Shown piece by piece: positions 1 to 57,378 of a stretch of 57,378 bases of DNA; positions within the stretch are counted from its first letter, which is position 1; each line of letters opens with the position of its first letter. The stretch comes from Cyclobacteriaceae bacterium (GTDB taxonomy: Bacteria; Bacteroidota; Bacteroidia; Cytophagales; Cyclobacteriaceae): NCBI GenBank assembly GCA_947458475.1, contig CANGZP010000006.1:1-57378 (forward strand), given 5' to 3'. Under the pieces are notes generated by a model. It saw nothing but the letters and a program-made list of their open reading frames with translations, had not been told where the DNA came from and did not search any database. The translations under genes and the position numbers were made by a program.

Positions 1-915
1 CAATTCAAGTCGCGGTCTCAATTCCCCTCTCCGGATTTCATAGCTGTTGTTTCCCACGGAAAGTGGATCAATGCGATAAGACTGCCCTTCGAGCTCGTAT
101 CCGAATAGTAGGAGTGAATTCTTACTGAAGTTGTACCGTCCATGTGCTCGTGCAGGAAATAGGATCTCTGTCCCCCATTTTCTATTGGAGCTTGTAACAT
201 CGTACATCACTACAGGAACATAGTTGAGGTTGCCCACCCGGTAGGTGCGCGCAAGACCCAAGCCCCAGCGTTTGGTTTCGCTCACGCGCTTGCCATAGAT
301 CGCAGCCAAGCTCCATCTGACAGTTTCTAAAGGCTGCAATCCCCAATCGTAGTCACCGCTTAGGTCTAATGATCCTTGGAAAATCAGGAAGTTTTGCTCG
401 CTCACGGGAACAAAAACCGTATTCGCCCAACTCAAGTTGTTTAATCCCCGATCATTTAAGGCAGTTGCAAGTACGGACAACTTATTCTGTCCCGTAGGAG
501 CAGAGATGGAATAGCCCGTCCGCTGGTAGTTGATTCCCGTTTGCCATACTAAACTCGCTTTGGAAATCACTGGAATATTCGAATTGAATCGCATGCCTCC
601 CGTGAAGGTCACATCGCCACTTGAAGCGGTAGGCGCTTCTTCGTCAACACCCCAACCCGAGTTTCCACTAGCAGGAAACCGAGCCGCCGAAAGGTTCATG
701 ATGTACGGGAGCTGCCTATCGTAACTTAAACTTAGAAATCGGGTGGGACTCATTCCTACGATCGTAGGTTTTGCAAATCGCTTTACTTTGGCATCGTCCA
801 CAAGCGCCAAGTCACCATACAAGTCCCAATCTTCATCCTTATCGTCTTGGGCCAGCACTGGAGCAGTAAATGAAAAAGCTAAAGCAAGGGCTGCAACTAG
901 AAATTTAATCTTCAT
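1..915 (-). CDS. Secreted outer-membrane-type protein, DUF6268-like, 3' end outside window
   Basis: An unbroken frame of 305 codons runs from ATG at 915 off the left edge, so the C-terminus is missing. It starts with a typical signal peptide (MKIKF, a hydrophobic stretch, then cleavage near VLA-QDD at residue 22). The mature part has alternating polar/hydrophobic stretches and aromatic residues like a beta-barrel or porin-like protein. The spacing of motifs such as FTGGMRF, SLDLSGDY and the RRGELRP stretch reminds me of the DUF6268 family; that assignment is from memory and tentative. The start lies 12 nt after the stop of the DUF2147 gene, so it is probably the last gene of a three-gene operon. 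No substrate can be inferred. Confidence 0.75.
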   Translation of the reverse strand, partial: MKIKFLVAALALAFSFTAPVLAQDDKDEDWDLYGDLALVDDAKVKRFAKPTIVGMSPTRFLSLSYDRQLPYIMNLSAARFPASGNSGWGVDEEAPTASSGDVTFTGGMRFNSNIPVISKASLVWQTGINYQRTGYSISAPTGQNKLSVLATALNDRGLNNLSWANTVFVPVSEQNFLIFQGSLDLSGDYDWGLQPLETVRWSLAAIYGKRVSETKRWGLGLARTYRVGNLNYVPVVMYDVTSSNRKWGTEILFPARAHGRYNFSKNSLLLFGYELEGQSYRIDPLSVGNNSYEIRRGELRPRLEL

Positions 916-927
916 GATTCCCAGTCC

Positions 928-1371
928 TTAATTCACTTTTAACTTTCTCCAAGTATCCGAACGGCCAAAGGTTTTTACCCCTACATAGCCTCTGATATCA
1001 AGCGTATTGGCATCCTTCATCGTGATCACAGAGGTATAGGTATTGCCGGATTCTGGATCATAGATAGTTCCTTCTTCCCAGATACCCTTTCCTTTGTATT
1101 GAAAATCCTTGAGCATACGATATCCTCTTAACGGCACATTTTTCATGCTTGCATCGGAATTATTGACATCCGTCTTAGGCTTTCCAGTATTGGGATCATT
1201 GGGTTCTTTCAACCATACGATTCGGCCGTAAAACTTCCCATCAATGTTATCAATTTTCACGCGTGCCTTTCCATTTCCTGGTTCCCATACCCCCACGATT
1301 GCATTGGCATCTTGAGCCATGGCGTACGTACAGGCAAACATAAAAGCACAGATAGCGATTAATTTTTTCAT
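928..1371 (-). CDS. DUF2147 family secreted protein
   Basis: 147 residues with a signal peptide ending at AMA-QD (about residue 20). The rest fits DUF2147: an opening IVGVWEPGNGKARVKI, a central GRIVWLKEPNDP and PLRGYRMLKDF, then W-x-x-G-x-IYDPESGNTY and a C-terminal K-x-F-GRSDTWRKL. DUF2147 proteins are small periplasmic or secreted beta-rich proteins common in Bacteroidota and Proteobacteria; their function is unknown. It sits 20 nt behind a lipoprotein gene and 12 nt ahead of a barrel-type gene, so all three are probably co-transcribed and act at the cell envelope. Confidence 0.92.
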   Translation of the reverse strand: MKKLIAICAFMFACTYAMAQDANAIVGVWEPGNGKARVKIDNIDGKFYGRIVWLKEPNDPNTGKPKTDVNNSDASMKNVPLRGYRMLKDFQYKGKGIWEEGTIYDPESGNTYTSVITMKDANTLDIRGYVGVKTFGRSDTWRKLKVN

Positions 1372-1391
1372 AGTGCGTTGGTAGTTATAGG

Positions 1392-1907
1392 TTATTTGTT
1401 TGTTCCTAGTTCAAATTTTACTTTGAGGGTAAATGCTACATTCCCCATGTATTCCTCATCCAACACATCGAAGTCCCCCACAAAGGTGATTTTACCATCT
1501 GCAAATGCAGAAGCCAAGTTTTCTTGTTCGGCAGCAATCGTCAATGCAAAGGGCTGACCAGGGGTAATCTTCCCTTCGTACAGTCCAATTCGGGTCATGG
1601 GGGTGTTCTTGGAGGTCATCTCAAATACCATTTTTTCCATGGAGGGAAGCGTATCTGCCGCGGTTAATACCACCTCAACAGAAGTGATTTTGGCTTCGCT
1701 TACTTCGGTATCCGTTTTTCCAAGGACCTCCTTCAGGTCAAATTCCCAGGTTGCCGTCGCTGAGTTGGCACCTGCATAGAGCGGACCTTCCGCCAAAAGC
1801 TGAAGTTCGGGCGTTTCTAGAGACTGGGTAGATGAACTTCCGGTGCATCCTGAGAGTCCTACAAAAATGAAAATAACGACTGCGAGTTTGATCAAATGTC
1901 TTTGCAT
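1392..1907 (-). CDS. Predicted lipoprotein of unknown function
   Basis: The upstream Met at 1931 would add eight charged residues before the signal peptide. The start at 1907 (MQRHLIKL) gives a clean lipoprotein signal with lipobox LSGC and Cys21, so I chose it (171 residues). The mature protein starts with a Ser/Thr-rich linker and continues with short alternating beta-strand-like segments, compatible with an immunoglobulin-like fold. I do not recognise a family. It is the first gene of the operon with the DUF2147 and barrel-type genes. A surface or periplasmic structural role is a guess. Confidence 0.8.
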   Translation of the reverse strand: MQRHLIKLAVVIFIFVGLSGCTGSSSTQSLETPELQLLAEGPLYAGANSATATWEFDLKEVLGKTDTEVSEAKITSVEVVLTAADTLPSMEKMVFEMTSKNTPMTRIGLYEGKITPGQPFALTIAAEQENLASAFADGKITFVGDFDVLDEEYMGNVAFTLKVKFELGTNK

Positions 1908-1931
1908 CCTATTACGAATTAGCTCTTCCAA

Positions 1932-2325
1932 TAAAGGCGGAAAAGTACTTCAAATGACTGCAATAATTGATGCTTTAAAGGGAATTCTAAGGGATTTTTG
2001 GGTGAAAAAATTTTATAAAAAGCATAAATAATTGCTATTAAAAATCAGGAGAAGGATTGAAATGCTTGCGAATAATTCGCTCACTGTCGGCAGTCAACGG
2101 TCCACAGCTCACTTAATTGATCCTCATATCTTTCTTCTTCTGGTTAGTGGTGAAAAAGCAGATCATCAGATTCAAGAAAATCGATTTGAGTGATTTAAAG
2201 AGGTTTTTTTGAGTTTTGAGAAAATTGGCAAAAAAGTCGATCCGCCGCCGCGGAGGACTTGCTCTTCTTTTTTAGGAAAGCTATTTGAGTCGGTCTCCCC
2301 TCCAAAAAGTGATGCGTTGCCTAAT
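1932..2325. other. Intergenic stretch with dispersed-repeat copy
   Basis: No credible gene. Positions 2180-2265 hold a copy of a dispersed element: ATCGATTT..AGTGATTT-AAAGAGG, an A-tract, a GC-rich hairpin (GTC-GATCCGCC..CGGAG-GAC) and TTGCTC. The same layout occurs next to tRNA-Asn at 48367-48460 and at 19266-19344. In minus orientation the hairpin followed by T's would act as a terminator for the DinB side. Confidence 0.5.
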
Positions 2326-2766
2326 TTATTGGCCTCTTTTCAATGCAAGCCCAATTTGACCCGCATGGTAGGAATTGTGGTATAAAACATGGGAAAACAA
2401 CCTTGTTTTGGACAGGGCTCCAAAAAATGGGGTTTCCACAATTTCTGACCATCCGGAACTCGGCGTACTTTCGATAATCTCTTCAAGCAGTTTAAATCCT
2501 TGTTCAATTAGCTTTTTACTTTCCTCCACATCATTCCCCTGCCCCTCATCTTGCTTCCCCATGGTAGTATTTTGAATCGCACTGGGCATCCCAAAAAAAT
2601 ACCCAAACATCAGCATGGTCTCCCCAACATGCCTGTATACGAAGCCCACCGAAGCGGTATTTTCATTTAACGACATCGACACATTCTCTGGACTTACCTT
2701 ATCGAATGCATAACTACAAGACAGCCTATTTTGCGCCAACAGGTCTTTAAAGATTTCATTTTCCAT
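2326..2766 (-). CDS. DinB-family protein
   Basis: 146 residues with the four-helix DinB/YfiT-type layout. The likely metal-binding histidines are visible: His46 in VYRHVGE and His130/His134 in LYHNSYHAGQI near the C-terminus. DinB-fold proteins bind a divalent metal and many are thiol-dependent transferases or damage-inducible proteins, but the reaction here cannot be deduced. There is no signal peptide, so it should be cytoplasmic. It is transcribed alone, away from the next lipoprotein gene on the same strand (63 nt gap). Confidence 0.85.
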   Translation of the reverse strand: MENEIFKDLLAQNRLSCSYAFDKVSPENVSMSLNENTASVGFVYRHVGETMLMFGYFFGMPSAIQNTTMGKQDEGQGNDVEESKKLIEQGFKLLEEIIESTPSSGWSEIVETPFFGALSKTRLFSHVLYHNSYHAGQIGLALKRGQ

Positions 2767-2829
2767 TTTTAATTCGTTGGGATTATGATGAAATTATTGA
2801 TTAGAAATAAATTGGGTAGGTAGACCCTT

Positions 2830-3237
2830 CTACTTACAACTCTTGTCCACCCCCAATTTTAATAAACTAGAACCAGGTGTTACAAAATTGACTTTCCCTC
2901 CCTTACAATCAAATGTAATCGGGGTGGATATTTTATTTCCAAAGTTTAAATCAATCGTCAAAACACCATCTACATAGGTATAGGAATGAGGTCCTGGAAT
3001 GGCATCTGAAATTTTTAATGAATTCCAATACGCCAGATCACAACTAGGCTGGCCACAATAATAAGTGTATCTAATCCCATCTTTGAATTCATACATGGTA
3101 TTGACGGCAAATCCATTGACAGGTGCCCCTAACCATCTGCCTTCGATGGTATAGGTAGGTTGAGGCACTACCTCCAAATCCTTATCGCAAGCCATCAAAA
3201 GCAAGCCGAGGAACAGTGCTGTAAAAAGGGTTTTCAT
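2830..3237 (-). CDS. Small predicted lipoprotein
   Basis: 135 residues. The N-terminus MKTLFTALFLGLLLMAC is a lipoprotein signal with the lipidated Cys at residue 17, followed by Asp. The mature domain contains short beta-like segments (YTIEGRWLGAPV, MYEFKDGIRYTYYC, YTYVDGVLTIDLNFG) and two or three further cysteines (CGQPSC, FDCKGG) that may form disulfides. The pattern recalls the small lipocalin-like lipoproteins frequent in Bacteroidota, but no specific family is recognised. Confidence 0.8.
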   Translation of the reverse strand: MKTLFTALFLGLLLMACDKDLEVVPQPTYTIEGRWLGAPVNGFAVNTMYEFKDGIRYTYYCGQPSCDLAYWNSLKISDAIPGPHSYTYVDGVLTIDLNFGNKISTPITFDCKGGKVNFVTPGSSLLKLGVDKSCK

Positions 3238-3300
3238 CCTAATTATATACTTATTTCATAAACACTTTGCTGCAAACGGACTAATTTCAGATTCTTGACC

Positions 3301-3894
3301 TTAGCGTCTGCCTGAAACTATACCTGAAAAGGTAAGGCCTATTGCATTGGCACCATAGAAAATTCCAAATTCATCTTCATAAGTAAGCTTGGTGTAGGAC
3401 AGCCCAATCCCTTTGTATGCAACTTCTACTACAAGACCTGCTGGACTGCTCAGCTTAAAGTTATTCCCCAATCCTCCTGCATTGAATCGGATCGCTTGAT
3501 GACTGACTATACCCGCCCCTATTCTCCAGTCCTCCTGATACATCCAATTGGCAGTCAAAATCATCGGGATCCGAGTAAGTCGGATATGTGCATTTTCTGC
3601 TGCCGTGGTTACGTATTTGATGCCTACAGTGCCACGTAGGCGAAACTGCTCCTTTTTGAACATACTTAGTTCCCCTCCGACACCAACCGAAATTCCCTGG
3701 CCCGCATTCACTTTTTGCGAATCCCCATTGGTAAAGGCTACAGTTGCTACTGGATCCCCACCCAACTCAAGAGCACCATTAAGGAGCAGTCTAAGTTTAA
3801 TTGGGTTTTTAATTTCTTGTGCCGTGGCTAAAGAGAAATTTGAAAGTGAAGAAAGAAGGGCCAAAAAAACTATTTTGTACAGTTGTTTTTTCAT
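3301..3894 (-). CDS. Predicted outer-membrane beta-barrel protein
   Basis: 197 residues with a signal peptide cleaved near ATA-QEI (residue 26). The mature part shows repeated amphipathic strands with Gly turns (GISVGVGGELSMF, FRLRGTVGIKYV, RIPMILTANWMY, WRIGAGIVSHQ, GLVVEVAYKGIGLSYTKL) and ends in GANAIGLTFSGI. This looks like an eight-stranded outer-membrane barrel of the OmpA/PorT-like size class. No partner or ligand is evident; neighbours on the same strand are other envelope genes. Confidence 0.78.
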   Translation of the reverse strand: MKKQLYKIVFLALLSSLSNFSLATAQEIKNPIKLRLLLNGALELGGDPVATVAFTNGDSQKVNAGQGISVGVGGELSMFKKEQFRLRGTVGIKYVTTAAENAHIRLTRIPMILTANWMYQEDWRIGAGIVSHQAIRFNAGGLGNNFKLSSPAGLVVEVAYKGIGLSYTKLTYEDEFGIFYGANAIGLTFSGIVSGRR

Positions 3895-3982
3895 TTTGCT
3901 TGTTACCTGAATTAAGTGGCAAATTTAACTCTAATTCGTAATCTCAAAATACTAAAGACTCTTCCAGACTTATCAAAAAAGG

Positions 3983-4768
3983 CTAACTAGTTTTTACGGC
4001 GTTTGGTAACATCAGCAAAAATGGAAGGGCATGGCTATAGTCTAAGTTCTTATACTCCAGGCCTACTAAGCGAATGTTACTGTAATAAGTTTGTTGCTGC
4101 TGGTAATACATTTTCTCACTTTGTAAAAACCAGGCCTTTTCACCCAATTTTTGAGCCACAAACCACTTTTCAATCAATCTGGCACTTCGCCCATTGCCAT
4201 CGTTCCAAGGGTGGATTTTGACAAAAACCAAGTGGATCAAAGAAGCAAAGAAAAATACTTCCGCTACAGTCATTTTTCGTTCAAGCAGGAGCGCAAGATC
4301 CGTGTAGAATTTTTTCATTTCAGATTCCACATCAAAAGGTGAAGCAGCAACATAGGCTATGCGGCCATCCGGAGTGGACACATACATATTTTGCGTCCGA
4401 TAATTCCCTTGTTTACTTTGAGTAAGCATATTTTTGCTCAGCAAGGCATGCGCCTTTCGAATGTTGCCTTCATTCAATGCATGGGTTTTAGCAAAAGTAT
4501 AGGCTTCGTATAAGTCGTCTATTTTTTTGGTGTAATCGGGAGAAAACTCAATACCGAACTTTTTGTGCTTGATGTAGCTATCCAATTCGATCGCTTCTCC
4601 TTCAATTTTACTGCTGAACACGGAGGCCACAGAAGTGTAAAAGCTAAAGGCATCCGTGGAGATTTCAGCATCTTTTAAAGCATCAAACGCCTCCTTCAAA
4701 CCATTTGAGACCTTTTCCAAATAGTCTGGAAGCAATTCATTGAATAAAATGAGTAATTGATCCTTCAT
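3983..4768 (-). CDS. Fic family AMP-transferase-like protein
   Basis: The Fic core motif HPWNDGNGRSAR is complete at residues 186-197 (numbered from ATG 4768). Fic proteins usually transfer AMP from ATP to Ser/Thr/Tyr of target proteins, with the motif His as base. An inhibitory motif S-S-K-I-E-G at residues 52-57 matches the (S/T)xxxE(G/N) helix of self-inhibited class II Fic proteins. I prefer the start at 4768 (MKDQLL) over an in-frame ATG at 4813, which adds 15 residues unlike the family. No winged helix follows the Fic domain, unlike the second Fic gene at 13872. Target unknown. Confidence 0.88.
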   Translation of the reverse strand: MKDQLLILFNELLPDYLEKVSNGLKEAFDALKDAEISTDAFSFYTSVASVFSSKIEGEAIELDSYIKHKKFGIEFSPDYTKKIDDLYEAYTFAKTHALNEGNIRKAHALLSKNMLTQSKQGNYRTQNMYVSTPDGRIAYVAASPFDVESEMKKFYTDLALLLERKMTVAEVFFFASLIHLVFVKIHPWNDGNGRSARLIEKWFVAQKLGEKAWFLQSEKMYYQQQQTYYSNIRLVGLEYKNLDYSHALPFLLMLPNAVKTS

Positions 4769-4864
4769 CGGATTTTGTCCAGATAGACTTGATTGGAAGA
4801 TCAAGTTAATCAACTATTCCATTGGAAAAAATAACTGATTGTAGCTAAAAGACTTGACCAAAAA

Positions 4865-4886
4865 AAGTCCCGAACATTCGGGGCTT
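4865..4886 (-). terminator. Hairpin with T-tract in minus orientation
   Basis: Arms AAGTCCCG (4865-4872) and CGGGGCTT (4879-4886) around a 6-nt loop, next to a run of A's on the plus strand (T's on the minus strand). No minus-strand gene lies directly upstream, so it may insulate the Fic gene. It is followed by TTGCTCCC, as in other copies of the dispersed terminator-type repeat. Confidence 0.5.
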
Positions 4887-5046
4887 GCTCCCTTATAAAC
4901 AGAGGCTACCGACAGCCTAACCCGATTTACCCGCAACTTAAAATTGAATTTTCTTCATGGCTATCAACTTAGGCATTTTCATCTATCCTATCCAGATTTT
5001 AAGTTAAACCCCTATTTTAGGGTGGTTCAATACAAAATCCCATCTC

Positions 5047-5481
5047 ATGAAATTCCTTTCCCTCCTATTTACTTTACTGTTGATTGCCTATTCGTCCATG
5101 GGACAAACTACCCAAGAACGGCTTTTGGAACTGGATAAAAGCTGGGAAAAGGCACTATTGAATTCCGAGATTTCGATTTTAGAAGAGCTGTTGGCGGAGG
5201 AGTTTATCTGGGTACATAACCATGCAAGCCAAATCGATGGAAAAGAAGAAGCCCTCAGTCGGGCAAAACGAATCCGAGCTGGACAGCCAGACGATACCCG
5301 AAACCGAATTCCTAGAGAACAAAAGGTAGTCCTCCTCGGGCAAACTGCCGTGGTCAGTGGCTATACCCTTGTAGATAGAGGTCCTCAACCGACCAACTAC
5401 CATTTCATGCGAACCTACGCATTCATGGATGGCAATTGGAAACTGCTCGCCAATCATACCATGGCCATACCAGAGGAGTAA
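5047..5481 (+). CDS. Secreted NTF2-fold (DUF4440/SnoaL-like) protein
   Basis: 144 residues; signal peptide to about SMG-QTT (residue 19-20). The mature domain starts ERLLELDKSWEKALLNSEISILEELLAEEFIWV, the classic helix-helix-strand opening of DUF4440/SnoaL-like NTF2-fold proteins, followed by the strands VVLLGQTAVVSGYTLV and YHFMRTYAFMDGNWKLLANH. Many such proteins are small-molecule binding or isomerase-like, but no catalytic set can be named. It lies 39 nt before a secreted serine hydrolase on the same strand, so the two are probably co-transcribed. Confidence 0.85.
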   Translation: MKFLSLLFTLLLIAYSSMGQTTQERLLELDKSWEKALLNSEISILEELLAEEFIWVHNHASQIDGKEEALSRAKRIRAGQPDDTRNRIPREQKVVLLGQTAVVSGYTLVDRGPQPTNYHFMRTYAFMDGNWKLLANHTMAIPEE

Positions 5482-5520
5482 ACCCTATCCTCACTTGTTT
5501 AATCCCAACCCATTCATCCG

Positions 5521-6627
5521 ATGAAGCCAATCCAAATCCTACTCAGCCTACTTCTTCTAGGACTTTCAGTCCAATACACAGCAGCGCAGAATTTTAAGCA
5601 GGTACTTCAATCCGAACTCAGCGCCAGCAATCCTGGAATCCTGTTTTCCATCCAATCCGGAAACGGCAAACTTGCTTGGTCCGGTGCCGCCGGAATCAAC
5701 GACCTAACGCTTGGGGATTCCTTGCAGGCTAGCCAAACCTTCCGAATTGCAAGCGTCACCAAAACCTATGTGGCTGCAGCAATTCTCAGGCTTATGGAGA
5801 AAAAGGTGTTACGCCTGGAAGACCCCATATCCATGCACCTTTCCCCTATCCATGCTGAAATTCTGGCGAAAGACTATGACTTGAAGCAAATCACGATCGC
5901 CCAAATTCTACGACATTCCGCTGGTTTTTATGATCATACCAATGCTCCTGAATTCTTTGAAAAGGTGTTTTCGGTACCTGTGTACGAGTGGACCCGATCC
6001 GCACAACTCCAACTAGGAGTAGAAAAAGGAGAACCGGTCGGCCCTCCAGGAGGACAGTTTAGCTATTCGGATATGGGTTATGTGATTTTGGGGGAATTGA
6101 TTGAAACCTACACCGGAAAGTCCTTGGATGGGGGCATCAAAGAACTGCTTGGGTTGGAAAAATTGGGTCTCGACCAAACCGATTTTGAACGCTTGGATCC
6201 CCAAACGGATCAACTTCGAATTCACCAATACTTTCAAGGAAAAGACACCTACTACTTCAGTCCTACCATGGATTATTTTGGAGGAGGAGGAATTCTTTCC
6301 AATACAGCAGAATTGACCGATTTTTTCCAAGCGCTTTTTGAAGGAAAAATTTTTGACAACCAGTCCACCTTGGCACTAATGCTCGAATCGGGCAACTACG
6401 CCAGTAAACCAAAATTGGAATATGGAATGGGGATGTATAAAGTGCAGGTGAAGGGGATGGATGCCTATTGTCATTCAGGGTTTTGGGGAACCCAAGTCCT
6501 CTACATCCCCAAGCTGGACTTGTACCTAGCCGCCAATTATTCCGGGGCTTGGGGAGGTGGTGCAGTAGCTCCCATCTTTGAAAAGGTTGTGAATGCTTTG
6601 GAAGAAGCAAATCCTAAAAAACCATAG
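5521..6627 (+). CDS. Secreted serine hydrolase, beta-lactamase/esterase (class C) family
   Basis: 368 residues with a signal peptide ending around TAA-QNF. The penicilloyl-serine transferase motifs are present: Ser78-x-x-Lys81 in IASVTKTY, the Tyr182-Ser-Asp184 box in FSYSDMGY (Asp where Asn is usual in YxN), and His318-Ser-Gly in CHSGFWG (replacing the KTG box). This set fits esterases, peptidases and class C beta-lactamase relatives of the AmpC/EstB type rather than a true lactamase. It should act in the periplasm or outside the cell. It is the second gene of a likely operon with the NTF2-fold gene. Confidence 0.9.
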   Translation: MKPIQILLSLLLLGLSVQYTAAQNFKQVLQSELSASNPGILFSIQSGNGKLAWSGAAGINDLTLGDSLQASQTFRIASVTKTYVAAAILRLMEKKVLRLEDPISMHLSPIHAEILAKDYDLKQITIAQILRHSAGFYDHTNAPEFFEKVFSVPVYEWTRSAQLQLGVEKGEPVGPPGGQFSYSDMGYVILGELIETYTGKSLDGGIKELLGLEKLGLDQTDFERLDPQTDQLRIHQYFQGKDTYYFSPTMDYFGGGGILSNTAELTDFFQALFEGKIFDNQSTLALMLESGNYASKPKLEYGMGMYKVQVKGMDAYCHSGFWGTQVLYIPKLDLYLAANYSGAWGGGAVAPIFEKVVNALEEANPKKP

Positions 6628-6804
6628 CGATGCCATCACCTACGACATAAAACCATCACTACAAGAGGCAATACAACTCATGGATTAGCCTAAGGTGTAA
6701 TTTTGTGTCAATGGATTATTCATTTTTTTCAAATTTTGGCTGTTTTACAGCCTTGCTTTCAAACAAGCATTTCTTTTGTAAATTGATCTTTCAATCAAAA
6801 AATT

Positions 6805-9800
6805 ATGAAACATTTTCTAATGATGCTGCTCTGCATCAGTTCTTTGGTAGCCACCGCACAAAAGAAAAAAGCAGAACCCCAAGTTCCAGTTAAGCCTTCA
6901 CCAGATTCACTTTTTAGCAATCTCAAATGGAGAAACATCGGGCCATTCCGTGGTGGAAGAGCCAATGCAGTTTCAGGCGTGGTAGGAAATGACCAGAAAT
7001 TTTATGCCGGTTATACTGGCGGTGGACTATGGACCACAGAAGACGGTGGGATAAATTGGGAGAATATTTCGGATGGATTTTTCACGGTTGGATCCATCGG
7101 TGAGATCGCCGTATCCGAATCAGACCCCAATGTGGTGTATGTCGGCTCAGGTGAACATGCAGTTCGCGGCGTAATGACTAGCTATGGCGATGGGGTATAC
7201 AAATCCACAGATGCAGGAAAGACCTGGAAGAATATTGGTCTGGAAAAGACCCGACATATTTCAGACATTGCAATACATCCTACAAACCCAGACCTGGTAT
7301 ATGTAGCAGGACAAGGTACTGTACATGGCCCAAACAATGACCGTGGCGTTTTTAAATCAACCGATGGGGGTTCCACCTGGAAGAAAGTGCTGTACATCAA
7401 CGATAGCACAGGAATTTCGTCGCTCTCGATGGACATGAACAATCCACGCATCCTATATGCCACTTCATGGGAACACCGAAGGCTTCCTTGGACGGTATCC
7501 AGTGGTGGAGCAGGTTCTGCAATTTGGAAATCAACCGACGAAGGCAATACCTGGTACAAGCTCACCGAGGGCTTGCCAAAAATGATGGGTAAGATGGGGA
7601 TCAGCGTTTCACGCGCAAATTCAAACCGTGTATACGCCATCGTAGAAACTGAAAAAAGTAAATCAGGCCTTTACCGTTCGGATGATGCCGGTAAAACCTG
7701 GGCCTTGCTTTCCAACAACCAAGACATTAGCTCACGCTCTTGGTATTACATGGAAGTATTTGCAGATCCCATCAATGAAAACATTGTTTACGTGTTGAAT
7801 GCCCCGATGATGAAATCCATGGATGGCGGCAAAACATTTGCATCCGTAAACGTTCAACATGGGGACACGCATGATCTCTGGATCAATCCAAGCAAAAATA
7901 ACGTCATCGCACTGGGCGATGATGGGGGTGCAGAAATAAGTTTCGACTTTGGGAAATCCTGGTCAAGCATCATGAATCAGCCTACCGCACAATTTTACCG
8001 GGTCAATACAGACAATGTATTCCCTTACAAGGTCTATGGCGGGCAGCAAGACAACACCTCCGTAATTATCGCAAGCAGAAACAATGGATCTGCGCTTACA
8101 GAGCGTGATTGGACCTCAGGTGCTGGTTGTGAATCTGCTTTTCTTGCCTTTGACCCCAACGATCCCACTCTTGTTTTTGGTGGATGCTATCAAGGCTATA
8201 TTGACGTATTGAATCGGAAAACCAATGAATCCAAGGATGTGCAGGCTTACCCAACGCTCAACCTTGCCATCGAACCGAAAGACATGAAATACCGCTTCAA
8301 TTGGAATGCACCAATTGTGGTATCCCCCCATGATCCAAAAACGATTTACCATGCAGGGAATGTCTTGCTAAAGTCAACCAATGGGGGAATGAGTTGGGAT
8401 GCCATCAGCGGAGATCTCACACGCAATGACAAATCAAAACAAGGTCCTGGAGGAGTTCCATTCACCAACGAAGGTGCGGGAGGAGAAAACTACAATACGA
8501 TCTTTTATATGGCTGAGTCTACCATTGAAAAAGGCGTTATTTGGACAGGAAGTGATTGTGGTTTGGTGAATGTGACCCGAGATGGTGGAAAAACATGGAC
8601 CAATGTAACACCAGCTGATCTTCCAGAATCACAAATCAATAGCATTGAACTTTCTGCGTTTGACAAAGGTGTGGCCTATATTTCAGCAACACGGTATAAG
8701 TTGAATGATTATGGGGCGTATGCCTACAAGACCACTGACTATGGCAAAACTTGGACGAAAATAAACAAGGGCGTAAAGTCGGATGATTTTATCAAAGTAA
8801 TCCGAGAAGATACCAAGAACAAAAGCATTTTATATGCAGGTAGTGAACGTGGATTTTATCTTTCTACGGATGCAGGAAGCAGCTGGCAGCCTTTCCAATT
8901 AAACCTGCCGATAGTTCCTGTCACTGATTTGATGATCCGAGACAATGATCTTGTGGCAGCTACAGCAGGCAGGGCTTTTTGGATCCTTGATGATTTGGGA
9001 GCCATCCAACAAGCTAGCACTGCTTCTGCAGTCACCTTATTTTCACCAAAGCCAGCCTATAAGTTTGGTGGTGGCACGGGATTACCAGAAGCGAAATACA
9101 AAGCTGGACAAAACGCCCCAGAAGGTGTGATACTTGACTACATCCTTCCTGAGGTAACAGACAGCACTTTGGTAACCCTAACCATTACGGATGCATCTGG
9201 CAAGCTGATTCGAACCTACTCCAATAAAAAAGACGCGTCCTATGCGAAATATCCGGGTGGTCCAGCAGCGGCTACCTTGCTCAGTGCGAAGAAAGGGCAC
9301 AACCGTTTCCTATGGAACCTGAGAAATGAAAACGTCCAGCCCGATGTAAAGAACGTATTTGTATACGGTAGCTACGAGGGCTATGCAGTTCCTCCAGGCA
9401 ACTACAAAGCGCAATTGAATTTCAATGGGACGATTGCAGAGACGGAAATGACTGTATTGGCAAACCCTGCGATTGCTGCAACAGCAGCTGATTGGAACGA
9501 GCAGCAGCAGGTGCTTGCTTCCATTACTGCGGCAATTAGTGAAATGCATCAACAAGTAAATGAACTACGGAAAATTAGAAAGCAGCTTGTGCACCATAGC
9601 GACATTCTTAAGGGTGTGAAACCTGCAGAAAAAGTGTTGGGCGAAGCCAAAAAGCTAATTGAAAGTATTGATGCTTGGGAGTCAAATATCGTGGAGGGTA
9701 GAATCCAAAACGGGCAAGATGTGATCAACTGGCCGAGCAAACTCAATGTGGAATTCTTCAATATCAAGCGGCTTGCAGATGCTGCTGACCCAAGAATTAC

Positions 9801-9939
9801 CCAAGGAATAAAAACCAGGTTGGCTGATTTGCAAGCACAGTGGAATGCAGAAAAAGGCAAAGTAGAGGCAATCAAAAAATCACTTGCTGCCTACAATACC
9901 CTGTATAAATCTCAGCAACTCGAAGCAGTCATTTTTTAA
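6805..9939 (+). CDS. Large secreted VPS10/BNR-repeat beta-propeller protein
   Basis: 1044 residues with a signal peptide (MKHFLMMLL..ATA-QKK). Many Asp-box/BNR-like repeats are visible (TTEDGGINW, STDAGKTW, STDGGSTW, STDEGNTW, SDDAGKTW, TRDGGKTW, TTDYGKTW), which build two beta-propellers of the VPS10/sortilin or YCF48-like kind. A C-terminal region after about residue 740 has a beta-sandwich-like segment (LILPEVTDSTLVTLTITD) and a final helical stretch. Such glycosyl-hydrolase-like proteins are common in Bacteroidota; catalytic acids of true glycosidases are not evident, so binding or processing of extracellular material is only an inference. It is monocistronic. Confidence 0.88.
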   Translation: MKHFLMMLLCISSLVATAQKKKAEPQVPVKPSPDSLFSNLKWRNIGPFRGGRANAVSGVVGNDQKFYAGYTGGGLWTTEDGGINWENISDGFFTVGSIGEIAVSESDPNVVYVGSGEHAVRGVMTSYGDGVYKSTDAGKTWKNIGLEKTRHISDIAIHPTNPDLVYVAGQGTVHGPNNDRGVFKSTDGGSTWKKVLYINDSTGISSLSMDMNNPRILYATSWEHRRLPWTVSSGGAGSAIWKSTDEGNTWYKLTEGLPKMMGKMGISVSRANSNRVYAIVETEKSKSGLYRSDDAGKTWALLSNNQDISSRSWYYMEVFADPINENIVYVLNAPMMKSMDGGKTFASVNVQHGDTHDLWINPSKNNVIALGDDGGAEISFDFGKSWSSIMNQPTAQFYRVNTDNVFPYKVYGGQQDNTSVIIASRNNGSALTERDWTSGAGCESAFLAFDPNDPTLVFGGCYQGYIDVLNRKTNESKDVQAYPTLNLAIEPKDMKYRFNWNAPIVVSPHDPKTIYHAGNVLLKSTNGGMSWDAISGDLTRNDKSKQGPGGVPFTNEGAGGENYNTIFYMAESTIEKGVIWTGSDCGLVNVTRDGGKTWTNVTPADLPESQINSIELSAFDKGVAYISATRYKLNDYGAYAYKTTDYGKTWTKINKGVKSDDFIKVIREDTKNKSILYAGSERGFYLSTDAGSSWQPFQLNLPIVPVTDLMIRDNDLVAATAGRAFWILDDLGAIQQASTASAVTLFSPKPAYKFGGGTGLPEAKYKAGQNAPEGVILDYILPEVTDSTLVTLTITDASGKLIRTYSNKKDASYAKYPGGPAAATLLSAKKGHNRFLWNLRNENVQPDVKNVFVYGSYEGYAVPPGNYKAQLNFNGTIAETEMTVLANPAIAATAADWNEQQQVLASITAAISEMHQQVNELRKIRKQLVHHSDILKGVKPAEKVLGEAKKLIESIDAWESNIVEGRIQNGQDVINWPSKLNVEFFNIKRLADAADPRITQGIKTRLADLQAQWNAEKGKVEAIKKSLAAYNTLYKSQQLEAVIF

Positions 9940-10303
9940 AAACTAGGTTAAAAACCACATAGGCACAGTAGAAAAAATTAGGTGCCTATGTGGCTAAAAA
10001 AAATCTAAACTGCCTTCCGCCGCGGAGGCCTTTGCGCCTTCCCTGCTTTGCGAGAGATTTTTTTTATTCTCGCAAAGACCCACCACGGCAGAAGGTGGAT
10101 TTTTATGCAATTCATGTACAAATGAATAAATGCTTCTGAAATTACACCCCCCTTTGAACACCAAAAAAAATTCAGAATTGCTTGTAAGAACCTTTTTACT
10201 TGCTCCCCCTCTTGACAATAGCTGCAGCTACAGGTTGATGATTGAGTTTGGGAATTTGAGAAAAAGGGCTGAACTTCTTGAACAACTTCAAGAATAAAAA
10301 AGG
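9940..10303. repeat. Intergenic repeat cluster: stem-loop repeat copy 1 plus REP-like palindromes
   Basis: No gene. A perfect 12-bp inverted repeat (CCACATAGGCAC 9955-9966; GTGCCTATGTGG 9982-9993) heads a block that recurs at 13374-13430 and 15345-15420. It is followed by GCCTTCCGCCGCGGAGGCC, TTTGCGCCTTCCCTGCTTTGCGAG and a complementary CTCGCAAAG, i.e. a REP-like mosaic. At 10201-10230 is a TGCTCCCC..GCAGCTA repeat shared with 17234 and 19315. Confidence 0.7.
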
Positions 10304-10651
10304 TTACTTAGCCTGCTGCTCCATAAACGAAAGTTTATCCCAATACCCTCTTTGATAAACTATTTTATCATTTTCCATCCAGAAAAAGCCACAGCCTCGG
10401 AGGCCTTTCGGGTCTTTCCATTCTAACATTCCGACATTGCCGTCTTCAAAAATATTTTCTACAATACAAACCATCTCAAATTGCTCAAATTCATTCTTGA
10501 ACATATTTTTGATATTTTCCTTTCCTTTTACGATACCATTTGGGGTTTGGTGGTTGATACAATCCTCCGCATACAATTCACCTAAACGCTCGTAATCGTA
10601 CAGGTTAAAGTATTCAACCCACTTAAGTAAAATTTCTTTTGGTCTCATCAT
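10304..10651 (-). CDS. SnoaL-like/NTF2-fold protein
   Basis: 115 residues without a signal peptide. The sequence opens ILLKWVEYFNLYDYERLGELYAEDCINHQTP, then GKENIKNMFKNEF, a typical SnoaL-like polyketide-cyclase/NTF2 pattern in which a helical lid precedes a beta sheet; it closes with MLEWKDPKGLRGCGFFWMENDKIVYQRGYWD. The pocket residues Tyr, Asp and His that bind substrate in relatives could be Tyr25, Asp31 and His34, but this is not certain. Function unknown; it lies 33 nt after a membrane-protein gene on the same strand. Confidence 0.85.
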   Translation of the reverse strand: MMRPKEILLKWVEYFNLYDYERLGELYAEDCINHQTPNGIVKGKENIKNMFKNEFEQFEMVCIVENIFEDGNVGMLEWKDPKGLRGCGFFWMENDKIVYQRGYWDKLSFMEQQAK

Positions 10652-10684
10652 CTTAAAATGAAACGGCTTTTTGTACCGATTGCT

Positions 10685-11140
10685 TTAATTACTCCCACCT
10701 TCATTTTTTGATGGACTGCTTGCAAAAAATCGTAGCGCCAATTGAAAGAAAAGTAGATTAACTACGAGTCCAATGAACCCTGGAATCAATGAAGATTCCC
10801 CCTTGTAAAGCCCATTCCCTAAAACCCAGTCAGCGCTACGGAAATCCAAATAAACATAGCATGCTGTCACTATAAAAAGTAGTGCTGCTATCCATTTCTG
10901 TTTATTGAAATCATGAACAGAATAGCCAATAGTCACGATAAGCAAGCCTAATACCATCATGTGAACATACACCCAAAGCATGGCATCGTAATAATGCGCT
11001 GATTCCAAAAGGAATTCAGGCACGTTGAATTCAGCCATACTAGCCATTAATCCTTTGGTGAAAAGACTAATGGGTAATACCATAAACGTATACCCCACGA
11101 TCAAGCAGGTTCTTTTAAAGTTTGGAAGAAGGGATTTCAT
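10685..11140 (-). CDS. Small integral membrane protein, four predicted helices
   Basis: 151 residues with four clear hydrophobic stretches: roughly residues 14-33, 52-74, 83-100 and 121-140, with the polar linker DFRSADWVLGNGLYKGESS before the last helix. No signal peptide is needed and no catalytic motif is visible. It resembles the many unnamed four-helix inner-membrane proteins of Bacteroidota. It is upstream of the SnoaL-like gene on the same strand and may be co-transcribed with it. Confidence 0.72.
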   Translation of the reverse strand: MKSLLPNFKRTCLIVGYTFMVLPISLFTKGLMASMAEFNVPEFLLESAHYYDAMLWVYVHMMVLGLLIVTIGYSVHDFNKQKWIAALLFIVTACYVYLDFRSADWVLGNGLYKGESSLIPGFIGLVVNLLFFQLALRFFASSPSKNEGGSN

Positions 11141-11218
11141 GATTAAGTATGCTCAGAATAATTCCTCTTTTTAATTCGTTTTGTCATTTCAATCTACCAA
11201 TTAAAATTGATGATTTTT

Positions 11219-11255
11219 AAACAAACTAGAGATCAAATTGACCTCTAGTTTGTTT
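11219..11255. terminator. Perfect 13-bp stem-loop
   Basis: AAACAAACTAGAG (11219-11231) pairs perfectly with CTCTAGTTTGTTT (11243-11255) around an 11-nt loop, between two minus-strand genes. It is followed by CGCTTCCC and then GACGAAAGATGCAA, a diverged copy of the TGCTCCCC..AAAAGATGCAG repeat. It may end transcription of the nucleotidyltransferase region or be a mobile palindrome. Confidence 0.5.
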
Positions 11256-11339
11256 TCGCTTCCCTTATTGACGAAAGATGCAACCCTAATGAGATTTTTG
11301 ATCTACTATCTAAAAGATTAAAAAAATCACTTCCCTTTT

Positions 11340-12206
11340 TCAAAGTTCATAGTGGGGTTGATATTGCCCTTCGGCTAATAAGACCACTTCGTTAAATAAC
11401 TTTTTTAAGCAATTTACATTTTCCATCAGCGAATTGCTTTTGCTATTTAAAATGGAATTGACCTTAGATTTTAAATTAAAAGGCTTTTTATTCGTTTTTT
11501 CTAAGATTTCGATCGCTCTTTTGTCTCCCATTGGATATACCTCATTCAATGCGAATAAGGCATTAACAATTTGATGAGTAGCTCTGGTCAGACACCCGGC
11601 TGTAGTATACAGATCGTCGTTTGACGCAAATTTTTCCGCTTGCCAGATGGTAAATTCTGCCGCCCATAAGGATTGCTGAATGATTGCTCCCTTCAATTTT
11701 TGTGGATATTGCGCTATACTTTCTTTAAGTCCGCTAATGATCCCATCCGGATCGTATAATGGAATGCAACATTTTGTCTCTGCCAAGAAAATGACCGATG
11801 AAAACCCATAAGGTGGTTGCTGTTCATAGCTGTTCTCCCATAGGCCATCCTTTGCATCATCGATCACCTTCGTGATTTGCTCAATATTTTTATAGAGAAG
11901 ATCCACCTCAGCATTGGGTGTTCTCAACCAAGCTCCGCCGTTCACCCAAGGCCCCCACTCGTAATAACCAGTGACAGTTGGATGATCTTCTACTGCATAT
12001 TTTTCTGCAATGGCCTTAATATTTTCTATTCCAAATGGATTTTGTTTAGCATAGTAGATTCCAATATCAAGATCAGAATTTTCTGTTGCAAATCCAGTGG
12101 CGTAAGATCCCCCTAGCACAATTGCTTTCACACCTTCAATGCACTTCAAATCTGCTGTAATGGCATCCAATAATTTTCGCTTCTCGCCTTGCAATTCCAT
12201 AACCAA
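11340..12206 (-). CDS. Nucleotidyltransferase-fold protein
   Basis: 288 residues. The pol-beta nucleotidyltransferase signature is complete: G-G-S at 32-34 in VLGGSYATGFA, Asp45-x-Asp47 in SDLDIGIYY and the third carboxylate at Asp102 in AEVDLLY. This fold transfers a nucleotide to a small molecule, protein or RNA; the C-terminal helical half (residues 170-285) resembles a substrate-binding domain as in aminoglycoside-type or DUF4037-like enzymes. The start may be the first Met or the third residue (MELQ). It is not next to an obvious HEPN antitoxin partner, so a toxin-antitoxin role is not supported. Substrate unknown. Confidence 0.85.
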   Translation of the reverse strand: MVMELQGEKRKLLDAITADLKCIEGVKAIVLGGSYATGFATENSDLDIGIYYAKQNPFGIENIKAIAEKYAVEDHPTVTGYYEWGPWVNGGAWLRTPNAEVDLLYKNIEQITKVIDDAKDGLWENSYEQQPPYGFSSVIFLAETKCCIPLYDPDGIISGLKESIAQYPQKLKGAIIQQSLWAAEFTIWQAEKFASNDDLYTTAGCLTRATHQIVNALFALNEVYPMGDKRAIEILEKTNKKPFNLKSKVNSILNSKSNSLMENVNCLKKLFNEVVLLAEGQYQPHYEL

Positions 12207-12436
12207 ACTTACTCCAAAAAATGCAAATGCTGCAACTAGCCTATCTCACTGCCGGACAAAGAAAAAGTCCCGCATGTCACCAATTGCAAAAAACTACAAC
12301 CGAGAATCAAGCTTTATCCTGAGTTTTTTCGAGAATTTTCAATGAAGAAGAATTAACTCCCTAAATGAAAAATTAAACTTCAAATTTTTAATTACCTTAA
12401 TATCCTAAGCAATGAAATTCAACTAAAAACCTAGCA

Positions 12437-13138
12437 ATGGAGATAAAAAAGCATTTACTTACCTATACACTTGAATTTTTCGTGATCCTATTGGGCATTT
12501 CTCTTTCATTTTATTTAGAGAGAAAAAATGATTCAGATTACAAGGAAGAACTAAAAAACCAATCCTTAAACCGTATTAGTAACAATCTAACTATGGATTT
12601 AAGAGACATGGAATTCAATGCTAAAGCACACGCTAAGGCTTCTGAGGCCATTGCTTGGTTGGTAAAAAACAATCACAACCTACTCAATCTCCCAAAGGAT
12701 ACCGTGGGGCTAAAAATTTCTCAGGCTGTTAGTATAGCGACAATCTTTGTAGATAATCAAGAAGAATACCGAGCACTTCAAAATTCAGGATTAATCGAGT
12801 TGATTGAACTTGAAGAGGTGGTGTTGGCTATTCAAAACAAATACAAATCTCATGATTTTTACAAAAAAATTGAAGATATGATAGTCAATCAAGGCTCTGA
12901 GTTAAGACCATATATGTATCAAAATACCCAACTTAAACATGAACAGCTGGATGAATTGGGTTTTCACGAGGGGAGGGTATTTACTGGGACTGAACCTATC
13001 CCAAATCCTATCCTTGAACGATTAAAAGATAAAAAATGGATTCATGACTTTTATCAAAATAGGATACAAGATCGGATAAAAAAGGATAGCGCGTTACAGG
13101 AGTTGATTCATAAAGAATTACAAAAAGATCCCCAATAA
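12437..13138 (+). CDS. DUF6090-like single-pass membrane protein
   Basis: 233 residues. One N-terminal membrane helix (about residues 8-26, LLTYTLEFFVILLGISLSFYLE) is followed by a long, largely helical soluble part rich in Lys and Glu. The opening I-x-x-Y-x-x-E-F-x-V-I-x-x-G-I-S-x-S-F and the following RKNDSDYKEELK stretch match what I remember of DUF6090-type proteins in Bacteroidota. Function unknown. It stands alone between a nucleotidyltransferase gene and a repeat-rich gap. Confidence 0.75.
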   Translation: MEIKKHLLTYTLEFFVILLGISLSFYLERKNDSDYKEELKNQSLNRISNNLTMDLRDMEFNAKAHAKASEAIAWLVKNNHNLLNLPKDTVGLKISQAVSIATIFVDNQEEYRALQNSGLIELIELEEVVLAIQNKYKSHDFYKKIEDMIVNQGSELRPYMYQNTQLKHEQLDELGFHEGRVFTGTEPIPNPILERLKDKKWIHDFYQNRIQDRIKKDSALQELIHKELQKDPQ

Positions 13139-13792
13139 AATTTAATAAAGGGGTTAATTTGATATTCATGAATTTGGAGTATTTCAAAATTTGGTCAATT
13201 AATACCCAAAACAAATCCCCTTACTAACATCAGTCGTGGGCCTACCTAGCCAAGGAAGACCTGCCTGTCTGCGGCGGCGGATTTTTTTTCGCGCAAAGGC
13301 GCAGAGACGCAAAGAAATTTCAATCCACACTTACTTACATTAGATTTCTCGGTTCTCGCCTCTCTGAAAAAAACCGCCTAGACACAGTAGAAAAAACTAT
13401 GTGCCTATGTGGCTAAAAAAAAAATCTAATCTGCCTTCCGGAGGCCTTTGCGGCTTGGCGTCTTTGCAGCCTGCCCCGCAGAATTACGGGAGCCTGCCGC
13501 GAAGAATTGCGGGGCGACAAAAATTTTTTTTTATTCTCGCAAAGGCGCAGAGCCGCAAAGGAATAGAAAGGTCTCTCACTAATCTCTCGCTTCTTGGCTC
13601 TTGTCTGCCTTCCGCCGCGGCGGACTCTTTGCGCCTTCACTGCTTTGCGAGAGATTTTTTTTTACTCGCTAAGCCCTCCGCGGCGTACGGGAGGGAATTG
13701 ACCTTCGTTCAATCCTGCTTCTTTTAAGAATAAAATTTTGTGGGTTAAGTTTAATTAATGTTATTCTATTCATAAGAAATCTTGCCATTAAT
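13139..13792. repeat. Repeat-rich gap: REP-like palindromes and stem-loop repeat copy 2
   Basis: No gene is supported. It holds GC-rich palindromes in a TTTGCG/CGCAAAG backbone (13255-13320, 13430-13690), including GCCTTCCGGAGGCC, GCCTTCCGCCGCGGCGGAC and CGAAGAATTGCGGGG units. A diverged copy of the 12-bp inverted repeat seen at 9955 has arms at 13374-13385 (CCGCCTAGACAC) and 13401-13412 (GTGCCTATGTGG). Reading frames through this block differ between copies of the repeat and are not genes. Confidence 0.75.
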
Positions 13793-13852
13793 TTAAATAA
13801 GATCAGTCGTTATTTAAAATATAGCTTGTTTTCTTAAATAAGATTAACTTTG
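13793..13852 (+). promoter_or_regulatory. Fic-gene promoter with repeated TTAAATAA boxes
   Basis: A perfect phylum-type -7 box TAACTTTG is at 13845-13852, 20 nt before the Fic start codon. The box TTAAATAAGAT occurs at 13793-13803 and again at 13834-13844, overlapping the -7 box, and its core occurs inverted (TTATTTAA) at 13810-13817. This arrangement would suit autoregulation by the winged helix of the Fic protein; that is inference. Confidence 0.55.
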
Positions 13853-13871
13853 CTTTAACTTAAAGAGAAAG

Positions 13872-15002
13872 ATGAAAAATTTTAAATCAGGCACTTATAT
13901 TAATCAAGGAAGCTACAAGAGTTTTCAACCTGAGCTGATTTCAGGGAAGTGGGTCATTGACAATATGGAAGTCTTGAGCCTTCTAAGTCAGGCAGATCGG
14001 CAGCTAGGACGGTTAGATATGTATTCGGAGTATATCCCGAATATCGATCTGTTTATCAGTATGCATGTGCTAAAGGAGGCAACTCAATCAAGCAAAATTG
14101 AAGGAACAAAGACAAACATCGAGGAGGCTTTACTGAACCGGGAAGATATTTCAGAAGAGAAAAGAGACGATTGGGAAGAGATCCAAAACTATATAGCTGC
14201 ATTAAATAAGGCTATTGAAAAGCTGAATGAAATCCCTTTTTCATCGAGGCTTATTAGACAAACTCATGAAATTCTTTTATCGGGTGTAAGAGGAAAACGA
14301 AAGTTGCCAGGTGAGTTTCGTAGCAGTCAAAACTGGATTGGAGGAGCAAGTATTTCAGATGCGACATTCATTCCTCCAATACACACTACAATAAATGAAT
14401 ACATGGGTGACTTAGAGAAATTTGCTCATGACAATGAGCACTACTTTCCTGAACTTCTTAAGATTGCCTTAATCCATTATCAATTTGAAACTATTCACCC
14501 CTTTCTCGACGGTAATGGCCGAGTTGGCAGATTAATGATCACACTATATCTGGTAGAAAAAGGCCTATTGAAAAAACCGATCTTGTATTTGTCTGACTTT
14601 TTTGAAAAGAATCGAACCCTGTATTATGATAATTTGATGAAGGTGAGAGAAAAGCAGAACATCAACCAATGGTTCAAGTTTTTTCTTGTGGGAGTGATTG
14701 AAACTGCAAAGAATAGTATTTCAACTTTTGATAAGATTCTTAAACTTCAAAAAGACATTGAAACACGGATTCAAAGGTTGGGCAGCAGGTCTGTAAGTGC
14801 AAATACAGTAGTAAAACAATTGTATCAACACCCAGTAATTCAGGCTCGTAAGGTTCAAGAAATCACGGGTTTATCGATGCCTACTGCTTACAAGATAGTC
14901 GAAGAGTTAGAAGAACTAAAAGTTTTAAAGGAGGTGACAGGAGCAAAGAGAGGTAAGTTATATTTTTTTAAAGAATATATAGATTTATTCAGCACTAACT
15001 AA
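13872..15002 (+). CDS. Fic family protein with N-terminal Fic_N and C-terminal winged helix
   Basis: 376 residues. The inhibitory motif S-S-K-I-E-G is at 73-78, the Fic core HPFLDGNGRVGR at 209-220 and a winged-helix DNA-binding domain at about 310-365 (VVKQLYQHPVIQARKVQEITGLSMPTAYKIVEELEELKVLKEV). This layout is the common Fic_N-Fic-wHTH type; such proteins modify targets with AMP and can bind DNA, often their own promoter. Repeated TTAAATAA boxes overlap the promoter. The gene is isolated between repeat blocks, and the following AbiE pair is on the other strand. Confidence 0.92.
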   Translation: MKNFKSGTYINQGSYKSFQPELISGKWVIDNMEVLSLLSQADRQLGRLDMYSEYIPNIDLFISMHVLKEATQSSKIEGTKTNIEEALLNREDISEEKRDDWEEIQNYIAALNKAIEKLNEIPFSSRLIRQTHEILLSGVRGKRKLPGEFRSSQNWIGGASISDATFIPPIHTTINEYMGDLEKFAHDNEHYFPELLKIALIHYQFETIHPFLDGNGRVGRLMITLYLVEKGLLKKPILYLSDFFEKNRTLYYDNLMKVREKQNINQWFKFFLVGVIETAKNSISTFDKILKLQKDIETRIQRLGSRSVSANTVVKQLYQHPVIQARKVQEITGLSMPTAYKIVEELEELKVLKEVTGAKRGKLYFFKEYIDLFSTN

Positions 15003-15424
15003 AGTGGAGCCTTGTTCCACAAATTTAGCATCCTTAGTTTAAGGCGTTGCAACACCATGTTCACTACAGAGATAGAGTCCATCCTATTTGCCAGTTAGGT
15101 TTTAGGGTAGAACAAAAATAAAAAGGAGGTCATTTTTGCCAACGCACCATCTCGCCTCTCGCTAGAATAGTCCACAGGACTATCCTTATCCGCTCGAGCG
15201 CCCCTCCTGGGCTTCCCGATTTGACTTCGCTACTTCGGGATAAACTTCTCGCCCAATAGGGGCCAAAAAAAACAATCCACCCCGCAATTCTGCGGGGAGG
15301 TCGCAAAGAAATTGTCGTCCAACTCTCGCCTCTATGAAAAAAAACCACATAGACACAATAGAAAAAATTAGGTGCCTATGTGGCTAAAAAAAATCTAATC
15401 TGACTTCCGTCGCGGCGGATTCCT
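15003..15424. repeat. Repeat-rich gap with stem-loop repeat copy 3
   Basis: No gene. Arms CCACATAGACAC (15345-15356) and GTGCCTATGTGG (15372-15383) form the third copy of the stem-loop repeat of 9955 and 13374; the flanks CTCTCGCCTCTATGAAAA and GGCTAAAAAAAATCTAA are shared as well. Upstream are the palindromes CCCGCAATTCTGCGGGG and a GAAGTAGCGAAGTC-type unit. The block ends at the stop codon of the AbiEii-like gene. Confidence 0.72.
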
Positions 15425-16381
15425 TTACGCAATTCTTTTTAGCAGTGCTTCCACACATTTTGCTATATCTTTTTCATTCGGGATCGGTCTAAAGGCAAAA
15501 GCCGCCAGTTCGGTTTCATATTTTGGGATAAGCTGTTTCCATAGTGCTGAAAAATCAAGTAGTAACCGAGACTCAGAAATGGATTTAGATTCCCAGCCTG
15601 TTGGCTCATCAAATAGTTCTCTATCGTGTTGCAGGATAGCATCAAATTGTTTCTTAAAGGAAGGCGAAGAGGCAAATTCAATACAAACCGCGTCGTTCAT
15701 CAGGTAGTACAAATCATAAAAGTGCCTAATTTTTCCAGAAATACTTTCACCCGCATTTTCAGCAAAGGAAAATCGAATCAAGGCAGCCAATTTTTCCAGG
15801 AGCGTTTGTTCCTTGCTCAATACATTCACCTCAAACGGGTGTAGGGCATACAAATCAATGTACTTTTCATTGGCTGTCTGCTGCAAAAAATCAAACACCA
15901 AGGACTGCAGTGTAAGTGGTTGGAAGGGGTAAGGATTGGCAAAAGCATTTATTTCAACAATAAGGGTGTTTGAATTAGTACCCTTTTCAGCTGGCACATA
16001 CTCAAAAACAGATTTCCTGAATCTTGAGCCTTTACTAGTTACTGCATCCACCTGTACCTCCTTTAGATCAAGGGTGATCTCCTTTTCAATGGTCCTAATC
16101 AGTGATTTATTTTCGTTTCCTGATTTTACCTTGTCGCTTAAGATAGCAAGATCGATATCCTCCGAAAATCGGTCAAGAAGACGATACCCCTTGGACAGCG
16201 AGGTTCCTCCTTTAAAAACGCAGGCATCGACAAAGGAACTTTTTGCCAAACGGCTCAACACAAGAGAAATCCAATAATCTTTTTCTACAAACTCCAACTT
16301 AATGTCCAACTGCTGTGCCGTAGCCCTCAAGAGTGTAGAATACAAGTTGAAGTCTTGGTGCAGCATCATTTGATATTCCAT
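15425..16381 (-). CDS. AbiEii/AbiGii-type nucleotidyltransferase toxin
   Basis: 318 residues. The family motifs are visible: EKDYWISLVLSRL at 33-45, the nucleotide-binding FKGGTSLSKGY at 56-66 and SEDIDL at 73-78 with the two catalytic Asp residues (75 and 77). In type IV AbiE systems this protein is the toxin, a nucleotidyltransferase shown in relatives to act on tRNA or other nucleotide acceptors and to cause growth arrest that limits phage. The gene overlaps the end of the upstream antitoxin gene by 16 nt, the usual antitoxin-toxin order. The toxin ends directly at a dispersed repeat block. Confidence 0.9.
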   Translation of the reverse strand: MEYQMMLHQDFNLYSTLLRATAQQLDIKLEFVEKDYWISLVLSRLAKSSFVDACVFKGGTSLSKGYRLLDRFSEDIDLAILSDKVKSGNENKSLIRTIEKEITLDLKEVQVDAVTSKGSRFRKSVFEYVPAEKGTNSNTLIVEINAFANPYPFQPLTLQSLVFDFLQQTANEKYIDLYALHPFEVNVLSKEQTLLEKLAALIRFSFAENAGESISGKIRHFYDLYYLMNDAVCIEFASSPSFKKQFDAILQHDRELFDEPTGWESKSISESRLLLDFSALWKQLIPKYETELAAFAFRPIPNEKDIAKCVEALLKRIA

Positions 16382-17091
16382 TTCCTGGCGTTGGCTAACA
16401 CGTTTGCCGCGCCTATGAAGGTATAGGTAGTAATCGGGTTCAACGAGGAGGAAAGTACTTCGGTTGCATCCACCTGTTGCAACTGATCCAACAAGGCTCC
16501 CAACAAGGCCCGAGTCGCAGGAGGATAGCGCAAGGCAAGCCGAACCAGATTGCGAATATCTTTTGCTGTGAATTCGTCAATAAGAACCAACAAGCATCTA
16601 CAAGAAGCTTCTACCGTAGTGTCCGGTATTTTTTTGATGGAGCGAATGGCATCGAGCAACTGCAACAACGGAATGTTACCGTTGGTAATGGTATTTCTTT
16701 GCTTCACAAAAGCAACCGTATATACTCCTCTTTTGAAACTTGGGCGAACCTGATTTTTTCCTATTTGGATGGTATTGCTCACCTGGGTGGTCAGTCCCAA
16801 CCGGTTGTAGACACTATAGCCCGTGAGGTAGCCTATTGGCTTACCCTTTTCTTCCAACAAATCTTTCAATACCTGACTTTGCACGGGCTGAAGGATTCCA
16901 AATGGCGTGTTTTCGGGTTTGTAATATTTCCCTTTGGATAACTTGGCAAGTTTGCCCGTAGCTACCAAGCGGTTCAGCGCTTTTACCGCTGCTTCCGATT
17001 GACTCCCGTCCTGTATAAAGTCCAAATACCCAACAACATGACCCATAGGGAGCCTGTCCAACTTGGAACGAATAATTTCGGTTGTTTTCAT
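16366..17091 (-). CDS. AbiEi/DUF6088-type antitoxin with winged-helix N-terminus
   Basis: 241 residues from ATG 17091 (MKTTEII). I reject the ATG at 17118 because a perfect -7 box TACCTTTG lies at 17108-17115, inside that extension. The N-terminal 70 residues look like a winged helix (VVGYLDF, SEAAVKALNRLVATGKLAKLSKGKYYKP); the middle (PIGYLTGYSVYNRLGLTTQV..) is the AbiEi-like domain. AbiEi antitoxins repress their own promoter and neutralise AbiEii without direct binding. The DUF6088 branch is common in Bacteroidota. Co-transcribed with the toxin. Confidence 0.88.
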   Translation of the reverse strand: MKTTEIIRSKLDRLPMGHVVGYLDFIQDGSQSEAAVKALNRLVATGKLAKLSKGKYYKPENTPFGILQPVQSQVLKDLLEEKGKPIGYLTGYSVYNRLGLTTQVSNTIQIGKNQVRPSFKRGVYTVAFVKQRNTITNGNIPLLQLLDAIRSIKKIPDTTVEASCRCLLVLIDEFTAKDIRNLVRLALRYPPATRALLGALLDQLQQVDATEVLSSSLNPITTYTFIGAANVLANARKWNIK

Positions 17092-17418
17092 GGTATAAAT
17101 AAGTACACAAAGGTACATTTTAATCAGGTTTTTTATTAAATAAACTGGACATTTTATGCTAAAAAAAATTCCGAATTATAAATCTTCTTAGTCCGCCTGC
17201 CCCGCAGAATTGCGGGGCGAATCGGGTTTTCTTTGCTCCCCTTTTCGATAAAAGATGCAGCTAAAAGTAAGCAGCTTTACCAACGGATAACAGGTCTAAA
17301 TATTAGAGGTACTTACACAATTTGACATTCAATTCTTTGAAAAAGACGGGTAATTTGTTGCGGTTTTTTTGAACATTATTTACTTTTTGTGAATGTTTAA
17401 TGGACCCTTTTTTAATCA
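17092..17418. repeat. Promoter of the AbiE pair plus repeat copies
   Basis: On the minus strand TACCTTTG (17115-17108) is the -7 box of the AbiE operon. A palindrome GCCCCGCAGAATTGCGGGGC lies near 17198-17217. At 17234-17263 TGCTCCCC-TTTTCGATAAAAG-ATGCAGCTA is a copy of the dispersed repeat also seen at 10201 and 19315. No gene is seen. Confidence 0.6.
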
Positions 17419-19155
17419 ATGAAAAAAAAACTGCTCTCTCTCACATTTCTCTATTTAGTTCTAACTAATGTAACTGCACAAACCAATCCATGGAGCGCTA
17501 GATCCGCACAGTATGCCATGCAATCAGAGTTAGGAATCAAAGTAACCATGAGTGATGGTGTAGAACTTTTAGTAGATGTTTATTCACCTGCTGATAGCAT
17601 CGCCAAAGTAGCAGGGCAGAAATTCCCTGTTTTGTTGACCCAGAGTCCTTATGCTTTTATGAATGCAGCACCCCATATTGGCTACATTGACTATTACGTA
17701 AAGCGAGGCTACATCTGTGTGGTCGCTCATATCCGCGGGACCAATGGCTCGGGAGGAAAAAATGAATTTTTATCCAAGCGAGAGCAAGAAGATGGACCAG
17801 AAATTGTAGCTTGGGCAGCTACCGAACTTCCGCAAAGCAATGGAAAAATCGGCTTATTTGGAACATCTTGGTTAGGATTTACCCAAGTATTTACAGCTGC
17901 AAAAATTGGAAAAAATTCTCCTGTAAAAGCGATTGTCCCCACTTATATGGGAGCATTTCCCTACCGCGAACTAACCCCAGGAGGAGTACCCTCCCAATCC
18001 ATTTATTTTCCAAGGGACTTTGATCAACCCGGTATGCTGGGAAATGATTCCACCTCTGCAATGGGAAAGAGACTATTCAAATCTTGGAGTGGTGGTGGAG
18101 AATTGGCTTTAGAAGGTAGTGAGTTTTGGAAAATTCGACAGCCGATCAACTACCTAGAACAAGTCTACCAATCCGAAATCCCCATCTTACTAGTAGGCGG
18201 ATGGCAAGATCTGTATCCCACAGGAATTTCTGAATTGTATGCATCTCTTCAAAATTTACATGCTGGAAAATCCAAATTTGCAATGATGGATTCTGAGCAA
18301 CCCATTTCTCCAAATTACCACCTGGTCATGGGGCCTTGGGGGCACTATAAAGGGCTCAATGTGGAAATGACATTGGCTTGGTACGATAAATGGCTGATGG
18401 GCAAAAATATAGCACAGTTCAATACTCAAGCACCCTACCATGCCATAGATATGATGACTGGTACTTGGTATGATTTTTCGACTTATCCTTTTACGACAAA
18501 CTACCAGACCTTTGTTTTTGGAAAAGAATTGATCCTTTCGGAATCAAATACATCGGCATCGTTTCGCTTTGGTCAAAGAAATGAAGAAAATACAAGCATT
18601 TCCTTTAAAACCAAGCCTTTCACAGAAGAAATGGTGATAGCAGGACCTGGATCGGTGAGACTACTTGCTACCACTTCCTCAAAGGACATGACCTTCCTAG
18701 TTGAACTCTTCCTAGTTGATGAAAAAGGAATAAAAACTAGAATTACCCAAGGAAATGTAATCGCCTCCTTAGCCCAACTGAATTCGGAAAAATCTTGGAA
18801 AAGTCAAGGTCAATTTATACGGCCACAGCTGGAATTGACAACGGAAATACCGGTTAGTTCTGGAAAAGAATACGTACTTGAGTTTCCAATGGCACCTAGA
18901 ATTGCCACCATACAGAAAGGTCATCGCTTGGAAGTACTCATTTCTTCCATGCCCAAAGAAGAAGATTGTATGGGAAATCTAGGGGTTTTCCCTTGTTTGC
19001 CTACAGAGCAACAACTGGCACGATTACAGGGCGGGGTCTTTGAAATTAAGTTGGATGGTGCCGTATCTAGCAGAATTCTTTTACCTATGATTCCCAAAGG
19101 CAAGATGAAGGTCTCTACCTTGAATTACGATTCATCACCAAATCATCCGTTTTAA
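17419..19155 (+). CDS. Secreted CocE/NonD family hydrolase (X-Pro dipeptidyl-peptidase S15 type)
   Basis: 578 residues; signal peptide to about VTA-QTN (residue 20-21). The alpha/beta-hydrolase nucleophile is Ser150 in GLFGTSWLGF. The acid is probably the Asp in VGGWQDLYPTG, and the base the His in MGPWGHYKG. The C-terminal third (from about residue 375) is the jelly-roll domain of the S15/CocE family (FTEEMVIAGPGSVRLLATTSSKDMTF). The motif HIRGTNGSGG forms the oxyanion side. Relatives cleave X-Pro dipeptides, esters or beta-lactam side chains; the substrate is not predictable. It acts in the periplasm or outside. Confidence 0.92.
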   Translation: MKKKLLSLTFLYLVLTNVTAQTNPWSARSAQYAMQSELGIKVTMSDGVELLVDVYSPADSIAKVAGQKFPVLLTQSPYAFMNAAPHIGYIDYYVKRGYICVVAHIRGTNGSGGKNEFLSKREQEDGPEIVAWAATELPQSNGKIGLFGTSWLGFTQVFTAAKIGKNSPVKAIVPTYMGAFPYRELTPGGVPSQSIYFPRDFDQPGMLGNDSTSAMGKRLFKSWSGGGELALEGSEFWKIRQPINYLEQVYQSEIPILLVGGWQDLYPTGISELYASLQNLHAGKSKFAMMDSEQPISPNYHLVMGPWGHYKGLNVEMTLAWYDKWLMGKNIAQFNTQAPYHAIDMMTGTWYDFSTYPFTTNYQTFVFGKELILSESNTSASFRFGQRNEENTSISFKTKPFTEEMVIAGPGSVRLLATTSSKDMTFLVELFLVDEKGIKTRITQGNVIASLAQLNSEKSWKSQGQFIRPQLELTTEIPVSSGKEYVLEFPMAPRIATIQKGHRLEVLISSMPKEEDCMGNLGVFPCLPTEQQLARLQGGVFEIKLDGAVSSRILLPMIPKGKMKVSTLNYDSSPNHPF

Positions 19156-19412
19156 CAAAAAAGTCTACTAGTACACCTAAAAATAGACCAATATTTCAAG
19201 CCTGCATCTTTTCTTAATCAGTTTTAGAAAATGCAGCTAATTAAATTCTTGTTTATAAAAAACTGAAGTGATTTAAAACAAAAAAAGAGGTCGAAATGAA
19301 CTCTTTTTGATTTGTGCTCCCCATTTCGATAAAAGATGCAGTTATCAACCTCTTATTTTTTATGTAACTATATGGAATTTAACCACTTAACTTCCGGCAA
19401 GATTACAAGAAG
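19156..19412. repeat. Copy of the dispersed terminator-type repeat
   Basis: AGTGATTTAAAA, an A-tract and the hairpin AAAGAG-GTCGAAATGAA-CTCTTTTT precede TGCTCCCC-ATTTCGATAAAAG-ATGCAGTTA (19315-19344). The layout matches 2180-2265 and the stretch beside tRNA-Asn at 48367-48460. No gene. Confidence 0.55.
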
Positions 19413-20174
19413 TTAAATTCCATCCTGATTATCCTCTTTCTTCGCTGGAGCTTTGTATGCTCTTTTAATTACTTTCAAGTCCTTAAAATATCCAATGGTC
19501 GCAATATCAACATAAAGTCCAACTCCTCCTTTTTTAACATTCCCCAACATTTTATCAACGATAAAAGAAGAGTATTTCATATTGTTAATGAACATTTCAG
19601 CAGTTTCACCATTTACTTCAATTCTCATGGTGATCCACTCTTTAAGTGCAACAGGAGCAGACCCTTCATAAGAACCCGGAGGATAATTCTTTCTCAAAGT
19701 TTCGAACTTTGCATGAGGATATGAAAAATATTGAACAGCATGGTTTCTAAACATTTGATTAGATGCTCTTCCCACTTTAGGTCGCAAATAGATGGATTCA
19801 AATGCAGAATCATTTGGTGCTATTCGATAATATAAACCAATAAAACCAGCAGCTCCTGCAAATGGAGATGGGTCTTGGATTTGACTATACATCTTAATCT
19901 CAATCGTCCCATTTTCAAAATCATCCAATCCTACCAATTTTGCATAATGCTTTTCGTCAACTGTTGCTTCTAATCTATTCACATCAAATGGTAATGACTG
20001 CAAATCTCTTTCTATTTTCAGGACATTTTCACCTTGGAACTTAATGATAGAGCCTGTTACATTATGTAATTCAAACTCCTGTTTTCCTAACTTTAATTTC
20101 GTTTGAGCAAGAGTTGAAGAAACAACAACTAATTGAATTAAAACTACACCGACAATTTGTATATACCTTTTCAT
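19413..20174 (-). CDS. Secreted concanavalin-A/laminin-G-like protein of unknown role
   Basis: 253 residues with a signal peptide ending at TLA-QTK. The mature sequence has the strand pattern of a ConA-like sandwich, like DUF1080 proteins: ATVDEKHYAKLVGLDDFENGTIEIKMYSQ, GAAGFIGLYYRIAPND, EWITMRIEVNGETAEMFINN and GGVGLYVDIATIGYFKDLKV. This fold usually binds carbohydrate or acts as a glycosidase-associated domain; no catalytic residues can be named. The gene is divergent from an HxlR regulator and shares its 71-bp promoter region, which makes it the regulator's likely target. Confidence 0.78.
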   Translation of the reverse strand: MKRYIQIVGVVLIQLVVVSSTLAQTKLKLGKQEFELHNVTGSIIKFQGENVLKIERDLQSLPFDVNRLEATVDEKHYAKLVGLDDFENGTIEIKMYSQIQDPSPFAGAAGFIGLYYRIAPNDSAFESIYLRPKVGRASNQMFRNHAVQYFSYPHAKFETLRKNYPPGSYEGSAPVALKEWITMRIEVNGETAEMFINNMKYSSFIVDKMLGNVKKGGVGLYVDIATIGYFKDLKVIKRAYKAPAKKEDNQDGI

Positions 20175-20188
20175 AATTTATTTTTTTA

Positions 20189-20245
20189 CAAAAATAGATT
20201 CAATGGTTTACATTTGTAACTGATTTAGTAAATACAAGTAACCAA
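20189..20245. promoter_or_regulatory. Divergent promoter with GTAAC boxes
   Basis: The minus strand carries a -7 box TATTTTTG (plus 20189-20196) for the secreted-protein gene. Repeated GTAAC/GTTAC boxes follow: GGTTTACATTTGTAAC (20205-20220), GTAAATACAAGTAACC (20228-20243) and GGTAACC beyond. HxlR-family regulators bind short inverted repeats in shared divergent promoters, so these are operator candidates. Confidence 0.45.
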
Positions 20246-20608
20246 ATGGTAACCAGAAATATGAGTAATAAATTCATCGATAACCCATTAAATTGTCCTG
20301 TAACCCGAACGATGAGTATCATTGGCGGTAAATGGAAACCAATTATATTGAACTGTATCGGAGACAGAACCATTCGATTTGGTAAACTCAATCAAATCAT
20401 TCCTTCAATCTCGAACAAAGTATTGGCTGGGGAACTGAAAGAATTAGAACAATTTGGATTGGTTCATCGAATTGAATTCACCGAAATGCCACCAAGAGTT
20501 GAATACTCTTTAACAAATGCAGGGAAATCACTACTTCCTTTATTACACGAACTTGCCAATTGGGGTAAAACCCAAACTGCAAAGAAGATTATAAAAGAAT
20601 TTGCTTGA
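20246..20608 (+). CDS. HxlR family transcriptional regulator
   Basis: 120 residues from ATG 20246; ATG 20261 (MSNKFIDN) is an equally good start. The HxlR winged-helix signature is clear: NPLNCPVTRTMSIIGGKWKPIILNCI, RFGKLNQIIPSISNKVLAGELKELEQFGLVHR, and PPRVEYSLTNAGKSLLPLL. The conserved Cys near the N-terminus (C18, in LNCPV) is the residue that senses thiols or electrophiles in relatives such as YodB/HypR. The neighbouring divergent gene encodes a secreted ConA-like protein. Its 3' end lies 79 nt before the left boundary of the integrated element. Confidence 0.93.
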   Translation: MVTRNMSNKFIDNPLNCPVTRTMSIIGGKWKPIILNCIGDRTIRFGKLNQIIPSISNKVLAGELKELEQFGLVHRIEFTEMPPRVEYSLTNAGKSLLPLLHELANWGKTQTAKKIIKEFA

Positions 20609-20655
20609 TTTTTTACAAAGATGCAGCTAGCCTAACTCATTGACGGACAACAAAA

Positions 20656-20677
20656 AAGGCGACATTTCTGTCGCCTT
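20656..20677 (-). terminator. Terminator downstream of displaced tRNA-Asn end
   Basis: Stem AAGGCGACA (20656-20664) / TGTCGCCTT (20669-20677) with loop TTTC, preceded on plus by A's. In minus orientation it follows the displaced tRNA 3' half exactly as a near-identical hairpin follows the intact tRNA at 48431-48454. It was probably the original tRNA-Asn terminator before the element inserted. Confidence 0.75.
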
Positions 20678-20687
20678 GTGCACTCTA

Positions 20688-20730
20688 GCTCCCCCTCTTG
20701 GGCTCGAACCAAGGACCCCATGATTAACAG
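20688..20730 (-). repeat. Left attachment site: displaced tRNA-Asn 3' half
   Basis: Reads, on the minus strand, from the anticodon loop CTGTTAA through TCATG, the T arm CTTGG-TTCGAGC-CCAAG and the acceptor strand AGGGGGA-GC. It is identical to 48455-48497 except at two positions that pair with each other in the T stem. The exact shared core is GGACCCCATGATTAACAG (20713-20730 and 48480-48497). The 5' half of the tRNA is absent here, so this copy is not a functional tRNA. Confidence 0.93.
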
Positions 20731-20845
20731 AACTTAAAGTAAACTTTATCTGGAAGTCAAAAAGAGGTCTAAACCTTGATTTTCAATAGTTTAAGGGATT
20801 TTAATTTTCCTTGATTCGCCCACTTTTTCGCCGATTTTCAACCTG

Positions 20846-20866
20846 TTTTTGCAAGATTTTTTGCAA
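20846..20866. repeat. Candidate integrase arm-type site, left end
   Basis: TTTTTGCAAG, one base (A), then TTTTTTGCAA forms a tandem TTTTGCAA box between the left attachment site and the integrase gene. The same tandem with T in the middle is at 48256-48277, at the other end. Tyrosine integrases of such elements bind repeated arm sites near both ends. Confidence 0.5.
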
Positions 20867-20893
20867 AAAAAAACAACCACACTACAAACAAAA

Positions 20894-20911
20894 AAGACCC
20901 TTTCGGGCCTT
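20894..20911 (-). terminator. Integrase-gene terminator overlapping its stop codon
   Basis: On the minus strand AAGGCCC-GAAA-GGGTCTT followed by TTTTTT; the stem starts at the integrase stop codon (20910-20912). Confidence 0.7.
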
Positions 20912-22133
20912 ATATTTTTGGAAGTAAATCATTCACTTGATGGAGATGTTCTTGGTCAAATGAATCCAAATAATTCCTCGTGACAGCAGTACTTGTATGT
21001 CCCAACATCTCAGCAATTACTTCAATAGATGCACCAGATTTTTTAAGAGAAGTCGCATAGGCATCTCGTGTGACTTTGGTAGTCAATTTAACAGATAAAC
21101 CAAGCCGCTCACCCAGCTTCACCAAATGGGAGTTCAGGTTCTTACCTACCTTCATCCTCTTGTTCAACACAGTTTTTTCAAATGGATTATCCCTTAAGAA
21201 TCCAAGCACATATTCACTGTCCCTGTCCCCTACCAAGTCCAAATACTTTTTCAAACTATCCCCTATCGGTATTTGAACCAGTTGAGGATTACCTCTGGTA
21301 GTATTCTTTGTTTTTTCTCGACGAATGGCAAAAGAATTACCCACTTGGTCTGACCATTTCATTTTAATCAAATCCTTCAAATTGATTCCATTGCAATAAA
21401 ACTGGAATGCCCAAAGGTTCCGAGCAACCTCCTCTTCCTCACTCAAAAAGTCTTTACAGGAAAGAATTCTAAGGATTTCATCACGCTTCAATGTGGTTTT
21501 TATCTTTTTAACTTCAGGGATCACATACCTGTATCGACCAAAAGGATAAACATATCCTTCAGGAAGCCTCCCATTATCTCTTTGCTCGTTAATAACCGCC
21601 CTCAAGTGTCGTAAGTAAATGGCAACAGTAGCCGTCAAGACCCCTCCATGATTTTGGATATACCAAGATTCGAATTCCCGTAAGAAACTAGGGGTGATTT
21701 CCTGAATCTTAAGGTTTGGTCGAAATCTTAGCAAGGAATTTTTTGCCGTTTTATATGTTGAAGCCGTGTTCTTTGAACCCAATTCACCCGTACGTTTGAT
21801 TACATCATCAAATAAGTCTCCCACAGACAATTCATGCTTCCGCTTGAACACTTGTTTTGAAAATAAAGCCTCCTTGAAGGTTTGGTAGTTGAAAGGTTTG
21901 ATTTGTTTCTCAATGTCTAACGCTCGCTCCAACACCTTTTCCGCCGAAACTCGGTGCTCCAACAATGGACCACTTGGATTCTTTTTGAAGATGGAATCGT
22001 ATTGATTTGTGGTGTAGTCCGTATTCAAAGAAATGAATCGAACCACATTGTATTCAGTCACCTTCAGTTTCAGGGGATACTTCCCATTTTTCTTCTGGGT
22101 CCTTTTATCAAGGGTAATTTCAAACCGTACCAT
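20910..22133 (-). CDS. int: Tyrosine recombinase (integrase) of the element
   Basis: 407 residues with an N-terminal arm-type DNA-binding region (1-95), a SAM-like core-binding domain (about 103-200) and a catalytic domain (215-400). Recognisable active-site positions: Lys274/Lys276 in the beta hairpin (RREKTKNTT), Arg356 in KVTRDAYATSL, His379 in MLGHTSTAV and the nucleophile Tyr388 in RNYLD. At the usual first Arg (RGxxxxD) the sequence has Asn248 (CNGINLKDL), and the HxxR His is Lys353. Loss of the first Arg is known from the CTnDOT integrase. It lies 180 nt from the left tRNA-Asn attachment site, and is therefore the likely enzyme that integrated the element there. Confidence 0.95.
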   Translation of the reverse strand: MVRFEITLDKRTQKKNGKYPLKLKVTEYNVVRFISLNTDYTTNQYDSIFKKNPSGPLLEHRVSAEKVLERALDIEKQIKPFNYQTFKEALFSKQVFKRKHELSVGDLFDDVIKRTGELGSKNTASTYKTAKNSLLRFRPNLKIQEITPSFLREFESWYIQNHGGVLTATVAIYLRHLRAVINEQRDNGRLPEGYVYPFGRYRYVIPEVKKIKTTLKRDEILRILSCKDFLSEEEEVARNLWAFQFYCNGINLKDLIKMKWSDQVGNSFAIRREKTKNTTRGNPQLVQIPIGDSLKKYLDLVGDRDSEYVLGFLRDNPFEKTVLNKRMKVGKNLNSHLVKLGERLGLSVKLTTKVTRDAYATSLKKSGASIEVIAEMLGHTSTAVTRNYLDSFDQEHLHQVNDLLPKI

Positions 22134-22219
22134 CTCTTTTCAACAAAATCATTCCGATATTTTTCTAGTGTAATAAAACTACTGGGCCCAAAATGGCCCA
22201 GCAGTAGGGATACCCTAAC

Positions 22220-22453
22220 TTAAAACAAGGAGGGAACTCTAAGTATTTCCAAGTCAGAGGGTACTATTCTTGTGCCCTTCCCTGCATCACCATTTTCAAC
22301 AAATTGGATTAACTCTTCTTTTTTAAATCGGAGACCACGCCCAACCTTATAATGGGGAATAGTATTATTCATTGTCATTTTGTACAAGGTACTTTTGGAG
22401 GTTCTCAATAATTCGCTTGCCTCCTCTACTAGCAAAAAGGTGTTTTCTTCCAT
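22220..22453 (-). CDS. Excisionase-like helix-turn-helix protein 1
   Basis: 77 residues: TFLLVEEASELLRTSKSTLYKMTMNNTIPHYKVGRGLRFKKEELIQFVE, the MerR-type/AlpA-like winged helix of the DNA-binding excisionase family (HTH_17). Such proteins bend DNA at the attachment site to favour excision or act as regulators. It is 86 nt upstream of the integrase gene and follows a second protein of the same kind. The C-terminal tail (about 22 residues) is not part of the fold. Confidence 0.88.
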   Translation of the reverse strand: MEENTFLLVEEASELLRTSKSTLYKMTMNNTIPHYKVGRGLRFKKEELIQFVENGDAGKGTRIVPSDLEILRVPSLF

Positions 22454-22477
22454 CGTATTATTATTTTGATTGTTTAA

Positions 22478-22687
22478 TTATGCCGCTTTATTCAAATCCT
22501 GATTGTCAAATAATTCGTCCTCTTCTTTTTGAGAAAGAAGTTGACTCAACTGGTCTTTTCTGTAGAGCAGTCTCCCCCCAAATTTGTAAGAAGGTATTTC
22601 AAATGAACTAGTCCTTCTGTAGAGTTCTATGATAGGAATTCCTAAGTATTGACTCGCTTCAATTGCATTGAAATATCGATTTTCCAT
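22478..22687 (-). CDS. Excisionase-like helix-turn-helix protein 2
   Basis: 69 residues from ATG 22687 (MENRYFNAIEASQYLGIPIIELYRR). The longer frame back to 22756 would run into the upstream methyltransferase gene and has no homologous look, so I reject it. The sequence EASQYLGIPIIELYRRTSSFEIPSYKFGGRLLYRKDQLSQLL is again an HTH_17-type winged helix. Two AlpA/Xis-like genes in tandem next to an integrase are common in Bacteroidota elements; one may regulate and the other excise. Confidence 0.85.
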   Translation of the reverse strand: MENRYFNAIEASQYLGIPIIELYRRTSSFEIPSYKFGGRLLYRKDQLSQLLSQKEEDELFDNQDLNKAA

Positions 22688-22697
22688 AGTGATGTGA

Positions 22698-24500
22698 TTA
22701 CGCCGCTTGATTAATAATTTGACCTTCAGGTTGTAGTTTGATATGGCCCTCTTCAAATAATTTGAGACGAACCTTAGATTGCTCTATGTATCTTGGATTA
22801 TTGTCGACGCCAATGTAATAGCGATCCTGAGAAATTGCTGCAAGTCCAGTAGTTCCCAACCCATTAAATGGATCCAGAACAGCATTTCCAACTTGTGTGG
22901 TAGACAAAATCCCAATATTGGGAATTTCGAATGGCATCGTGGCAGAATGGTCCAAATCATACCCCATCTTCTTCATCAAATTCGCCAACTTTACATTGTT
23001 CGCTGAACTTGTCAGTGCTATTTGATTTCTATAATCAAAGAAATTCTTCAATTGACGACTTTTTCCAAAATCACCGTAGGTAACTTGTCCTTCAAATTCA
23101 ACATCTGACATCCAATCCGTATAGTATTTGTAGTCAAGAGTTTTTACAAAGTGGTAGATCACTTCATAACATGGTTGGGGACGTTTTCCTTTGATATACA
23201 ATGGGTTTTCTTTTGCCCAAACAATTTCACTCACCAACATCAATCCCTTATCCATAAGAGCCTGCTTCAACTTCCCTGGGACATTCAATAGAACACCATC
23301 CTTATAGGAATCCATGATATTGATGAACATGGAAGCGCTATTTTTCATCACTCGGGAACACTCCATGAATACCTTCACCAAGTTTTCGATGAATTCATCC
23401 ACCGTCTTTTCATTACCCAATTGAATTTCTCCAGTTTCATAATCCCTCAATTGGAAATAGGGTGGAGAGGTAAAGACCAAATCAACCAGACCATCCTCCA
23501 AAAAAGTTAGATTCATCGCATTCGCTTGGAAAATCTTATAGAGGTTTTCAGTTACTAACTCTTTGACAGTTGTAGTATCTTTTGTCAACGTCGATTGGGT
23601 GAGACGCTTTCTTACTTCCTTTTGAATGGATAAAACACTTTTCCCCTCATTATCCATTTTGTAGAGTTCCTTCCATACTTGTGCTTCATCACCCTTATAA
23701 AGGTTAGATAACATCTTTTTGGAATCCTTGAGACGGTCAATCGTGGAGTTAGACGTCAATTTGATTAACTCACCTCTTTCCTTTCGGCCTTGGATAACCA
23801 ATGGGTCATTTGGATTTTTCCCCTGTTTGAGTTGATACTTCTTTGTAATGATTTCGATCTCACGGAAAATCTGAACTGAAGATTTAACTCTTTGTTGTTG
23901 GTGGCTAATCACCATGTACTCATCAACCTGCTCTTGAGAAATAGGAGAGAATACCACAGGGATTTCCTGTAAACCCATTTGTTTGGCCGCATAGAATCTA
24001 CGTACTCCAGAAATGATGTAATAGTCTTTGGTAACCACGAGTGGCTCAAGAACGCCCTCTAGTTCAATACTAGTCTTTAGGGATAAAAAATTCTCGTCGT
24101 GGTTGAGATTTCCATACAAGGAGAAGGAAATTGGATTTGGTCTTAAAAGACCGATGTTCACTTTGTTCAATTGGCAAACTTTTTTTAGGGGTTTACCAGA
24201 GTTATTCGTCCCTTGGTCGAACAGTGGACATTGGTCCTGAGTTTCAAGAGAAGAAATCATGTCTTCTCTTTCAAGATCGGTCCAGTCATCATAGAAAGTT
24301 TTAAGTCCTTCGACTTCGATGATTTGAGATACTTCAATCAACTGCATGCTGTTGGCATCTTGACATTGTCCACTGTCCCTAAATTGAGGAAGCTGCGAGT
24401 GATTTTTAGATGTGGAAGGAAGGAGTTCAGCAGATTTTCTGACAAACTTTTCAATCGGATTTGACATCACTTGGACATCATTCTGTACTTGGTTTTTCAT
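22698..24500 (-). CDS. ParB-like domain fused to a beta-class N4/N6 DNA methyltransferase
   Basis: 600 residues. A ParB/Spo0J N-terminal-like domain spans about 110-215, with the ISGVRRFYAA motif at 163-172. The C-terminal half is an amino-methyltransferase: catalytic TSPPY at 344-348 and, after it, the AdoMet-binding FNGLGT at 545-550; catalytic motif before binding motif means the beta class, and TSPPY suggests N4-cytosine or N6-adenine. ParB-methylase fusions are common on phages and plasmids, where they protect or mark element DNA. No cognate nuclease is adjacent. The gene is 10 nt upstream of the second excisionase-like gene. Codon use is AT-rich like the whole core. Confidence 0.9.
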   Translation of the reverse strand: MKNQVQNDVQVMSNPIEKFVRKSAELLPSTSKNHSQLPQFRDSGQCQDANSMQLIEVSQIIEVEGLKTFYDDWTDLEREDMISSLETQDQCPLFDQGTNNSGKPLKKVCQLNKVNIGLLRPNPISFSLYGNLNHDENFLSLKTSIELEGVLEPLVVTKDYYIISGVRRFYAAKQMGLQEIPVVFSPISQEQVDEYMVISHQQQRVKSSVQIFREIEIITKKYQLKQGKNPNDPLVIQGRKERGELIKLTSNSTIDRLKDSKKMLSNLYKGDEAQVWKELYKMDNEGKSVLSIQKEVRKRLTQSTLTKDTTTVKELVTENLYKIFQANAMNLTFLEDGLVDLVFTSPPYFQLRDYETGEIQLGNEKTVDEFIENLVKVFMECSRVMKNSASMFINIMDSYKDGVLLNVPGKLKQALMDKGLMLVSEIVWAKENPLYIKGKRPQPCYEVIYHFVKTLDYKYYTDWMSDVEFEGQVTYGDFGKSRQLKNFFDYRNQIALTSSANNVKLANLMKKMGYDLDHSATMPFEIPNIGILSTTQVGNAVLDPFNGLGTTGLAAISQDRYYIGVDNNPRYIEQSKVRLKLFEEGHIKLQPEGQIINQAA

Positions 24501-24666
24501 AAGAAATTGGTTAATGGTTTACTTATTGTTGTTATTTTTTTCAGGTCGACTAATTAGGCATAGGAATCCCATACGAGGTCATTTTGACATCATAGAGGGT
24601 ACTAATTAATAATTAATGAATGTTGTTATCTAAATTTGGCTGACAAAATTCTCAAAAAAACACCCC

Positions 24667-25290
24667 TCAATCAGGGTATTTTGAATTGTATGTTTGAAGA
24701 CTTGCTTCTCGGATTTTTTCTATTCCAATTTTTTCGATAATTGGGTCTTTCTTCCCTTCCTTAAACTCATCCAACCTTCCTAGAGACTTAACAAAAGCCC
24801 TTTCTCTTTCACCTGAATCATTAATCCAAAATCCTCGTGCAGTCATGTAAGTAATTTTAGACTTAGCATGCACACTGGTAGCAATCTGAACATCAGGTTG
24901 TATCACCAACTGAAGTCTTTTCATCTGAAGGAAAAGTTTTGAAATAACCGAATTAAAATCTCCAACATACTCGTATTGATCCAAAAACTCCTTTTCCCTT
25001 TTGAGGGAAGTGAAGTAGGTTTTTAAGAGTTGTTTTTTGAGTTTTTCCAACCTGTAGTGAAGGTGAGTTAAAGACTTATCATTTTTTACATCTTCATTGA
25101 AATTGTCTTGAAGGACGATATTTACAAATTCTACTGCTTCTGACTTTTCTTTTAATTCATTGAATTGGTTGAAGTAATCTTTAACCAACCCATTAGACCA
25201 ATTAATTTTCATTGCATTATGTCCAGCAAGAAGGAGAAATAGGAGAGATTCCAATACCGGGGTGCTAGTGATTTCAAGGAGAGGATTCAT
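24667..25290 (-). CDS. Hypothetical protein of the element core
   Basis: 207 residues from ATG 25290 (MNPLLEITSTPV); a frame from 25329 adds a poor extension. The protein is mostly helical and highly charged, with a heptad-like region at 85-130 (LHYRLEKLKKQLLKTYFTSLKREKEFLDQYEYV). The N-terminal segment LLFLLLAGHNAMKINWSNGLVKDYFNQFNEL is short and hydrophobic but not a clear membrane helix. No family recognised. It lies between the replication-type gene and the ParB-methylase gene on one strand and is probably part of the element's replication or regulation block. Confidence 0.7.
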   Translation of the reverse strand: MNPLLEITSTPVLESLLFLLLAGHNAMKINWSNGLVKDYFNQFNELKEKSEAVEFVNIVLQDNFNEDVKNDKSLTHLHYRLEKLKKQLLKTYFTSLKREKEFLDQYEYVGDFNSVISKLFLQMKRLQLVIQPDVQIATSVHAKSKITYMTARGFWINDSGERERAFVKSLGRLDEFKEGKKDPIIEKIGIEKIREASLQTYNSKYPD

Positions 25291-25599
25291 AGTTTTTCGT
25301 TTTGTTGTGAACAAAGCTAGTAACAACAAAAATGTTATGCAAATTTATTTCACAACATTTTTTAAAAAATATTCATCTTTTTTCAAAAACCCTCCAAAAC
25401 CTCTAAAAACGAAGGTTTAGTAATAAAAAAAAATTAAAAAAACTAAGTTTCTAATTCAATCAACCCAATACTACGCCTATTGCGGTTGAAAGAAGTCCAA
25501 CCATATCCCCTTGTTCGCCCTTTTTCTTTGGGAATCATTGAGTGAATGAACGGTGGTTAATGGTTGAACTACCTTGCGATTTACATGAAGAAATCAAAT

Positions 25600-28077
25600 T
25601 CAATAGATGAATTGGTCTGTAATCCTCAGAGGAAAGTTGGAATAAAGTTCAACCGTTGCTGATGTTCTTAAGGTTCTTGCTCTACCAACGGCCTGAATCA
25701 AGTCAGCCTCAATTAGTGCCAATTGGATTTCACGTAGTTCTTCATTGTTGAAACAGTAGAACTTGAAGCTGAACCCATTAAATTCTATTTTCTGATAACT
25801 CATGGAGGTGTCCGATGTCTTGAACTCCACCCCAAGGACTTTGGCGACCATCAGATACTCCACGTTGCTGTGGTGAGGAGTCCCCACTACCGTGATGTCC
25901 TGTCCAGCCAAACTATCATACCCAGAACAGTTCCCGAAATAAATGTCTTCTACCGCGTTGGTAAATTGGTGTGTGAATGACTTAAAAGTAATTACCTTTT
26001 TATCGCCAACCTCTTTACTGATCTGCGTCACATATCGGTTAAGTGTATTTCTTGAACTTGACCTTTTGGTGTATTGGATCACTTTCCCTTTTTGTTCCAC
26101 CTCACCAACATCAAAAACCTCAACCTGGTCGCCTAATAAACGACTATATATAAAAGGACTTACTGTGGCCGATAGGATAATGATTTTCTTGTCTTTGGGC
26201 AACTCTTTTTTTATCACATAGTGGATCAGATCGGCATCCATCCAGTCTTTTACAAAATATGAACTAGAAAAAAATCCAAATAGATTGGAATCCACTTGAT
26301 AGGTTTCTGATACTTTTTTAATCATCTCATCCAAATTTAGGATTAGAACTGGTGATGTAATAATTTCTGACTGGTTCGCATTACGCAAAAGATTAATCAC
26401 ATTGGTTAAATCTTTTTGGTTTTTTTGGAGTGTTATCTCCAATCGGATTAGATCAGATATTCTTATTTTTTTTATCTGAACAAGACTATTCAGTGGGTCT
26501 TCATCAAAAATCAGGGTGTCATGATTGAATTGGCTATATAGGGCCCTTGAGTGAGTAGTGACCACTGATTCGGTACATTCTTGACTGATTTCCACCTGAT
26601 TGATGTAGCTCTGCGCTAACTGTCTATCTTCATCATTGACTTTAAAGTGGTTATTATTCGATACGATGTCATATATGATCCTAACTGCCTTCTTTGGGAG
26701 TCCAATTGAGTAGTAGTAATCAATCATCCGGTTTATTCGAGCATCCTTAAAAATGACTGGATCAGGACTTGTCTTACAATCAATAGTCATTCTTTCTTTG
26801 ACTTCATTCTTTAACGAATTAGTTGGTAAGGCAATTGTGCAGCCGGTAACTGATGTAATCAATTTAGTTTTTCCGATTGCCGTAGGTAGTTTAAAAAGAT
26901 GGATTCTATTCGAAATCGAAGTGTTGGTTATTACCTTTTGAAATTCATTTTTTAATTTATTCTCTGCATCAACCAAATTGATTTTTTTAGCTTCTGAGAT
27001 AATTTGAATTTTTCCACGCTGTTCCTTTACTTCCCCAATTAAATCATGAAGGTCACTATCTTCTTGATAAAGTGAAAAAGTATGAATTGGTTGAGGTGGA
27101 TAGTTGACGATGTTCAAATAGGGGAGTATGTTGAAATTGTTTTCGGTGTATTGAGTCATGCCCTGTTCATTGAACTTGGTCATCGTTTCCTTCATCATTT
27201 TCCTCCCCCCTTTCACATTGATAAGGTTGGTGGCCAACCCGAACAACTGATCATGGTGGAGCCATTCACCTTTAAAAAATTGATCAAGAATCTTAACCCT
27301 AGACCTAGCCATAGTCCAGTCAATTTTCACCTGTTCCTCGCCCTCACGGACTAGTGTGCCGGAACTTGGAGAAATAGAGGAACTTCTATACTTAATATAT
27401 AGAATTGTCTTTTTTTCTCCCAGATTATCTTCTAGTTCACCCACCTCAACACTACATCCTTGTAAGGGGGCAGTAATCAATCTGGTTCTCCCCTTATCGA
27501 AAGTGATTTGAGTGATTGATAAAAATTCAAATAATTTCACTGTACTTACTGGCTGATAACTAAGAATCTCAGGAGATGTGCCACCAAAGAAGAATCGGGC
27601 TAAACTGAAGCATTTAGAATCGGCTTCAGGAAAGGTTTTTTTCATCCCATTAAAAATGATTTTTTGAATACCCGGGTCTACTATTTCCGAGTCTAAAAAG
27701 ATTACTACACGAAACTTGAGTAGATTATCTGAAGATGAGAAAGTCCGGTACAACAACTGTGGAGTAATATTGTGATCTACGAATCTTTGAATTACGTCCT
27801 CTGGTGAAATCTTTAATTTTTCATTATCGAAGTCCAATCCTATAACAGATTGTCTTTGCCATCCTTGGATAGACGGTGATCCATTAAAAATACCTCCTGA
27901 CCATGTGTAACTATAAGGCCGGTCAACTATTGTAGCTACTTCATTAATTGTTAATCCAGTAACTAAATTCAGTTTTTTGGAAATCTCCCCGATGGACTTA
28001 TCGGTCTTGGGTGGTTTAGTTTTTTGTGGTGTTGGGTCAATGGTGATGTAATACTTTTTTTGTTCATGGTTACTCAT
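25600..28077 (-). CDS. Primase-like (AEP-type) domain fused to an SF2-type helicase, likely element replication protein
   Basis: 825 residues from ATG 28077 (MSNHEQKKYY). Residues about 70-175 carry a primase-like pattern: VIGLDFDNE (Asp82, Asp84), KFRVVIFLD and SLARFFFGG, as in AEP/PrimPol and BT4734-type domains. The C-terminal part is a helicase: Walker A LPTAIGKTK at 397-405, an acidic Walker B FDED at 524-527, SATVS (motif III-like) and QAVGRARTLR (motif VI). Primase-helicase fusions start replication of satellites and plasmids, so this is the likely replication protein. The domain assignment is by motif only; the N-terminal part could be mis-assigned. It sits between the methylase block and the resolvase. 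Confidence 0.75.
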   Translation of the reverse strand: MSNHEQKKYYITIDPTPQKTKPPKTDKSIGEISKKLNLVTGLTINEVATIVDRPYSYTWSGGIFNGSPSIQGWQRQSVIGLDFDNEKLKISPEDVIQRFVDHNITPQLLYRTFSSSDNLLKFRVVIFLDSEIVDPGIQKIIFNGMKKTFPEADSKCFSLARFFFGGTSPEILSYQPVSTVKLFEFLSITQITFDKGRTRLITAPLQGCSVEVGELEDNLGEKKTILYIKYRSSSISPSSGTLVREGEEQVKIDWTMARSRVKILDQFFKGEWLHHDQLFGLATNLINVKGGRKMMKETMTKFNEQGMTQYTENNFNILPYLNIVNYPPQPIHTFSLYQEDSDLHDLIGEVKEQRGKIQIISEAKKINLVDAENKLKNEFQKVITNTSISNRIHLFKLPTAIGKTKLITSVTGCTIALPTNSLKNEVKERMTIDCKTSPDPVIFKDARINRMIDYYYSIGLPKKAVRIIYDIVSNNNHFKVNDEDRQLAQSYINQVEISQECTESVVTTHSRALYSQFNHDTLIFDEDPLNSLVQIKKIRISDLIRLEITLQKNQKDLTNVINLLRNANQSEIITSPVLILNLDEMIKKVSETYQVDSNLFGFFSSSYFVKDWMDADLIHYVIKKELPKDKKIIILSATVSPFIYSRLLGDQVEVFDVGEVEQKGKVIQYTKRSSSRNTLNRYVTQISKEVGDKKVITFKSFTHQFTNAVEDIYFGNCSGYDSLAGQDITVVGTPHHSNVEYLMVAKVLGVEFKTSDTSMSYQKIEFNGFSFKFYCFNNEELREIQLALIEADLIQAVGRARTLRTSATVELYSNFPLRITDQFIY

Positions 28078-28104
28078 ATAAATAAAGAGTCCCCATCCTT
28101 TCAT

Positions 28105-28489
28105 CGGTGAGGCGACTACTGGGACAGGGAAAAATAAAATCTTATGTACGTAATTTCAGAGCCTCACCTTCTGAACCTGTACTATAAAAATATACCCAAA
28201 ATGAGGAGAAAAGAGAAGGTCTGTATGCTAAGGAATTGCTAAGTTTTGAAGGCTTTTTTTATCGTAGAGGGAGCTAGTGGGGTTTTCGATTAAATTCAGA
28301 AATGCCAGTTAGAGATTTTGGGGATTTCATTATTGTAAAATGGGTTTTCCAAGAATCCTTACTCGAAAATTTGCCGTGCAAAAAGTATGTGGAGATTGTC
28401 CACTTTGCGAATCAGATTCAACTTTTCGAAAACTTACGATAAATGATTGCGTTGATTCAGGATTAGTTTTGTGTATTACAACTGAATTA
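28105..28489. other. Gene-free stretch, possible replication origin
   Basis: No gene. A palindrome GTGGA-GATTG-TCCAC at 28389-28403 and AT-rich runs lie between the replication-protein gene and the resolvase gene. An origin here would be typical for a satellite or plasmid-like element, but the sequence shows no clear iterons. Confidence 0.3.
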
Positions 28490-29116
28490 TCAAAAAGGAC
28501 ATGAATCGATGAGGTTATGTTTTGTAGCGATTTTTTTAGCCTTTAGGACAGTGCTGGTTGATGTGTTCAGATGATTGGAGATTTCTCTAATTGACCTTCC
28601 TTTATTTAGGAGCCTTATTATTTTTTGGGTTACCTCTTTTTCGATAAATTGTTTCTCTGTCTGATTGGTACCAATTGGGCGACCTAATTTTCCCCCACGT
28701 TGAACATATACCATCCTTCCGGTAGAAGTTCTCGTTTTTATATTTTCAAGCTCAAGACTATAAAGACCGGCTAAGGTTGCTGTCAGTATCCCCCAAATTA
28801 AGTTACGTTGATTTTGGGGGCGTGATTGAATACCTAAATTTCTTACAGTAACATTAACTTCATATTTTTCTAGCCACTCAAGGGTACCAATTACATCTCC
28901 CATCGAACGTCCAAGACGACTGAGTTCTTCAACTACCAAATCTTTAACTATTCCATCTTCAATCATTTTAATAAGTTTACCTGCTTCCGGCCGGTCTTTG
29001 AACCTAAGAGTTCCGCTGACTTTATCCAATAATGTCAAGTCGTAATAATCGGTATCTGCTTCAAACCTGTTCCCGGTCTGTTGAAGAGTAGATACTCTAT
29101 TATACTTTACCTTCAT
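28490..29116 (-). CDS. Serine recombinase (resolvase/invertase family)
   Basis: 208 residues. The catalytic Ser is residue 9 in YNRVSTLQQ; the resolvase domain continues with DKVSGTLRFKDRPEAGKLIKMIEDG, the VVEELSRLGRSMGDVIGTLEWL helix, and then a C-terminal HTH (SIREISNHLNTSTSTVLKAKK). Small resolvases of this size resolve cointegrates or invert DNA at a res site. Palindromic boxes directly upstream (29123-29230) are candidate binding sites. Its presence next to a replication gene suggests dimer resolution of an excised, replicating form of the element. Confidence 0.92.
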   Translation of the reverse strand: MKVKYNRVSTLQQTGNRFEADTDYYDLTLLDKVSGTLRFKDRPEAGKLIKMIEDGIVKDLVVEELSRLGRSMGDVIGTLEWLEKYEVNVTVRNLGIQSRPQNQRNLIWGILTATLAGLYSLELENIKTRTSTGRMVYVQRGGKLGRPIGTNQTEKQFIEKEVTQKIIRLLNKGRSIREISNHLNTSTSTVLKAKKIATKHNLIDSCPF

Positions 29117-29567
29117 TTTGTGGTGATTTAAATGTTAGATTAAATCTACAGCGAAATCACAACTCTGCCACCTGAAATAGGTCATACTATGCTGATTTAC
29201 AGCATCTAAATAAATCAAGATTTAAATCACTACACTTTAGGGAAGTCTTCGCACTGGTTTGTAAGCGCTGATCTGTTAAAAAGTGACTGGACCAAACTAA
29301 TCCTTTAGTTCAATTCATTTAAACAGTTAATTCTTAATCATACTGCAAAGAATAATTGCCGATCTCACTAATAATGACCGGCCCCCCGGCCCCCCTCTCG
29401 GTATCGGAACTTAACATGTCAAGTATTTGGCAATTCGGATAGGGGGGATAATTTTTTGAGTGAAATTTTTTTCAGAAAAATTTAATTTGTGACAAAAAAA
29501 TGATCTTTTATCAAAAAAAAATTTTGGCCAAAATTTCAAAAAAACAAGGAATAGGATATTTATAGGT
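29117..29567. promoter_or_regulatory. Intergenic region with palindromic boxes, possible res site
   Basis: GTGATTTAAAT (29123-29133) and its inverted copy ATTTAAATCAC (29220-29230) frame an 86-nt spacer. Inside are GATTTAA-N8-TTAAATC (29125-29146), GCTGATTTACAGC (29191-29203) and TAAATCAAGATTTA (29211-29224). Repeated inverted pairs next to a resolvase gene fit a res-type site. A poly-C/G stretch and A-rich runs follow at 29380-29540. Confidence 0.4.
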
Positions 29568-29699
29568 ATGAAGAAATTAATCATCACAGAGAATCAATTA
29601 AAAAAGTTGCTCGATTCAATTACCACAAATATTGAAGGAAGTAAAAATAAATTCAGCCTAACTGGCATAGTAGAAGACCATGGGAAGAAAAATAAGTAG
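29568..29699 (+). CDS. Small hypothetical protein, 43 residues
   Basis: ATG at 29568, preceded by AAGGA about 20 nt upstream, and a stop at 29697-29699. It reads MKKLIITENQLKKLLDSI and then TTNIEGSKNKFSLTGIVEDHGKK, with an amphipathic helix first. It overlaps the start of the next gene by 20 nt in another frame, which suggests translational coupling. No family recognised; the overlap is the main argument that it is real. Confidence 0.45.
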   Translation: MKKLIITENQLKKLLDSITTNIEGSKNKFSLTGIVEDHGKKNK

Positions 29700-29928
29700 T
29701 CAGTTAAAAGAACTCTTAGCCATAGAATCAGACTCCCATTACATTATTAAAGATGACTACTTTATTGGTCCAGATGAAATAACGGAGAAGGAGGATTCAT
29801 TCGCTAAAAGATTAATGACACTGATTGAATCGGATAAGTCTGATGAAGAAGAAATAGTGGTTATTCTTCAGCCTTTCCAACTCTACAATTTTTTTATCAA
29901 TATCCAGCGATCTATTCTCAAACCTTAG
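29680..29928 (+). CDS. Small hypothetical acidic protein
   Basis: 82 residues, rich in Glu/Asp/Lys (SQLKELLAIESDSHYII, EITEKEDSFAKRLMTLIESDKSDEEEIVVIL). It has helix-strand character and no membrane helix or known motif. It overlaps a 43-residue reading frame upstream and is co-directional with it. It could be a DNA-mimic-like or regulatory protein of the element, but this is speculation. Beyond it the base composition rises. Confidence 0.6.
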   Translation: MGRKISSQLKELLAIESDSHYIIKDDYFIGPDEITEKEDSFAKRLMTLIESDKSDEEEIVVILQPFQLYNFFINIQRSILKP

Positions 29929-30055
29929 TGAAATGAATTCCCACTTTTTCCCGCTTTAATCTTTTGGATCAGTACTCCAAAATCTTTTTTAATCTCTATT
30001 ATAGCGACAAATACTGTCAATAAATCTTTATTTATTAAATTCTTTGCAAAGGTTC

Positions 30056-30116
30056 TTGCATTTCAAAATAAAACTGACTTACCTTTGGACTATCATCAAG
30101 AACCAGTACTACTGGT
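30056..30116 (+). promoter_or_regulatory. Promoter of the small-gene operon, with inverted repeats
   Basis: TTG at 30056-30058, a 21-nt spacer and a perfect -7 box TACCTTTG at 30080-30087 match the Bacteroidota sigma-factor pattern. GGTTCTTG (30051-30058) and CAAGAACC (30097-30104) form an inverted repeat framing the promoter. ACCAGTACTACTGGT (30102-30116) is a second palindrome just after it. The next gene begins at 30239. Confidence 0.55.
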
Positions 30117-30238
30117 ACCAACCGAGTCTAACGCCACGGTGGTAAAGCGATGAGGGTTTGTGCAAACCAAAACTGTTAGTCTCCCGCATCCCCTTTCCTT
30201 TTTTGATGGTAACGCGTTTCACCTAAACACTCGTTATC

Positions 30239-30706
30239 ATGTCCAACACCCCAAGTACTCCAAATCCAGTTCCATTCGGCACTGTCACCAAGTTTCCTCC
30301 TGGCTATGGAACCTTTCCCTACATCATTCTCAAAGTAGGGTATGCAGTCTACATGCAAATCCCAATTCAGATCAATGCGCCAAGAGTAGACATCGAGCAA
30401 TATCCCGGCACCTATTTAGATGGAATTTCCGAAGAGGCAATTGCCCGCTATGCCGTAGATAAAGATTTCGAACTCCACGAATTGCTTCTTCAACATTGCA
30501 GAGATTGGAAGCGGAAAACAGAGTTTTATAGCAAGGAGAAGACAGTAAAGATCTGTCTTGTCACCGGGCCACATCGTGCCCACTATTTTCAAAATGATGA
30601 AGAACTCGTGCATTCCTCCATTCCATCGGGAGGCACTTTGCTCAGCATCCGAAATGAAGTCATTGCTATGAATGTTCCTCATTTCATCTCGCAACCTAAA
30701 TCCTAA
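30239..30706 (+). CDS. Hypothetical protein A of a small-gene operon
   Basis: 155 residues. It has a Pro-rich N-terminus (MSNTPSTPNPVPFG) and then a soluble alpha/beta-like part: YIILKVGYAVYMQIPIQINA, LDGISEEAIARYAVDKDFELHELLLQHC, KICLVTGPHRAHYFQNDEELVHSSIPSGGTLLSIRNEVIAMNVPHF. No signal peptide, no Walker or metal motif that I can name. It begins a tight cluster of four genes with 4 nt, -4 nt and 8 nt gaps, so they are surely co-transcribed. More GC-rich than the element core. Family unknown. Confidence 0.7.
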   Translation: MSNTPSTPNPVPFGTVTKFPPGYGTFPYIILKVGYAVYMQIPIQINAPRVDIEQYPGTYLDGISEEAIARYAVDKDFELHELLLQHCRDWKRKTEFYSKEKTVKICLVTGPHRAHYFQNDEELVHSSIPSGGTLLSIRNEVIAMNVPHFISQPKS

Positions 30707-30710
30707 TCCA

Positions 30711-30911
30711 ATGTCACAGAAATCCGAATTACCGAAACCTGAAGAATCTAAGGATTCGAAGGCATTGTACTACTCTGATGTTATTGAAAGCCTTAGAAGA
30801 AGATTTGCCGAACGTTTTCCCCATATCACGGTGGCGGATCGCCCCAGTCCAAGCAAAGAAACTACAATCGAAATCACCTTTATCAACCGCAAAAAATTCC
30901 CCAATCCATGA
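30711..30911 (+). CDS. Hypothetical protein B of the small-gene operon
   Basis: 66 residues from ATG 30711 (MSQKSELPKPEESKDSK); a frame from 30672 overlaps gene A and is not needed. A charged, disordered-looking N-terminus precedes DVIESLRRRFAERFPHITVADRPSPSKETTIEITF. It ends four bases into gene C (ATGA overlap). Function unknown; size and context suggest a small accessory subunit. Confidence 0.62.
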   Translation: MSQKSELPKPEESKDSKALYYSDVIESLRRRFAERFPHITVADRPSPSKETTIEITFINRKKFPNP

Positions 30912-31282
30912 ACCAGAACACCTCACTTCCAATCCTTTCTTTCACCCTGTGCTTTAGATCTAATCCAGACCAAGTGCACGAAGTCCACCATTGGAAGAGC
31001 TCGGATACCACTTTGGTAGTAAAAGCACATCCTGATGTGCCACAGATTGGATTGTTTATCGAATTGACCCATGAGCAACTTAATACACAGTTGGACCTTG
31101 GAGGTATTGCACCTGCTGTAATCCTTCAATTTGATGATCAACGACGATTTACAGGTGCAAGTCTCAGTTTGGGTACTTCAGCAGGGGCTTTTGGATTGGT
31201 CACCCAATCCAAGCAATTGCTGATTCTTCCTTTCGAGGAGAACTTCCCCATCAGCCAATTGACTCATTTTAAATTAAAATAG
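30908..31282 (+). CDS. Hypothetical protein C of the small-gene operon
   Basis: 124 residues, beta-rich with Gly-turns (LPILSFTLCFRSN, DTTLVVKAHPDVPQIGLFIELTHEQLN, GIAPAVILQFDDQRRFTGASLSLG, LLILPFEENFPISQL). No signal peptide or membrane helix. It overlaps gene B by 4 nt, so translation is likely coupled. I do not recognise a family. Confidence 0.68.
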   Translation: MNQNTSLPILSFTLCFRSNPDQVHEVHHWKSSDTTLVVKAHPDVPQIGLFIELTHEQLNTQLDLGGIAPAVILQFDDQRRFTGASLSLGTSAGAFGLVTQSKQLLILPFEENFPISQLTHFKLK

Positions 31283-31290
31283 TCTCCCAC

Positions 31291-31503
31291 ATGGCATTAC
31301 TATCTGGAAAACTCACGATTGAGGTAGAATACGAGGATTTACCCGTTCCTCTACTTGGGTATACTCGCGCAATGCTCTACCGTTCCTGTTTGGAGCAACT
31401 CTACTACCGCCGCCCTTGGGCCAGTGAAGAAGATATAAATCGTCAGCATTCCAAATTTAAGGTGAAGTTGGATTGGGGCATTAAAAAAGATAATGTTGTC
31501 TAA
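31291..31503 (+). CDS. Hypothetical protein D of the small-gene operon
   Basis: 70 residues: MALLSGKLTIEVEYEDLPVPLLGYTRAMLYRSCLEQLYYRRPWASEEDI..KVKLDWGIKKD. A beta-hairpin-like start and an aromatic helix are visible; no known motif. It follows gene C by 8 nt and is the last full gene of the cluster before a truncated reading frame at 31551. Confidence 0.62.
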   Translation: MALLSGKLTIEVEYEDLPVPLLGYTRAMLYRSCLEQLYYRRPWASEEDINRQHSKFKVKLDWGIKKDNVV

Positions 31504-31550
31504 GGTTTAACTTATTGAATTCAATGGTTTAATTTCAGAGAAGTTCAGCT

Positions 31551-31637
31551 ATGGGAAAGAAACTTGTCTTGAGCTTGTGCACCTTGCTAATGTGCTTACA
31601 CCTGTACTTTGATAAATCATTCTCAATTTTGGTTTAA
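31551..31637 (+). pseudogene. Truncated start of a secreted-protein gene
   Basis: ATG 31551 opens 28 codons starting MGKKLVLSLCTLLMCLHLYF, which has the look of a signal peptide, and then runs into the 3' end of the McrC gene on the other strand and stops. I read it as the first part of a gene cut off when the restriction-modification operon was inserted. It is short and could be chance. Confidence 0.4.
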
Positions 31638-32972
31638 GATATTTTCAACTTGTGCTTTATGATAAACATCTGTGCCACTTAAATCAAAAGGAATTACTTC
31701 TAATATTAAATCTCCTTCGTAAATAAAATTGTCAAGTTTATTCGTAAAGTTCAGATTTGATGGGTAAAGCAAAACAAGATTTGGATTCTCATTTGTGTCA
31801 TCATTGTAGGCATATCTTTTTCCATAAGCATATAATTGATACATGTCTGCCGATGAAATATTGTAGTTGCCTCTAAAAGAATTTTCATCAAGCAACTTCC
31901 ATTTCGTGTCAATTATTTTCTTCTTCTGCTGTTCTACTTTGTAAAGCACAATGTCTGGTCGTAAAGAAAACCTAGTTTCTCCTTTGTGGCTATCAACAAG
32001 AAAATATGATTTATCTTGAATTTTTATTCGGTAACCGTCAGAATATTTTTTAAACAAATAAGCAATATAATCTTCAAACACTTTCTCCATTGGGAAAAGT
32101 ATTGCCATGTTAAGGTTGTCGCCTTTAAAATTTGTAAATGATTTATTTGTCAAAAATATTTCTGACCATAACAAAAGCATTTTATATCTTGAAAGAAGTC
32201 GGCTTGGTTGTCGAACCCTTAACAAATCGTTTTTGATGTTTACCGATGAAGTTACTCCTTCAAGATGTGAGAGAACTTTGTTTATTGAATAGTAATTACT
32301 GTAACTGCTTGTCAGTTTCATCAACTTTAATAATGTAGATTTTACCAATCTGTTCGCAGGGATGTCAGGTGAATACTCGGAATACTCACAATAAAATTTT
32401 GACTTGTCGGCAAAGTTGATTTTTAGATTCTCATTGATTTTGAGTTTTCCTTTTAAGAAAGTAATATTTTCTTCATTCGAAACATAATCGGATTTCACTC
32501 CGTAATTAAAAACTGTTTCTGCTTCTTGAATATAGGACTTGATAAACACTTCAAGAATTGGAAAAGCATTTTGTGATTCAATGTGGGCTTTGCTAATATT
32601 TACGAAAGGAGAGTTTTTCAAATGCTTTAGCATTTTCAAAAAAATCATTTTCGTTTCATCTAGGACCTCCTTAACTTTGGTTTTACCTGTATGAATTTTT
32701 GGAAGTATTTCTAAATGCAAACCTTCTTTCGTTTCAATAACACCAACATAATTCTTTACCTTGATTTGTTTTCTTTTCCCTTTAGTAAATAAAGCAAAAG
32801 GTTTGTCACTGTCTTTTGAATCGTCTTGATTTTGCGAAATGTATTTATAAAAGGAGTTAAAGTGAGTCTCCGGCAAGTATAGTTCTTCCAATGTGCTTAC
32901 CGCATTAGTATCATAATCGCCTGCTGAACGGATTACACCATACTCACAAATATGAAATGCTTCTTTCTTCAA
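31623..32972 (-). CDS. mcrC: McrC-like nuclease subunit (LlaJI-type R2)
   Basis: 449 residues. McrC features: an N-terminal KQIKVKNYVGVIETKEGLHLEILPKI, the central helical FVNISKAHIESQNAFPILEVFIKSYI, and a C-terminal PD-(D/E)XK-type site RPDIVLYKVEQQKKKIIDTKWK (Asp, then Asp-x-Lys). In McrBC and LlaJI systems this protein gives the nuclease activity when bound by the GTPase. The start overlaps the end of McrB by 4 nt. Last gene of the four-gene operon; its 3' end abuts a truncated plus-strand reading frame. Confidence 0.92.
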   Translation of the reverse strand: MKKEAFHICEYGVIRSAGDYDTNAVSTLEELYLPETHFNSFYKYISQNQDDSKDSDKPFALFTKGKRKQIKVKNYVGVIETKEGLHLEILPKIHTGKTKVKEVLDETKMIFLKMLKHLKNSPFVNISKAHIESQNAFPILEVFIKSYIQEAETVFNYGVKSDYVSNEENITFLKGKLKINENLKINFADKSKFYCEYSEYSPDIPANRLVKSTLLKLMKLTSSYSNYYSINKVLSHLEGVTSSVNIKNDLLRVRQPSRLLSRYKMLLLWSEIFLTNKSFTNFKGDNLNMAILFPMEKVFEDYIAYLFKKYSDGYRIKIQDKSYFLVDSHKGETRFSLRPDIVLYKVEQQKKKIIDTKWKLLDENSFRGNYNISSADMYQLYAYGKRYAYNDDTNENPNLVLLYPSNLNFTNKLDNFIYEGDLILEVIPFDLSGTDVYHKAQVENILNQN

Positions 32973-34813
32973 TTTCTATTGGAAATGGATTTATAAATAA
33001 AAGTGAACATTTCGATTGGAATATCTTTATAGTTTTCTTTAACAAGGTTTGGATTGACTTCATAAATAATCTTGTCGTCAAAATCTTCAGTATCTCCAAA
33101 AAGAGCTTTTGCAGTATTTGCCTTCTTCTCTTGAACTATTTTCTGTTCTTCTGCTTTTTTCCAGATATTATTATCACCTAGAACTTGTTGAATCTTTTCA
33201 TAGTTACCAAAAAAGTATTCCTCAAGCAATGGTAAGATTTTGTTTCTAAATACAGCACATAAATCATTTTTTGTTTTAATATCAAGGAAATATGAATGAC
33301 CCAATAAATGGTCTTTATCTAGCAGAAATTCTATTCTACTATTCATAACTTGAAGTAAATTTTGTAAATTGATCCCATCAACATCTTCTGATAATAGAGT
33401 AGAATCTGCAGTATATTCAAAAAAAGTAAATCTTCTACGTAATGCGGTATCAATTAAAGCAATTGATCGGTCTGCAGAATTCATTGTTCCAACAATGTAA
33501 ATATTTTTTGGAACTCCAAACATTTCATCACCGGCAGCTCCAGAGTAGGTGAGTTTTGTTCTTAATTCTTCATTTGCACCAATTCTTTTTGTGTCTTCAA
33601 TTAATGTGATTAACTCACCAAATATTTTTGAAATATTTCCACGATTAATCTCATCTATAATTAAAACGTAATTTTTATTAGAATTATCCTTTTCTTCAGT
33701 TTTTGGTTTGTAATGATCTGTTATATGTTTAGCAATAGCAGTTGTGTATGGTTTCCAATCTTCTAAAATTCCGCTTTCCATAAAATTTAGAATGACCTTT
33801 TTTGTAATTGTCATTTCTGTGGCAGCTGATGTTTGAGGAATTGCTACGCAGCTTCCGTTTGAGTTTATTTTTACAGAAAAAGGCTTATTCCTTATTAATG
33901 TTGTAAGCTCTAATTGGTTCCCTGATTCAATCACATCTGAGGTGAATGTACTAAAAATAGAATCAAAGTCTTTAATTGATTTTCTATCATTAGCTTTTAA
34001 ACATAATTTCTTAAAAATACCGTCTTCAATGTTGTATTCCACATTGATTCCATTTACACTTGGTTTTATACCTTCAACAAATTCCTCATAAGAATATGAC
34101 TGATGAAAGGTAACGAGCTGAATTTGTCCCTCTCTAACTAACTCATCAAATTCATCTTTAGCCGCTTTTCTGTTTGCTTTATTGGCTTTCTGTGAATCAA
34201 TTAATTCGTTCAAATCTTTGCCCGTTACGATTGAAAGAGCGTGATTTATAGCATTATGAGTTTTGCCTGTCCCAGGTGGACCATATAATATCTGGTTGAG
34301 AGGTAATTGTTTATTAGTTATTCTTATTTTTGTTGAAACTGACTCATATGATGTTTTTGAATTATGGATCTTTACATTAATTTGCTTTAGTCCAGGCCAA
34401 ATATCAGAGGCTAATTTTTTTAATTGAGACTCTTCATTAATGTAACATTTTTTAGGCAAATAATTTCCTGATGCATCCTTCCAAATATAGAAAACACCTT
34501 GAATTCCATATTCATTAATAACATCATTTGCTGAATTAGTGTAGGTAATTGAACTTTCATCGTTTTTCAAACAAACACCAATAACAACTTTTGGTCTTTT
34601 ATTGCTTTGAGTTCTAAATTGAACTTGTATTTGTTGTAACCTCACATTTGCATTTGCTGCTTTACTAATTGTTACAACATATATTTCATCAGGTGTTAGA
34701 TTGAATGCCTCTGCAATTATATTTCCTACTTCATTATATTTAGTCGTGCTGTTGCTTGATAAATCAGGAATTCTTGCTAATGCATCTGAAATTTGTTTTT
34801 TATAATTATTCAT
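32969..34813 (-). CDS. mcrB: McrB-like GTPase/AAA+ subunit (LlaJI-type R1)
   Basis: 614 residues. An N-terminal DNA-binding-type domain (about 1-160) is followed by the McrB AAA+ module: Walker A GPPGTGKT at 178-185, the QLVTFHQSYSYEEFVEGI block, Walker B VLIIDEINRGNISKIFGEL, and the McrB hallmark VGTMNSADRSIALIDTALRRRFTF. McrB uses GTP to translocate DNA and activates McrC. The N-terminal domain decides which DNA is bound; here it does not look like the methyl-flipping McrB domain, consistent with a type II-like system that senses unmodified sites. Overlaps both neighbours by 4 nt. Confidence 0.94.
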   Translation of the reverse strand: MNNYKKQISDALARIPDLSSNSTTKYNEVGNIIAEAFNLTPDEIYVVTISKAANANVRLQQIQVQFRTQSNKRPKVVIGVCLKNDESSITYTNSANDVINEYGIQGVFYIWKDASGNYLPKKCYINEESQLKKLASDIWPGLKQINVKIHNSKTSYESVSTKIRITNKQLPLNQILYGPPGTGKTHNAINHALSIVTGKDLNELIDSQKANKANRKAAKDEFDELVREGQIQLVTFHQSYSYEEFVEGIKPSVNGINVEYNIEDGIFKKLCLKANDRKSIKDFDSIFSTFTSDVIESGNQLELTTLIRNKPFSVKINSNGSCVAIPQTSAATEMTITKKVILNFMESGILEDWKPYTTAIAKHITDHYKPKTEEKDNSNKNYVLIIDEINRGNISKIFGELITLIEDTKRIGANEELRTKLTYSGAAGDEMFGVPKNIYIVGTMNSADRSIALIDTALRRRFTFFEYTADSTLLSEDVDGINLQNLLQVMNSRIEFLLDKDHLLGHSYFLDIKTKNDLCAVFRNKILPLLEEYFFGNYEKIQQVLGDNNIWKKAEEQKIVQEKKANTAKALFGDTEDFDDKIIYEVNPNLVKENYKDIPIEMFTFIYKSISNRN

Positions 34814-35988
34814 ACATTTTTAAGTATGGATTCATTCAAAAGTTGTTTTTGGAGTGCCTCTAAAAAACCAGAAGGAAATACTTTAGCTCCCTCTTTTGCT
34901 CTTGAAATATAGCCAGCTAACGCTCTATTTGAAAGCGGTTTTATTGGATGTTTAAGAAATTCTCCAATGGGTATATGATTATCGCTTAAAGGGTGTGTGG
35001 TTGTTTTTGCAACAAATCTTTTACCAGAGCCACCAAACCCTGCTGAGGGTACCGTTTTTAAATTAGACCACGATGTAAAATCAAAATTACTACAGTCAGG
35101 ATTTTTGTATAAATTAAGTCCTATCCATTCGGCAGCAGGCACAGAAACAGCGTTGCCAATCATTTTCCAACGAATGCCTTCCTTAATATTAGCTCCATTT
35201 TCATACACATTTGTCCAATTAACCGGAAAGCCTTGCAACCTCTCTGCATCGATTATGTTTGGTGTATATGCGATTTGGTTTATTGTATCAAAAATCGCAG
35301 GTGGAGATGGAATGCCAAGTGCAGACCCCCCTTTAATTGGAGGTATTGAATTATTTGCCCACCCAACACCGCGTTTTCCTTCAGTCCAATAAAAACCATA
35401 TTGGTGCCCAAGTTCCATATTAGTCATGGAATCATTAGCTAAATTGACTTGATTATCATTAAATAAAATATTTTCAGGGTTCACATCACCTTTGGAGCCC
35501 AATATAAATACTCTTAATCTACGCTGAGGCAGGCCAAAACCTCTTGTATCTACAAGTCTATAAGCCCATTTATATCCACAACTTTCAAATAAATCCAAAA
35601 CCTCAAATAATGCCTTTCCCTTATTAAGCCGCAAAAGATTATGTACGTTTTCTAGTAAAACAAGCTCAGGCTTGGATTTCTTGATTAACTGGAATAAATT
35701 AATGACTAACCCTGATCTATGACCCTCTAATCCTTTTCTTGTCCCAGCCAAACTAATATCTTGACATGGAAAACCTGCGGTTATTAAATCAACTTTTGGT
35801 AATGTTTTTAATGTTAATATATCCTCATGCCTTTCAATACCAGGAAAATGTTTATTTAAAACCATGTTGGCGTATTTATCTATCTCGCACATAAAAGTTG
35901 TTTTATGACCACACTTTTCCATGCCAAGTTCAATTCCTCCTATACCTGAAAAGATAGAAGCTATTTTTAAATTTCTTTTTGTTTGCAT
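34810..35988 (-). CDS. DNA cytosine-5 methyltransferase (second methylase of LlaJI-like operon)
   Basis: 392 residues. C5-methylase motifs in order: FSGIGGIELG (I), the catalytic GFPCQDISLAG with Cys75 (IV), LLENV (VI), GLPQRRLRVFILG (VIII) and a C-terminal IGNAVSVPAAEWIG (X). The target-recognition region lies between VIII and X. In LlaJI two methylases each modify one strand of an asymmetric site; a second C5 enzyme directly upstream fits that model. It overlaps the start of McrB by 4 nt and shares one base with the stop/start of the first methylase. Confidence 0.95.
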   Translation of the reverse strand: MQTKRNLKIASIFSGIGGIELGMEKCGHKTTFMCEIDKYANMVLNKHFPGIERHEDILTLKTLPKVDLITAGFPCQDISLAGTRKGLEGHRSGLVINLFQLIKKSKPELVLLENVHNLLRLNKGKALFEVLDLFESCGYKWAYRLVDTRGFGLPQRRLRVFILGSKGDVNPENILFNDNQVNLANDSMTNMELGHQYGFYWTEGKRGVGWANNSIPPIKGGSALGIPSPPAIFDTINQIAYTPNIIDAERLQGFPVNWTNVYENGANIKEGIRWKMIGNAVSVPAAEWIGLNLYKNPDCSNFDFTSWSNLKTVPSAGFGGSGKRFVAKTTTHPLSDNHIPIGEFLKHPIKPLSNRALAGYISRAKEGAKVFPSGFLEALQKQLLNESILKNV

Positions 35989-37469
35989 TATTTTAGAAGG
36001 TGCATAGTGAGTATATAGCCAAGTTTTGGAGGTACAGCATTACCAATTACAGTTTGTATTAAAACTCGGTTATTTGAATTAAAGTTGTAAAAGTCAGGAA
36101 AAAATTGGATGCGTGCTGCCTCATGTGGTGTAATTGTTCTTCTTTTTGTGGGATGAATAAATCTACCACGGCCTGGTGTTCCAAAACCTGTTGTTATTGT
36201 TGGAGCATATTTATCCATTCTTAGCCTACCATATACTGAATTATAAGAGTGCTTTTTTAGTCTATGACAATCTGGCCTCTCAGAGTTGGGAAGGTCGTAT
36301 ATTTGATTGTCAAACAAATAGCCTATTCTCTTTATATTTTCTTCACTGTATTTTGGAGAGGTGTCAAATACTATATCTTCAGTATTTATATTTTCTAAAT
36401 CAGAAATAGACCAAAAAAGGTTCCTAGGATTTACTCTAAAATCTTCTACACATTGATGAACATTTGGTTCTATTTCTAGCGAACCCAATGTTATACTACG
36501 TTTTCTATTTTGAGGCACCCCTATATCAAGACAATTAACTACGCCAGTAGATATTTTGTAACCTAAGTTTTTTAATATTTGCCATGTTCTTTGAGCCACT
36601 TGTCCTTTATCATGTAGAACCCCAGGTACATTTTCAATAATTACATTTTTTGGTCTTATCACTTCACAGAATCTAGCCATTTTTAGGTATAATTCATTTT
36701 TTGGATCTTCTCTCCTTGTGTGATTATTTAAATCTGAATTACCTTGGCAAGGCGGACCGCCGATTAATAAATCAATTTTACCTAATTTTTTTTTTATTTT
36801 TTCTTCATTGTTGCTGAGAGGCATTCCACAGGCGCCATCAAAAAGATCTTCGATTGGTACGGCTAAAGTTTCTGCTTTTGGAAAATTAATCTTGTATATC
36901 TGTAATATTTTGTCATCTATATCATTTGCAAGCACAGTTTGATGAACTAGTCCAAGAGCTCTGCAGGCTTCTTCTGCCCCAACTGATAATCCTCCACAAC
37001 CTGCAAACAGATCGACGACTTTAACAACACCTCTTTCAAAAAGTCGTTCTGGTTGTTTTTTGCTTAATAACCAACTTCTATCAAACATGTCGGCAATTTC
37101 CTCATTACCTTTTCTGTCAATCAACCTCATTTTTGATTCAATTTCTTCGCCATGTCGTGTAAAGACTGTTCTAATTATTTGCTTATTCTTTATGCTGTAT
37201 TTTTCTGTTAATTCTTTAGTACTTGTATTTATTTGTGAGCTATTTCCAACAAATATTTCTTTAACTTTTGCATTCATGTTTTTTGATGATTGAATTAAAT
37301 CTTTAATATCCACGTCAAGAAGATTAGCTATTTGATTGAGTATTTCTAGCCTTGGCTGTTGCCTATTTTGAACATAACTATTCACCATATTGTAACTCTT
37401 TCCCAATTTCTCTGCCAGCCAAACTTGCTTAATCCCCTTTCTTTCAAGCACTTCCTTAATCCTATTCAT
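35988..37469 (-). CDS. XRE-type helix-turn-helix fused to a DNA cytosine-5 methyltransferase (first methylase)
   Basis: 493 residues. The first 60 are a Cro/CI-type HTH (KQVWLAEKLGKSYNMVNSYVQNRQQPRLEILNQIANLLDVDI). A linker follows, then a full C5-methylase: FAGCGG (155-160), GGPPCQGNS with Cys241, IIENVPG, GVPQNRKRSITLGSL and a C-terminal VIGNAVPPKLGY. Methylases with an HTH often repress their own operon until the host is methylated; M1 of LlaJI does so. Candidate operators lie at 37519-37533 upstream. First gene of the operon. Confidence 0.95.
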   Translation of the reverse strand: MNRIKEVLERKGIKQVWLAEKLGKSYNMVNSYVQNRQQPRLEILNQIANLLDVDIKDLIQSSKNMNAKVKEIFVGNSSQINTSTKELTEKYSIKNKQIIRTVFTRHGEEIESKMRLIDRKGNEEIADMFDRSWLLSKKQPERLFERGVVKVVDLFAGCGGLSVGAEEACRALGLVHQTVLANDIDDKILQIYKINFPKAETLAVPIEDLFDGACGMPLSNNEEKIKKKLGKIDLLIGGPPCQGNSDLNNHTRREDPKNELYLKMARFCEVIRPKNVIIENVPGVLHDKGQVAQRTWQILKNLGYKISTGVVNCLDIGVPQNRKRSITLGSLEIEPNVHQCVEDFRVNPRNLFWSISDLENINTEDIVFDTSPKYSEENIKRIGYLFDNQIYDLPNSERPDCHRLKKHSYNSVYGRLRMDKYAPTITTGFGTPGRGRFIHPTKRRTITPHEAARIQFFPDFYNFNSNNRVLIQTVIGNAVPPKLGYILTMHLLK

Positions 37470-37518
37470 TTTCCGGTCATTTCTATTCTTGAATATAGCG
37501 TTTTTTTGTTTAAAAAAT

Positions 37519-37630
37519 TCTCAAAATATGAGATAAAAATAGATTATCATGATTTATTTTCGGATTTTTATAATTATAACTAGCTGATATTCATTTTTTT
37601 AATTAAAAATAATTTAATAATAGTATCAGC
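37519..37630 (-). promoter_or_regulatory. Candidate promoter/operator of the restriction-modification operon
   Basis: TCTCA-AAATA-TGAGA (37519-37533) is a 5-bp inverted repeat 50 nt before the first start codon. On the minus strand it overlaps TATTTTG, close to the -7 pattern TAnnTTTG. Farther upstream GCTGATA (37583-37589) and TATCAGC (37624-37630) form a 7-bp inverted repeat with a 34-nt spacer. The HTH of the first methylase would be the natural binder. Confidence 0.4.
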
Positions 37631-37816
37631 GACTTGTAAAAGGCAGAGAGGTATATTTTTTTTTGCAATGTCTTAATTAAATAAATTGTTAAATGCCCAA
37701 AATCTATTCCTAAAAGTAAGTAATTACTAATTGATGACTTGAACTAATTGGGTTCCTAATAGATCAAATTACGACAGCTTGTGTCAAAAAAATAAAATTT
37801 ACGGATATGGTATACC

Positions 37817-38086
37817 TTATTCATCCAGAAGTTCGAAAAAAAGATAGTTATGGGCCTTTAGTTTGTAACCACTTTTCATCTCTACAGCCGTAAAGATTTC
37901 ATCCATAAGAATAGTTAATGGCAATCGGGTCTCACTGATTTCAGAAAAATAGGATTCGAATGAATCCTTCAACTTCAGGAAAACCTCGTTATCATTTATC
38001 TCTTCGACTGATACAACCTTAATCCCATTGGATGCCTTGAGAGAACTTATAATCTCCGCGTACTTACTCAACAATTGATTTGACAT
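37817..38086 (-). CDS. Small hypothetical protein
   Basis: 89 residues from ATG 38086 (MSNQLLSKYAEIISSLKAS). The in-frame ATG at 38104 lies inside a strong ribosome site (AAGGAGG, six bases before the chosen start), which decides for 38086. The protein looks like a small alpha/beta protein: GIKVVSVEEINDNEVFLKLKDSFESYFSEISE, then TRLPLTILMDEIFTAVEMKSG. Unknown. It lies between the restriction-modification operon and a lipoprotein gene; its link to either is uncertain. Confidence 0.62.
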   Translation of the reverse strand: MSNQLLSKYAEIISSLKASNGIKVVSVEEINDNEVFLKLKDSFESYFSEISETRLPLTILMDEIFTAVEMKSGYKLKAHNYLFFELLDE

Positions 38087-38190
38087 GTGAACCTCCTTTT
38101 TCATAAGTATAAAGGCAGATTCAAAAAAAGTAAAGAGGGAGGTTAGAAGGAAAAACTATTCAATTGAGGATTTTTTTAATTTTCTAAATT

Positions 38191-38691
38191 CTATTCTACA
38201 CTTTCAAACACATTGTAATATACAAATTCCCAGAGTTCTCCCGAGCTACCCACACAGCCATTCAGTGTGTTCAGGCTATCGTACTTGCCTGCGAGTTGAT
38301 GATAGTAGGTAGTTTTGTTTTGGGGATCTTTCTCCGCTAAGCCCAGCAGCGCATAATAGCGCACATTGGGTGATGGGTGTCGTAGGAGTAGGGTCAGCTC
38401 CTCCAAACTACCCTGTTGCTGCAGCGCTTCGTAGGCTTGGTACACCTCTGAAAAGCTTCCTGAAAAACCGATTGTCTGGCTTTCAACTTGTTCCTGCATC
38501 GCTAAGTAGTGAGTTAACTTATTCAACTGCTGGTTTCCGAGGAACTTGACGTCGGGCTTTGTTCCGTCGATGACCACCAAAGGTTTGCAAGTATGAGGGT
38601 ACCTCAGGTGACAGGGAATATCGGGCCGTACTTCTTTCGCTTGCTGGCACGAAGAGAGAATAATAAGTAGAAAAAAGAGAGATCGATGCAT
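38191..38691 (-). CDS. Predicted lipoprotein with a HEAT-like helical repeat
   Basis: 166 residues; signal MHRSLFFLLIILSSC gives lipidated Cys15. The mature part contains EELTLLLRHPSPNVRYYALLGLAEKDP, a HEAT-repeat-like pair of helices, plus conserved-looking Cys and His residues at CHLRYPHTC. It is divergent from the next gene and more GC-rich than the R-M operon. Function unknown. Confidence 0.75.
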   Translation of the reverse strand: MHRSLFFLLIILSSCQQAKEVRPDIPCHLRYPHTCKPLVVIDGTKPDVKFLGNQQLNKLTHYLAMQEQVESQTIGFSGSFSEVYQAYEALQQQGSLEELTLLLRHPSPNVRYYALLGLAEKDPQNKTTYYHQLAGKYDSLNTLNGCVGSSGELWEFVYYNVFESVE

Positions 38692-38826
38692 ATCCTTCCA
38701 ACGGAATTTGCGCCAACTTATTTTAATCTATTCGCTACATTATGGGAGACCGCCGGCTAAAAAAAGTAATTTTTGGGAAACAATAATAAATCATTTTCCC
38801 TCGCGTTCTTTCTTTTTTACTTGCCC

Positions 38827-39939
38827 ATGCTCACCCATTTAGATCGGATTTTGGATTGTTTTGCCCGTATGGATCGTACTGGCCTGGAGGATCTATTGTC
38901 TCCAGATTTTACCTATTACGAGGTATCCAAGGACAACTTTCTAGATCGTCTGGAGGACTTTTGGAAGGACTGGCGCAAAAAAGAATCGTATTTCGATACA
39001 CTTGAGGTAATCCCTGGTTCCTGCTGCAATAAAGCCTGCCAAAACCACTTAGGGAAAACAGCCTACCAGTTCCGCTCCCCCGATGGCAAAAGCCTGGACC
39101 TTCGCTTTGTGCTTGAGCAGGATGTGCAGGGAAACTTTATCGTCAAAGACATCTATCCCTGTCATGACTTGCTAACTTTCGAGCGGATTGAAGGGCCGAA
39201 CAGCCAGCTAACCTTCTGGGTCTACGAGGAGGACAAGCGCGGAACGGAGCTCCCGGAAAACTATCCCATCCTGCTCCACCAAGCGCAAGAGGGGTTGGCC
39301 AACTGGAAAGAACTGATGGCCCAGGGACCGGTCCACGTTTCCCAACTCCATGACTGGCTGCGTCGCTACGAGATGACCTACCAAGACTGCGGGGAGTGGA
39401 TCGACCTTGGCGAGATCGTCTGGAGATGGGATGCCTTTCTCCGAACTTACCATGACGTGGAACTCTTTGTCTCCTTTGTGGAAGAATTTGAGGCCGACCT
39501 GATCTGCTTCCAAGTGGGGGATTACGTAGCCCTAACCGAGGAGCAACTGCTGTCCCTGATCTTGGATATCGAGCGGCGGATGGAGCTCCGCTACACGGTG
39601 ATACATGGCACGGATTTTGACATCATCTTACAAGAGAGTCGCGGAGAGATTCGCGTCAATTGCCGCACCTCGTTTTCCCTAGATTTTATCTTATTAACTG
39701 CCATTAAAGCTTTTCGAGGCTGGTTTCAACAGGAGCGTGCCAAACTGCTAGTCCAGTATTTTGCCCTGACAGCCGCTGAGCGAGATTCCTTTTTGGAGAC
39801 GGCTGACAATCCTTTTCAGCTGTACCAGGTAGGTACAATGCTTTCTTTTCATATCCAAACCCGAGAGCGCTTTCGCAAGCAAGGAGTTTTTATCCCTTTT
39901 CGGCTGGGATCTCATCTTTCACATCATTTACTCGAGTAA
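38827..39939 (+). CDS. Hypothetical protein with N-terminal NTF2/SnoaL-like domain
   Basis: 370 residues from ATG 38827 (MLTHLDRILDCFARMD); an upstream in-frame ATG at 38773 adds a short hydrophobic extension that is not signal-like. Residues 1-120 resemble an NTF2/SnoaL fold (FARMDRTGLEDLLSPDFTYYEVS, TAYQFRSPDGKSLDLRFVLEQD). The remaining 250 residues are acidic and helical with several Trp (WIDLGEIVWRWDAFLRTYHDVELFVSF) and have no family I recognise. It lies ahead of a vWA gene with a 139-nt gap; a joint role is possible but not shown. Confidence 0.68.
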   Translation: MLTHLDRILDCFARMDRTGLEDLLSPDFTYYEVSKDNFLDRLEDFWKDWRKKESYFDTLEVIPGSCCNKACQNHLGKTAYQFRSPDGKSLDLRFVLEQDVQGNFIVKDIYPCHDLLTFERIEGPNSQLTFWVYEEDKRGTELPENYPILLHQAQEGLANWKELMAQGPVHVSQLHDWLRRYEMTYQDCGEWIDLGEIVWRWDAFLRTYHDVELFVSFVEEFEADLICFQVGDYVALTEEQLLSLILDIERRMELRYTVIHGTDFDIILQESRGEIRVNCRTSFSLDFILLTAIKAFRGWFQQERAKLLVQYFALTAAERDSFLETADNPFQLYQVGTMLSFHIQTRERFRKQGVFIPFRLGSHLSHHLLE

Positions 39940-40078
39940 ACTCGTTTACCGATAGTTTTCCTTTTTTGGGGTATTCAGCTGGGTACTCCAACGCATAGTG
40001 CCCATTATTTTTACGATTACCCTCTTTTTTACGCGTACCTAATCAATTTTCTAACCCTTTTTTCAAAACCCAAGACCC

Positions 40079-40750
40079 ATGACAAACACCCTGAATCCCG
40101 CCTCCGCTGAAGCCATCCAGCCTAAGAAAAAAACTACCTATTACCACCTGGTTCTTGACCGAAGCGGAAGCATGGACTCCTGCTGGCTGGAAGCCAGACA
40201 GGTCATCGACAACCAGCTCCGCGACCTGAAGCGCATCCAAGAGGAGAATACCAACTCATCCCTGATTTTTTCCTACTGTGGATTCAATCAAGTGCTACGA
40301 TTTGGAGAAAGCTTGATGCCCATGGATCAGGCTAGCATCAACTGGGAACTAATCTATCCCGATGGGATGACGTCGCTCAACGATGCGATTGGGGAGAGTA
40401 TTCACTACCTGAACCAAAAGGCAGGTGCTGCCCTAAGTGATGCGGATGCCGATGTGGTCATGCTGATTCTGACAGATGGATTAGAGAATTCATCCAAGCA
40501 GTATTCTCCTACGGCTATCAAAACCTTAATGGAAACCTGCGAGCGAAGTGGCAAGTGGAACTTCCTTTTTCTAGGAGCAGGATTGGAAGTGACCGAAGTG
40601 ACGAATGCCTATGCCCGAGGCGATAGAAATGCCATGAGCTTTAGCAAAGATAATTTTGCAGCTTCTTTCAAAGAGGTCAACAAGGAGCTGGAGGACTATG
40701 TGAAGCAGAAGGAGCAAAACATCAAAAAATCTAAATTCTTTAAAGATTAA
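40079..40750 (+). CDS. von Willebrand factor A (vWA) domain protein
   Basis: 223 residues, almost all one vWA domain. The metal-ion site is complete: DRSGSM (Asp-x-Ser-x-Ser) at the first strand, Thr in GMTSLNDAIGES, and Asp in ILTDGLENSS. No signal peptide or membrane helix, so it is cytoplasmic. A Lys-rich coiled tail follows (NKELEDYVKQKEQNIKKSKFF). Cytoplasmic vWA proteins work as metal-dependent protein-binding adaptors, often with AAA+ ATPases or kinases, or in phage-defence sets (TerY-type), but none of those partners is here. The neighbours are uncharacterised. Confidence 0.88.
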   Translation: MTNTLNPASAEAIQPKKKTTYYHLVLDRSGSMDSCWLEARQVIDNQLRDLKRIQEENTNSSLIFSYCGFNQVLRFGESLMPMDQASINWELIYPDGMTSLNDAIGESIHYLNQKAGAALSDADADVVMLILTDGLENSSKQYSPTAIKTLMETCERSGKWNFLFLGAGLEVTEVTNAYARGDRNAMSFSKDNFAASFKEVNKELEDYVKQKEQNIKKSKFFKD

Positions 40751-40763
40751 ACTCAGCAACCAC

Positions 40764-41663
40764 ATGAGCAGCAGGTTTAATTCATTGTACAAAGGCGCAG
40801 TACTCGCCTTTGTACTTTTCTTCACAAGTTGGAATGCCGAGGCATCTTGTTTCTCAAGACAACAGTTGTACCGCATGCAAACCTCCTCTTTGGAGGACAT
40901 TCAAACCTTTTTTAAGGCGGAAGGATGGGCGTTGGCAGAACCAAGCTCGGTTGCCGAAGGTACTTCGGGCTTTGGATTCAAGAAGTCAGTATTCACAAAG
41001 AATGGGAACGAGAGAGTGGTTGTGTATACTTCTAGAACTGATGGAAACATCATTCAGTTGAAAGTATCGGATGCCTGCTTTCAAACTATTTCGGGTACCG
41101 AGTTTGGACAGTTCAGTCGGAAGTTGAGCATCGAACAGGACAAGGTCATCAAGGAGTACCGAAATGAAAACCAAATTCTTCAGCTTGTGGAGTATGCTGG
41201 CACTGAGGTATCAAACTCGGAAATCTTGATTTTTAACGAAACTCTGAAAAGTCAAGTGAAGGGATTAGGCCAACTATTCAGTAGTACATCGAGCATTGTT
41301 CGGATGCAAACGTCCAATCCAAGTTCCAATGGTAACGGTTCCCCGAATGAAGTGTACGATATGGTGGAAACATTACCAATTCCTGATGACGGGATGGCGG
41401 GTTGGAGTAACTACTTGTCTGCCAACTTGGGGTATCCAACTACTGCGAGACGGAAGGGTATAGAAGGCACGGTTATTGTCGCATTCATAGTGAATACCGA
41501 TGGAACTGTTTCTGATTTTGAACTTTTGAGAGGGATTGGGGGAGGATGTGACGAAGAAGCGATCCGCATTGTAAAAAACTCTCCCAAGTGGACCCCTGGA
41601 ATGCAGGATGGCAAGGCTGTTCGTACGCGTATGAGGCTACCCATTAATTTTACACTAGAATGA
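40764..41663 (+). CDS. Secreted protein with C-terminal TonB (energy-transducer) domain
   Basis: 299 residues. A signal peptide ends around AEA-SCF (residue 27). A central segment is unknown. The C-terminal 100 residues form a TonB_C domain: LSANLGYPTTARRKGIEGTVIVAFIVNTDGTVSDFELLRGIGGGCDEEAIRIVKNSPKWTPGMQDGKAVRTRMRLPINFTL. There is no membrane anchor before the domain, so unlike true TonB it may be a soluble periplasmic protein. The gene begins 13 nt after the vWA gene and is probably in the same operon. Confidence 0.88.
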   Translation: MSSRFNSLYKGAVLAFVLFFTSWNAEASCFSRQQLYRMQTSSLEDIQTFFKAEGWALAEPSSVAEGTSGFGFKKSVFTKNGNERVVVYTSRTDGNIIQLKVSDACFQTISGTEFGQFSRKLSIEQDKVIKEYRNENQILQLVEYAGTEVSNSEILIFNETLKSQVKGLGQLFSSTSSIVRMQTSNPSSNGNGSPNEVYDMVETLPIPDDGMAGWSNYLSANLGYPTTARRKGIEGTVIVAFIVNTDGTVSDFELLRGIGGGCDEEAIRIVKNSPKWTPGMQDGKAVRTRMRLPINFTLE

Positions 41664-41717
41664 TTCCCTTAAATAAGTAAAACATTTGGTAGCCAATTGA
41701 AACTAGTTGATTGAATT

Positions 41718-42062
41718 ATGTTGCTGATTTACGAAATTTCTCTACTTATCCTTGTCCTCTTTTTGGGGATAGCCCCTCATGTGCTTTGGATACGATGGAT
41801 CATTCATGCGTTTCGAAAGCGGTATGCGATAGGTCGGGTGATTTCCTTACTGAGTTACCTCCTCTTTCTTGTTCCTTTTTGGGTCTTGCTTAATGGGGGG
41901 AATAGATATTATGGGCGTAGTGCTGCCGCGGAGGAAGTTGAAGTGTATATTCTAATCGGGATGGCTTTGCTTTCCATTCTCCTTCCAATAGGCTATTTCT
42001 TTGGCCGCTGGATCTATTCCAACTATTGGAAAAAACCAGGAAACCAAGTTAAATTCGATTGA
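41718..42062 (+). CDS. Small membrane protein, three helices
   Basis: 114 residues with hydrophobic segments at about 4-25, 40-58 and 76-96, ending in a Lys-rich tail (KKPGNQVKFD). No motif recognised. It follows the TonB_C gene by 54 nt on the same strand. Confidence 0.65.
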   Translation: MLLIYEISLLILVLFLGIAPHVLWIRWIIHAFRKRYAIGRVISLLSYLLFLVPFWVLLNGGNRYYGRSAAAEEVEVYILIGMALLSILLPIGYFFGRWIYSNYWKKPGNQVKFD

Positions 42063-42092
42063 GCTACCGAATGACTAGATGGATATTAAATC

Positions 42093-42434
42093 ATGAACCA
42101 ACTTCTCAGCCTGAAGCAACTCCGAATCAAGAAGGACATGCTCCTACTTACTCTTGAGGAGAAAAAGCAAATCAGATCCAGAGCCCTGCTCTATTTGGGG
42201 ATCTTTGTCCTGCTATTTATCGGGATGGTTATCCTAGACCCTAATCCAAATAGCGCGGATGCTGGGGATTCGTTTAACGAAAATGCAGCAGGTCTTCTAA
42301 AATTCGTAGCGGGTAAATTTATGGTTGCGAGTTTGTATTTTGGCTACCGTACCTTTCGGACTAGTAAAGAAATCCGAGCGCTAAAAAAGGAACATCAGGA
42401 GATGGAGCGAAAGCTGAGGTATCTGAGTAATTGA
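42093..42434 (+). CDS. Small membrane protein, two helices
   Basis: 113 residues: a charged N-terminus (LKQLRIKKDMLLLTLEEKKQIRSR), two hydrophobic segments (about 34-50 and 72-88) and a basic coiled-coil tail (ALKKEHQEMERKLRYLSN). It lies 30 nt after the previous membrane-protein gene. Unknown function. Confidence 0.62.
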   Translation: MNQLLSLKQLRIKKDMLLLTLEEKKQIRSRALLYLGIFVLLFIGMVILDPNPNSADAGDSFNENAAGLLKFVAGKFMVASLYFGYRTFRTSKEIRALKKEHQEMERKLRYLSN

Positions 42435-42435
42435 G

Positions 42436-42606
42436 ATGAAAAGTAAGTTAAATCTGGATGTGGCCCTTTCAGTACCTACTTTTTCAAACAATCAAAAATA
42501 TCATTACAACACAAAAGTGGGGACGCGAGGTAGAATGTTCAATCAACCAAGTCACCCGCCATTGCTCCAAACGCCTGTTATCGGCCTGGTTTTTGTCCGT
42601 CGTTAA
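42436..42606 (+). pseudogene. Possible truncated gene start, running into cassette-like sequence
   Basis: ATG 42436 lies just behind the stop of the previous gene and opens MKSKLNLDVALSVPTFS; after about 15 codons the composition changes and the frame continues into sequence shared with the 3' side of the helicase module. I read it as a gene cut off at about 42480. The evidence is weak on its own; the parallel case at 31551 supports it. Confidence 0.35.
42480..42602. repeat. Cassette-boundary-like sequence
   Basis: Contains CATTACAACACAAAAGTGGGG, TGTTCAATCAACC, CACCCGCCATTGCTCCAAACG and CCTGTTATCGGCCTGG; on the minus strand TAACAGGCGTTTGGAGCAATGGCGGGTG. From memory, similar sequence recurs downstream of unrelated accessory genes in many Bacteroidota, somewhat like integron attC sites. 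I cannot verify this here. It sits directly after the coiled-coil gene. Confidence 0.35.
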
Positions 42607-43151
42607 GTCCATAATTTAATAACTGCTAATAAACTCAAAATCAAAGTCAGTCCGCCAATTGCCCAAATTAATAATTTTACTATCTTATTTTCAGCTTCAA
42701 TTACTTGTTTAAGTTCCTTCGTGTTTTTACCAAACTCAATTTCAAAAATCTGCTTAATTTGACTTCTTTCACTTTCAATTAATTTTTTGATTTCGGATTT
42801 ATTGTCGTCAAGTTTTATTTTTAATGTACTTTCAAGGTCTTTGTAAAACTCTTTATTTTCTTTTCTGATTAAGTCAGTTTTTTCTTCAACAAGTTTTGCA
42901 AGCTCTGCCTTGTTTTGTTTGTTGGCGTTCTCAATTTCCGTCAAACTTTTGGCAATTTTTTCCTTTTGGGCTTTTTGTAGTTCGTTAATTTTATCAAGCG
43001 TCTTACTATTTTCTTCAAATTGCTTAATTATAGAATTATAAGTTTCAGTTAGTTCCTGTAGCTTCTTAAAAGCACCTGAAACATCTTTAAGTTGTTCAAC
43101 TTCCTTGTTGAAGTCTTCAAGTGTTTGATTAAATTTCTGCAAGTTGCTCAT
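42603..43151 (-). CDS. Coiled-coil protein with C-terminal membrane anchor
   Basis: 182 residues. A nearly continuous coiled coil spans about 5-150 (heptads such as LQKFNQTLEDFNKEVEQLKDV, ENSKTLDKINELQKAQKEKIAKSL, KNKAELAKLVEEKTDLIRKENKEF). The last 25 residues are one membrane helix (IVKLLIWAIGGLTLILSLLAVIKLW). No catalytic domain is present. The gene overlaps the end of the large helicase gene by 23 nt, so the two are co-translated. A tail-anchored coiled coil coupled to a DNA helicase suggests a membrane-tethered partner or effector. Confidence 0.85.
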   Translation of the reverse strand: MSNLQKFNQTLEDFNKEVEQLKDVSGAFKKLQELTETYNSIIKQFEENSKTLDKINELQKAQKEKIAKSLTEIENANKQNKAELAKLVEEKTDLIRKENKEFYKDLESTLKIKLDDNKSEIKKLIESERSQIKQIFEIEFGKNTKELKQVIEAENKIVKLLIWAIGGLTLILSLLAVIKLWT

Positions 43152-46100
43152 ATAATTTCTTATTAAGTTTTTTTAATTCCTTTAGTTTCTGCGCATAAAC
43201 ATCATTAAGCAAATATGCCAAATCATAATATTCTGCAAGTTCTTCCAATATTTCAGGATAGTATTTTGAAATAGATTGGCTTAAATCCATTTTTTGTTCT
43301 TCGGTCAAATGTTTTCCTAATACTTTTAATCGTGTCAAAAAATCTATTTCCTGTTCTTGGTTAAAAGTTTCTTTAACCCTAGACAACGCACTTTCAAAGC
43401 GTTCTTTTCCATCACTATCTTCATATTCATTCAAAGCTAAACGGATAAAACCGCTAACAAAATTCAGTCCTATACTGTTACGATAACTTTCCAAAAATCG
43501 GCTAACCCTGTCTTTTAGTTTTTCAAATTCAATTTTGTTTGAAAACTGATTATCCGTAGTTAGAACTTCAAACCACTTTTCGTAATCTTTTGGATTTTCC
43601 GCAATGTGTTGAAGAATAAAAGTTGTTTCGGAAAAAATGAAGTAACTATCAAGGCGTTGCTTAAAACTCTCACTATCTTCAAACTCTGAACACCAATCAG
43701 ACAGTGTTTTAAGCGATTGTTTCCGGCTATATGCAATGTTTTCAAAAGTCCAATTCAATAAATACCAAATGGCTTTTTCTAAAACTGAATTCTGCTTAAC
43801 TTCTTGTAATTCCTTTGATACGTCTGTATTAGGTTCGTATTTAGATATATAGTCAGAAACACTTTTTACTATATGCTTTTCTTCAATAGTCTTAAACTGA
43901 ACTTCAAAATGGTCAATGAAATTTGTTGTCCAATCTGAAACAATGCCTAATAGACTTAAACGATAAATTGCTTTTTGTAAAACGTCACTGCTTATTTTTA
44001 ATTTGGAGTATGCGTCATTCCAAAAAATCCTAGCTTGAGTTTTTTCTCGAAAAAAATGTCTGATTACACCTGAAATAATTTCAAAATCCTTTTCTATGTC
44101 ATTCTGTCCCTGAACAAAAAGGAAAACCTGTTTAAAAATATCTTTACCTCCAAAGCCCACTTCATCGCTAATAGCTTTCATTTCAGCAAATGTAGTGTCC
44201 TTGCGGAAAAGCCGGTCTACTCTTTCTTGATCGTACGTTTCAGGAGAATGTAAAACGAAGCATTTCCCTATTTTACTTTTGTTTTCATTTTTTCTTTTAT
44301 CCCAACGTCCAGCTCTACCTGCTTCTTGGTAAAGTGCTTCTACTGAACTTGGCAATCCGTAATGAAAAGTGTAAAAAATGTTTTGTTTGTCAATGCCCAT
44401 TCCAAAGGCTTTTGTTGCAACTAAAAGTTGATATTTGTTTACTTTGAAGTCTTTTTGAACTTTGATTTTATACTTGTTGAATTCATCTTTGTTCATTACT
44501 GGTTCTGTTCCAATTTTTCGCCCTGTTTTTTCATCATAAACATCTCTTTTAGGAATGTCACCTGAAAACCAACTCACTTTATTTTGAAAAAGAGTATTCA
44601 AAGTATTTGAAACCTGATAACATCCAAATGCTCCATTTACATTAGGTGTAAATATTAAACCTGCTTTGTCTGTTGTTTCAACAAAACTTTCCGTGTCTTT
44701 TAGCTCATTAATAAGACTTTTGAGTTTGTCTATTTTGTTTCCTTTATCGTTAATTACTTCAAATCTTAATTCTTTACGGCTATAATCTAAAAGTGATTTT
44801 ATGTTTTCATCTTCTAGGCGTTGTTTTTGTCTTGCAAATTCAATTTTTATATCTGTTAAAACTTTAACGGAAGCTGTTGCCGTTAAACCAATAAATTTAA
44901 TTTTCCCTTCTCCGTTTTCATCTTTGGGGCTTAGCTTGTCAACCGTTTTGGCTAAATTCAAATATGAAGATCTAAAATCGTGTCCCCATTCTGAGAGACA
45001 ATGTACTTCGTCAACAACGGCATAGGCAATAGAAAAATTAGCCACAATAGCACTTATCTTCTCTCTGAAACTCGGAATTTGAAATTTTTCTGGAGAAATC
45101 CACACAAACAAATATCTTCCTTGCTCAAAGTTTTTTTCTATTTCTCTTTTTTCATCTGCTTCTAAATCGCTTGTAATGAAGCTAACATTTGTTATGTAGG
45201 TTTTAACCAAATTGTCGTTTTGGTCATACATTAATGATTTGATTGGGCAAACCACAAAATTTATACTTGGTTGCAACAAGCAAGGAAGTTGATAACATAT
45301 TGATTTTCCGCCACCTGTGGGCAAAAGTCCAATTGTGTCTTTTCGGTTGAGTGAATTTGAAATGATTGGAAATTGACCTTCACGAAAACTTGGCTTGTCA
45401 AAAATGTTGTCAAGAAAGAACTCTAAAGTTGTTTTTTCTTCATCCGTTACGTTGTAATTGATTGGTTCGGTTGTGCTAACTCTGAAGTAGTTTTTATCTT
45501 TTTCAATGTCAAAATAGTCTGTGCGAACAAAAATTACATCATCACTGATTTTGTTTTCATCCGTGTAGCGTTTGAATAGTGAAAAGTCAATGTTTATTGC
45601 TTTGGTTGTAGGCTGAAAATTGGCTTTCTCGTTCGTTATTGTAAGGTTGAGAATTGGTTTTTTGAGTTCTTGCTTGTTTTTAAGTTGCCAAAGTTTATCA
45701 ATCCAAATGAGTAAATCATTTATTGCCAACTCTGCAAAATCCGGCAAATTTTCGTGAGCCAAAATATTGAAATTCCATTCATCTTCAAATGTCAAATACT
45801 TGTGAGTAAGTAACTCAATGAGCAAGACTTGAAAACGGATTATTGCCGTAGGTAATAATTTCGTCTTAATTTCTTCTTCGCTTATCTGATTTTCTTCTAT
45901 TTTATTACAAGCGCTTTTATAGAAATTCAGAAGTTTTTCGTAGCGTTCAAGGTGTTTTAAAATCGTTTCAACTTTCGCACTGTAAGAGCCGTTTTGCAGT
46001 TCTCTTGTTGTAATTCTTATAGTCGTAATTCCTTTGCCCGATAAGTAATTATCTCTTTTGCTGTCGGAAACCCTTGTCACTTCATCAAGTTTGTGTTGTT

Positions 46101-46560
46101 GTCCGTCAATTTCAATTACAAGTTTGGCTTGAGGCAAATAGAAGTCAACTTGTTGGTTGATAAAATTTTTATCGTCTTCTCCTGTAATTTCATTTATTTC
46201 AATTTCGGGAATGAGTAATGATTGAATAAATGAAAATTCGCCAAACTCGTTTGGTAAAATGTTCTCGAAAAAATCTTTTGCGGGGTAATAGTTATGTTCT
46301 CTGTCGCCCTTTATAGTGTCGTTCCAAACAGGTCTCTGTTTTGTCGCAAACAAAAAGCGTTCTTTAAAGCTGTCAAGTTTATGAATTTCACCTAATTGAG
46401 ATTGTAAGTATTTTGAAAGAGTAGTAGGAAAGCCACGTTGCAAAATGTTTTTCGTTACATACAAAATAGGCAACAAGTCAGCATTTGTCTGATTTGACAC
46501 AAGATTCTGAATTACAAAATTCGGATTTGTATATGTATAATTTGCCGTGTATTTCTTCAT
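43129..46560 (-). CDS. DUF559-like nuclease fused to a RecQ-type SF2 helicase
   Basis: 1143 residues. An N-terminal PD-(D/E)XK domain of the DUF559/Vsr type covers about 85-215: QQVDFYLPQAKLVIEIDGQQH (Asp139, Glu150, Asp152, His156), then DSKRDNYLSGKGITTIRIT. The helicase follows: Walker A LLPTGGGKSICYQLPC (413-420), DEVH (517-520) with CLSEWGHDFR, GLTATAS, AFGMGIDKQNI and QEAGRAGRWDKR, all RecQ-like. The C-terminal 330 residues are helical and unknown; no HRDC domain is seen. The nuclease-helicase fusion, AT-rich codon use, location in a mobile element and coupling to a membrane protein all point to phage defence, not housekeeping repair. Confidence 0.92.
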   Translation of the reverse strand: MKKYTANYTYTNPNFVIQNLVSNQTNADLLPILYVTKNILQRGFPTTLSKYLQSQLGEIHKLDSFKERFLFATKQRPVWNDTIKGDREHNYYPAKDFFENILPNEFGEFSFIQSLLIPEIEINEITGEDDKNFINQQVDFYLPQAKLVIEIDGQQHKLDEVTRVSDSKRDNYLSGKGITTIRITTRELQNGSYSAKVETILKHLERYEKLLNFYKSACNKIEENQISEEEIKTKLLPTAIIRFQVLLIELLTHKYLTFEDEWNFNILAHENLPDFAELAINDLLIWIDKLWQLKNKQELKKPILNLTITNEKANFQPTTKAINIDFSLFKRYTDENKISDDVIFVRTDYFDIEKDKNYFRVSTTEPINYNVTDEEKTTLEFFLDNIFDKPSFREGQFPIISNSLNRKDTIGLLPTGGGKSICYQLPCLLQPSINFVVCPIKSLMYDQNDNLVKTYITNVSFITSDLEADEKREIEKNFEQGRYLFVWISPEKFQIPSFREKISAIVANFSIAYAVVDEVHCLSEWGHDFRSSYLNLAKTVDKLSPKDENGEGKIKFIGLTATASVKVLTDIKIEFARQKQRLEDENIKSLLDYSRKELRFEVINDKGNKIDKLKSLINELKDTESFVETTDKAGLIFTPNVNGAFGCYQVSNTLNTLFQNKVSWFSGDIPKRDVYDEKTGRKIGTEPVMNKDEFNKYKIKVQKDFKVNKYQLLVATKAFGMGIDKQNIFYTFHYGLPSSVEALYQEAGRAGRWDKRKNENKSKIGKCFVLHSPETYDQERVDRLFRKDTTFAEMKAISDEVGFGGKDIFKQVFLFVQGQNDIEKDFEIISGVIRHFFREKTQARIFWNDAYSKLKISSDVLQKAIYRLSLLGIVSDWTTNFIDHFEVQFKTIEEKHIVKSVSDYISKYEPNTDVSKELQEVKQNSVLEKAIWYLLNWTFENIAYSRKQSLKTLSDWCSEFEDSESFKQRLDSYFIFSETTFILQHIAENPKDYEKWFEVLTTDNQFSNKIEFEKLKDRVSRFLESYRNSIGLNFVSGFIRLALNEYEDSDGKERFESALSRVKETFNQEQEIDFLTRLKVLGKHLTEEQKMDLSQSISKYYPEILEELAEYYDLAYLLNDVYAQKLKELKKLNKKLYEQLAEI

Positions 46561-46971
46561 TCAATCCTTAGATTTGTTGTTTCTTCAAATAATTAGTAGC
46601 TAAAAAAATCCAAAAAAAGTAACCCGCCCACCATCAAAAACGATGTTAAATTCCTGATTGGTATGGGACTGTTTTTTTTAACAATTCAACCATGGATGAA
46701 AATCATTTTTTTTCAGCATATTCCTAAATATGGACTCCCTGATTAACAATTTTGAATTAAATTAACAAATTCCAGTAATCAAAGAAGCAGTTGAAAAAAT
46801 GGCCACTGATTAAGTTTGATGAAAATCGAAATTTACATTTACTCCTCCTATCGAATCTCTATTACAGATTTCTCAACAGGCTGAAAAAGAAGATGTACCA
46901 GTTGAATTAATAGAAAAATTCATTTAAGGAATTGGTGATTTTAAATCTCTACATTTTCGGGTTAAACGAAA
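46561..46971. other. Intergenic stretch, promoter side of the helicase operon, with a decayed frame
   Basis: AT-rich. On plus, a frame at about 46826-46924 reads KFTFTPPIESLLQISQQAEKE..VPVELIEKFI then TAA and continues for 15 codons after the stop. It has no start codon, so at best it is a relic of a small regulator gene. No clear -7 box was seen for the helicase gene. Confidence 0.35.
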
Positions 46972-47334
46972 TTAGTTTTCAAGAAGTGCATAAAGGAAAA
47001 CTAGAGCCATAATTATTAAAAAAATATACCCAAAGATTTTTTGAGCTTCTTCACGATCTTGATGTTTTTGAAATTCTTTTAAAGCTTTCTGATCTTCCTC
47101 TGCTTCCCTTTTCCTTTTTCTTTCTGCATAGAATTTTTTCAGCTCAATTAACTCATCACTATCTAAAACCTCTCGAAAGTCTTCAAGCCCTAATAAATAT
47201 TTTTCGTAAGAAATTTTCCCATCAGCATATCTTAGATACCAATTGTATTTTCTGTTCCTCTGTCGCCTTTCATCAGGATGCATATTGTAATATGATCCCA
47301 TATTCGGTTCAAAATCATCAATATCCTCATGCAT
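46972..47334 (-). CDS. Small tail-anchored hypothetical protein
   Basis: 120 residues: an acidic N-terminus (MHEDIDDFEPNMGSYYNM), a segment resembling a short helical domain (RKYNWYLRYADGKISYEKYLLGLEDFREVLDSDEL), a Lys/Glu-rich coiled coil (FYAERKRKREAEEDQKALKEFQKHQDREEA), and a C-terminal membrane helix IFGYIFLIIMALVFLYALL. No known family. It is 57 nt downstream of the GNAT gene on the same strand. Confidence 0.65.
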   Translation of the reverse strand: MHEDIDDFEPNMGSYYNMHPDERRQRNRKYNWYLRYADGKISYEKYLLGLEDFREVLDSDELIELKKFYAERKRKREAEEDQKALKEFQKHQDREEAQKIFGYIFLIIMALVFLYALLEN

Positions 47335-47391
47335 TTAACTTCCTGATTAAAATTGATTTTCAATATTGAATTATTTGATTAATATCCTCAT

Positions 47392-47970
47392 TTACTGCTT
47401 CGTACGAACCATAAACTTGAACATTTTACCATCTCCTGTATCTTCAACTAATGACATACTACATTTTTTTAAAACCTCCATACTCGCAATATTTTCTTTG
47501 TCTACAAAAGCATAAATAGTTGAAACACCCATTTCTTGAAGGTAAGCCAAAGTGTTATAAACTGCAGCAGTCATGATCCCTTTGTTTCTTGCTTTTTCAA
47601 AAACCCAAAAGTCTATTGACCATTCGCCAATTTCCTCATCTCTATCCTTAAACTTTAATTTTGGAGAGTTGCATGCAACATAACCAATTGGAATATTATT
47701 TTCTTTTAAGACTACGGAAAATAAAATTCCACTTTTTAAAATAAACCTATCTATGAATTTTAAAAGTACCTTATGTGCTTCCTTTTCATTTTTAACGAAT
47801 ACTCCCGGTAAATTTCTTTCAACCTCGGAATCAGAAGAATTCCTTAGAAAATTTTTAGCTTCTAAGTCAAGTTTATCCAAGATAAGACCTCGAAGAGCTG
47901 TTCCTCCCATGTCAATTCTGGGAACCCCTTCCCAAATTTCAAAGTTGCATTTATATTTTTCAGAGTACAT
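47392..47970 (-). CDS. GNAT family N-acetyltransferase
   Basis: 192 residues with RimJ/RimL-like layout. The acetyl-CoA binding part is IGEWSIDFWVFEKARNKGIMTAAVYNTLAYLQEM (motif A variant: R-N-K-G-I-M-T), and the final ENIASMEVLKKCSMSLVED is the motif-B helix typical of RimJ-like enzymes. Substrates in the family include protein N-termini, antibiotics and small amines; not predictable here. It is the last gene before the right end of the element and could be cargo. Confidence 0.9.
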   Translation of the reverse strand: MYSEKYKCNFEIWEGVPRIDMGGTALRGLILDKLDLEAKNFLRNSSDSEVERNLPGVFVKNEKEAHKVLLKFIDRFILKSGILFSVVLKENNIPIGYVACNSPKLKFKDRDEEIGEWSIDFWVFEKARNKGIMTAAVYNTLAYLQEMGVSTIYAFVDKENIASMEVLKKCSMSLVEDTGDGKMFKFMVRTKQ

Positions 47971-48255
47971 GTATTCAAAGGTATTTCAAAATGAATTTAT
48001 TAAAAAAATCTAAAGGGGTACTACTTTCTAACAAGTTAAATCGATTGAAAAAATTTAACCAAATGACTATGTTATTGATCTGACTTTTTCCGATAACCCT
48101 AAAATAAACAAAATCGGTTTTTTTGACTATCCTATTTTTGAAGAAAAATTTGCATTCAAGCCCATTTTTTACCTTCATTTATTCTCTAAAATTTCAATCG
48201 AAATAGAGCCTAAATCGAGGATTTATTTGCAAATCCCTTCTCCTTATTTCTGGAA

Positions 48256-48277
48256 TTTTTTGCAAGTTTTTTGCAAG
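48256..48277. repeat. Candidate integrase arm-type site, right end
   Basis: TTTTTTGCAAG, then TTTTTTGCAAG directly repeated; it matches 20846-20866 at the left end except for the middle base. Located 178 nt inside the right attachment site, versus 115 nt on the left. Confidence 0.5.
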
Positions 48278-48430
48278 TCCATTTTAACTACAATATCTAT
48301 CTCCAATAGGACTAAAAAATGGTAAGAAGAAATTGGATAGGATTTCAATACCCCTTTTTTCAAAAACATCGATTTTAGTGATTTTAAGAGGTTTTTTGTT
48401 TAAAAAATTGAAAAAATAAAGACACAAAAA

Positions 48431-48454
48431 AAGCCGATCATTTCTGATCGGCTT
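48431..48454 (-). terminator. tRNA-Asn terminator
   Basis: Stem AAGCCGATCA / TGATCGGCTT with loop TTTC, next to a run of A's (T's in tRNA sense). It starts directly after the tRNA 3' end. The same layout with another stem follows the displaced tRNA end at 20656-20677. Confidence 0.88.
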
Positions 48455-48455
48455 G

Positions 48456-48529
48456 CTCCCCCTCCTGGGCTCGAACCAGGGACCCCATGATTAACAGTCA
48501 TGTGCTCTAACCAGCTGAGCTAAGGAGGA
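48456..48529 (-). tRNA. tRNA-Asn (anticodon GTT)
   Basis: 74 nt folding as a full cloverleaf: acceptor TCCTCCT/AGGGGGA with one T-G pair, D arm GCTC-AGCTGGTTA-GAGC, anticodon arm CATGA-CTGTTAA-TCATG with GTT, variable loop GGGTC, T arm CCTGG-TTCGAGC-CCAGG and discriminator G. The CCA end is not encoded. The element's integration restored the 3' half from the anticodon loop on, and the original half now lies at 20688-20730. Transcribed from the promoter at 48583-48614, which lies on the chromosomal side. Confidence 0.98.
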
Positions 48530-48582
48530 ATTTTTACCCCTACCGGGGATGGTTATGACGCTCCCTTTCGGGAATCGTGTTG

Positions 48583-48614
48583 CAAATGTAGACCTACCTA
48601 GTATTTTTTCCAAA
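48583..48614 (-). promoter_or_regulatory. Promoter of tRNA-Asn
   Basis: On the minus strand TTTG (48614-48611), a 20-nt spacer and TACATTTG (48590-48583) match TTTG-N19-21-TAnnTTTG exactly. It lies about 54 nt before the tRNA 5' end and belongs to the chromosome, not the element. Confidence 0.75.
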
Positions 48615-48717
48615 TACTGCTGGTAAAAAATTCCTGCTTTTCTATTCAGTCTCCTTCTTGAAGTTCGTAATCAAGTACTTATCCTTTCCTATTTTTTTGA
48701 CCCTCACAAAACTTCCC

Positions 48718-50190
48718 TTACCAAGCCCCTACCTGTCCGTCTATCCAATTTGCTCGGGCTGTCATGTAGCTTTTCAAATTCTGTACAGACTGCTCGTGTT
48801 TGATACCGATCCCCTGATCCCAGAGTTTGTAGTTTCGCGCCACCGCCCCATTCTTATTCAGTACCTGTACCCCCTCATCCACAGTCTGCTGCAAACTCGT
48901 CGCCGACCAAGCGCCACGGCGCAAATCCTGCCACCTGGCCTTGACAGCCTGCTTAAAGACTGGATCCGTGAGCAAACGCGGCCACCAAAATGGAACCATC
49001 CAAGGATCATTTTTTACATGAACATTGTAGTTGGCCACCCAATCGTTCATGGGTATCCTTCCCCCCTCGTCAAAGCCCTGGTTCATGTCCCAAACAGGCC
49101 CCATGGCCAACTTCCCATCCCGGTCCTTTTGTAAAAAGGTACTGATGCGGTACGCATCCACATTGCGGCACAACTCGGTGACTAAAAAGTAGTCGACAAA
49201 GGAAGCCAAATCAATAAACTGGGTATAAGTCCGCGTTGTAGTCGCAAAATTATCGGCCAGCAGGGCGGTCTCAAACTTGTCTACATACTCTGCTATGTAG
49301 TTCTTCTGTGCTGCCGTGATCTCCTCTGCTTTGGGATACTCGTAAGTGAAGTACGTTTCCAGGAACTGTTGGGCATGATATGGAGGCTGGTAAGCCGGAA
49401 AAGTAATCACCTGCTGGAAGATGTCGTAGCGACTACGGAAGCTATTGAAAGAGTTGTAGCGCGCATCATCGTCCCAGTTGTTCATAAAGTAGGAATTGGG
49501 CTTAGTGCTGTGCTCAGGACCTGCATCGGCCTTATCTATCTTCAAAATATAGCCTCCCGTCAGGTTGGTGGACGAGGCATTCAGCGACTTAATGTTGATT
49601 CTGTTGGTGTCTCGCTTTAGCTTTTCACAGAAAAAATAAACCCCCTGGTACTGACCATTGATCTCCACCTCCACAAATTGCCCTCTGCTGGCATACTTAC
49701 CCGCTTTTCGAGAAAGCTCGTAGCCCAGGTAGTTGTAGATCAAACTTTGATCTAGAATGTACTTGTCTTTCAGATTGACGATGTGACCGATTAGCCGCCA
49801 GTCTTCTTCTGCAGGCATGCCCAAAAAGGCCACATCCACCCCGGCACCGGCAGCATCTACGGTTTCGAAATTGTATCCTTTTTTGTCAGATAAGCGAAAG
49901 GAGGTTTTACCGCGGTATTCCAAGTCAATCGTTTGGGTCTGCACCAACTTCTTATTTTGGTACAACTTCATCGTAGCTGGCACTCCCGGCTCGTATAAAA
50001 TCTCCTTACCCTTGGTGTCAATTACGAGGTAGGGCAACTCACTCTGCTCGGTATCGACAGCAAAGACCTGCCCATCGTCGCCTTTGGGCACTGGAACTTC
50101 TACGGGAGGTTCCTCGCAGGAAACAAAGAGGAAAACCGAAAGGGCTAAAAGCAGGGGAAATCGAAAAAACGATTGGCGAGTGAAGTTCAC
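48718..50190 (-). CDS. CotH-family lipoprotein (spore-coat-kinase-like)
   Basis: 490 residues. The signal SFFRFPLLLALSVFLFVSC gives a lipidated Cys at residue 25. CotH motifs follow: LEYRGKTSFRLSDKKGYNFE, DWRLIGHIVNLKDKYILDQSLIYNYLGYELSRKAG, the QGVYFFCEKLKRDTNRINI block, and the active-site-like GPVWDMNQGFDEGG. CotH proteins are atypical kinases that phosphorylate secreted proteins; in Bacteroidota they are often tied to extracellular enzyme systems. Kinase activity here is inference. It faces the tRNA and its promoter region. Confidence 0.9.
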   Translation of the reverse strand: MNFTRQSFFRFPLLLALSVFLFVSCEEPPVEVPVPKGDDGQVFAVDTEQSELPYLVIDTKGKEILYEPGVPATMKLYQNKKLVQTQTIDLEYRGKTSFRLSDKKGYNFETVDAAGAGVDVAFLGMPAEEDWRLIGHIVNLKDKYILDQSLIYNYLGYELSRKAGKYASRGQFVEVEINGQYQGVYFFCEKLKRDTNRINIKSLNASSTNLTGGYILKIDKADAGPEHSTKPNSYFMNNWDDDARYNSFNSFRSRYDIFQQVITFPAYQPPYHAQQFLETYFTYEYPKAEEITAAQKNYIAEYVDKFETALLADNFATTTRTYTQFIDLASFVDYFLVTELCRNVDAYRISTFLQKDRDGKLAMGPVWDMNQGFDEGGRIPMNDWVANYNVHVKNDPWMVPFWWPRLLTDPVFKQAVKARWQDLRRGAWSATSLQQTVDEGVQVLNKNGAVARNYKLWDQGIGIKHEQSVQNLKSYMTARANWIDGQVGAW

Positions 50191-50282
50191 AGGATATAGT
50201 TAAAGGTGAATTGGGAATTTTACTTGTTAAAACGGAAAATTAGGATTTGAATTGCTTTCAGCGAGTAGAATACCGCTAACGA

Positions 50283-51194
50283 TTAATCATGCCGAGCACC
50301 TTCCAAAACGGAAAAGGCATGCAGCAAAGCAGGAAAGACCGCATCCATTCCTTCTGCTGCCCCAGCAGGAGATCCCGGCAGTGCAAGCACCAGCGTCTTC
50401 CCGATTTGTCCCGCTACAGAACGAGAAAGCATGGCCGTAGCCAAGCGCTGCTGTCCATAGGAACGAATTGCTTCCTCGACTCCAGGTATGCGTCGGTCCA
50501 ATAGGGGTTCCAAAGCCTCCGGGGTCACATCCCGTGGAGACAAGCCCGTTCCCCCAGTAACCAACAAGAGGTCTACCCCTAACGCTACAAAACGGGTTAC
50601 CGCTGCCTGAATGGCTTCCACGGCATCGGCTACGATTTGCTTTTCCTCGACGGTGATGCCTAGTTGAACCAGTTTTTCCCGAATCACTTCTCCAGAACGG
50701 TCGCTCCCCTGCCCCGTGGCAAGGCTATCGGAGCAAACAAGAATTGCTGCTCGTCTGGCTGGACCTAGCGCAGCGTTGCGATCGGATTTGCCTCCTTTTT
50801 TCTCGATCAACTTAATCTGCTCGATGCTCACCCCCTTATCGATGGGTTTGAGCATGTCATAGACGGTCAAGGCCACCACAGATGCCGCATGCATGGCTTC
50901 TACCTCCACGCCCGTTTTGTAAATGGTATGGATCTCCACTTGGATGTGGAGTTCCAGCTCCCCAAGGGTGTAGGATACTGCAGTGTATTCGATCGGCAAG
51001 GGATGGCAATCGGGAATCATGTCTGCCGTACGCTTGGCCGCAAAAAGACCGGCCACACGGGCACATTCGAGCACATCTCCTTTGGGAACGGTTCGGTTAC
51101 GGATCGCCTGAATCGTTTCTGGTTTGCTGACGCGCACAATGGCCTGGGCGATGGCCTTGCGCAGCGTGTTGGATTTATGGGTAATGGGAACCAT
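50283..51194 (-). CDS. moaCB: MoaC-MogA/MoaB fusion for molybdenum cofactor synthesis
   Basis: 303 residues. The first 145 are MoaC (cyclic pyranopterin monophosphate synthase): DVLECARVAGLFAAKRTADMIPDCHPLPIEYTAV, GVEVEAMHAASVVALTVYDML and IEKKGGKSDRN. The second half is the MogA/MoaB (molybdopterin adenylyltransferase-type) domain: AAILVCSDSLATGQGSDRSGEVI, LLLVTGGTGLSPRDVTPEALEPLLDRRIPGVEEAIR. The fusion joins two non-consecutive steps of the pathway and is known in Bacteroidota. No other moa gene is in the window. It is 79 nt downstream of the sulfatase gene in the same orientation. Confidence 0.95.
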   Translation of the reverse strand: MVPITHKSNTLRKAIAQAIVRVSKPETIQAIRNRTVPKGDVLECARVAGLFAAKRTADMIPDCHPLPIEYTAVSYTLGELELHIQVEIHTIYKTGVEVEAMHAASVVALTVYDMLKPIDKGVSIEQIKLIEKKGGKSDRNAALGPARRAAILVCSDSLATGQGSDRSGEVIREKLVQLGITVEEKQIVADAVEAIQAAVTRFVALGVDLLLVTGGTGLSPRDVTPEALEPLLDRRIPGVEEAIRSYGQQRLATAMLSRSVAGQIGKTLVLALPGSPAGAAEGMDAVFPALLHAFSVLEGARHD

Positions 51195-51273
51195 GGATAA
51201 GCAGATTGAAAAAGAAAGTTAGGATTTCTTCTTCAATATTCGTGAAGCAAGCCTCCACATGTCTTCGGAAGGA

Positions 51274-52959
51274 CTAGTCTTGCCTGGACTTTTTTCGTTC
51301 CTCGAGTAGCTTCTTGGTGACTTCGACATTGGTTCCATAAGCGGGATTTTTCTCCAAGCGATCCAAATACTTATCCAGGTAGCCTTGGGAGATTTCTGCG
51401 CTATCCCCATACTGTTTGCGCAGTTCTTCCAGCTTGCGGTGCAACTCTGCTACTACAGAAGCATAGGCTGGATCCTGGTACACATTGCGCAGTTCCTGGG
51501 GATCCTTGACCCGATCAATCAGTTCCCACTCGTCGGTATCGTAGTAGTAATGCACCAATTTGAATTCTTCGGTGACAATGGCATAATGCCGCTTCACCAT
51601 GTGTACTGCAGGATACTCGTAGTAGTGGTAGTACACCGCATCGCGGGTCCAGGATTCGGCATTTCCCGTAAGCAGCGGAAGAAGGGACTCCCCCTGCATA
51701 TCTGCTGGTGCGGAGATGCCCGCTGCATCCAAGAAGGTTTGGGCATAGTCTAGATTCTGAACCATCTCAGTGCTTTTGCTGCCAGGGGCAACTCTTCCTG
51801 GCCAAGCCACGAGCAGCGGGGTTTTGAAACTTTCATCGTAAACAAAGCGCTTGTCAAACCAGCCATGTTCTCCGAGGTAAAAGCCCTGATCCGAAGTGTA
51901 CACGATCAGGGTGTTGTCCATCAGTTTGTTGGCTTCCAAGTAATCCAATACGCGACCCACATTCTCGTCTACCGCACGGATAGTACCCAGGTAATCCTGC
52001 ATGTAGCGTTGGTAGCGCCACTGCATCTTTTCCTTGTCATCCATGCTTGGGAAGGATGCTTTTAAATCAGCATTTACTCGATCGTAGGAGCGGGTCCAAT
52101 TGGCGAGCTGCTTGGGATTTAATCTCCCCACTTCGCGGGAAAAGGCTAGCGTATCCCAATTGGAAGTACCTGGTATCCCCAACTCCTGCATCACTTTTGG
52201 GTAAATCTTCGAATCCCCCGACCAGTTCATGTGCTTGAGCAGATTCATTTCCGCTTCCTTGGCGGCACGTCCACGACCGGAGTAGTCGTCAAAAAGCGTG
52301 GCTGGCTCGGGGAAGCTGCGCTGCGTAAATTCCTCCAAGTGTCGCTCCGCAGGAAGCCATTCCCGGTGAGGCGCCTTGTGTAGGTAAAATAGCAGGAAAG
52401 GATCGGTTGGATTTCGCTCCTTCTGCAGCCAGTCCAAGGTCATGTCGGTAATGATGTCCGTCACGTAGCCTTCTACGCGGATGTTGCCCTCATTTTTGGT
52501 AATAAAGTCCGGATTGTAGTAAGATCCTTGGCCGGGGAGAATTTTAAATTGATCAAATCCCTTGGGATTGTTGCCGAAGTGCAGCTTGCCAAACATGGCC
52601 GTTTGGTAGCCTGCCTCTTGAAAAAGTTGGGGAAAAGTAACGTTGGTGGTATCGAAAGGAAAGTCGTTGTCAATTTTACCGTTGAGGTGGGAGTGCTTAC
52701 CGGTGAGAATGGTGGCCCGGCTGGGTGCACAGATGGAGTTGGTCACTGTGGCATTCGTAAAGAGCATGCCCATCTTGGCGATGCGGTCAATATTGGGAGT
52801 CTCGATAAGTCGATTGCTGTAGGCCGAGATGGCTTGGAAGGCATGGTCATCGGACATGATAAAGACGATGTTGGGACGGCTTGGGTCCGGGCTTGTTGCT
52901 GTCTGAGCCCAGGCTAGGCTACTGAGGAGGAAAAGGGCTAAAATGGACAGTATTTTCAT
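51274..52959 (-). CDS. Secreted S1-family sulfatase (Cys type)
   Basis: 561 residues with a signal peptide ending at AWA-QTA. The formylglycine motif is ICAPSRATILTG with Cys77 as the residue to be oxidised (C-x-P-S-R). Metal ligands are at NIVFIMSDDH (Asp37, Asp38) and near the C-terminal part in VYTSDQGFYLGEHGWFDKR (Asp and His). The LTGKHSHLNG stretch is typical of S1 sulfatases. It removes sulfate from a carbohydrate or similar substrate; which one cannot be told. It needs a formylglycine-generating enzyme, not in this window. Confidence 0.95.
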   Translation of the reverse strand: MKILSILALFLLSSLAWAQTATSPDPSRPNIVFIMSDDHAFQAISAYSNRLIETPNIDRIAKMGMLFTNATVTNSICAPSRATILTGKHSHLNGKIDNDFPFDTTNVTFPQLFQEAGYQTAMFGKLHFGNNPKGFDQFKILPGQGSYYNPDFITKNEGNIRVEGYVTDIITDMTLDWLQKERNPTDPFLLFYLHKAPHREWLPAERHLEEFTQRSFPEPATLFDDYSGRGRAAKEAEMNLLKHMNWSGDSKIYPKVMQELGIPGTSNWDTLAFSREVGRLNPKQLANWTRSYDRVNADLKASFPSMDDKEKMQWRYQRYMQDYLGTIRAVDENVGRVLDYLEANKLMDNTLIVYTSDQGFYLGEHGWFDKRFVYDESFKTPLLVAWPGRVAPGSKSTEMVQNLDYAQTFLDAAGISAPADMQGESLLPLLTGNAESWTRDAVYYHYYEYPAVHMVKRHYAIVTEEFKLVHYYYDTDEWELIDRVKDPQELRNVYQDPAYASVVAELHRKLEELRKQYGDSAEISQGYLDKYLDRLEKNPAYGTNVEVTKKLLEERKKSRQD

Positions 52960-53422
52960 ATAGGCTATGAATAAATGAAAAAGGAGTTGAGATCCAATTC
53001 GACTCTAATTGACGCTATCCTTTTGGAACAGCTTCAACTTACAGAAAAAATAGAAATAATCCGAGAGTATTTACAGGAAGGGATAGGTAGGAGTTAGAAA
53101 CGATAAAACATTGGTAGTGCTTGAAAAAATCTTCTTTCGGCAGGCTGGCCTACCTACTGAAGGCAGAACCTTTGCGTCTTGGCGTCTTTGCGCGAGTTAT
53201 TTTTTTTGAACGTTCGTTACGAAAGACGATTTATTTCTTTTCGTCCGCCGCGGCGGACATGACGCAAAGAGGGATCCAATACCCTTTGCGCCTCCCCTAC
53301 TTTGCGAGATTTTTTCTTGGCGTCTTTGCGTCCTGCCTGCGGTAGGCAGGCTTTGCGCGAGTTAATTTTTTCTTTTCGTCCGCCCCGGCGGACAAGCCGC
53401 AAAGAGGAATCGAAGGAAGGAT
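52960..53422. repeat. Repeat-rich gap with REP-like palindromes
   Basis: No gene. Palindromes in the CTTTGCG/CGCAAAG backbone: GTCCGCCGCGGCGGAC (around 53242), TGCCTGCGGTAGGCAGG (around 53334) and GTCCGCCCCGGCGGAC (around 53380), and TTGGCGTCTTTGCG repeated twice. They are the same family as at 9940, 13430 and 15290. Confidence 0.7.
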
Positions 53423-55849
53423 TTAAAACTTCAACGCAGCAGTCAAGTAGAAAGTACGTCCATCGGCGGGCATGATCCCTGGTCCTGGGTAGCCGCCTGC
53501 TCTTCGTGTGAAATAGCGTGCATCGGTCAAGTTATTCACCCCAGCTTTGAGGGAATGCTGCTTCCAAAAGTTCCAACTGGCAGAAAGATCTTGCACCCTG
53601 TAGGCAGGAATTAATCCCACCGTAGCCGCTGCATTGGGGGCGAAGGTATTGGAAGCATCCGAGAATGCTTCACCAATATCGCTCAACTGCCAAGTCATGG
53701 AGAAGGTATCGTAGGTATAAGTCGCGCCAAATCGGTTGATCTTGCGTGGTGCATTTTCTACGCGGTTTCCTTCCAGGTTGCGAATTTGGACTTGTCCATT
53801 GCTCACCGTAGTCACTTCAAAATCCCCATAGGTAGCATCTACAAATGCCAAGGAAGCAAAGAGATGTAGGTAGCCCACTCGGGAACTCTCAAAGATCGCC
53901 GTGATGGGATCCACCTCCACATACCCTTCAAATCCGCGGCTGATGGAATTACCCAAGTTCGTTCGGTATTGGTAGATGCTCTTGTCAGGACGCTTCTGCG
54001 CGACCGTACCGATACGGTCGGCATAGTTCAAGTGAAAATAGCTCAAGTCAAACTGCAATGCTGGTGTCCAGGACCCGCGGTATCCTAGATCAAAATTATA
54101 CCCCTTGGAATCGGTCAAGTTGGGGTCGATGAGGTCCGTCGTGGCGGGAGGCGTAAGATCCGAAATCAATACCGGGCGATAGGCCTGGGACAGGTTGGCG
54201 TAAAACTCAGAGGTTTTGGTCACATGGTATTCTGCACCCACGCCGAATAGGGCAAAAGAACGGGTTCTTGTGATGGGATCTAGGAATTGCGGCACACCAT
54301 TGACCCGGTTAAACTGCCCCTGCATCGTAGACTGAATCTGCTCAAGGCGAACCCCACCGGTAACCAAAAATTTGTCTGAGAAGCGCAGTACTTGTTCCAC
54401 AAAAGCGGCCAAATTGGTATTCGAAAAATCCAGGTCTCGGGCAAAGGGTCCTGCTGCCACGCTGTAATCCAGGTCCGAGCCCTTGGTACCTAGACCAAGC
54501 TGCTTCCGGTCGATGTGCCCATTGAAATAACGAAGGCCTCCGACAAGGGACTGCTCCCGGCCAAATAAGGTGTAGGAGGAACTGAGTCGAACTTCTGATC
54601 CGTAAGTGGTGTAATAATCTCGGTCCACCTGACGGTTGCCCAAATCGTCTTCCACGTTGATCGGGCGCATGAAGCCCACACTATTGCGCTCCGCAAAAGT
54701 GCCAAAAGCTTTCCAGCTGATCTTCGTTTTGGGAGAAACAAGATACTCGGCAGTAAGAGCAGGAATGTACCATGGCGTACTAAACCAGTTGCGGGCACGC
54801 GTACTCTGCTGAGGATCTACTTCAAACTGTGCATCCGTCAAGCCTCCTGGCTGCTGGGTATCCGCAGTCATGTAGGTCATTTCCATTCCCAGTTTCAGAC
54901 GGTTGCTTGCTGCATAGTTGACCTCTGCATGGGTATGGTGCGTTTCAAATGCCCCATTTTCTCTCCATCCTTTGCCTACACGACGCTGGTAATAGGCGGT
55001 GTAGTTCCATTTTCCCTCGGTACCACCAATGTACGTGAAGGAACTAAATAGCCCATTGCTTCCTACGGTATTGACCGTCTCAGAGGTAAAGCGGGTAGAG
55101 GGGTCTGGCTTGCGAAGTACAAAGTTCATCAATCCTCCAAACTGCGATCCGTACTGCAAGGAAGAAGCCCCACGCACTATCTCGATTTGCTCCACCACTT
55201 CCATCGGAGGGGTAAAATACGCCTCTGGGTAACCCATGGGGTCTGGCGTGATGTCGTAGCCGTTCATGCGTACATTAAACTCCCAAGAGCGGTTGGGATT
55301 GAGTCCTCGGCTGGCCACGCCGAGTTGCACGCCCGAACCGTCATTTTCCCAGATACTGATGCCGGGTGTCTTTGCAAAAATCTGGCGGCTATTGTTCATG
55401 GCCAAGTTGGCATTCAACTCGCCGATGCGGATTACCTCATTCTTTTTTCCGGCATTGATGCGGTAGTCCTGCACTTCAGGAAGGTGACCTTGTCCTAGGA
55501 TCCCACGACTTGCGCTGATGCTAAATTCCCCGAGTTCAACCGCGGATTCCTGCAGCACCACATGGATTTCTTGTTGGGTACCTGCTTCTAGGACCAACTC
55601 TCGGCTAAAGGGTTGAAATCCTAGATGGCTGACCACTAGCTGATACTTCCCAGCCGGAATATCTTTTAAAATGTAATTTCCTGATTGATCGGATTGTACT
55701 CCTCTGACAGTTCCTTGAAGGGATACCGATACGCCAGCGAGTGGCTGCTGTTTTTGATCTACAATGGTGCCAAGTATCGCATTTTTCTGTGCGAAGCTAC
55801 TCACAGAGAGCAGTGTAAGAAGGATTAGGAAAAAGAAAGAGCGAACCAT
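53423..55849 (-). CDS. TonB-dependent receptor, FecA-like, with carboxypeptidase-like N-terminal domain
   Basis: 808 residues from ATG 55849 (MVRSFFFL); a start at 55894 would lie in the -7 box, so it is rejected. Signal peptide to SSFA-QKN, then a CarboxypepD_reg-like domain (AILGTIVDQKQQPLAGVSVSLQGT..SDQSGNYILKDIPAGKYQLVVSHLGF). A plug domain follows (KTPGISIWENDGSGVQLGVASRGLNPNRSWEFNVRMNGYDI..EIVRGASSLQYGSQFGGLMNF) and a long beta-barrel ending ..TFYLTAALKF. The plug sequence is close to the Fe(III)-dicitrate transporter FecA. It imports a metal-chelate across the outer membrane. No SusD partner is adjacent. Confidence 0.95.
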   Translation of the reverse strand: MVRSFFFLILLTLLSVSSFAQKNAILGTIVDQKQQPLAGVSVSLQGTVRGVQSDQSGNYILKDIPAGKYQLVVSHLGFQPFSRELVLEAGTQQEIHVVLQESAVELGEFSISASRGILGQGHLPEVQDYRINAGKKNEVIRIGELNANLAMNNSRQIFAKTPGISIWENDGSGVQLGVASRGLNPNRSWEFNVRMNGYDITPDPMGYPEAYFTPPMEVVEQIEIVRGASSLQYGSQFGGLMNFVLRKPDPSTRFTSETVNTVGSNGLFSSFTYIGGTEGKWNYTAYYQRRVGKGWRENGAFETHHTHAEVNYAASNRLKLGMEMTYMTADTQQPGGLTDAQFEVDPQQSTRARNWFSTPWYIPALTAEYLVSPKTKISWKAFGTFAERNSVGFMRPINVEDDLGNRQVDRDYYTTYGSEVRLSSSYTLFGREQSLVGGLRYFNGHIDRKQLGLGTKGSDLDYSVAAGPFARDLDFSNTNLAAFVEQVLRFSDKFLVTGGVRLEQIQSTMQGQFNRVNGVPQFLDPITRTRSFALFGVGAEYHVTKTSEFYANLSQAYRPVLISDLTPPATTDLIDPNLTDSKGYNFDLGYRGSWTPALQFDLSYFHLNYADRIGTVAQKRPDKSIYQYRTNLGNSISRGFEGYVEVDPITAIFESSRVGYLHLFASLAFVDATYGDFEVTTVSNGQVQIRNLEGNRVENAPRKINRFGATYTYDTFSMTWQLSDIGEAFSDASNTFAPNAAATVGLIPAYRVQDLSASWNFWKQHSLKAGVNNLTDARYFTRRAGGYPGPGIMPADGRTFYLTAALKF

Positions 55850-55887
55850 CTCAGTATTTTTATTTAGACCTATTATAAATAACAATA

Positions 55888-55918
55888 CAAACATAGTTCA
55901 GAGAGAAACGTGAGTCAA
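55888..55918 (-). promoter_or_regulatory. Promoter of the TonB-dependent receptor gene
   Basis: On the minus strand TTG (55918-55916), a 20-nt spacer and TATGTTTG (55895-55888) match the Bacteroidota promoter pattern. Transcription would start near 55881, 30 nt before ATG 55849. Confidence 0.7.
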
Positions 55919-56101
55919 TTTTTATTTAGACTTTTTCTAATTAAAGATTTTTATAGAAGTCAAAAAAATTCAATTTCAACCTAAAAGATCTCCAAAATCG
56001 AATTGGAGCCTAATTTTAGTACCTAGGTCCTCCACTCCCGACTGAACCAAAAACAAGTATTTTCTTGATTTTACACCCTATTCCCTGTAGCTTATCTCAA
56101 A

Positions 56102-57277
56102 ATGTATCGGATGCATCTCCGTCTTTGTTGTTTCCTCTTCTTCTTTTTTGTCCAGGTAGCTCTTGTGGCCCAAGAGAAAGTGACGGTTTTCCAAAGCGGA
56201 CAAGAAGGACATGCCAGTTACCGCATTCCTGCCATCATCCAACTACCAAATGGCGATCTGCTTGCCTTTGCCGAAGGACGGGTGCAGGGAAGTGCCGATT
56301 TTGGGGATATCAATCTGGTCATGAAGCGTAGTCAAGACCGAGGTCAAACTTGGTCTTCCTTACATACCTTGGTGGATTACAATGACCTTCAAGCAGGCAA
56401 TCCTGCCCCAGTAGTGGACCTGTTGCATCCTAACTATCCGGAAGGCGTGATTTTTCTTTTTTACAATACAGGCAATAACTCAGAAGCTGAGGTCCGTAAA
56501 AATAAAGGACTACGCGAAGTATGGGTCATCCAATCGGTAGACTTGGGAAAATCCTGGTCTTCCCCAGAAAATATCACGCAACAGGTACACAAACCAAATT
56601 ACGCTCTAGCCAACTCGAACTACACCAATCCATCGGATTGGCGCAGCTATGCGAATACCCCAGGACATGCGGTACAAATTACAGAAGGGAAGTTTAAAGG
56701 AAGACTATTTGTACCAGCAAACCACTCAGAAGGGGATCCTCAGGAAAATTTCAGGGAATACCGAGCCCATGGATTTTATTCGGATGACCACGGAAAAAGC
56801 TACCAACTTGCTGAATCCTTAAAATTCCCTGGTTCCAACGAGGCGACTGCAGCACCCCTTAGTCAAAACCGACTACTTATGAGTGTACGCAACCAGGAAG
56901 GAACGGTGAGGCAGCGTATCCTCGCCTATTCCTCGGATGGAGGAGCCACCTGGGAAGAGGAATATTTTGAGCCCGAGTTGCCCGATCCAGTTTGCCAAGG
57001 ATCACTCTTGTCCATAGGTATCGAAAAAGGGAAAACCCTGCTCGCGCATGCGAATGCAGCAGATCCCCAGGATCGGAATCACCTGACCGTTAAAATCTCT
57101 CGGGACGAAGGCAAAACCTGGCCCCAGTCCATCCCCATAGATTCCACTTCAGAGTCCAAGAAATCTTCCTGGACCGCCTATTCCGATTTGGTCCTTCTTG
57201 ACCGCGATACCCTCGGCATTCTTTACGAGCGAGATAACTACCAAGAGATTGTTTTTTATCCATTTAGATGGAACTAA
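56102..57277 (+). CDS. Secreted exo-alpha-sialidase, GH33-like
   Basis: 391 residues with a signal peptide (MYRMHLRLCC..LVA-QEK). The sialidase arginine motif SYRIPAII (Arg at 38-39) is present, then Asp boxes SQDRGQTWSS, SVDLGKSWSS, SSDGGATWEE and SRDEGKTWPQ that mark the six-bladed propeller. Other catalytic features: an Asp after the FRIP-like motif (DFGDINLVMKR), RNQEGTVRQRILAYS (second Arg) and an ILYERDNY segment near the end (Glu-Arg). It releases terminal sialic acid from glycans. It stands alone on the plus strand, divergent from the receptor gene. Confidence 0.93.
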   Translation: MYRMHLRLCCFLFFFFVQVALVAQEKVTVFQSGQEGHASYRIPAIIQLPNGDLLAFAEGRVQGSADFGDINLVMKRSQDRGQTWSSLHTLVDYNDLQAGNPAPVVDLLHPNYPEGVIFLFYNTGNNSEAEVRKNKGLREVWVIQSVDLGKSWSSPENITQQVHKPNYALANSNYTNPSDWRSYANTPGHAVQITEGKFKGRLFVPANHSEGDPQENFREYRAHGFYSDDHGKSYQLAESLKFPGSNEATAAPLSQNRLLMSVRNQEGTVRQRILAYSSDGGATWEEEYFEPELPDPVCQGSLLSIGIEKGKTLLAHANAADPQDRNHLTVKISRDEGKTWPQSIPIDSTSESKKSSWTAYSDLVLLDRDTLGILYERDNYQEIVFYPFRWN

Positions 57278-57280
57278 AGA

Positions 57281-57310
57281 AGACTCGAGTTAATGTCTCG
57301 AGTCTTTTTT
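57281..57310 (+). terminator. Terminator after the sialidase gene
   Basis: AGACTCGAG (57281-57289), loop TTAATGT, CTCGAGTCT (57297-57305) and TTTTT form a strong rho-independent terminator. Confidence 0.93.
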
Positions 57311-57378
57311 AGGTTCTCATCAATAAAAAAATCTGTTTACTTCAATTTCTTGATTCCCTTCGCTTCCTCCTTGCTTAC

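Follow-up and report, generated by a model that had tools for sequence, protein, structure and literature searches.

Hachiman (HamAB) is a two-gene defence system combining a helicase with a nuclease, and the available part of its description presents HamA (DUF1837) as a separate nuclease and HamB as Ski2-like (PMC12278908). Hna joins an SF2 helicase and a PD-(D/E)XK nuclease in one chain; in the accessible portion of the paper, the nuclease is C-terminal and the system consists of a single effector (PMC13381803). The RqlHI / PsyrTA systems and the DprA-PRTase system share a RecQ-like helicase, and the accessible text on RqlH gives its PRTase a C-terminal position, residues 509-690 (PMC4670107).

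The locus considered here lies in a stretch of 57,378 nucleotides that was analysed as a whole and is referred to below as the window. It consists of two overlapping genes, one encoding a large protein with a putative nuclease fused to a RecQ-like helicase and the other a small coiled-coil protein with a C-terminal membrane segment. Hachiman, which is likewise a two-gene combination of helicase and nuclease, offers a plausible working model; in the window pair, however, the nuclease and the RecQ-like helicase form one chain, and the second gene encodes a membrane-tailed coiled coil. The pair matches no named system in the scans of Pfam, PADLOC 2023 and NCBIfam 2026, and no description of it was found in the literature searched, supplements and most subscription papers lying outside that search. 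The preliminary description had assigned the pair to no named system. This stands for the pair, with the reservation that one PADLOC profile, PDLC02868 (DpdF), catches the helicase under a label that does not fit it.

Architecture of the large protein and its partner

The two genes and their parts are located in the window as follows.

43129..46560, minus strand: nuclease-RecQ-like helicase gene, 1143 aa, ATG start (open reading frame; DUF559, DEAD and Helicase_C above the Pfam cut-offs)
45949..46152, minus strand: DUF559 / Vsr-like nuclease domain, residues 137-204 (Pfam, conserved residues, AF2 model)
44854..45372, minus strand: RecA-like domain 1 (DEAD), residues 397-569, with the Walker A lysine K419 (Pfam; motif positions)
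44302..44469, minus strand: Helicase_C, residues 698-753 (Pfam)
43132..44295, minus strand: family-specific C-terminal region, residues 756-1143 (AF2 model; profile search of relatives and controls)
42603..43151, minus strand: partner, a coiled coil of 182 aa with a C-terminal membrane segment, ATG start (open reading frame; conserved as a neighbour)
42618..42674, minus strand: membrane segment of the partner, residues 160-178 of 182 (Kyte-Doolittle, 19-residue window)
43129..43151, minus strand: 23-nt overlap of the helicase and partner genes (coordinates of the open reading frames)

Both open reading frames, of 1143 and 182 residues on the minus strand, and their 23-nt overlap were found as previously claimed, and the earlier reading of the large protein as a fusion of a DUF559-type nuclease with a RecQ-like helicase agrees with the Pfam cut-offs passed and with the helicase motifs present (Walker A PTGGGKS at 414-420, DEVHC at 517-521 and QEAGRAGR at 745-752). 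The DUF559 match scores 35.5 bits against a gathering score of 20.6, and DUF559 was matched at E 0.01 in six of the 15 members of the helicase alignment A2. The conserved putative active-site residues D139, E150, D152, H156 and D166 are invariant in 32/32 aligned N-termini, which had been chosen for having the nuclease motif, rows without it being excluded beforehand; the pattern is presumably of the EDxHD type. The AF2 model of the N-terminal nuclease part has a pLDDT of 91. A Foldseek search with this model returned I-Bth0305I, AbaSI, PvuRts1I and Vsr, all of which we take to be Vsr-like endonucleases, among the top matches, mixed with unrelated proteins: Vsr-like nucleases hold ranks 1, 2, 4, 7 and 33, and their matches are weak, with a best E of 9.5e-3 and none below E 0.001.

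The helicase core is RecQ-like, matching a RecQ structure in the PDB with E 3.5e-39. The protein lies just under the cut-off of the NCBIfam recQ_fam profile (214.9 vs 219.8), misses that of canonical RecQ (233 bits, cut-off 640) and has no Pfam match at E 0.1 to the RQC and HRDC domains of canonical RecQ. The C-terminal region is modelled by AF2 with a pLDDT of 91.5; as read from the secondary structure of the model, it appears to comprise a winged-helix-like part followed by a helical solenoid, and the fold search with this model gave no significant match, none being found at E 0.001.

The partner carries a single hydrophobic segment by the Kyte-Doolittle measure, and the heptad test of its soluble part gives z = 2.5, which bears out the proposed coiled coil with a C-terminal membrane anchor. 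It reaches no Pfam cut-off, has no NCBIfam match and gives weak coiled-coil matches only in PADLOC, and nothing was found when it was used alone as a query against plasmids.

Conservation, exchange and mobility of the pair

Relatives were gathered by helicase similarity alone, the partner not being used, from plasmids, relatives of the genome, genomes of named species (best 80 listed), viral contigs and an even sample of the phylum. Three exact duplicates (L081, L122 and L169) were dropped before counting, and 19 loci were separated by eye as non-family by core scores and the tree; of the two borderline cases, L113, at 285 bits, remained in the family, and L124, at 309 bits and truncated by a contig end, was excluded. 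The resulting family set holds 102 non-redundant loci including the window, 93 of which could be judged for the partner. The nine unjudged loci were affected by a contig end (L060, L107 and L177), a contig end or insertion (L103), Ns (L117), a frameshift (L110), an insertion (L105), a split helicase frame (L080) or a fragmentary sequence (L069). Since near-copies such as L037/L038, L170/L171, L093/L094 and L088/L097 stay in the set, the locus counts are not independent.

The partner candidate was defined as the longest open reading frame of at least 90 aa starting from -120 to +250 nt of the helicase stop. In 84 of the 93 judged loci this frame carries a membrane segment at its C-terminus, with exactly one segment in 83, and in 88/93 its start lies no more than 30 nt from the helicase stop; at most eight residues follow the membrane segment in 77 of the 84 membrane-tailed partners. 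The nine remaining judged loci comprise five polybasic-tailed partners and four that are neither (L109, L132, L173 and L179, where the frame in the partner position lies 107 nt from the helicase). In the even phylum sample, the helicase occurs in 21 of 395 genomes (about 5%), the window's own included, and a membrane-tailed neighbour in 17 of the 20 judgeable helicase-bearing genomes. The possibility that the helicase occurs elsewhere mostly without the coiled coil had been named as a check of the earlier proposal, and the count of 84/93 came out the opposite way. Ten relatives (L051-L059 and L066) have the identical 23-nt overlap. The partners are about 200 aa long (median 202), and the heptad periodicity of their soluble parts exceeds shuffled sequences at z > 2 in 75 of 93, that is, not in all. 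Their identity to the window's partner is low, 10-27%, so the common origin of the partners rests on place and anatomy.

Among 658 other mechanically called open reading frames of 100-500 aa in the same loci, ten have a single C-terminal segment. As a control, 20 taxon-matched ordinary RecQ genes from the window's genome and its relatives were taken with 2.5-3.6 kb downstream; they replaced 21 shorter ordinary RecQ loci that hold 0-360 nt downstream and are uninformative on the partner, and the tree label 'none' on some of those short loci carries no information. Three of the 20 were flagged as having a membrane-type neighbour, in each case the same gene, 249-255 aa long, carried by three genomes that belong to one family. 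This gene presumably encodes ScpA, a soluble protein, which indicates that the hydrophobicity test has false positives. Sufficient DNA downstream was also available for 17 helicase loci outside the family, ten RecQ-like from genomes and seven more distant from viral contigs; only L140 among them was flagged, for a two-segment frame 162 nt away. Chance adjacency of the helicase and partner was rejected on the contrast of 84/93 with the background of 10/658 and on the taxon-matched RecQ controls.

With a profile of the C-terminal region, 73 of the 77 loci of the family that had been held out were recovered (three duplicates among these 77), against 0/40 control helicases (12 being truncated at the 3' end) and 0/20 further ordinary RecQs. 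Since the C-terminal region and the partner go together, this region is likely to be the site at which the partner would dock. In the helicase-core tree of 125 rows, which is unrooted and came with long-branch warnings, a starred branch separates ordinary RecQs from the family, with L113 and L124 falling between the two. The label 'membrane tail' requires 17 changes on this unrooted tree against a shuffled mean of 35.4, unjudged and polybasic rows being scored as other labels. The window helicase groups with that of Chryseobacterium L051 and with two MAGs.

The nuclease is less constant than the pairing. By profile, it is present in 75 of 96 judged members and absent in 21, a count that leaves out six truncated or masked N-termini and uses a profile built from 32 N-termini, 31 of them from relatives; one of the members classed as nuclease-less, L115, retains a remnant of the motif. 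The membrane-tailed partner is kept in 20/20 nuclease-less loci (L105, broken by an insertion, being excluded). It follows from the 21 members without a nuclease that the family must have a function beyond cutting. The view of the nuclease-helicase and coiled coil as one unit thus needs dividing: the pairing of helicase and partner is near-constant, and the nuclease is missing in 21/96. What stays constant in the genes compared is evidently the helicase with its own C-terminal region, together with the partner, and the nuclease appears dispensable.

Other genes and domains accompany the pair in part of the family. A DUF1848 gene lies directly upstream of the helicase in 14 loci, comprising nine of the 21 nuclease-less and five of the 75 nuclease-bearing members (Fisher p = 0.0002, kinship uncorrected); because of these five, it is not a strict replacement of the nuclease. 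The genes upstream in L047 and L114 belong to one family, and that of L047 is AlkB-like; a methyltransferase match was obtained for one helicase among the 15 aligned. The versions from enteric plasmids (L037 and L038) have DprA upstream and an extension of HAD and PRTase-like parts fused to the nuclease-helicase. The N-terminal extension of a Klebsiella relative has a GntX-type match (NF008616, 1.5e-7) below the cut-off of that profile, and a fragment related to DprA adjoins L060. DprA is described in the part of the source available as a ssDNA-binding protein of DNA uptake (PMC9122126), and the accessible text of a paper on an ICE names dprA and an accessory recQ together, without a partner (PMC4857294).

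The distribution of the family is patchy. The genus is probably Algoriphagus, as two genomes belonging to it yield helicases identical to those of Algoriphagus L081 and L122. Within the genus, a family member occurs in eight of 72 genomes, the window's own included, and in E. coli relatives were found in 7/5426 genomes; among the matches listed, helicase relatives also lie in contigs assigned to many other phyla. Copies were found on plasmids, in an integrated element and on viral contigs. The Chryseobacterium L051 helicase is 85% identical among the matches listed, and the best full-length relative from the window's own genus just 46%, which indicates that the helicase gene moved between lineages.

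The window pair itself sits in a 27.8-kb element inserted in a tRNA-Asn gene and bounded as follows.

20688..20730, plus strand: left att-like repeat, a 43-nt copy of the 3' part of tRNA-Asn, 41/43 identical (direct repeat)
48455..48497, plus strand: right att-like repeat, inside tRNA-Asn (48455-48529, minus strand; direct repeat)
20910..22133, minus strand: tyrosine integrase, just inside the left repeat (Pfam Phage_integrase and Phage_int_SAM_5)

The element also holds a resolvase, a ParB-methylase fusion and a McrBC-like operon with two C5-methyltransferases. The location in a mobile element beside restriction genes, noted before, is thereby sharpened to the tRNA-Asn repeats, the integrase and the McrBC-like operon. 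In the RNA family scan, the tRNA alone reaches its gathering score, and three weaker matches were taken as chance. The neighbours of the pair in the window are the genes of a 120-aa TM protein (46972-47334) and a GNAT protein (47392-47970); they were set aside as parts of the system, since the flanks of the closest relatives L051, L052 and L053 differ. The same difference of flanking genes indicates that the pair is the travelling unit.

The relatives share this mobile and defence-rich setting: their contigs carry restriction, Zorya-, Mokosh- and GmrSD-like genes near the pair. At 1e-20, matches to 141 PADLOC families were obtained for 141 neighbours of the relatives, and matches to 4 for the control set of 67 genes neighbouring nine non-family RecQ-like genes. 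This contrast is indicative only, because the sets differ in taxa and reach: for the family, the nearest two genes on each flank were taken, DUF1848 genes among them, and for the controls as many as seven per flank at nine loci, mostly of Planctomycetes.

Proposed function and its alternatives

The pair of helicase and partner looks like an undescribed bacterial defence system, as judged from its sequence and setting. We give an even chance to the reading that it is a horizontally moved two-gene immune module in which a membrane-tethered RecQ-like motor would direct damage to foreign DNA. The tail-anchored coiled coil would bind the large protein, most likely via the C-terminal region, and hold the helicase against the cytoplasmic side of the membrane. 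The tethered motor would then sense foreign DNA as it enters or replicates and load onto it, and translocation or unwinding would let the nuclease, or another module, cut or otherwise damage that DNA, so that the cell would be protected.

A broader version of this reading is tentative and has a somewhat smaller probability. It would make the family a widespread and undescribed class of membrane-tethered immunity with a constant chassis of motor, C-terminal region and membrane- or polybasic-tailed coiled coil, on which the Vsr-like nuclease, the HAD-PRTase part with DprA, the DUF1848 enzyme, the AlkB-like protein and the methyltransferase parts may be exchanged as modules. By its tether the motor would be kept at the membrane, where it would encounter DNA on entry.

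Two other explanations keep the immune role and give the membrane segment a different meaning. The pair could act by abortive infection, the helicase, with or without its nuclease, sensing aberrant DNA and the partner serving as the effector that harms the membrane and leaves the cell dead or stalled. A role as suicide effectors is presumed for the transmembrane proteins of known systems, according to the part of the source available (PMC9122126), and the retention of the partner in all 20 nuclease-less loci fits such a role; however, most of the large proteins (75/96) have a conserved nuclease of their own, a coiled coil of about 200 aa suits a tether better, and the five partners with merely a polybasic tail are hard to reconcile with pore formation. 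On balance abortive infection seems unlikely. Quite unlikely, too, is sequestration, in which the anchor would keep a toxic sensor of genome integrity off the nucleoid or autoinhibited until infection frees it and cellular DNA is degraded. Hachiman and Hna, as far as the accessible parts of their descriptions go, couple helicase and nuclease activities that are restrained until infection, and the 23-nt overlap would, by translational coupling, keep both proteins in step. No sign of a release mechanism was seen in the pair, though, and its helicase-first order differs from the usual arrangement of antitoxin operons, in which the antitoxin gene mostly comes first.

The presence of copies on plasmids, an integrated element and viral contigs would also suit a helicase of replication or transfer held at the membrane, i.e. 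housekeeping of mobile elements or DNA repair with no immunity. Against this stand the restriction, Zorya-, Mokosh- and GmrSD-like neighbours of the relatives, the patchy presence and the different flanks of the three closest relatives, and we consider this explanation very unlikely. The helicase might instead be the DpdF component of the 7-deazapurine (Dpd) restriction system, given that the PADLOC profile PDLC02868 matches it with E 6.8e-102 over residues 384-1071, a span that takes in the helicase together with a large part of the C-terminal region, and matches 15/15 members of alignment A2. Yet the NCBIfam DpdF profile gives 131.1 against a cut-off of 550, on which Dpd membership of the window helicase was rejected; no other Dpd protein appears among the PADLOC matches listed for nine window proteins, at most 25 each for two methyltransferases, and the partner matches no Dpd protein. 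This identity is mostly refuted and has a minimal probability.

If the reading as a membrane-tethered immune module is true, the pair would allow a direct approach to the question whether immunity operates at the membrane, the site of entry of foreign DNA. Since about 5% of the genomes sampled from the phylum, contigs assigned to many other phyla and a few E. coli carry relatives, the system should be testable in standard laboratory strains.

Relation to described systems

Membership in Hachiman was rejected, as no match to DUF1837 or to the Ski2-like HamB was found in Pfam, PADLOC and NCBIfam. The window protein resembles Hna in joining a helicase and a nuclease in one chain; its nuclease, unlike that of Hna, is N-terminal, and a second gene is conserved, and Hna membership was rejected on this reversed domain order and the second gene. 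RqlHI / PsyrTA was likewise rejected for the window copy, which has no PRTase and no DprA and possesses instead a nuclease and a membrane-tailed partner; these systems were kept as kin of the enteric variant of L037 and L038.

The partner, with its weak coiled-coil profile matches, resembles ZorA of Zorya, a membrane protein with a long coiled coil that is linked to nucleic-acid enzymes. ZorA is multi-span and MotA-like, whereas the partner has one C-terminal segment. To our knowledge, CoCoNuTs are of the McrBC type, are predicted to target RNA and have no RecQ helicase. Like the window pair, they combine coiled coils with a nuclease in a conflict setting, as given in the accessible part of their description (PMC11090510).

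A near-constant membrane-tailed partner together with exchangeable attack modules on helicases is undescribed in the sources searched. Defence by helicase and nuclease is already known, and it is the predicted membrane tether with its exchangeable modules that we rate as the new part.

Partner tails and the Thermus copy

In several loci gathered by helicase similarity (L067, L075, L087, L112 and L174), the small coiled-coil partner has a polybasic C-terminal tail and no membrane segment, the end FGRRKG being shared by the L067 and L174 proteins. The polybasic tail is perhaps another means of membrane binding. The L109 partner carries an aromatic tail. The helicase-nuclease is also carried by a phage-like contig (L132, a 206-kb viral contig), together with a coil-like gene of 152 aa that encodes no membrane tail. 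The Thermus copy (L113) was placed near ordinary RecQ in the tree, on a long branch, and a membrane-tailed neighbour is nonetheless present. It is possible that this copy represents an early branch.

Genes accompanying the helicase

A DUF1848-type gene is located immediately 5′ of the helicase gene in L077, L079, L090, L091, L093, L094, L098, L099, L101, L103-L106 and L110; among the PADLOC profiles is one for DUF1848, the name of which describes it as accessory to defence reverse transcriptases. The upstream genes of L047:5147-10262 and L114 belong to one family, AlkB-like in L047, and the profile search gave no nuclease at the N-termini of these two helicases.

The enteric plasmid versions (L037 and L038) comprise a DprA gene, a nuclease-helicase with a fused HAD-PRTase-like extension and a tail-anchored partner. 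L060, the partner gene of which is cut by the contig end, was grouped with them, its extension being judged by length only. Near-identical copies of the DprA-type version were found in seven of the 5426 E. coli genomes, in two of which insertion sequences lie under the match.

The tRNA-Asn element and its McrBC-like operon

The window pair is carried by a mobile element with the following features (window coordinates):

20688-48497, element in tRNA-Asn, 27.8 kb, bounded by att-like repeats of 43 nt; an integrase gene lies immediately inward
22698-24500, ParB-N6-methylase fusion gene
24667-28104, ORFs of 220 and 834 aa
28490-29116, resolvase gene
31623-37469, McrC-like, McrB-like and two C5-cytosine methyltransferase genes, one apparent operon

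The Pfam scan of the 220- and 834-aa ORFs revealed no match at E 0.001. In the McrBC-like group the gene ends overlap, and the methyltransferase at 35988-37469 has an HTH-like match at its N-terminus. The arrangement resembles LlaJI-type restriction-modification.
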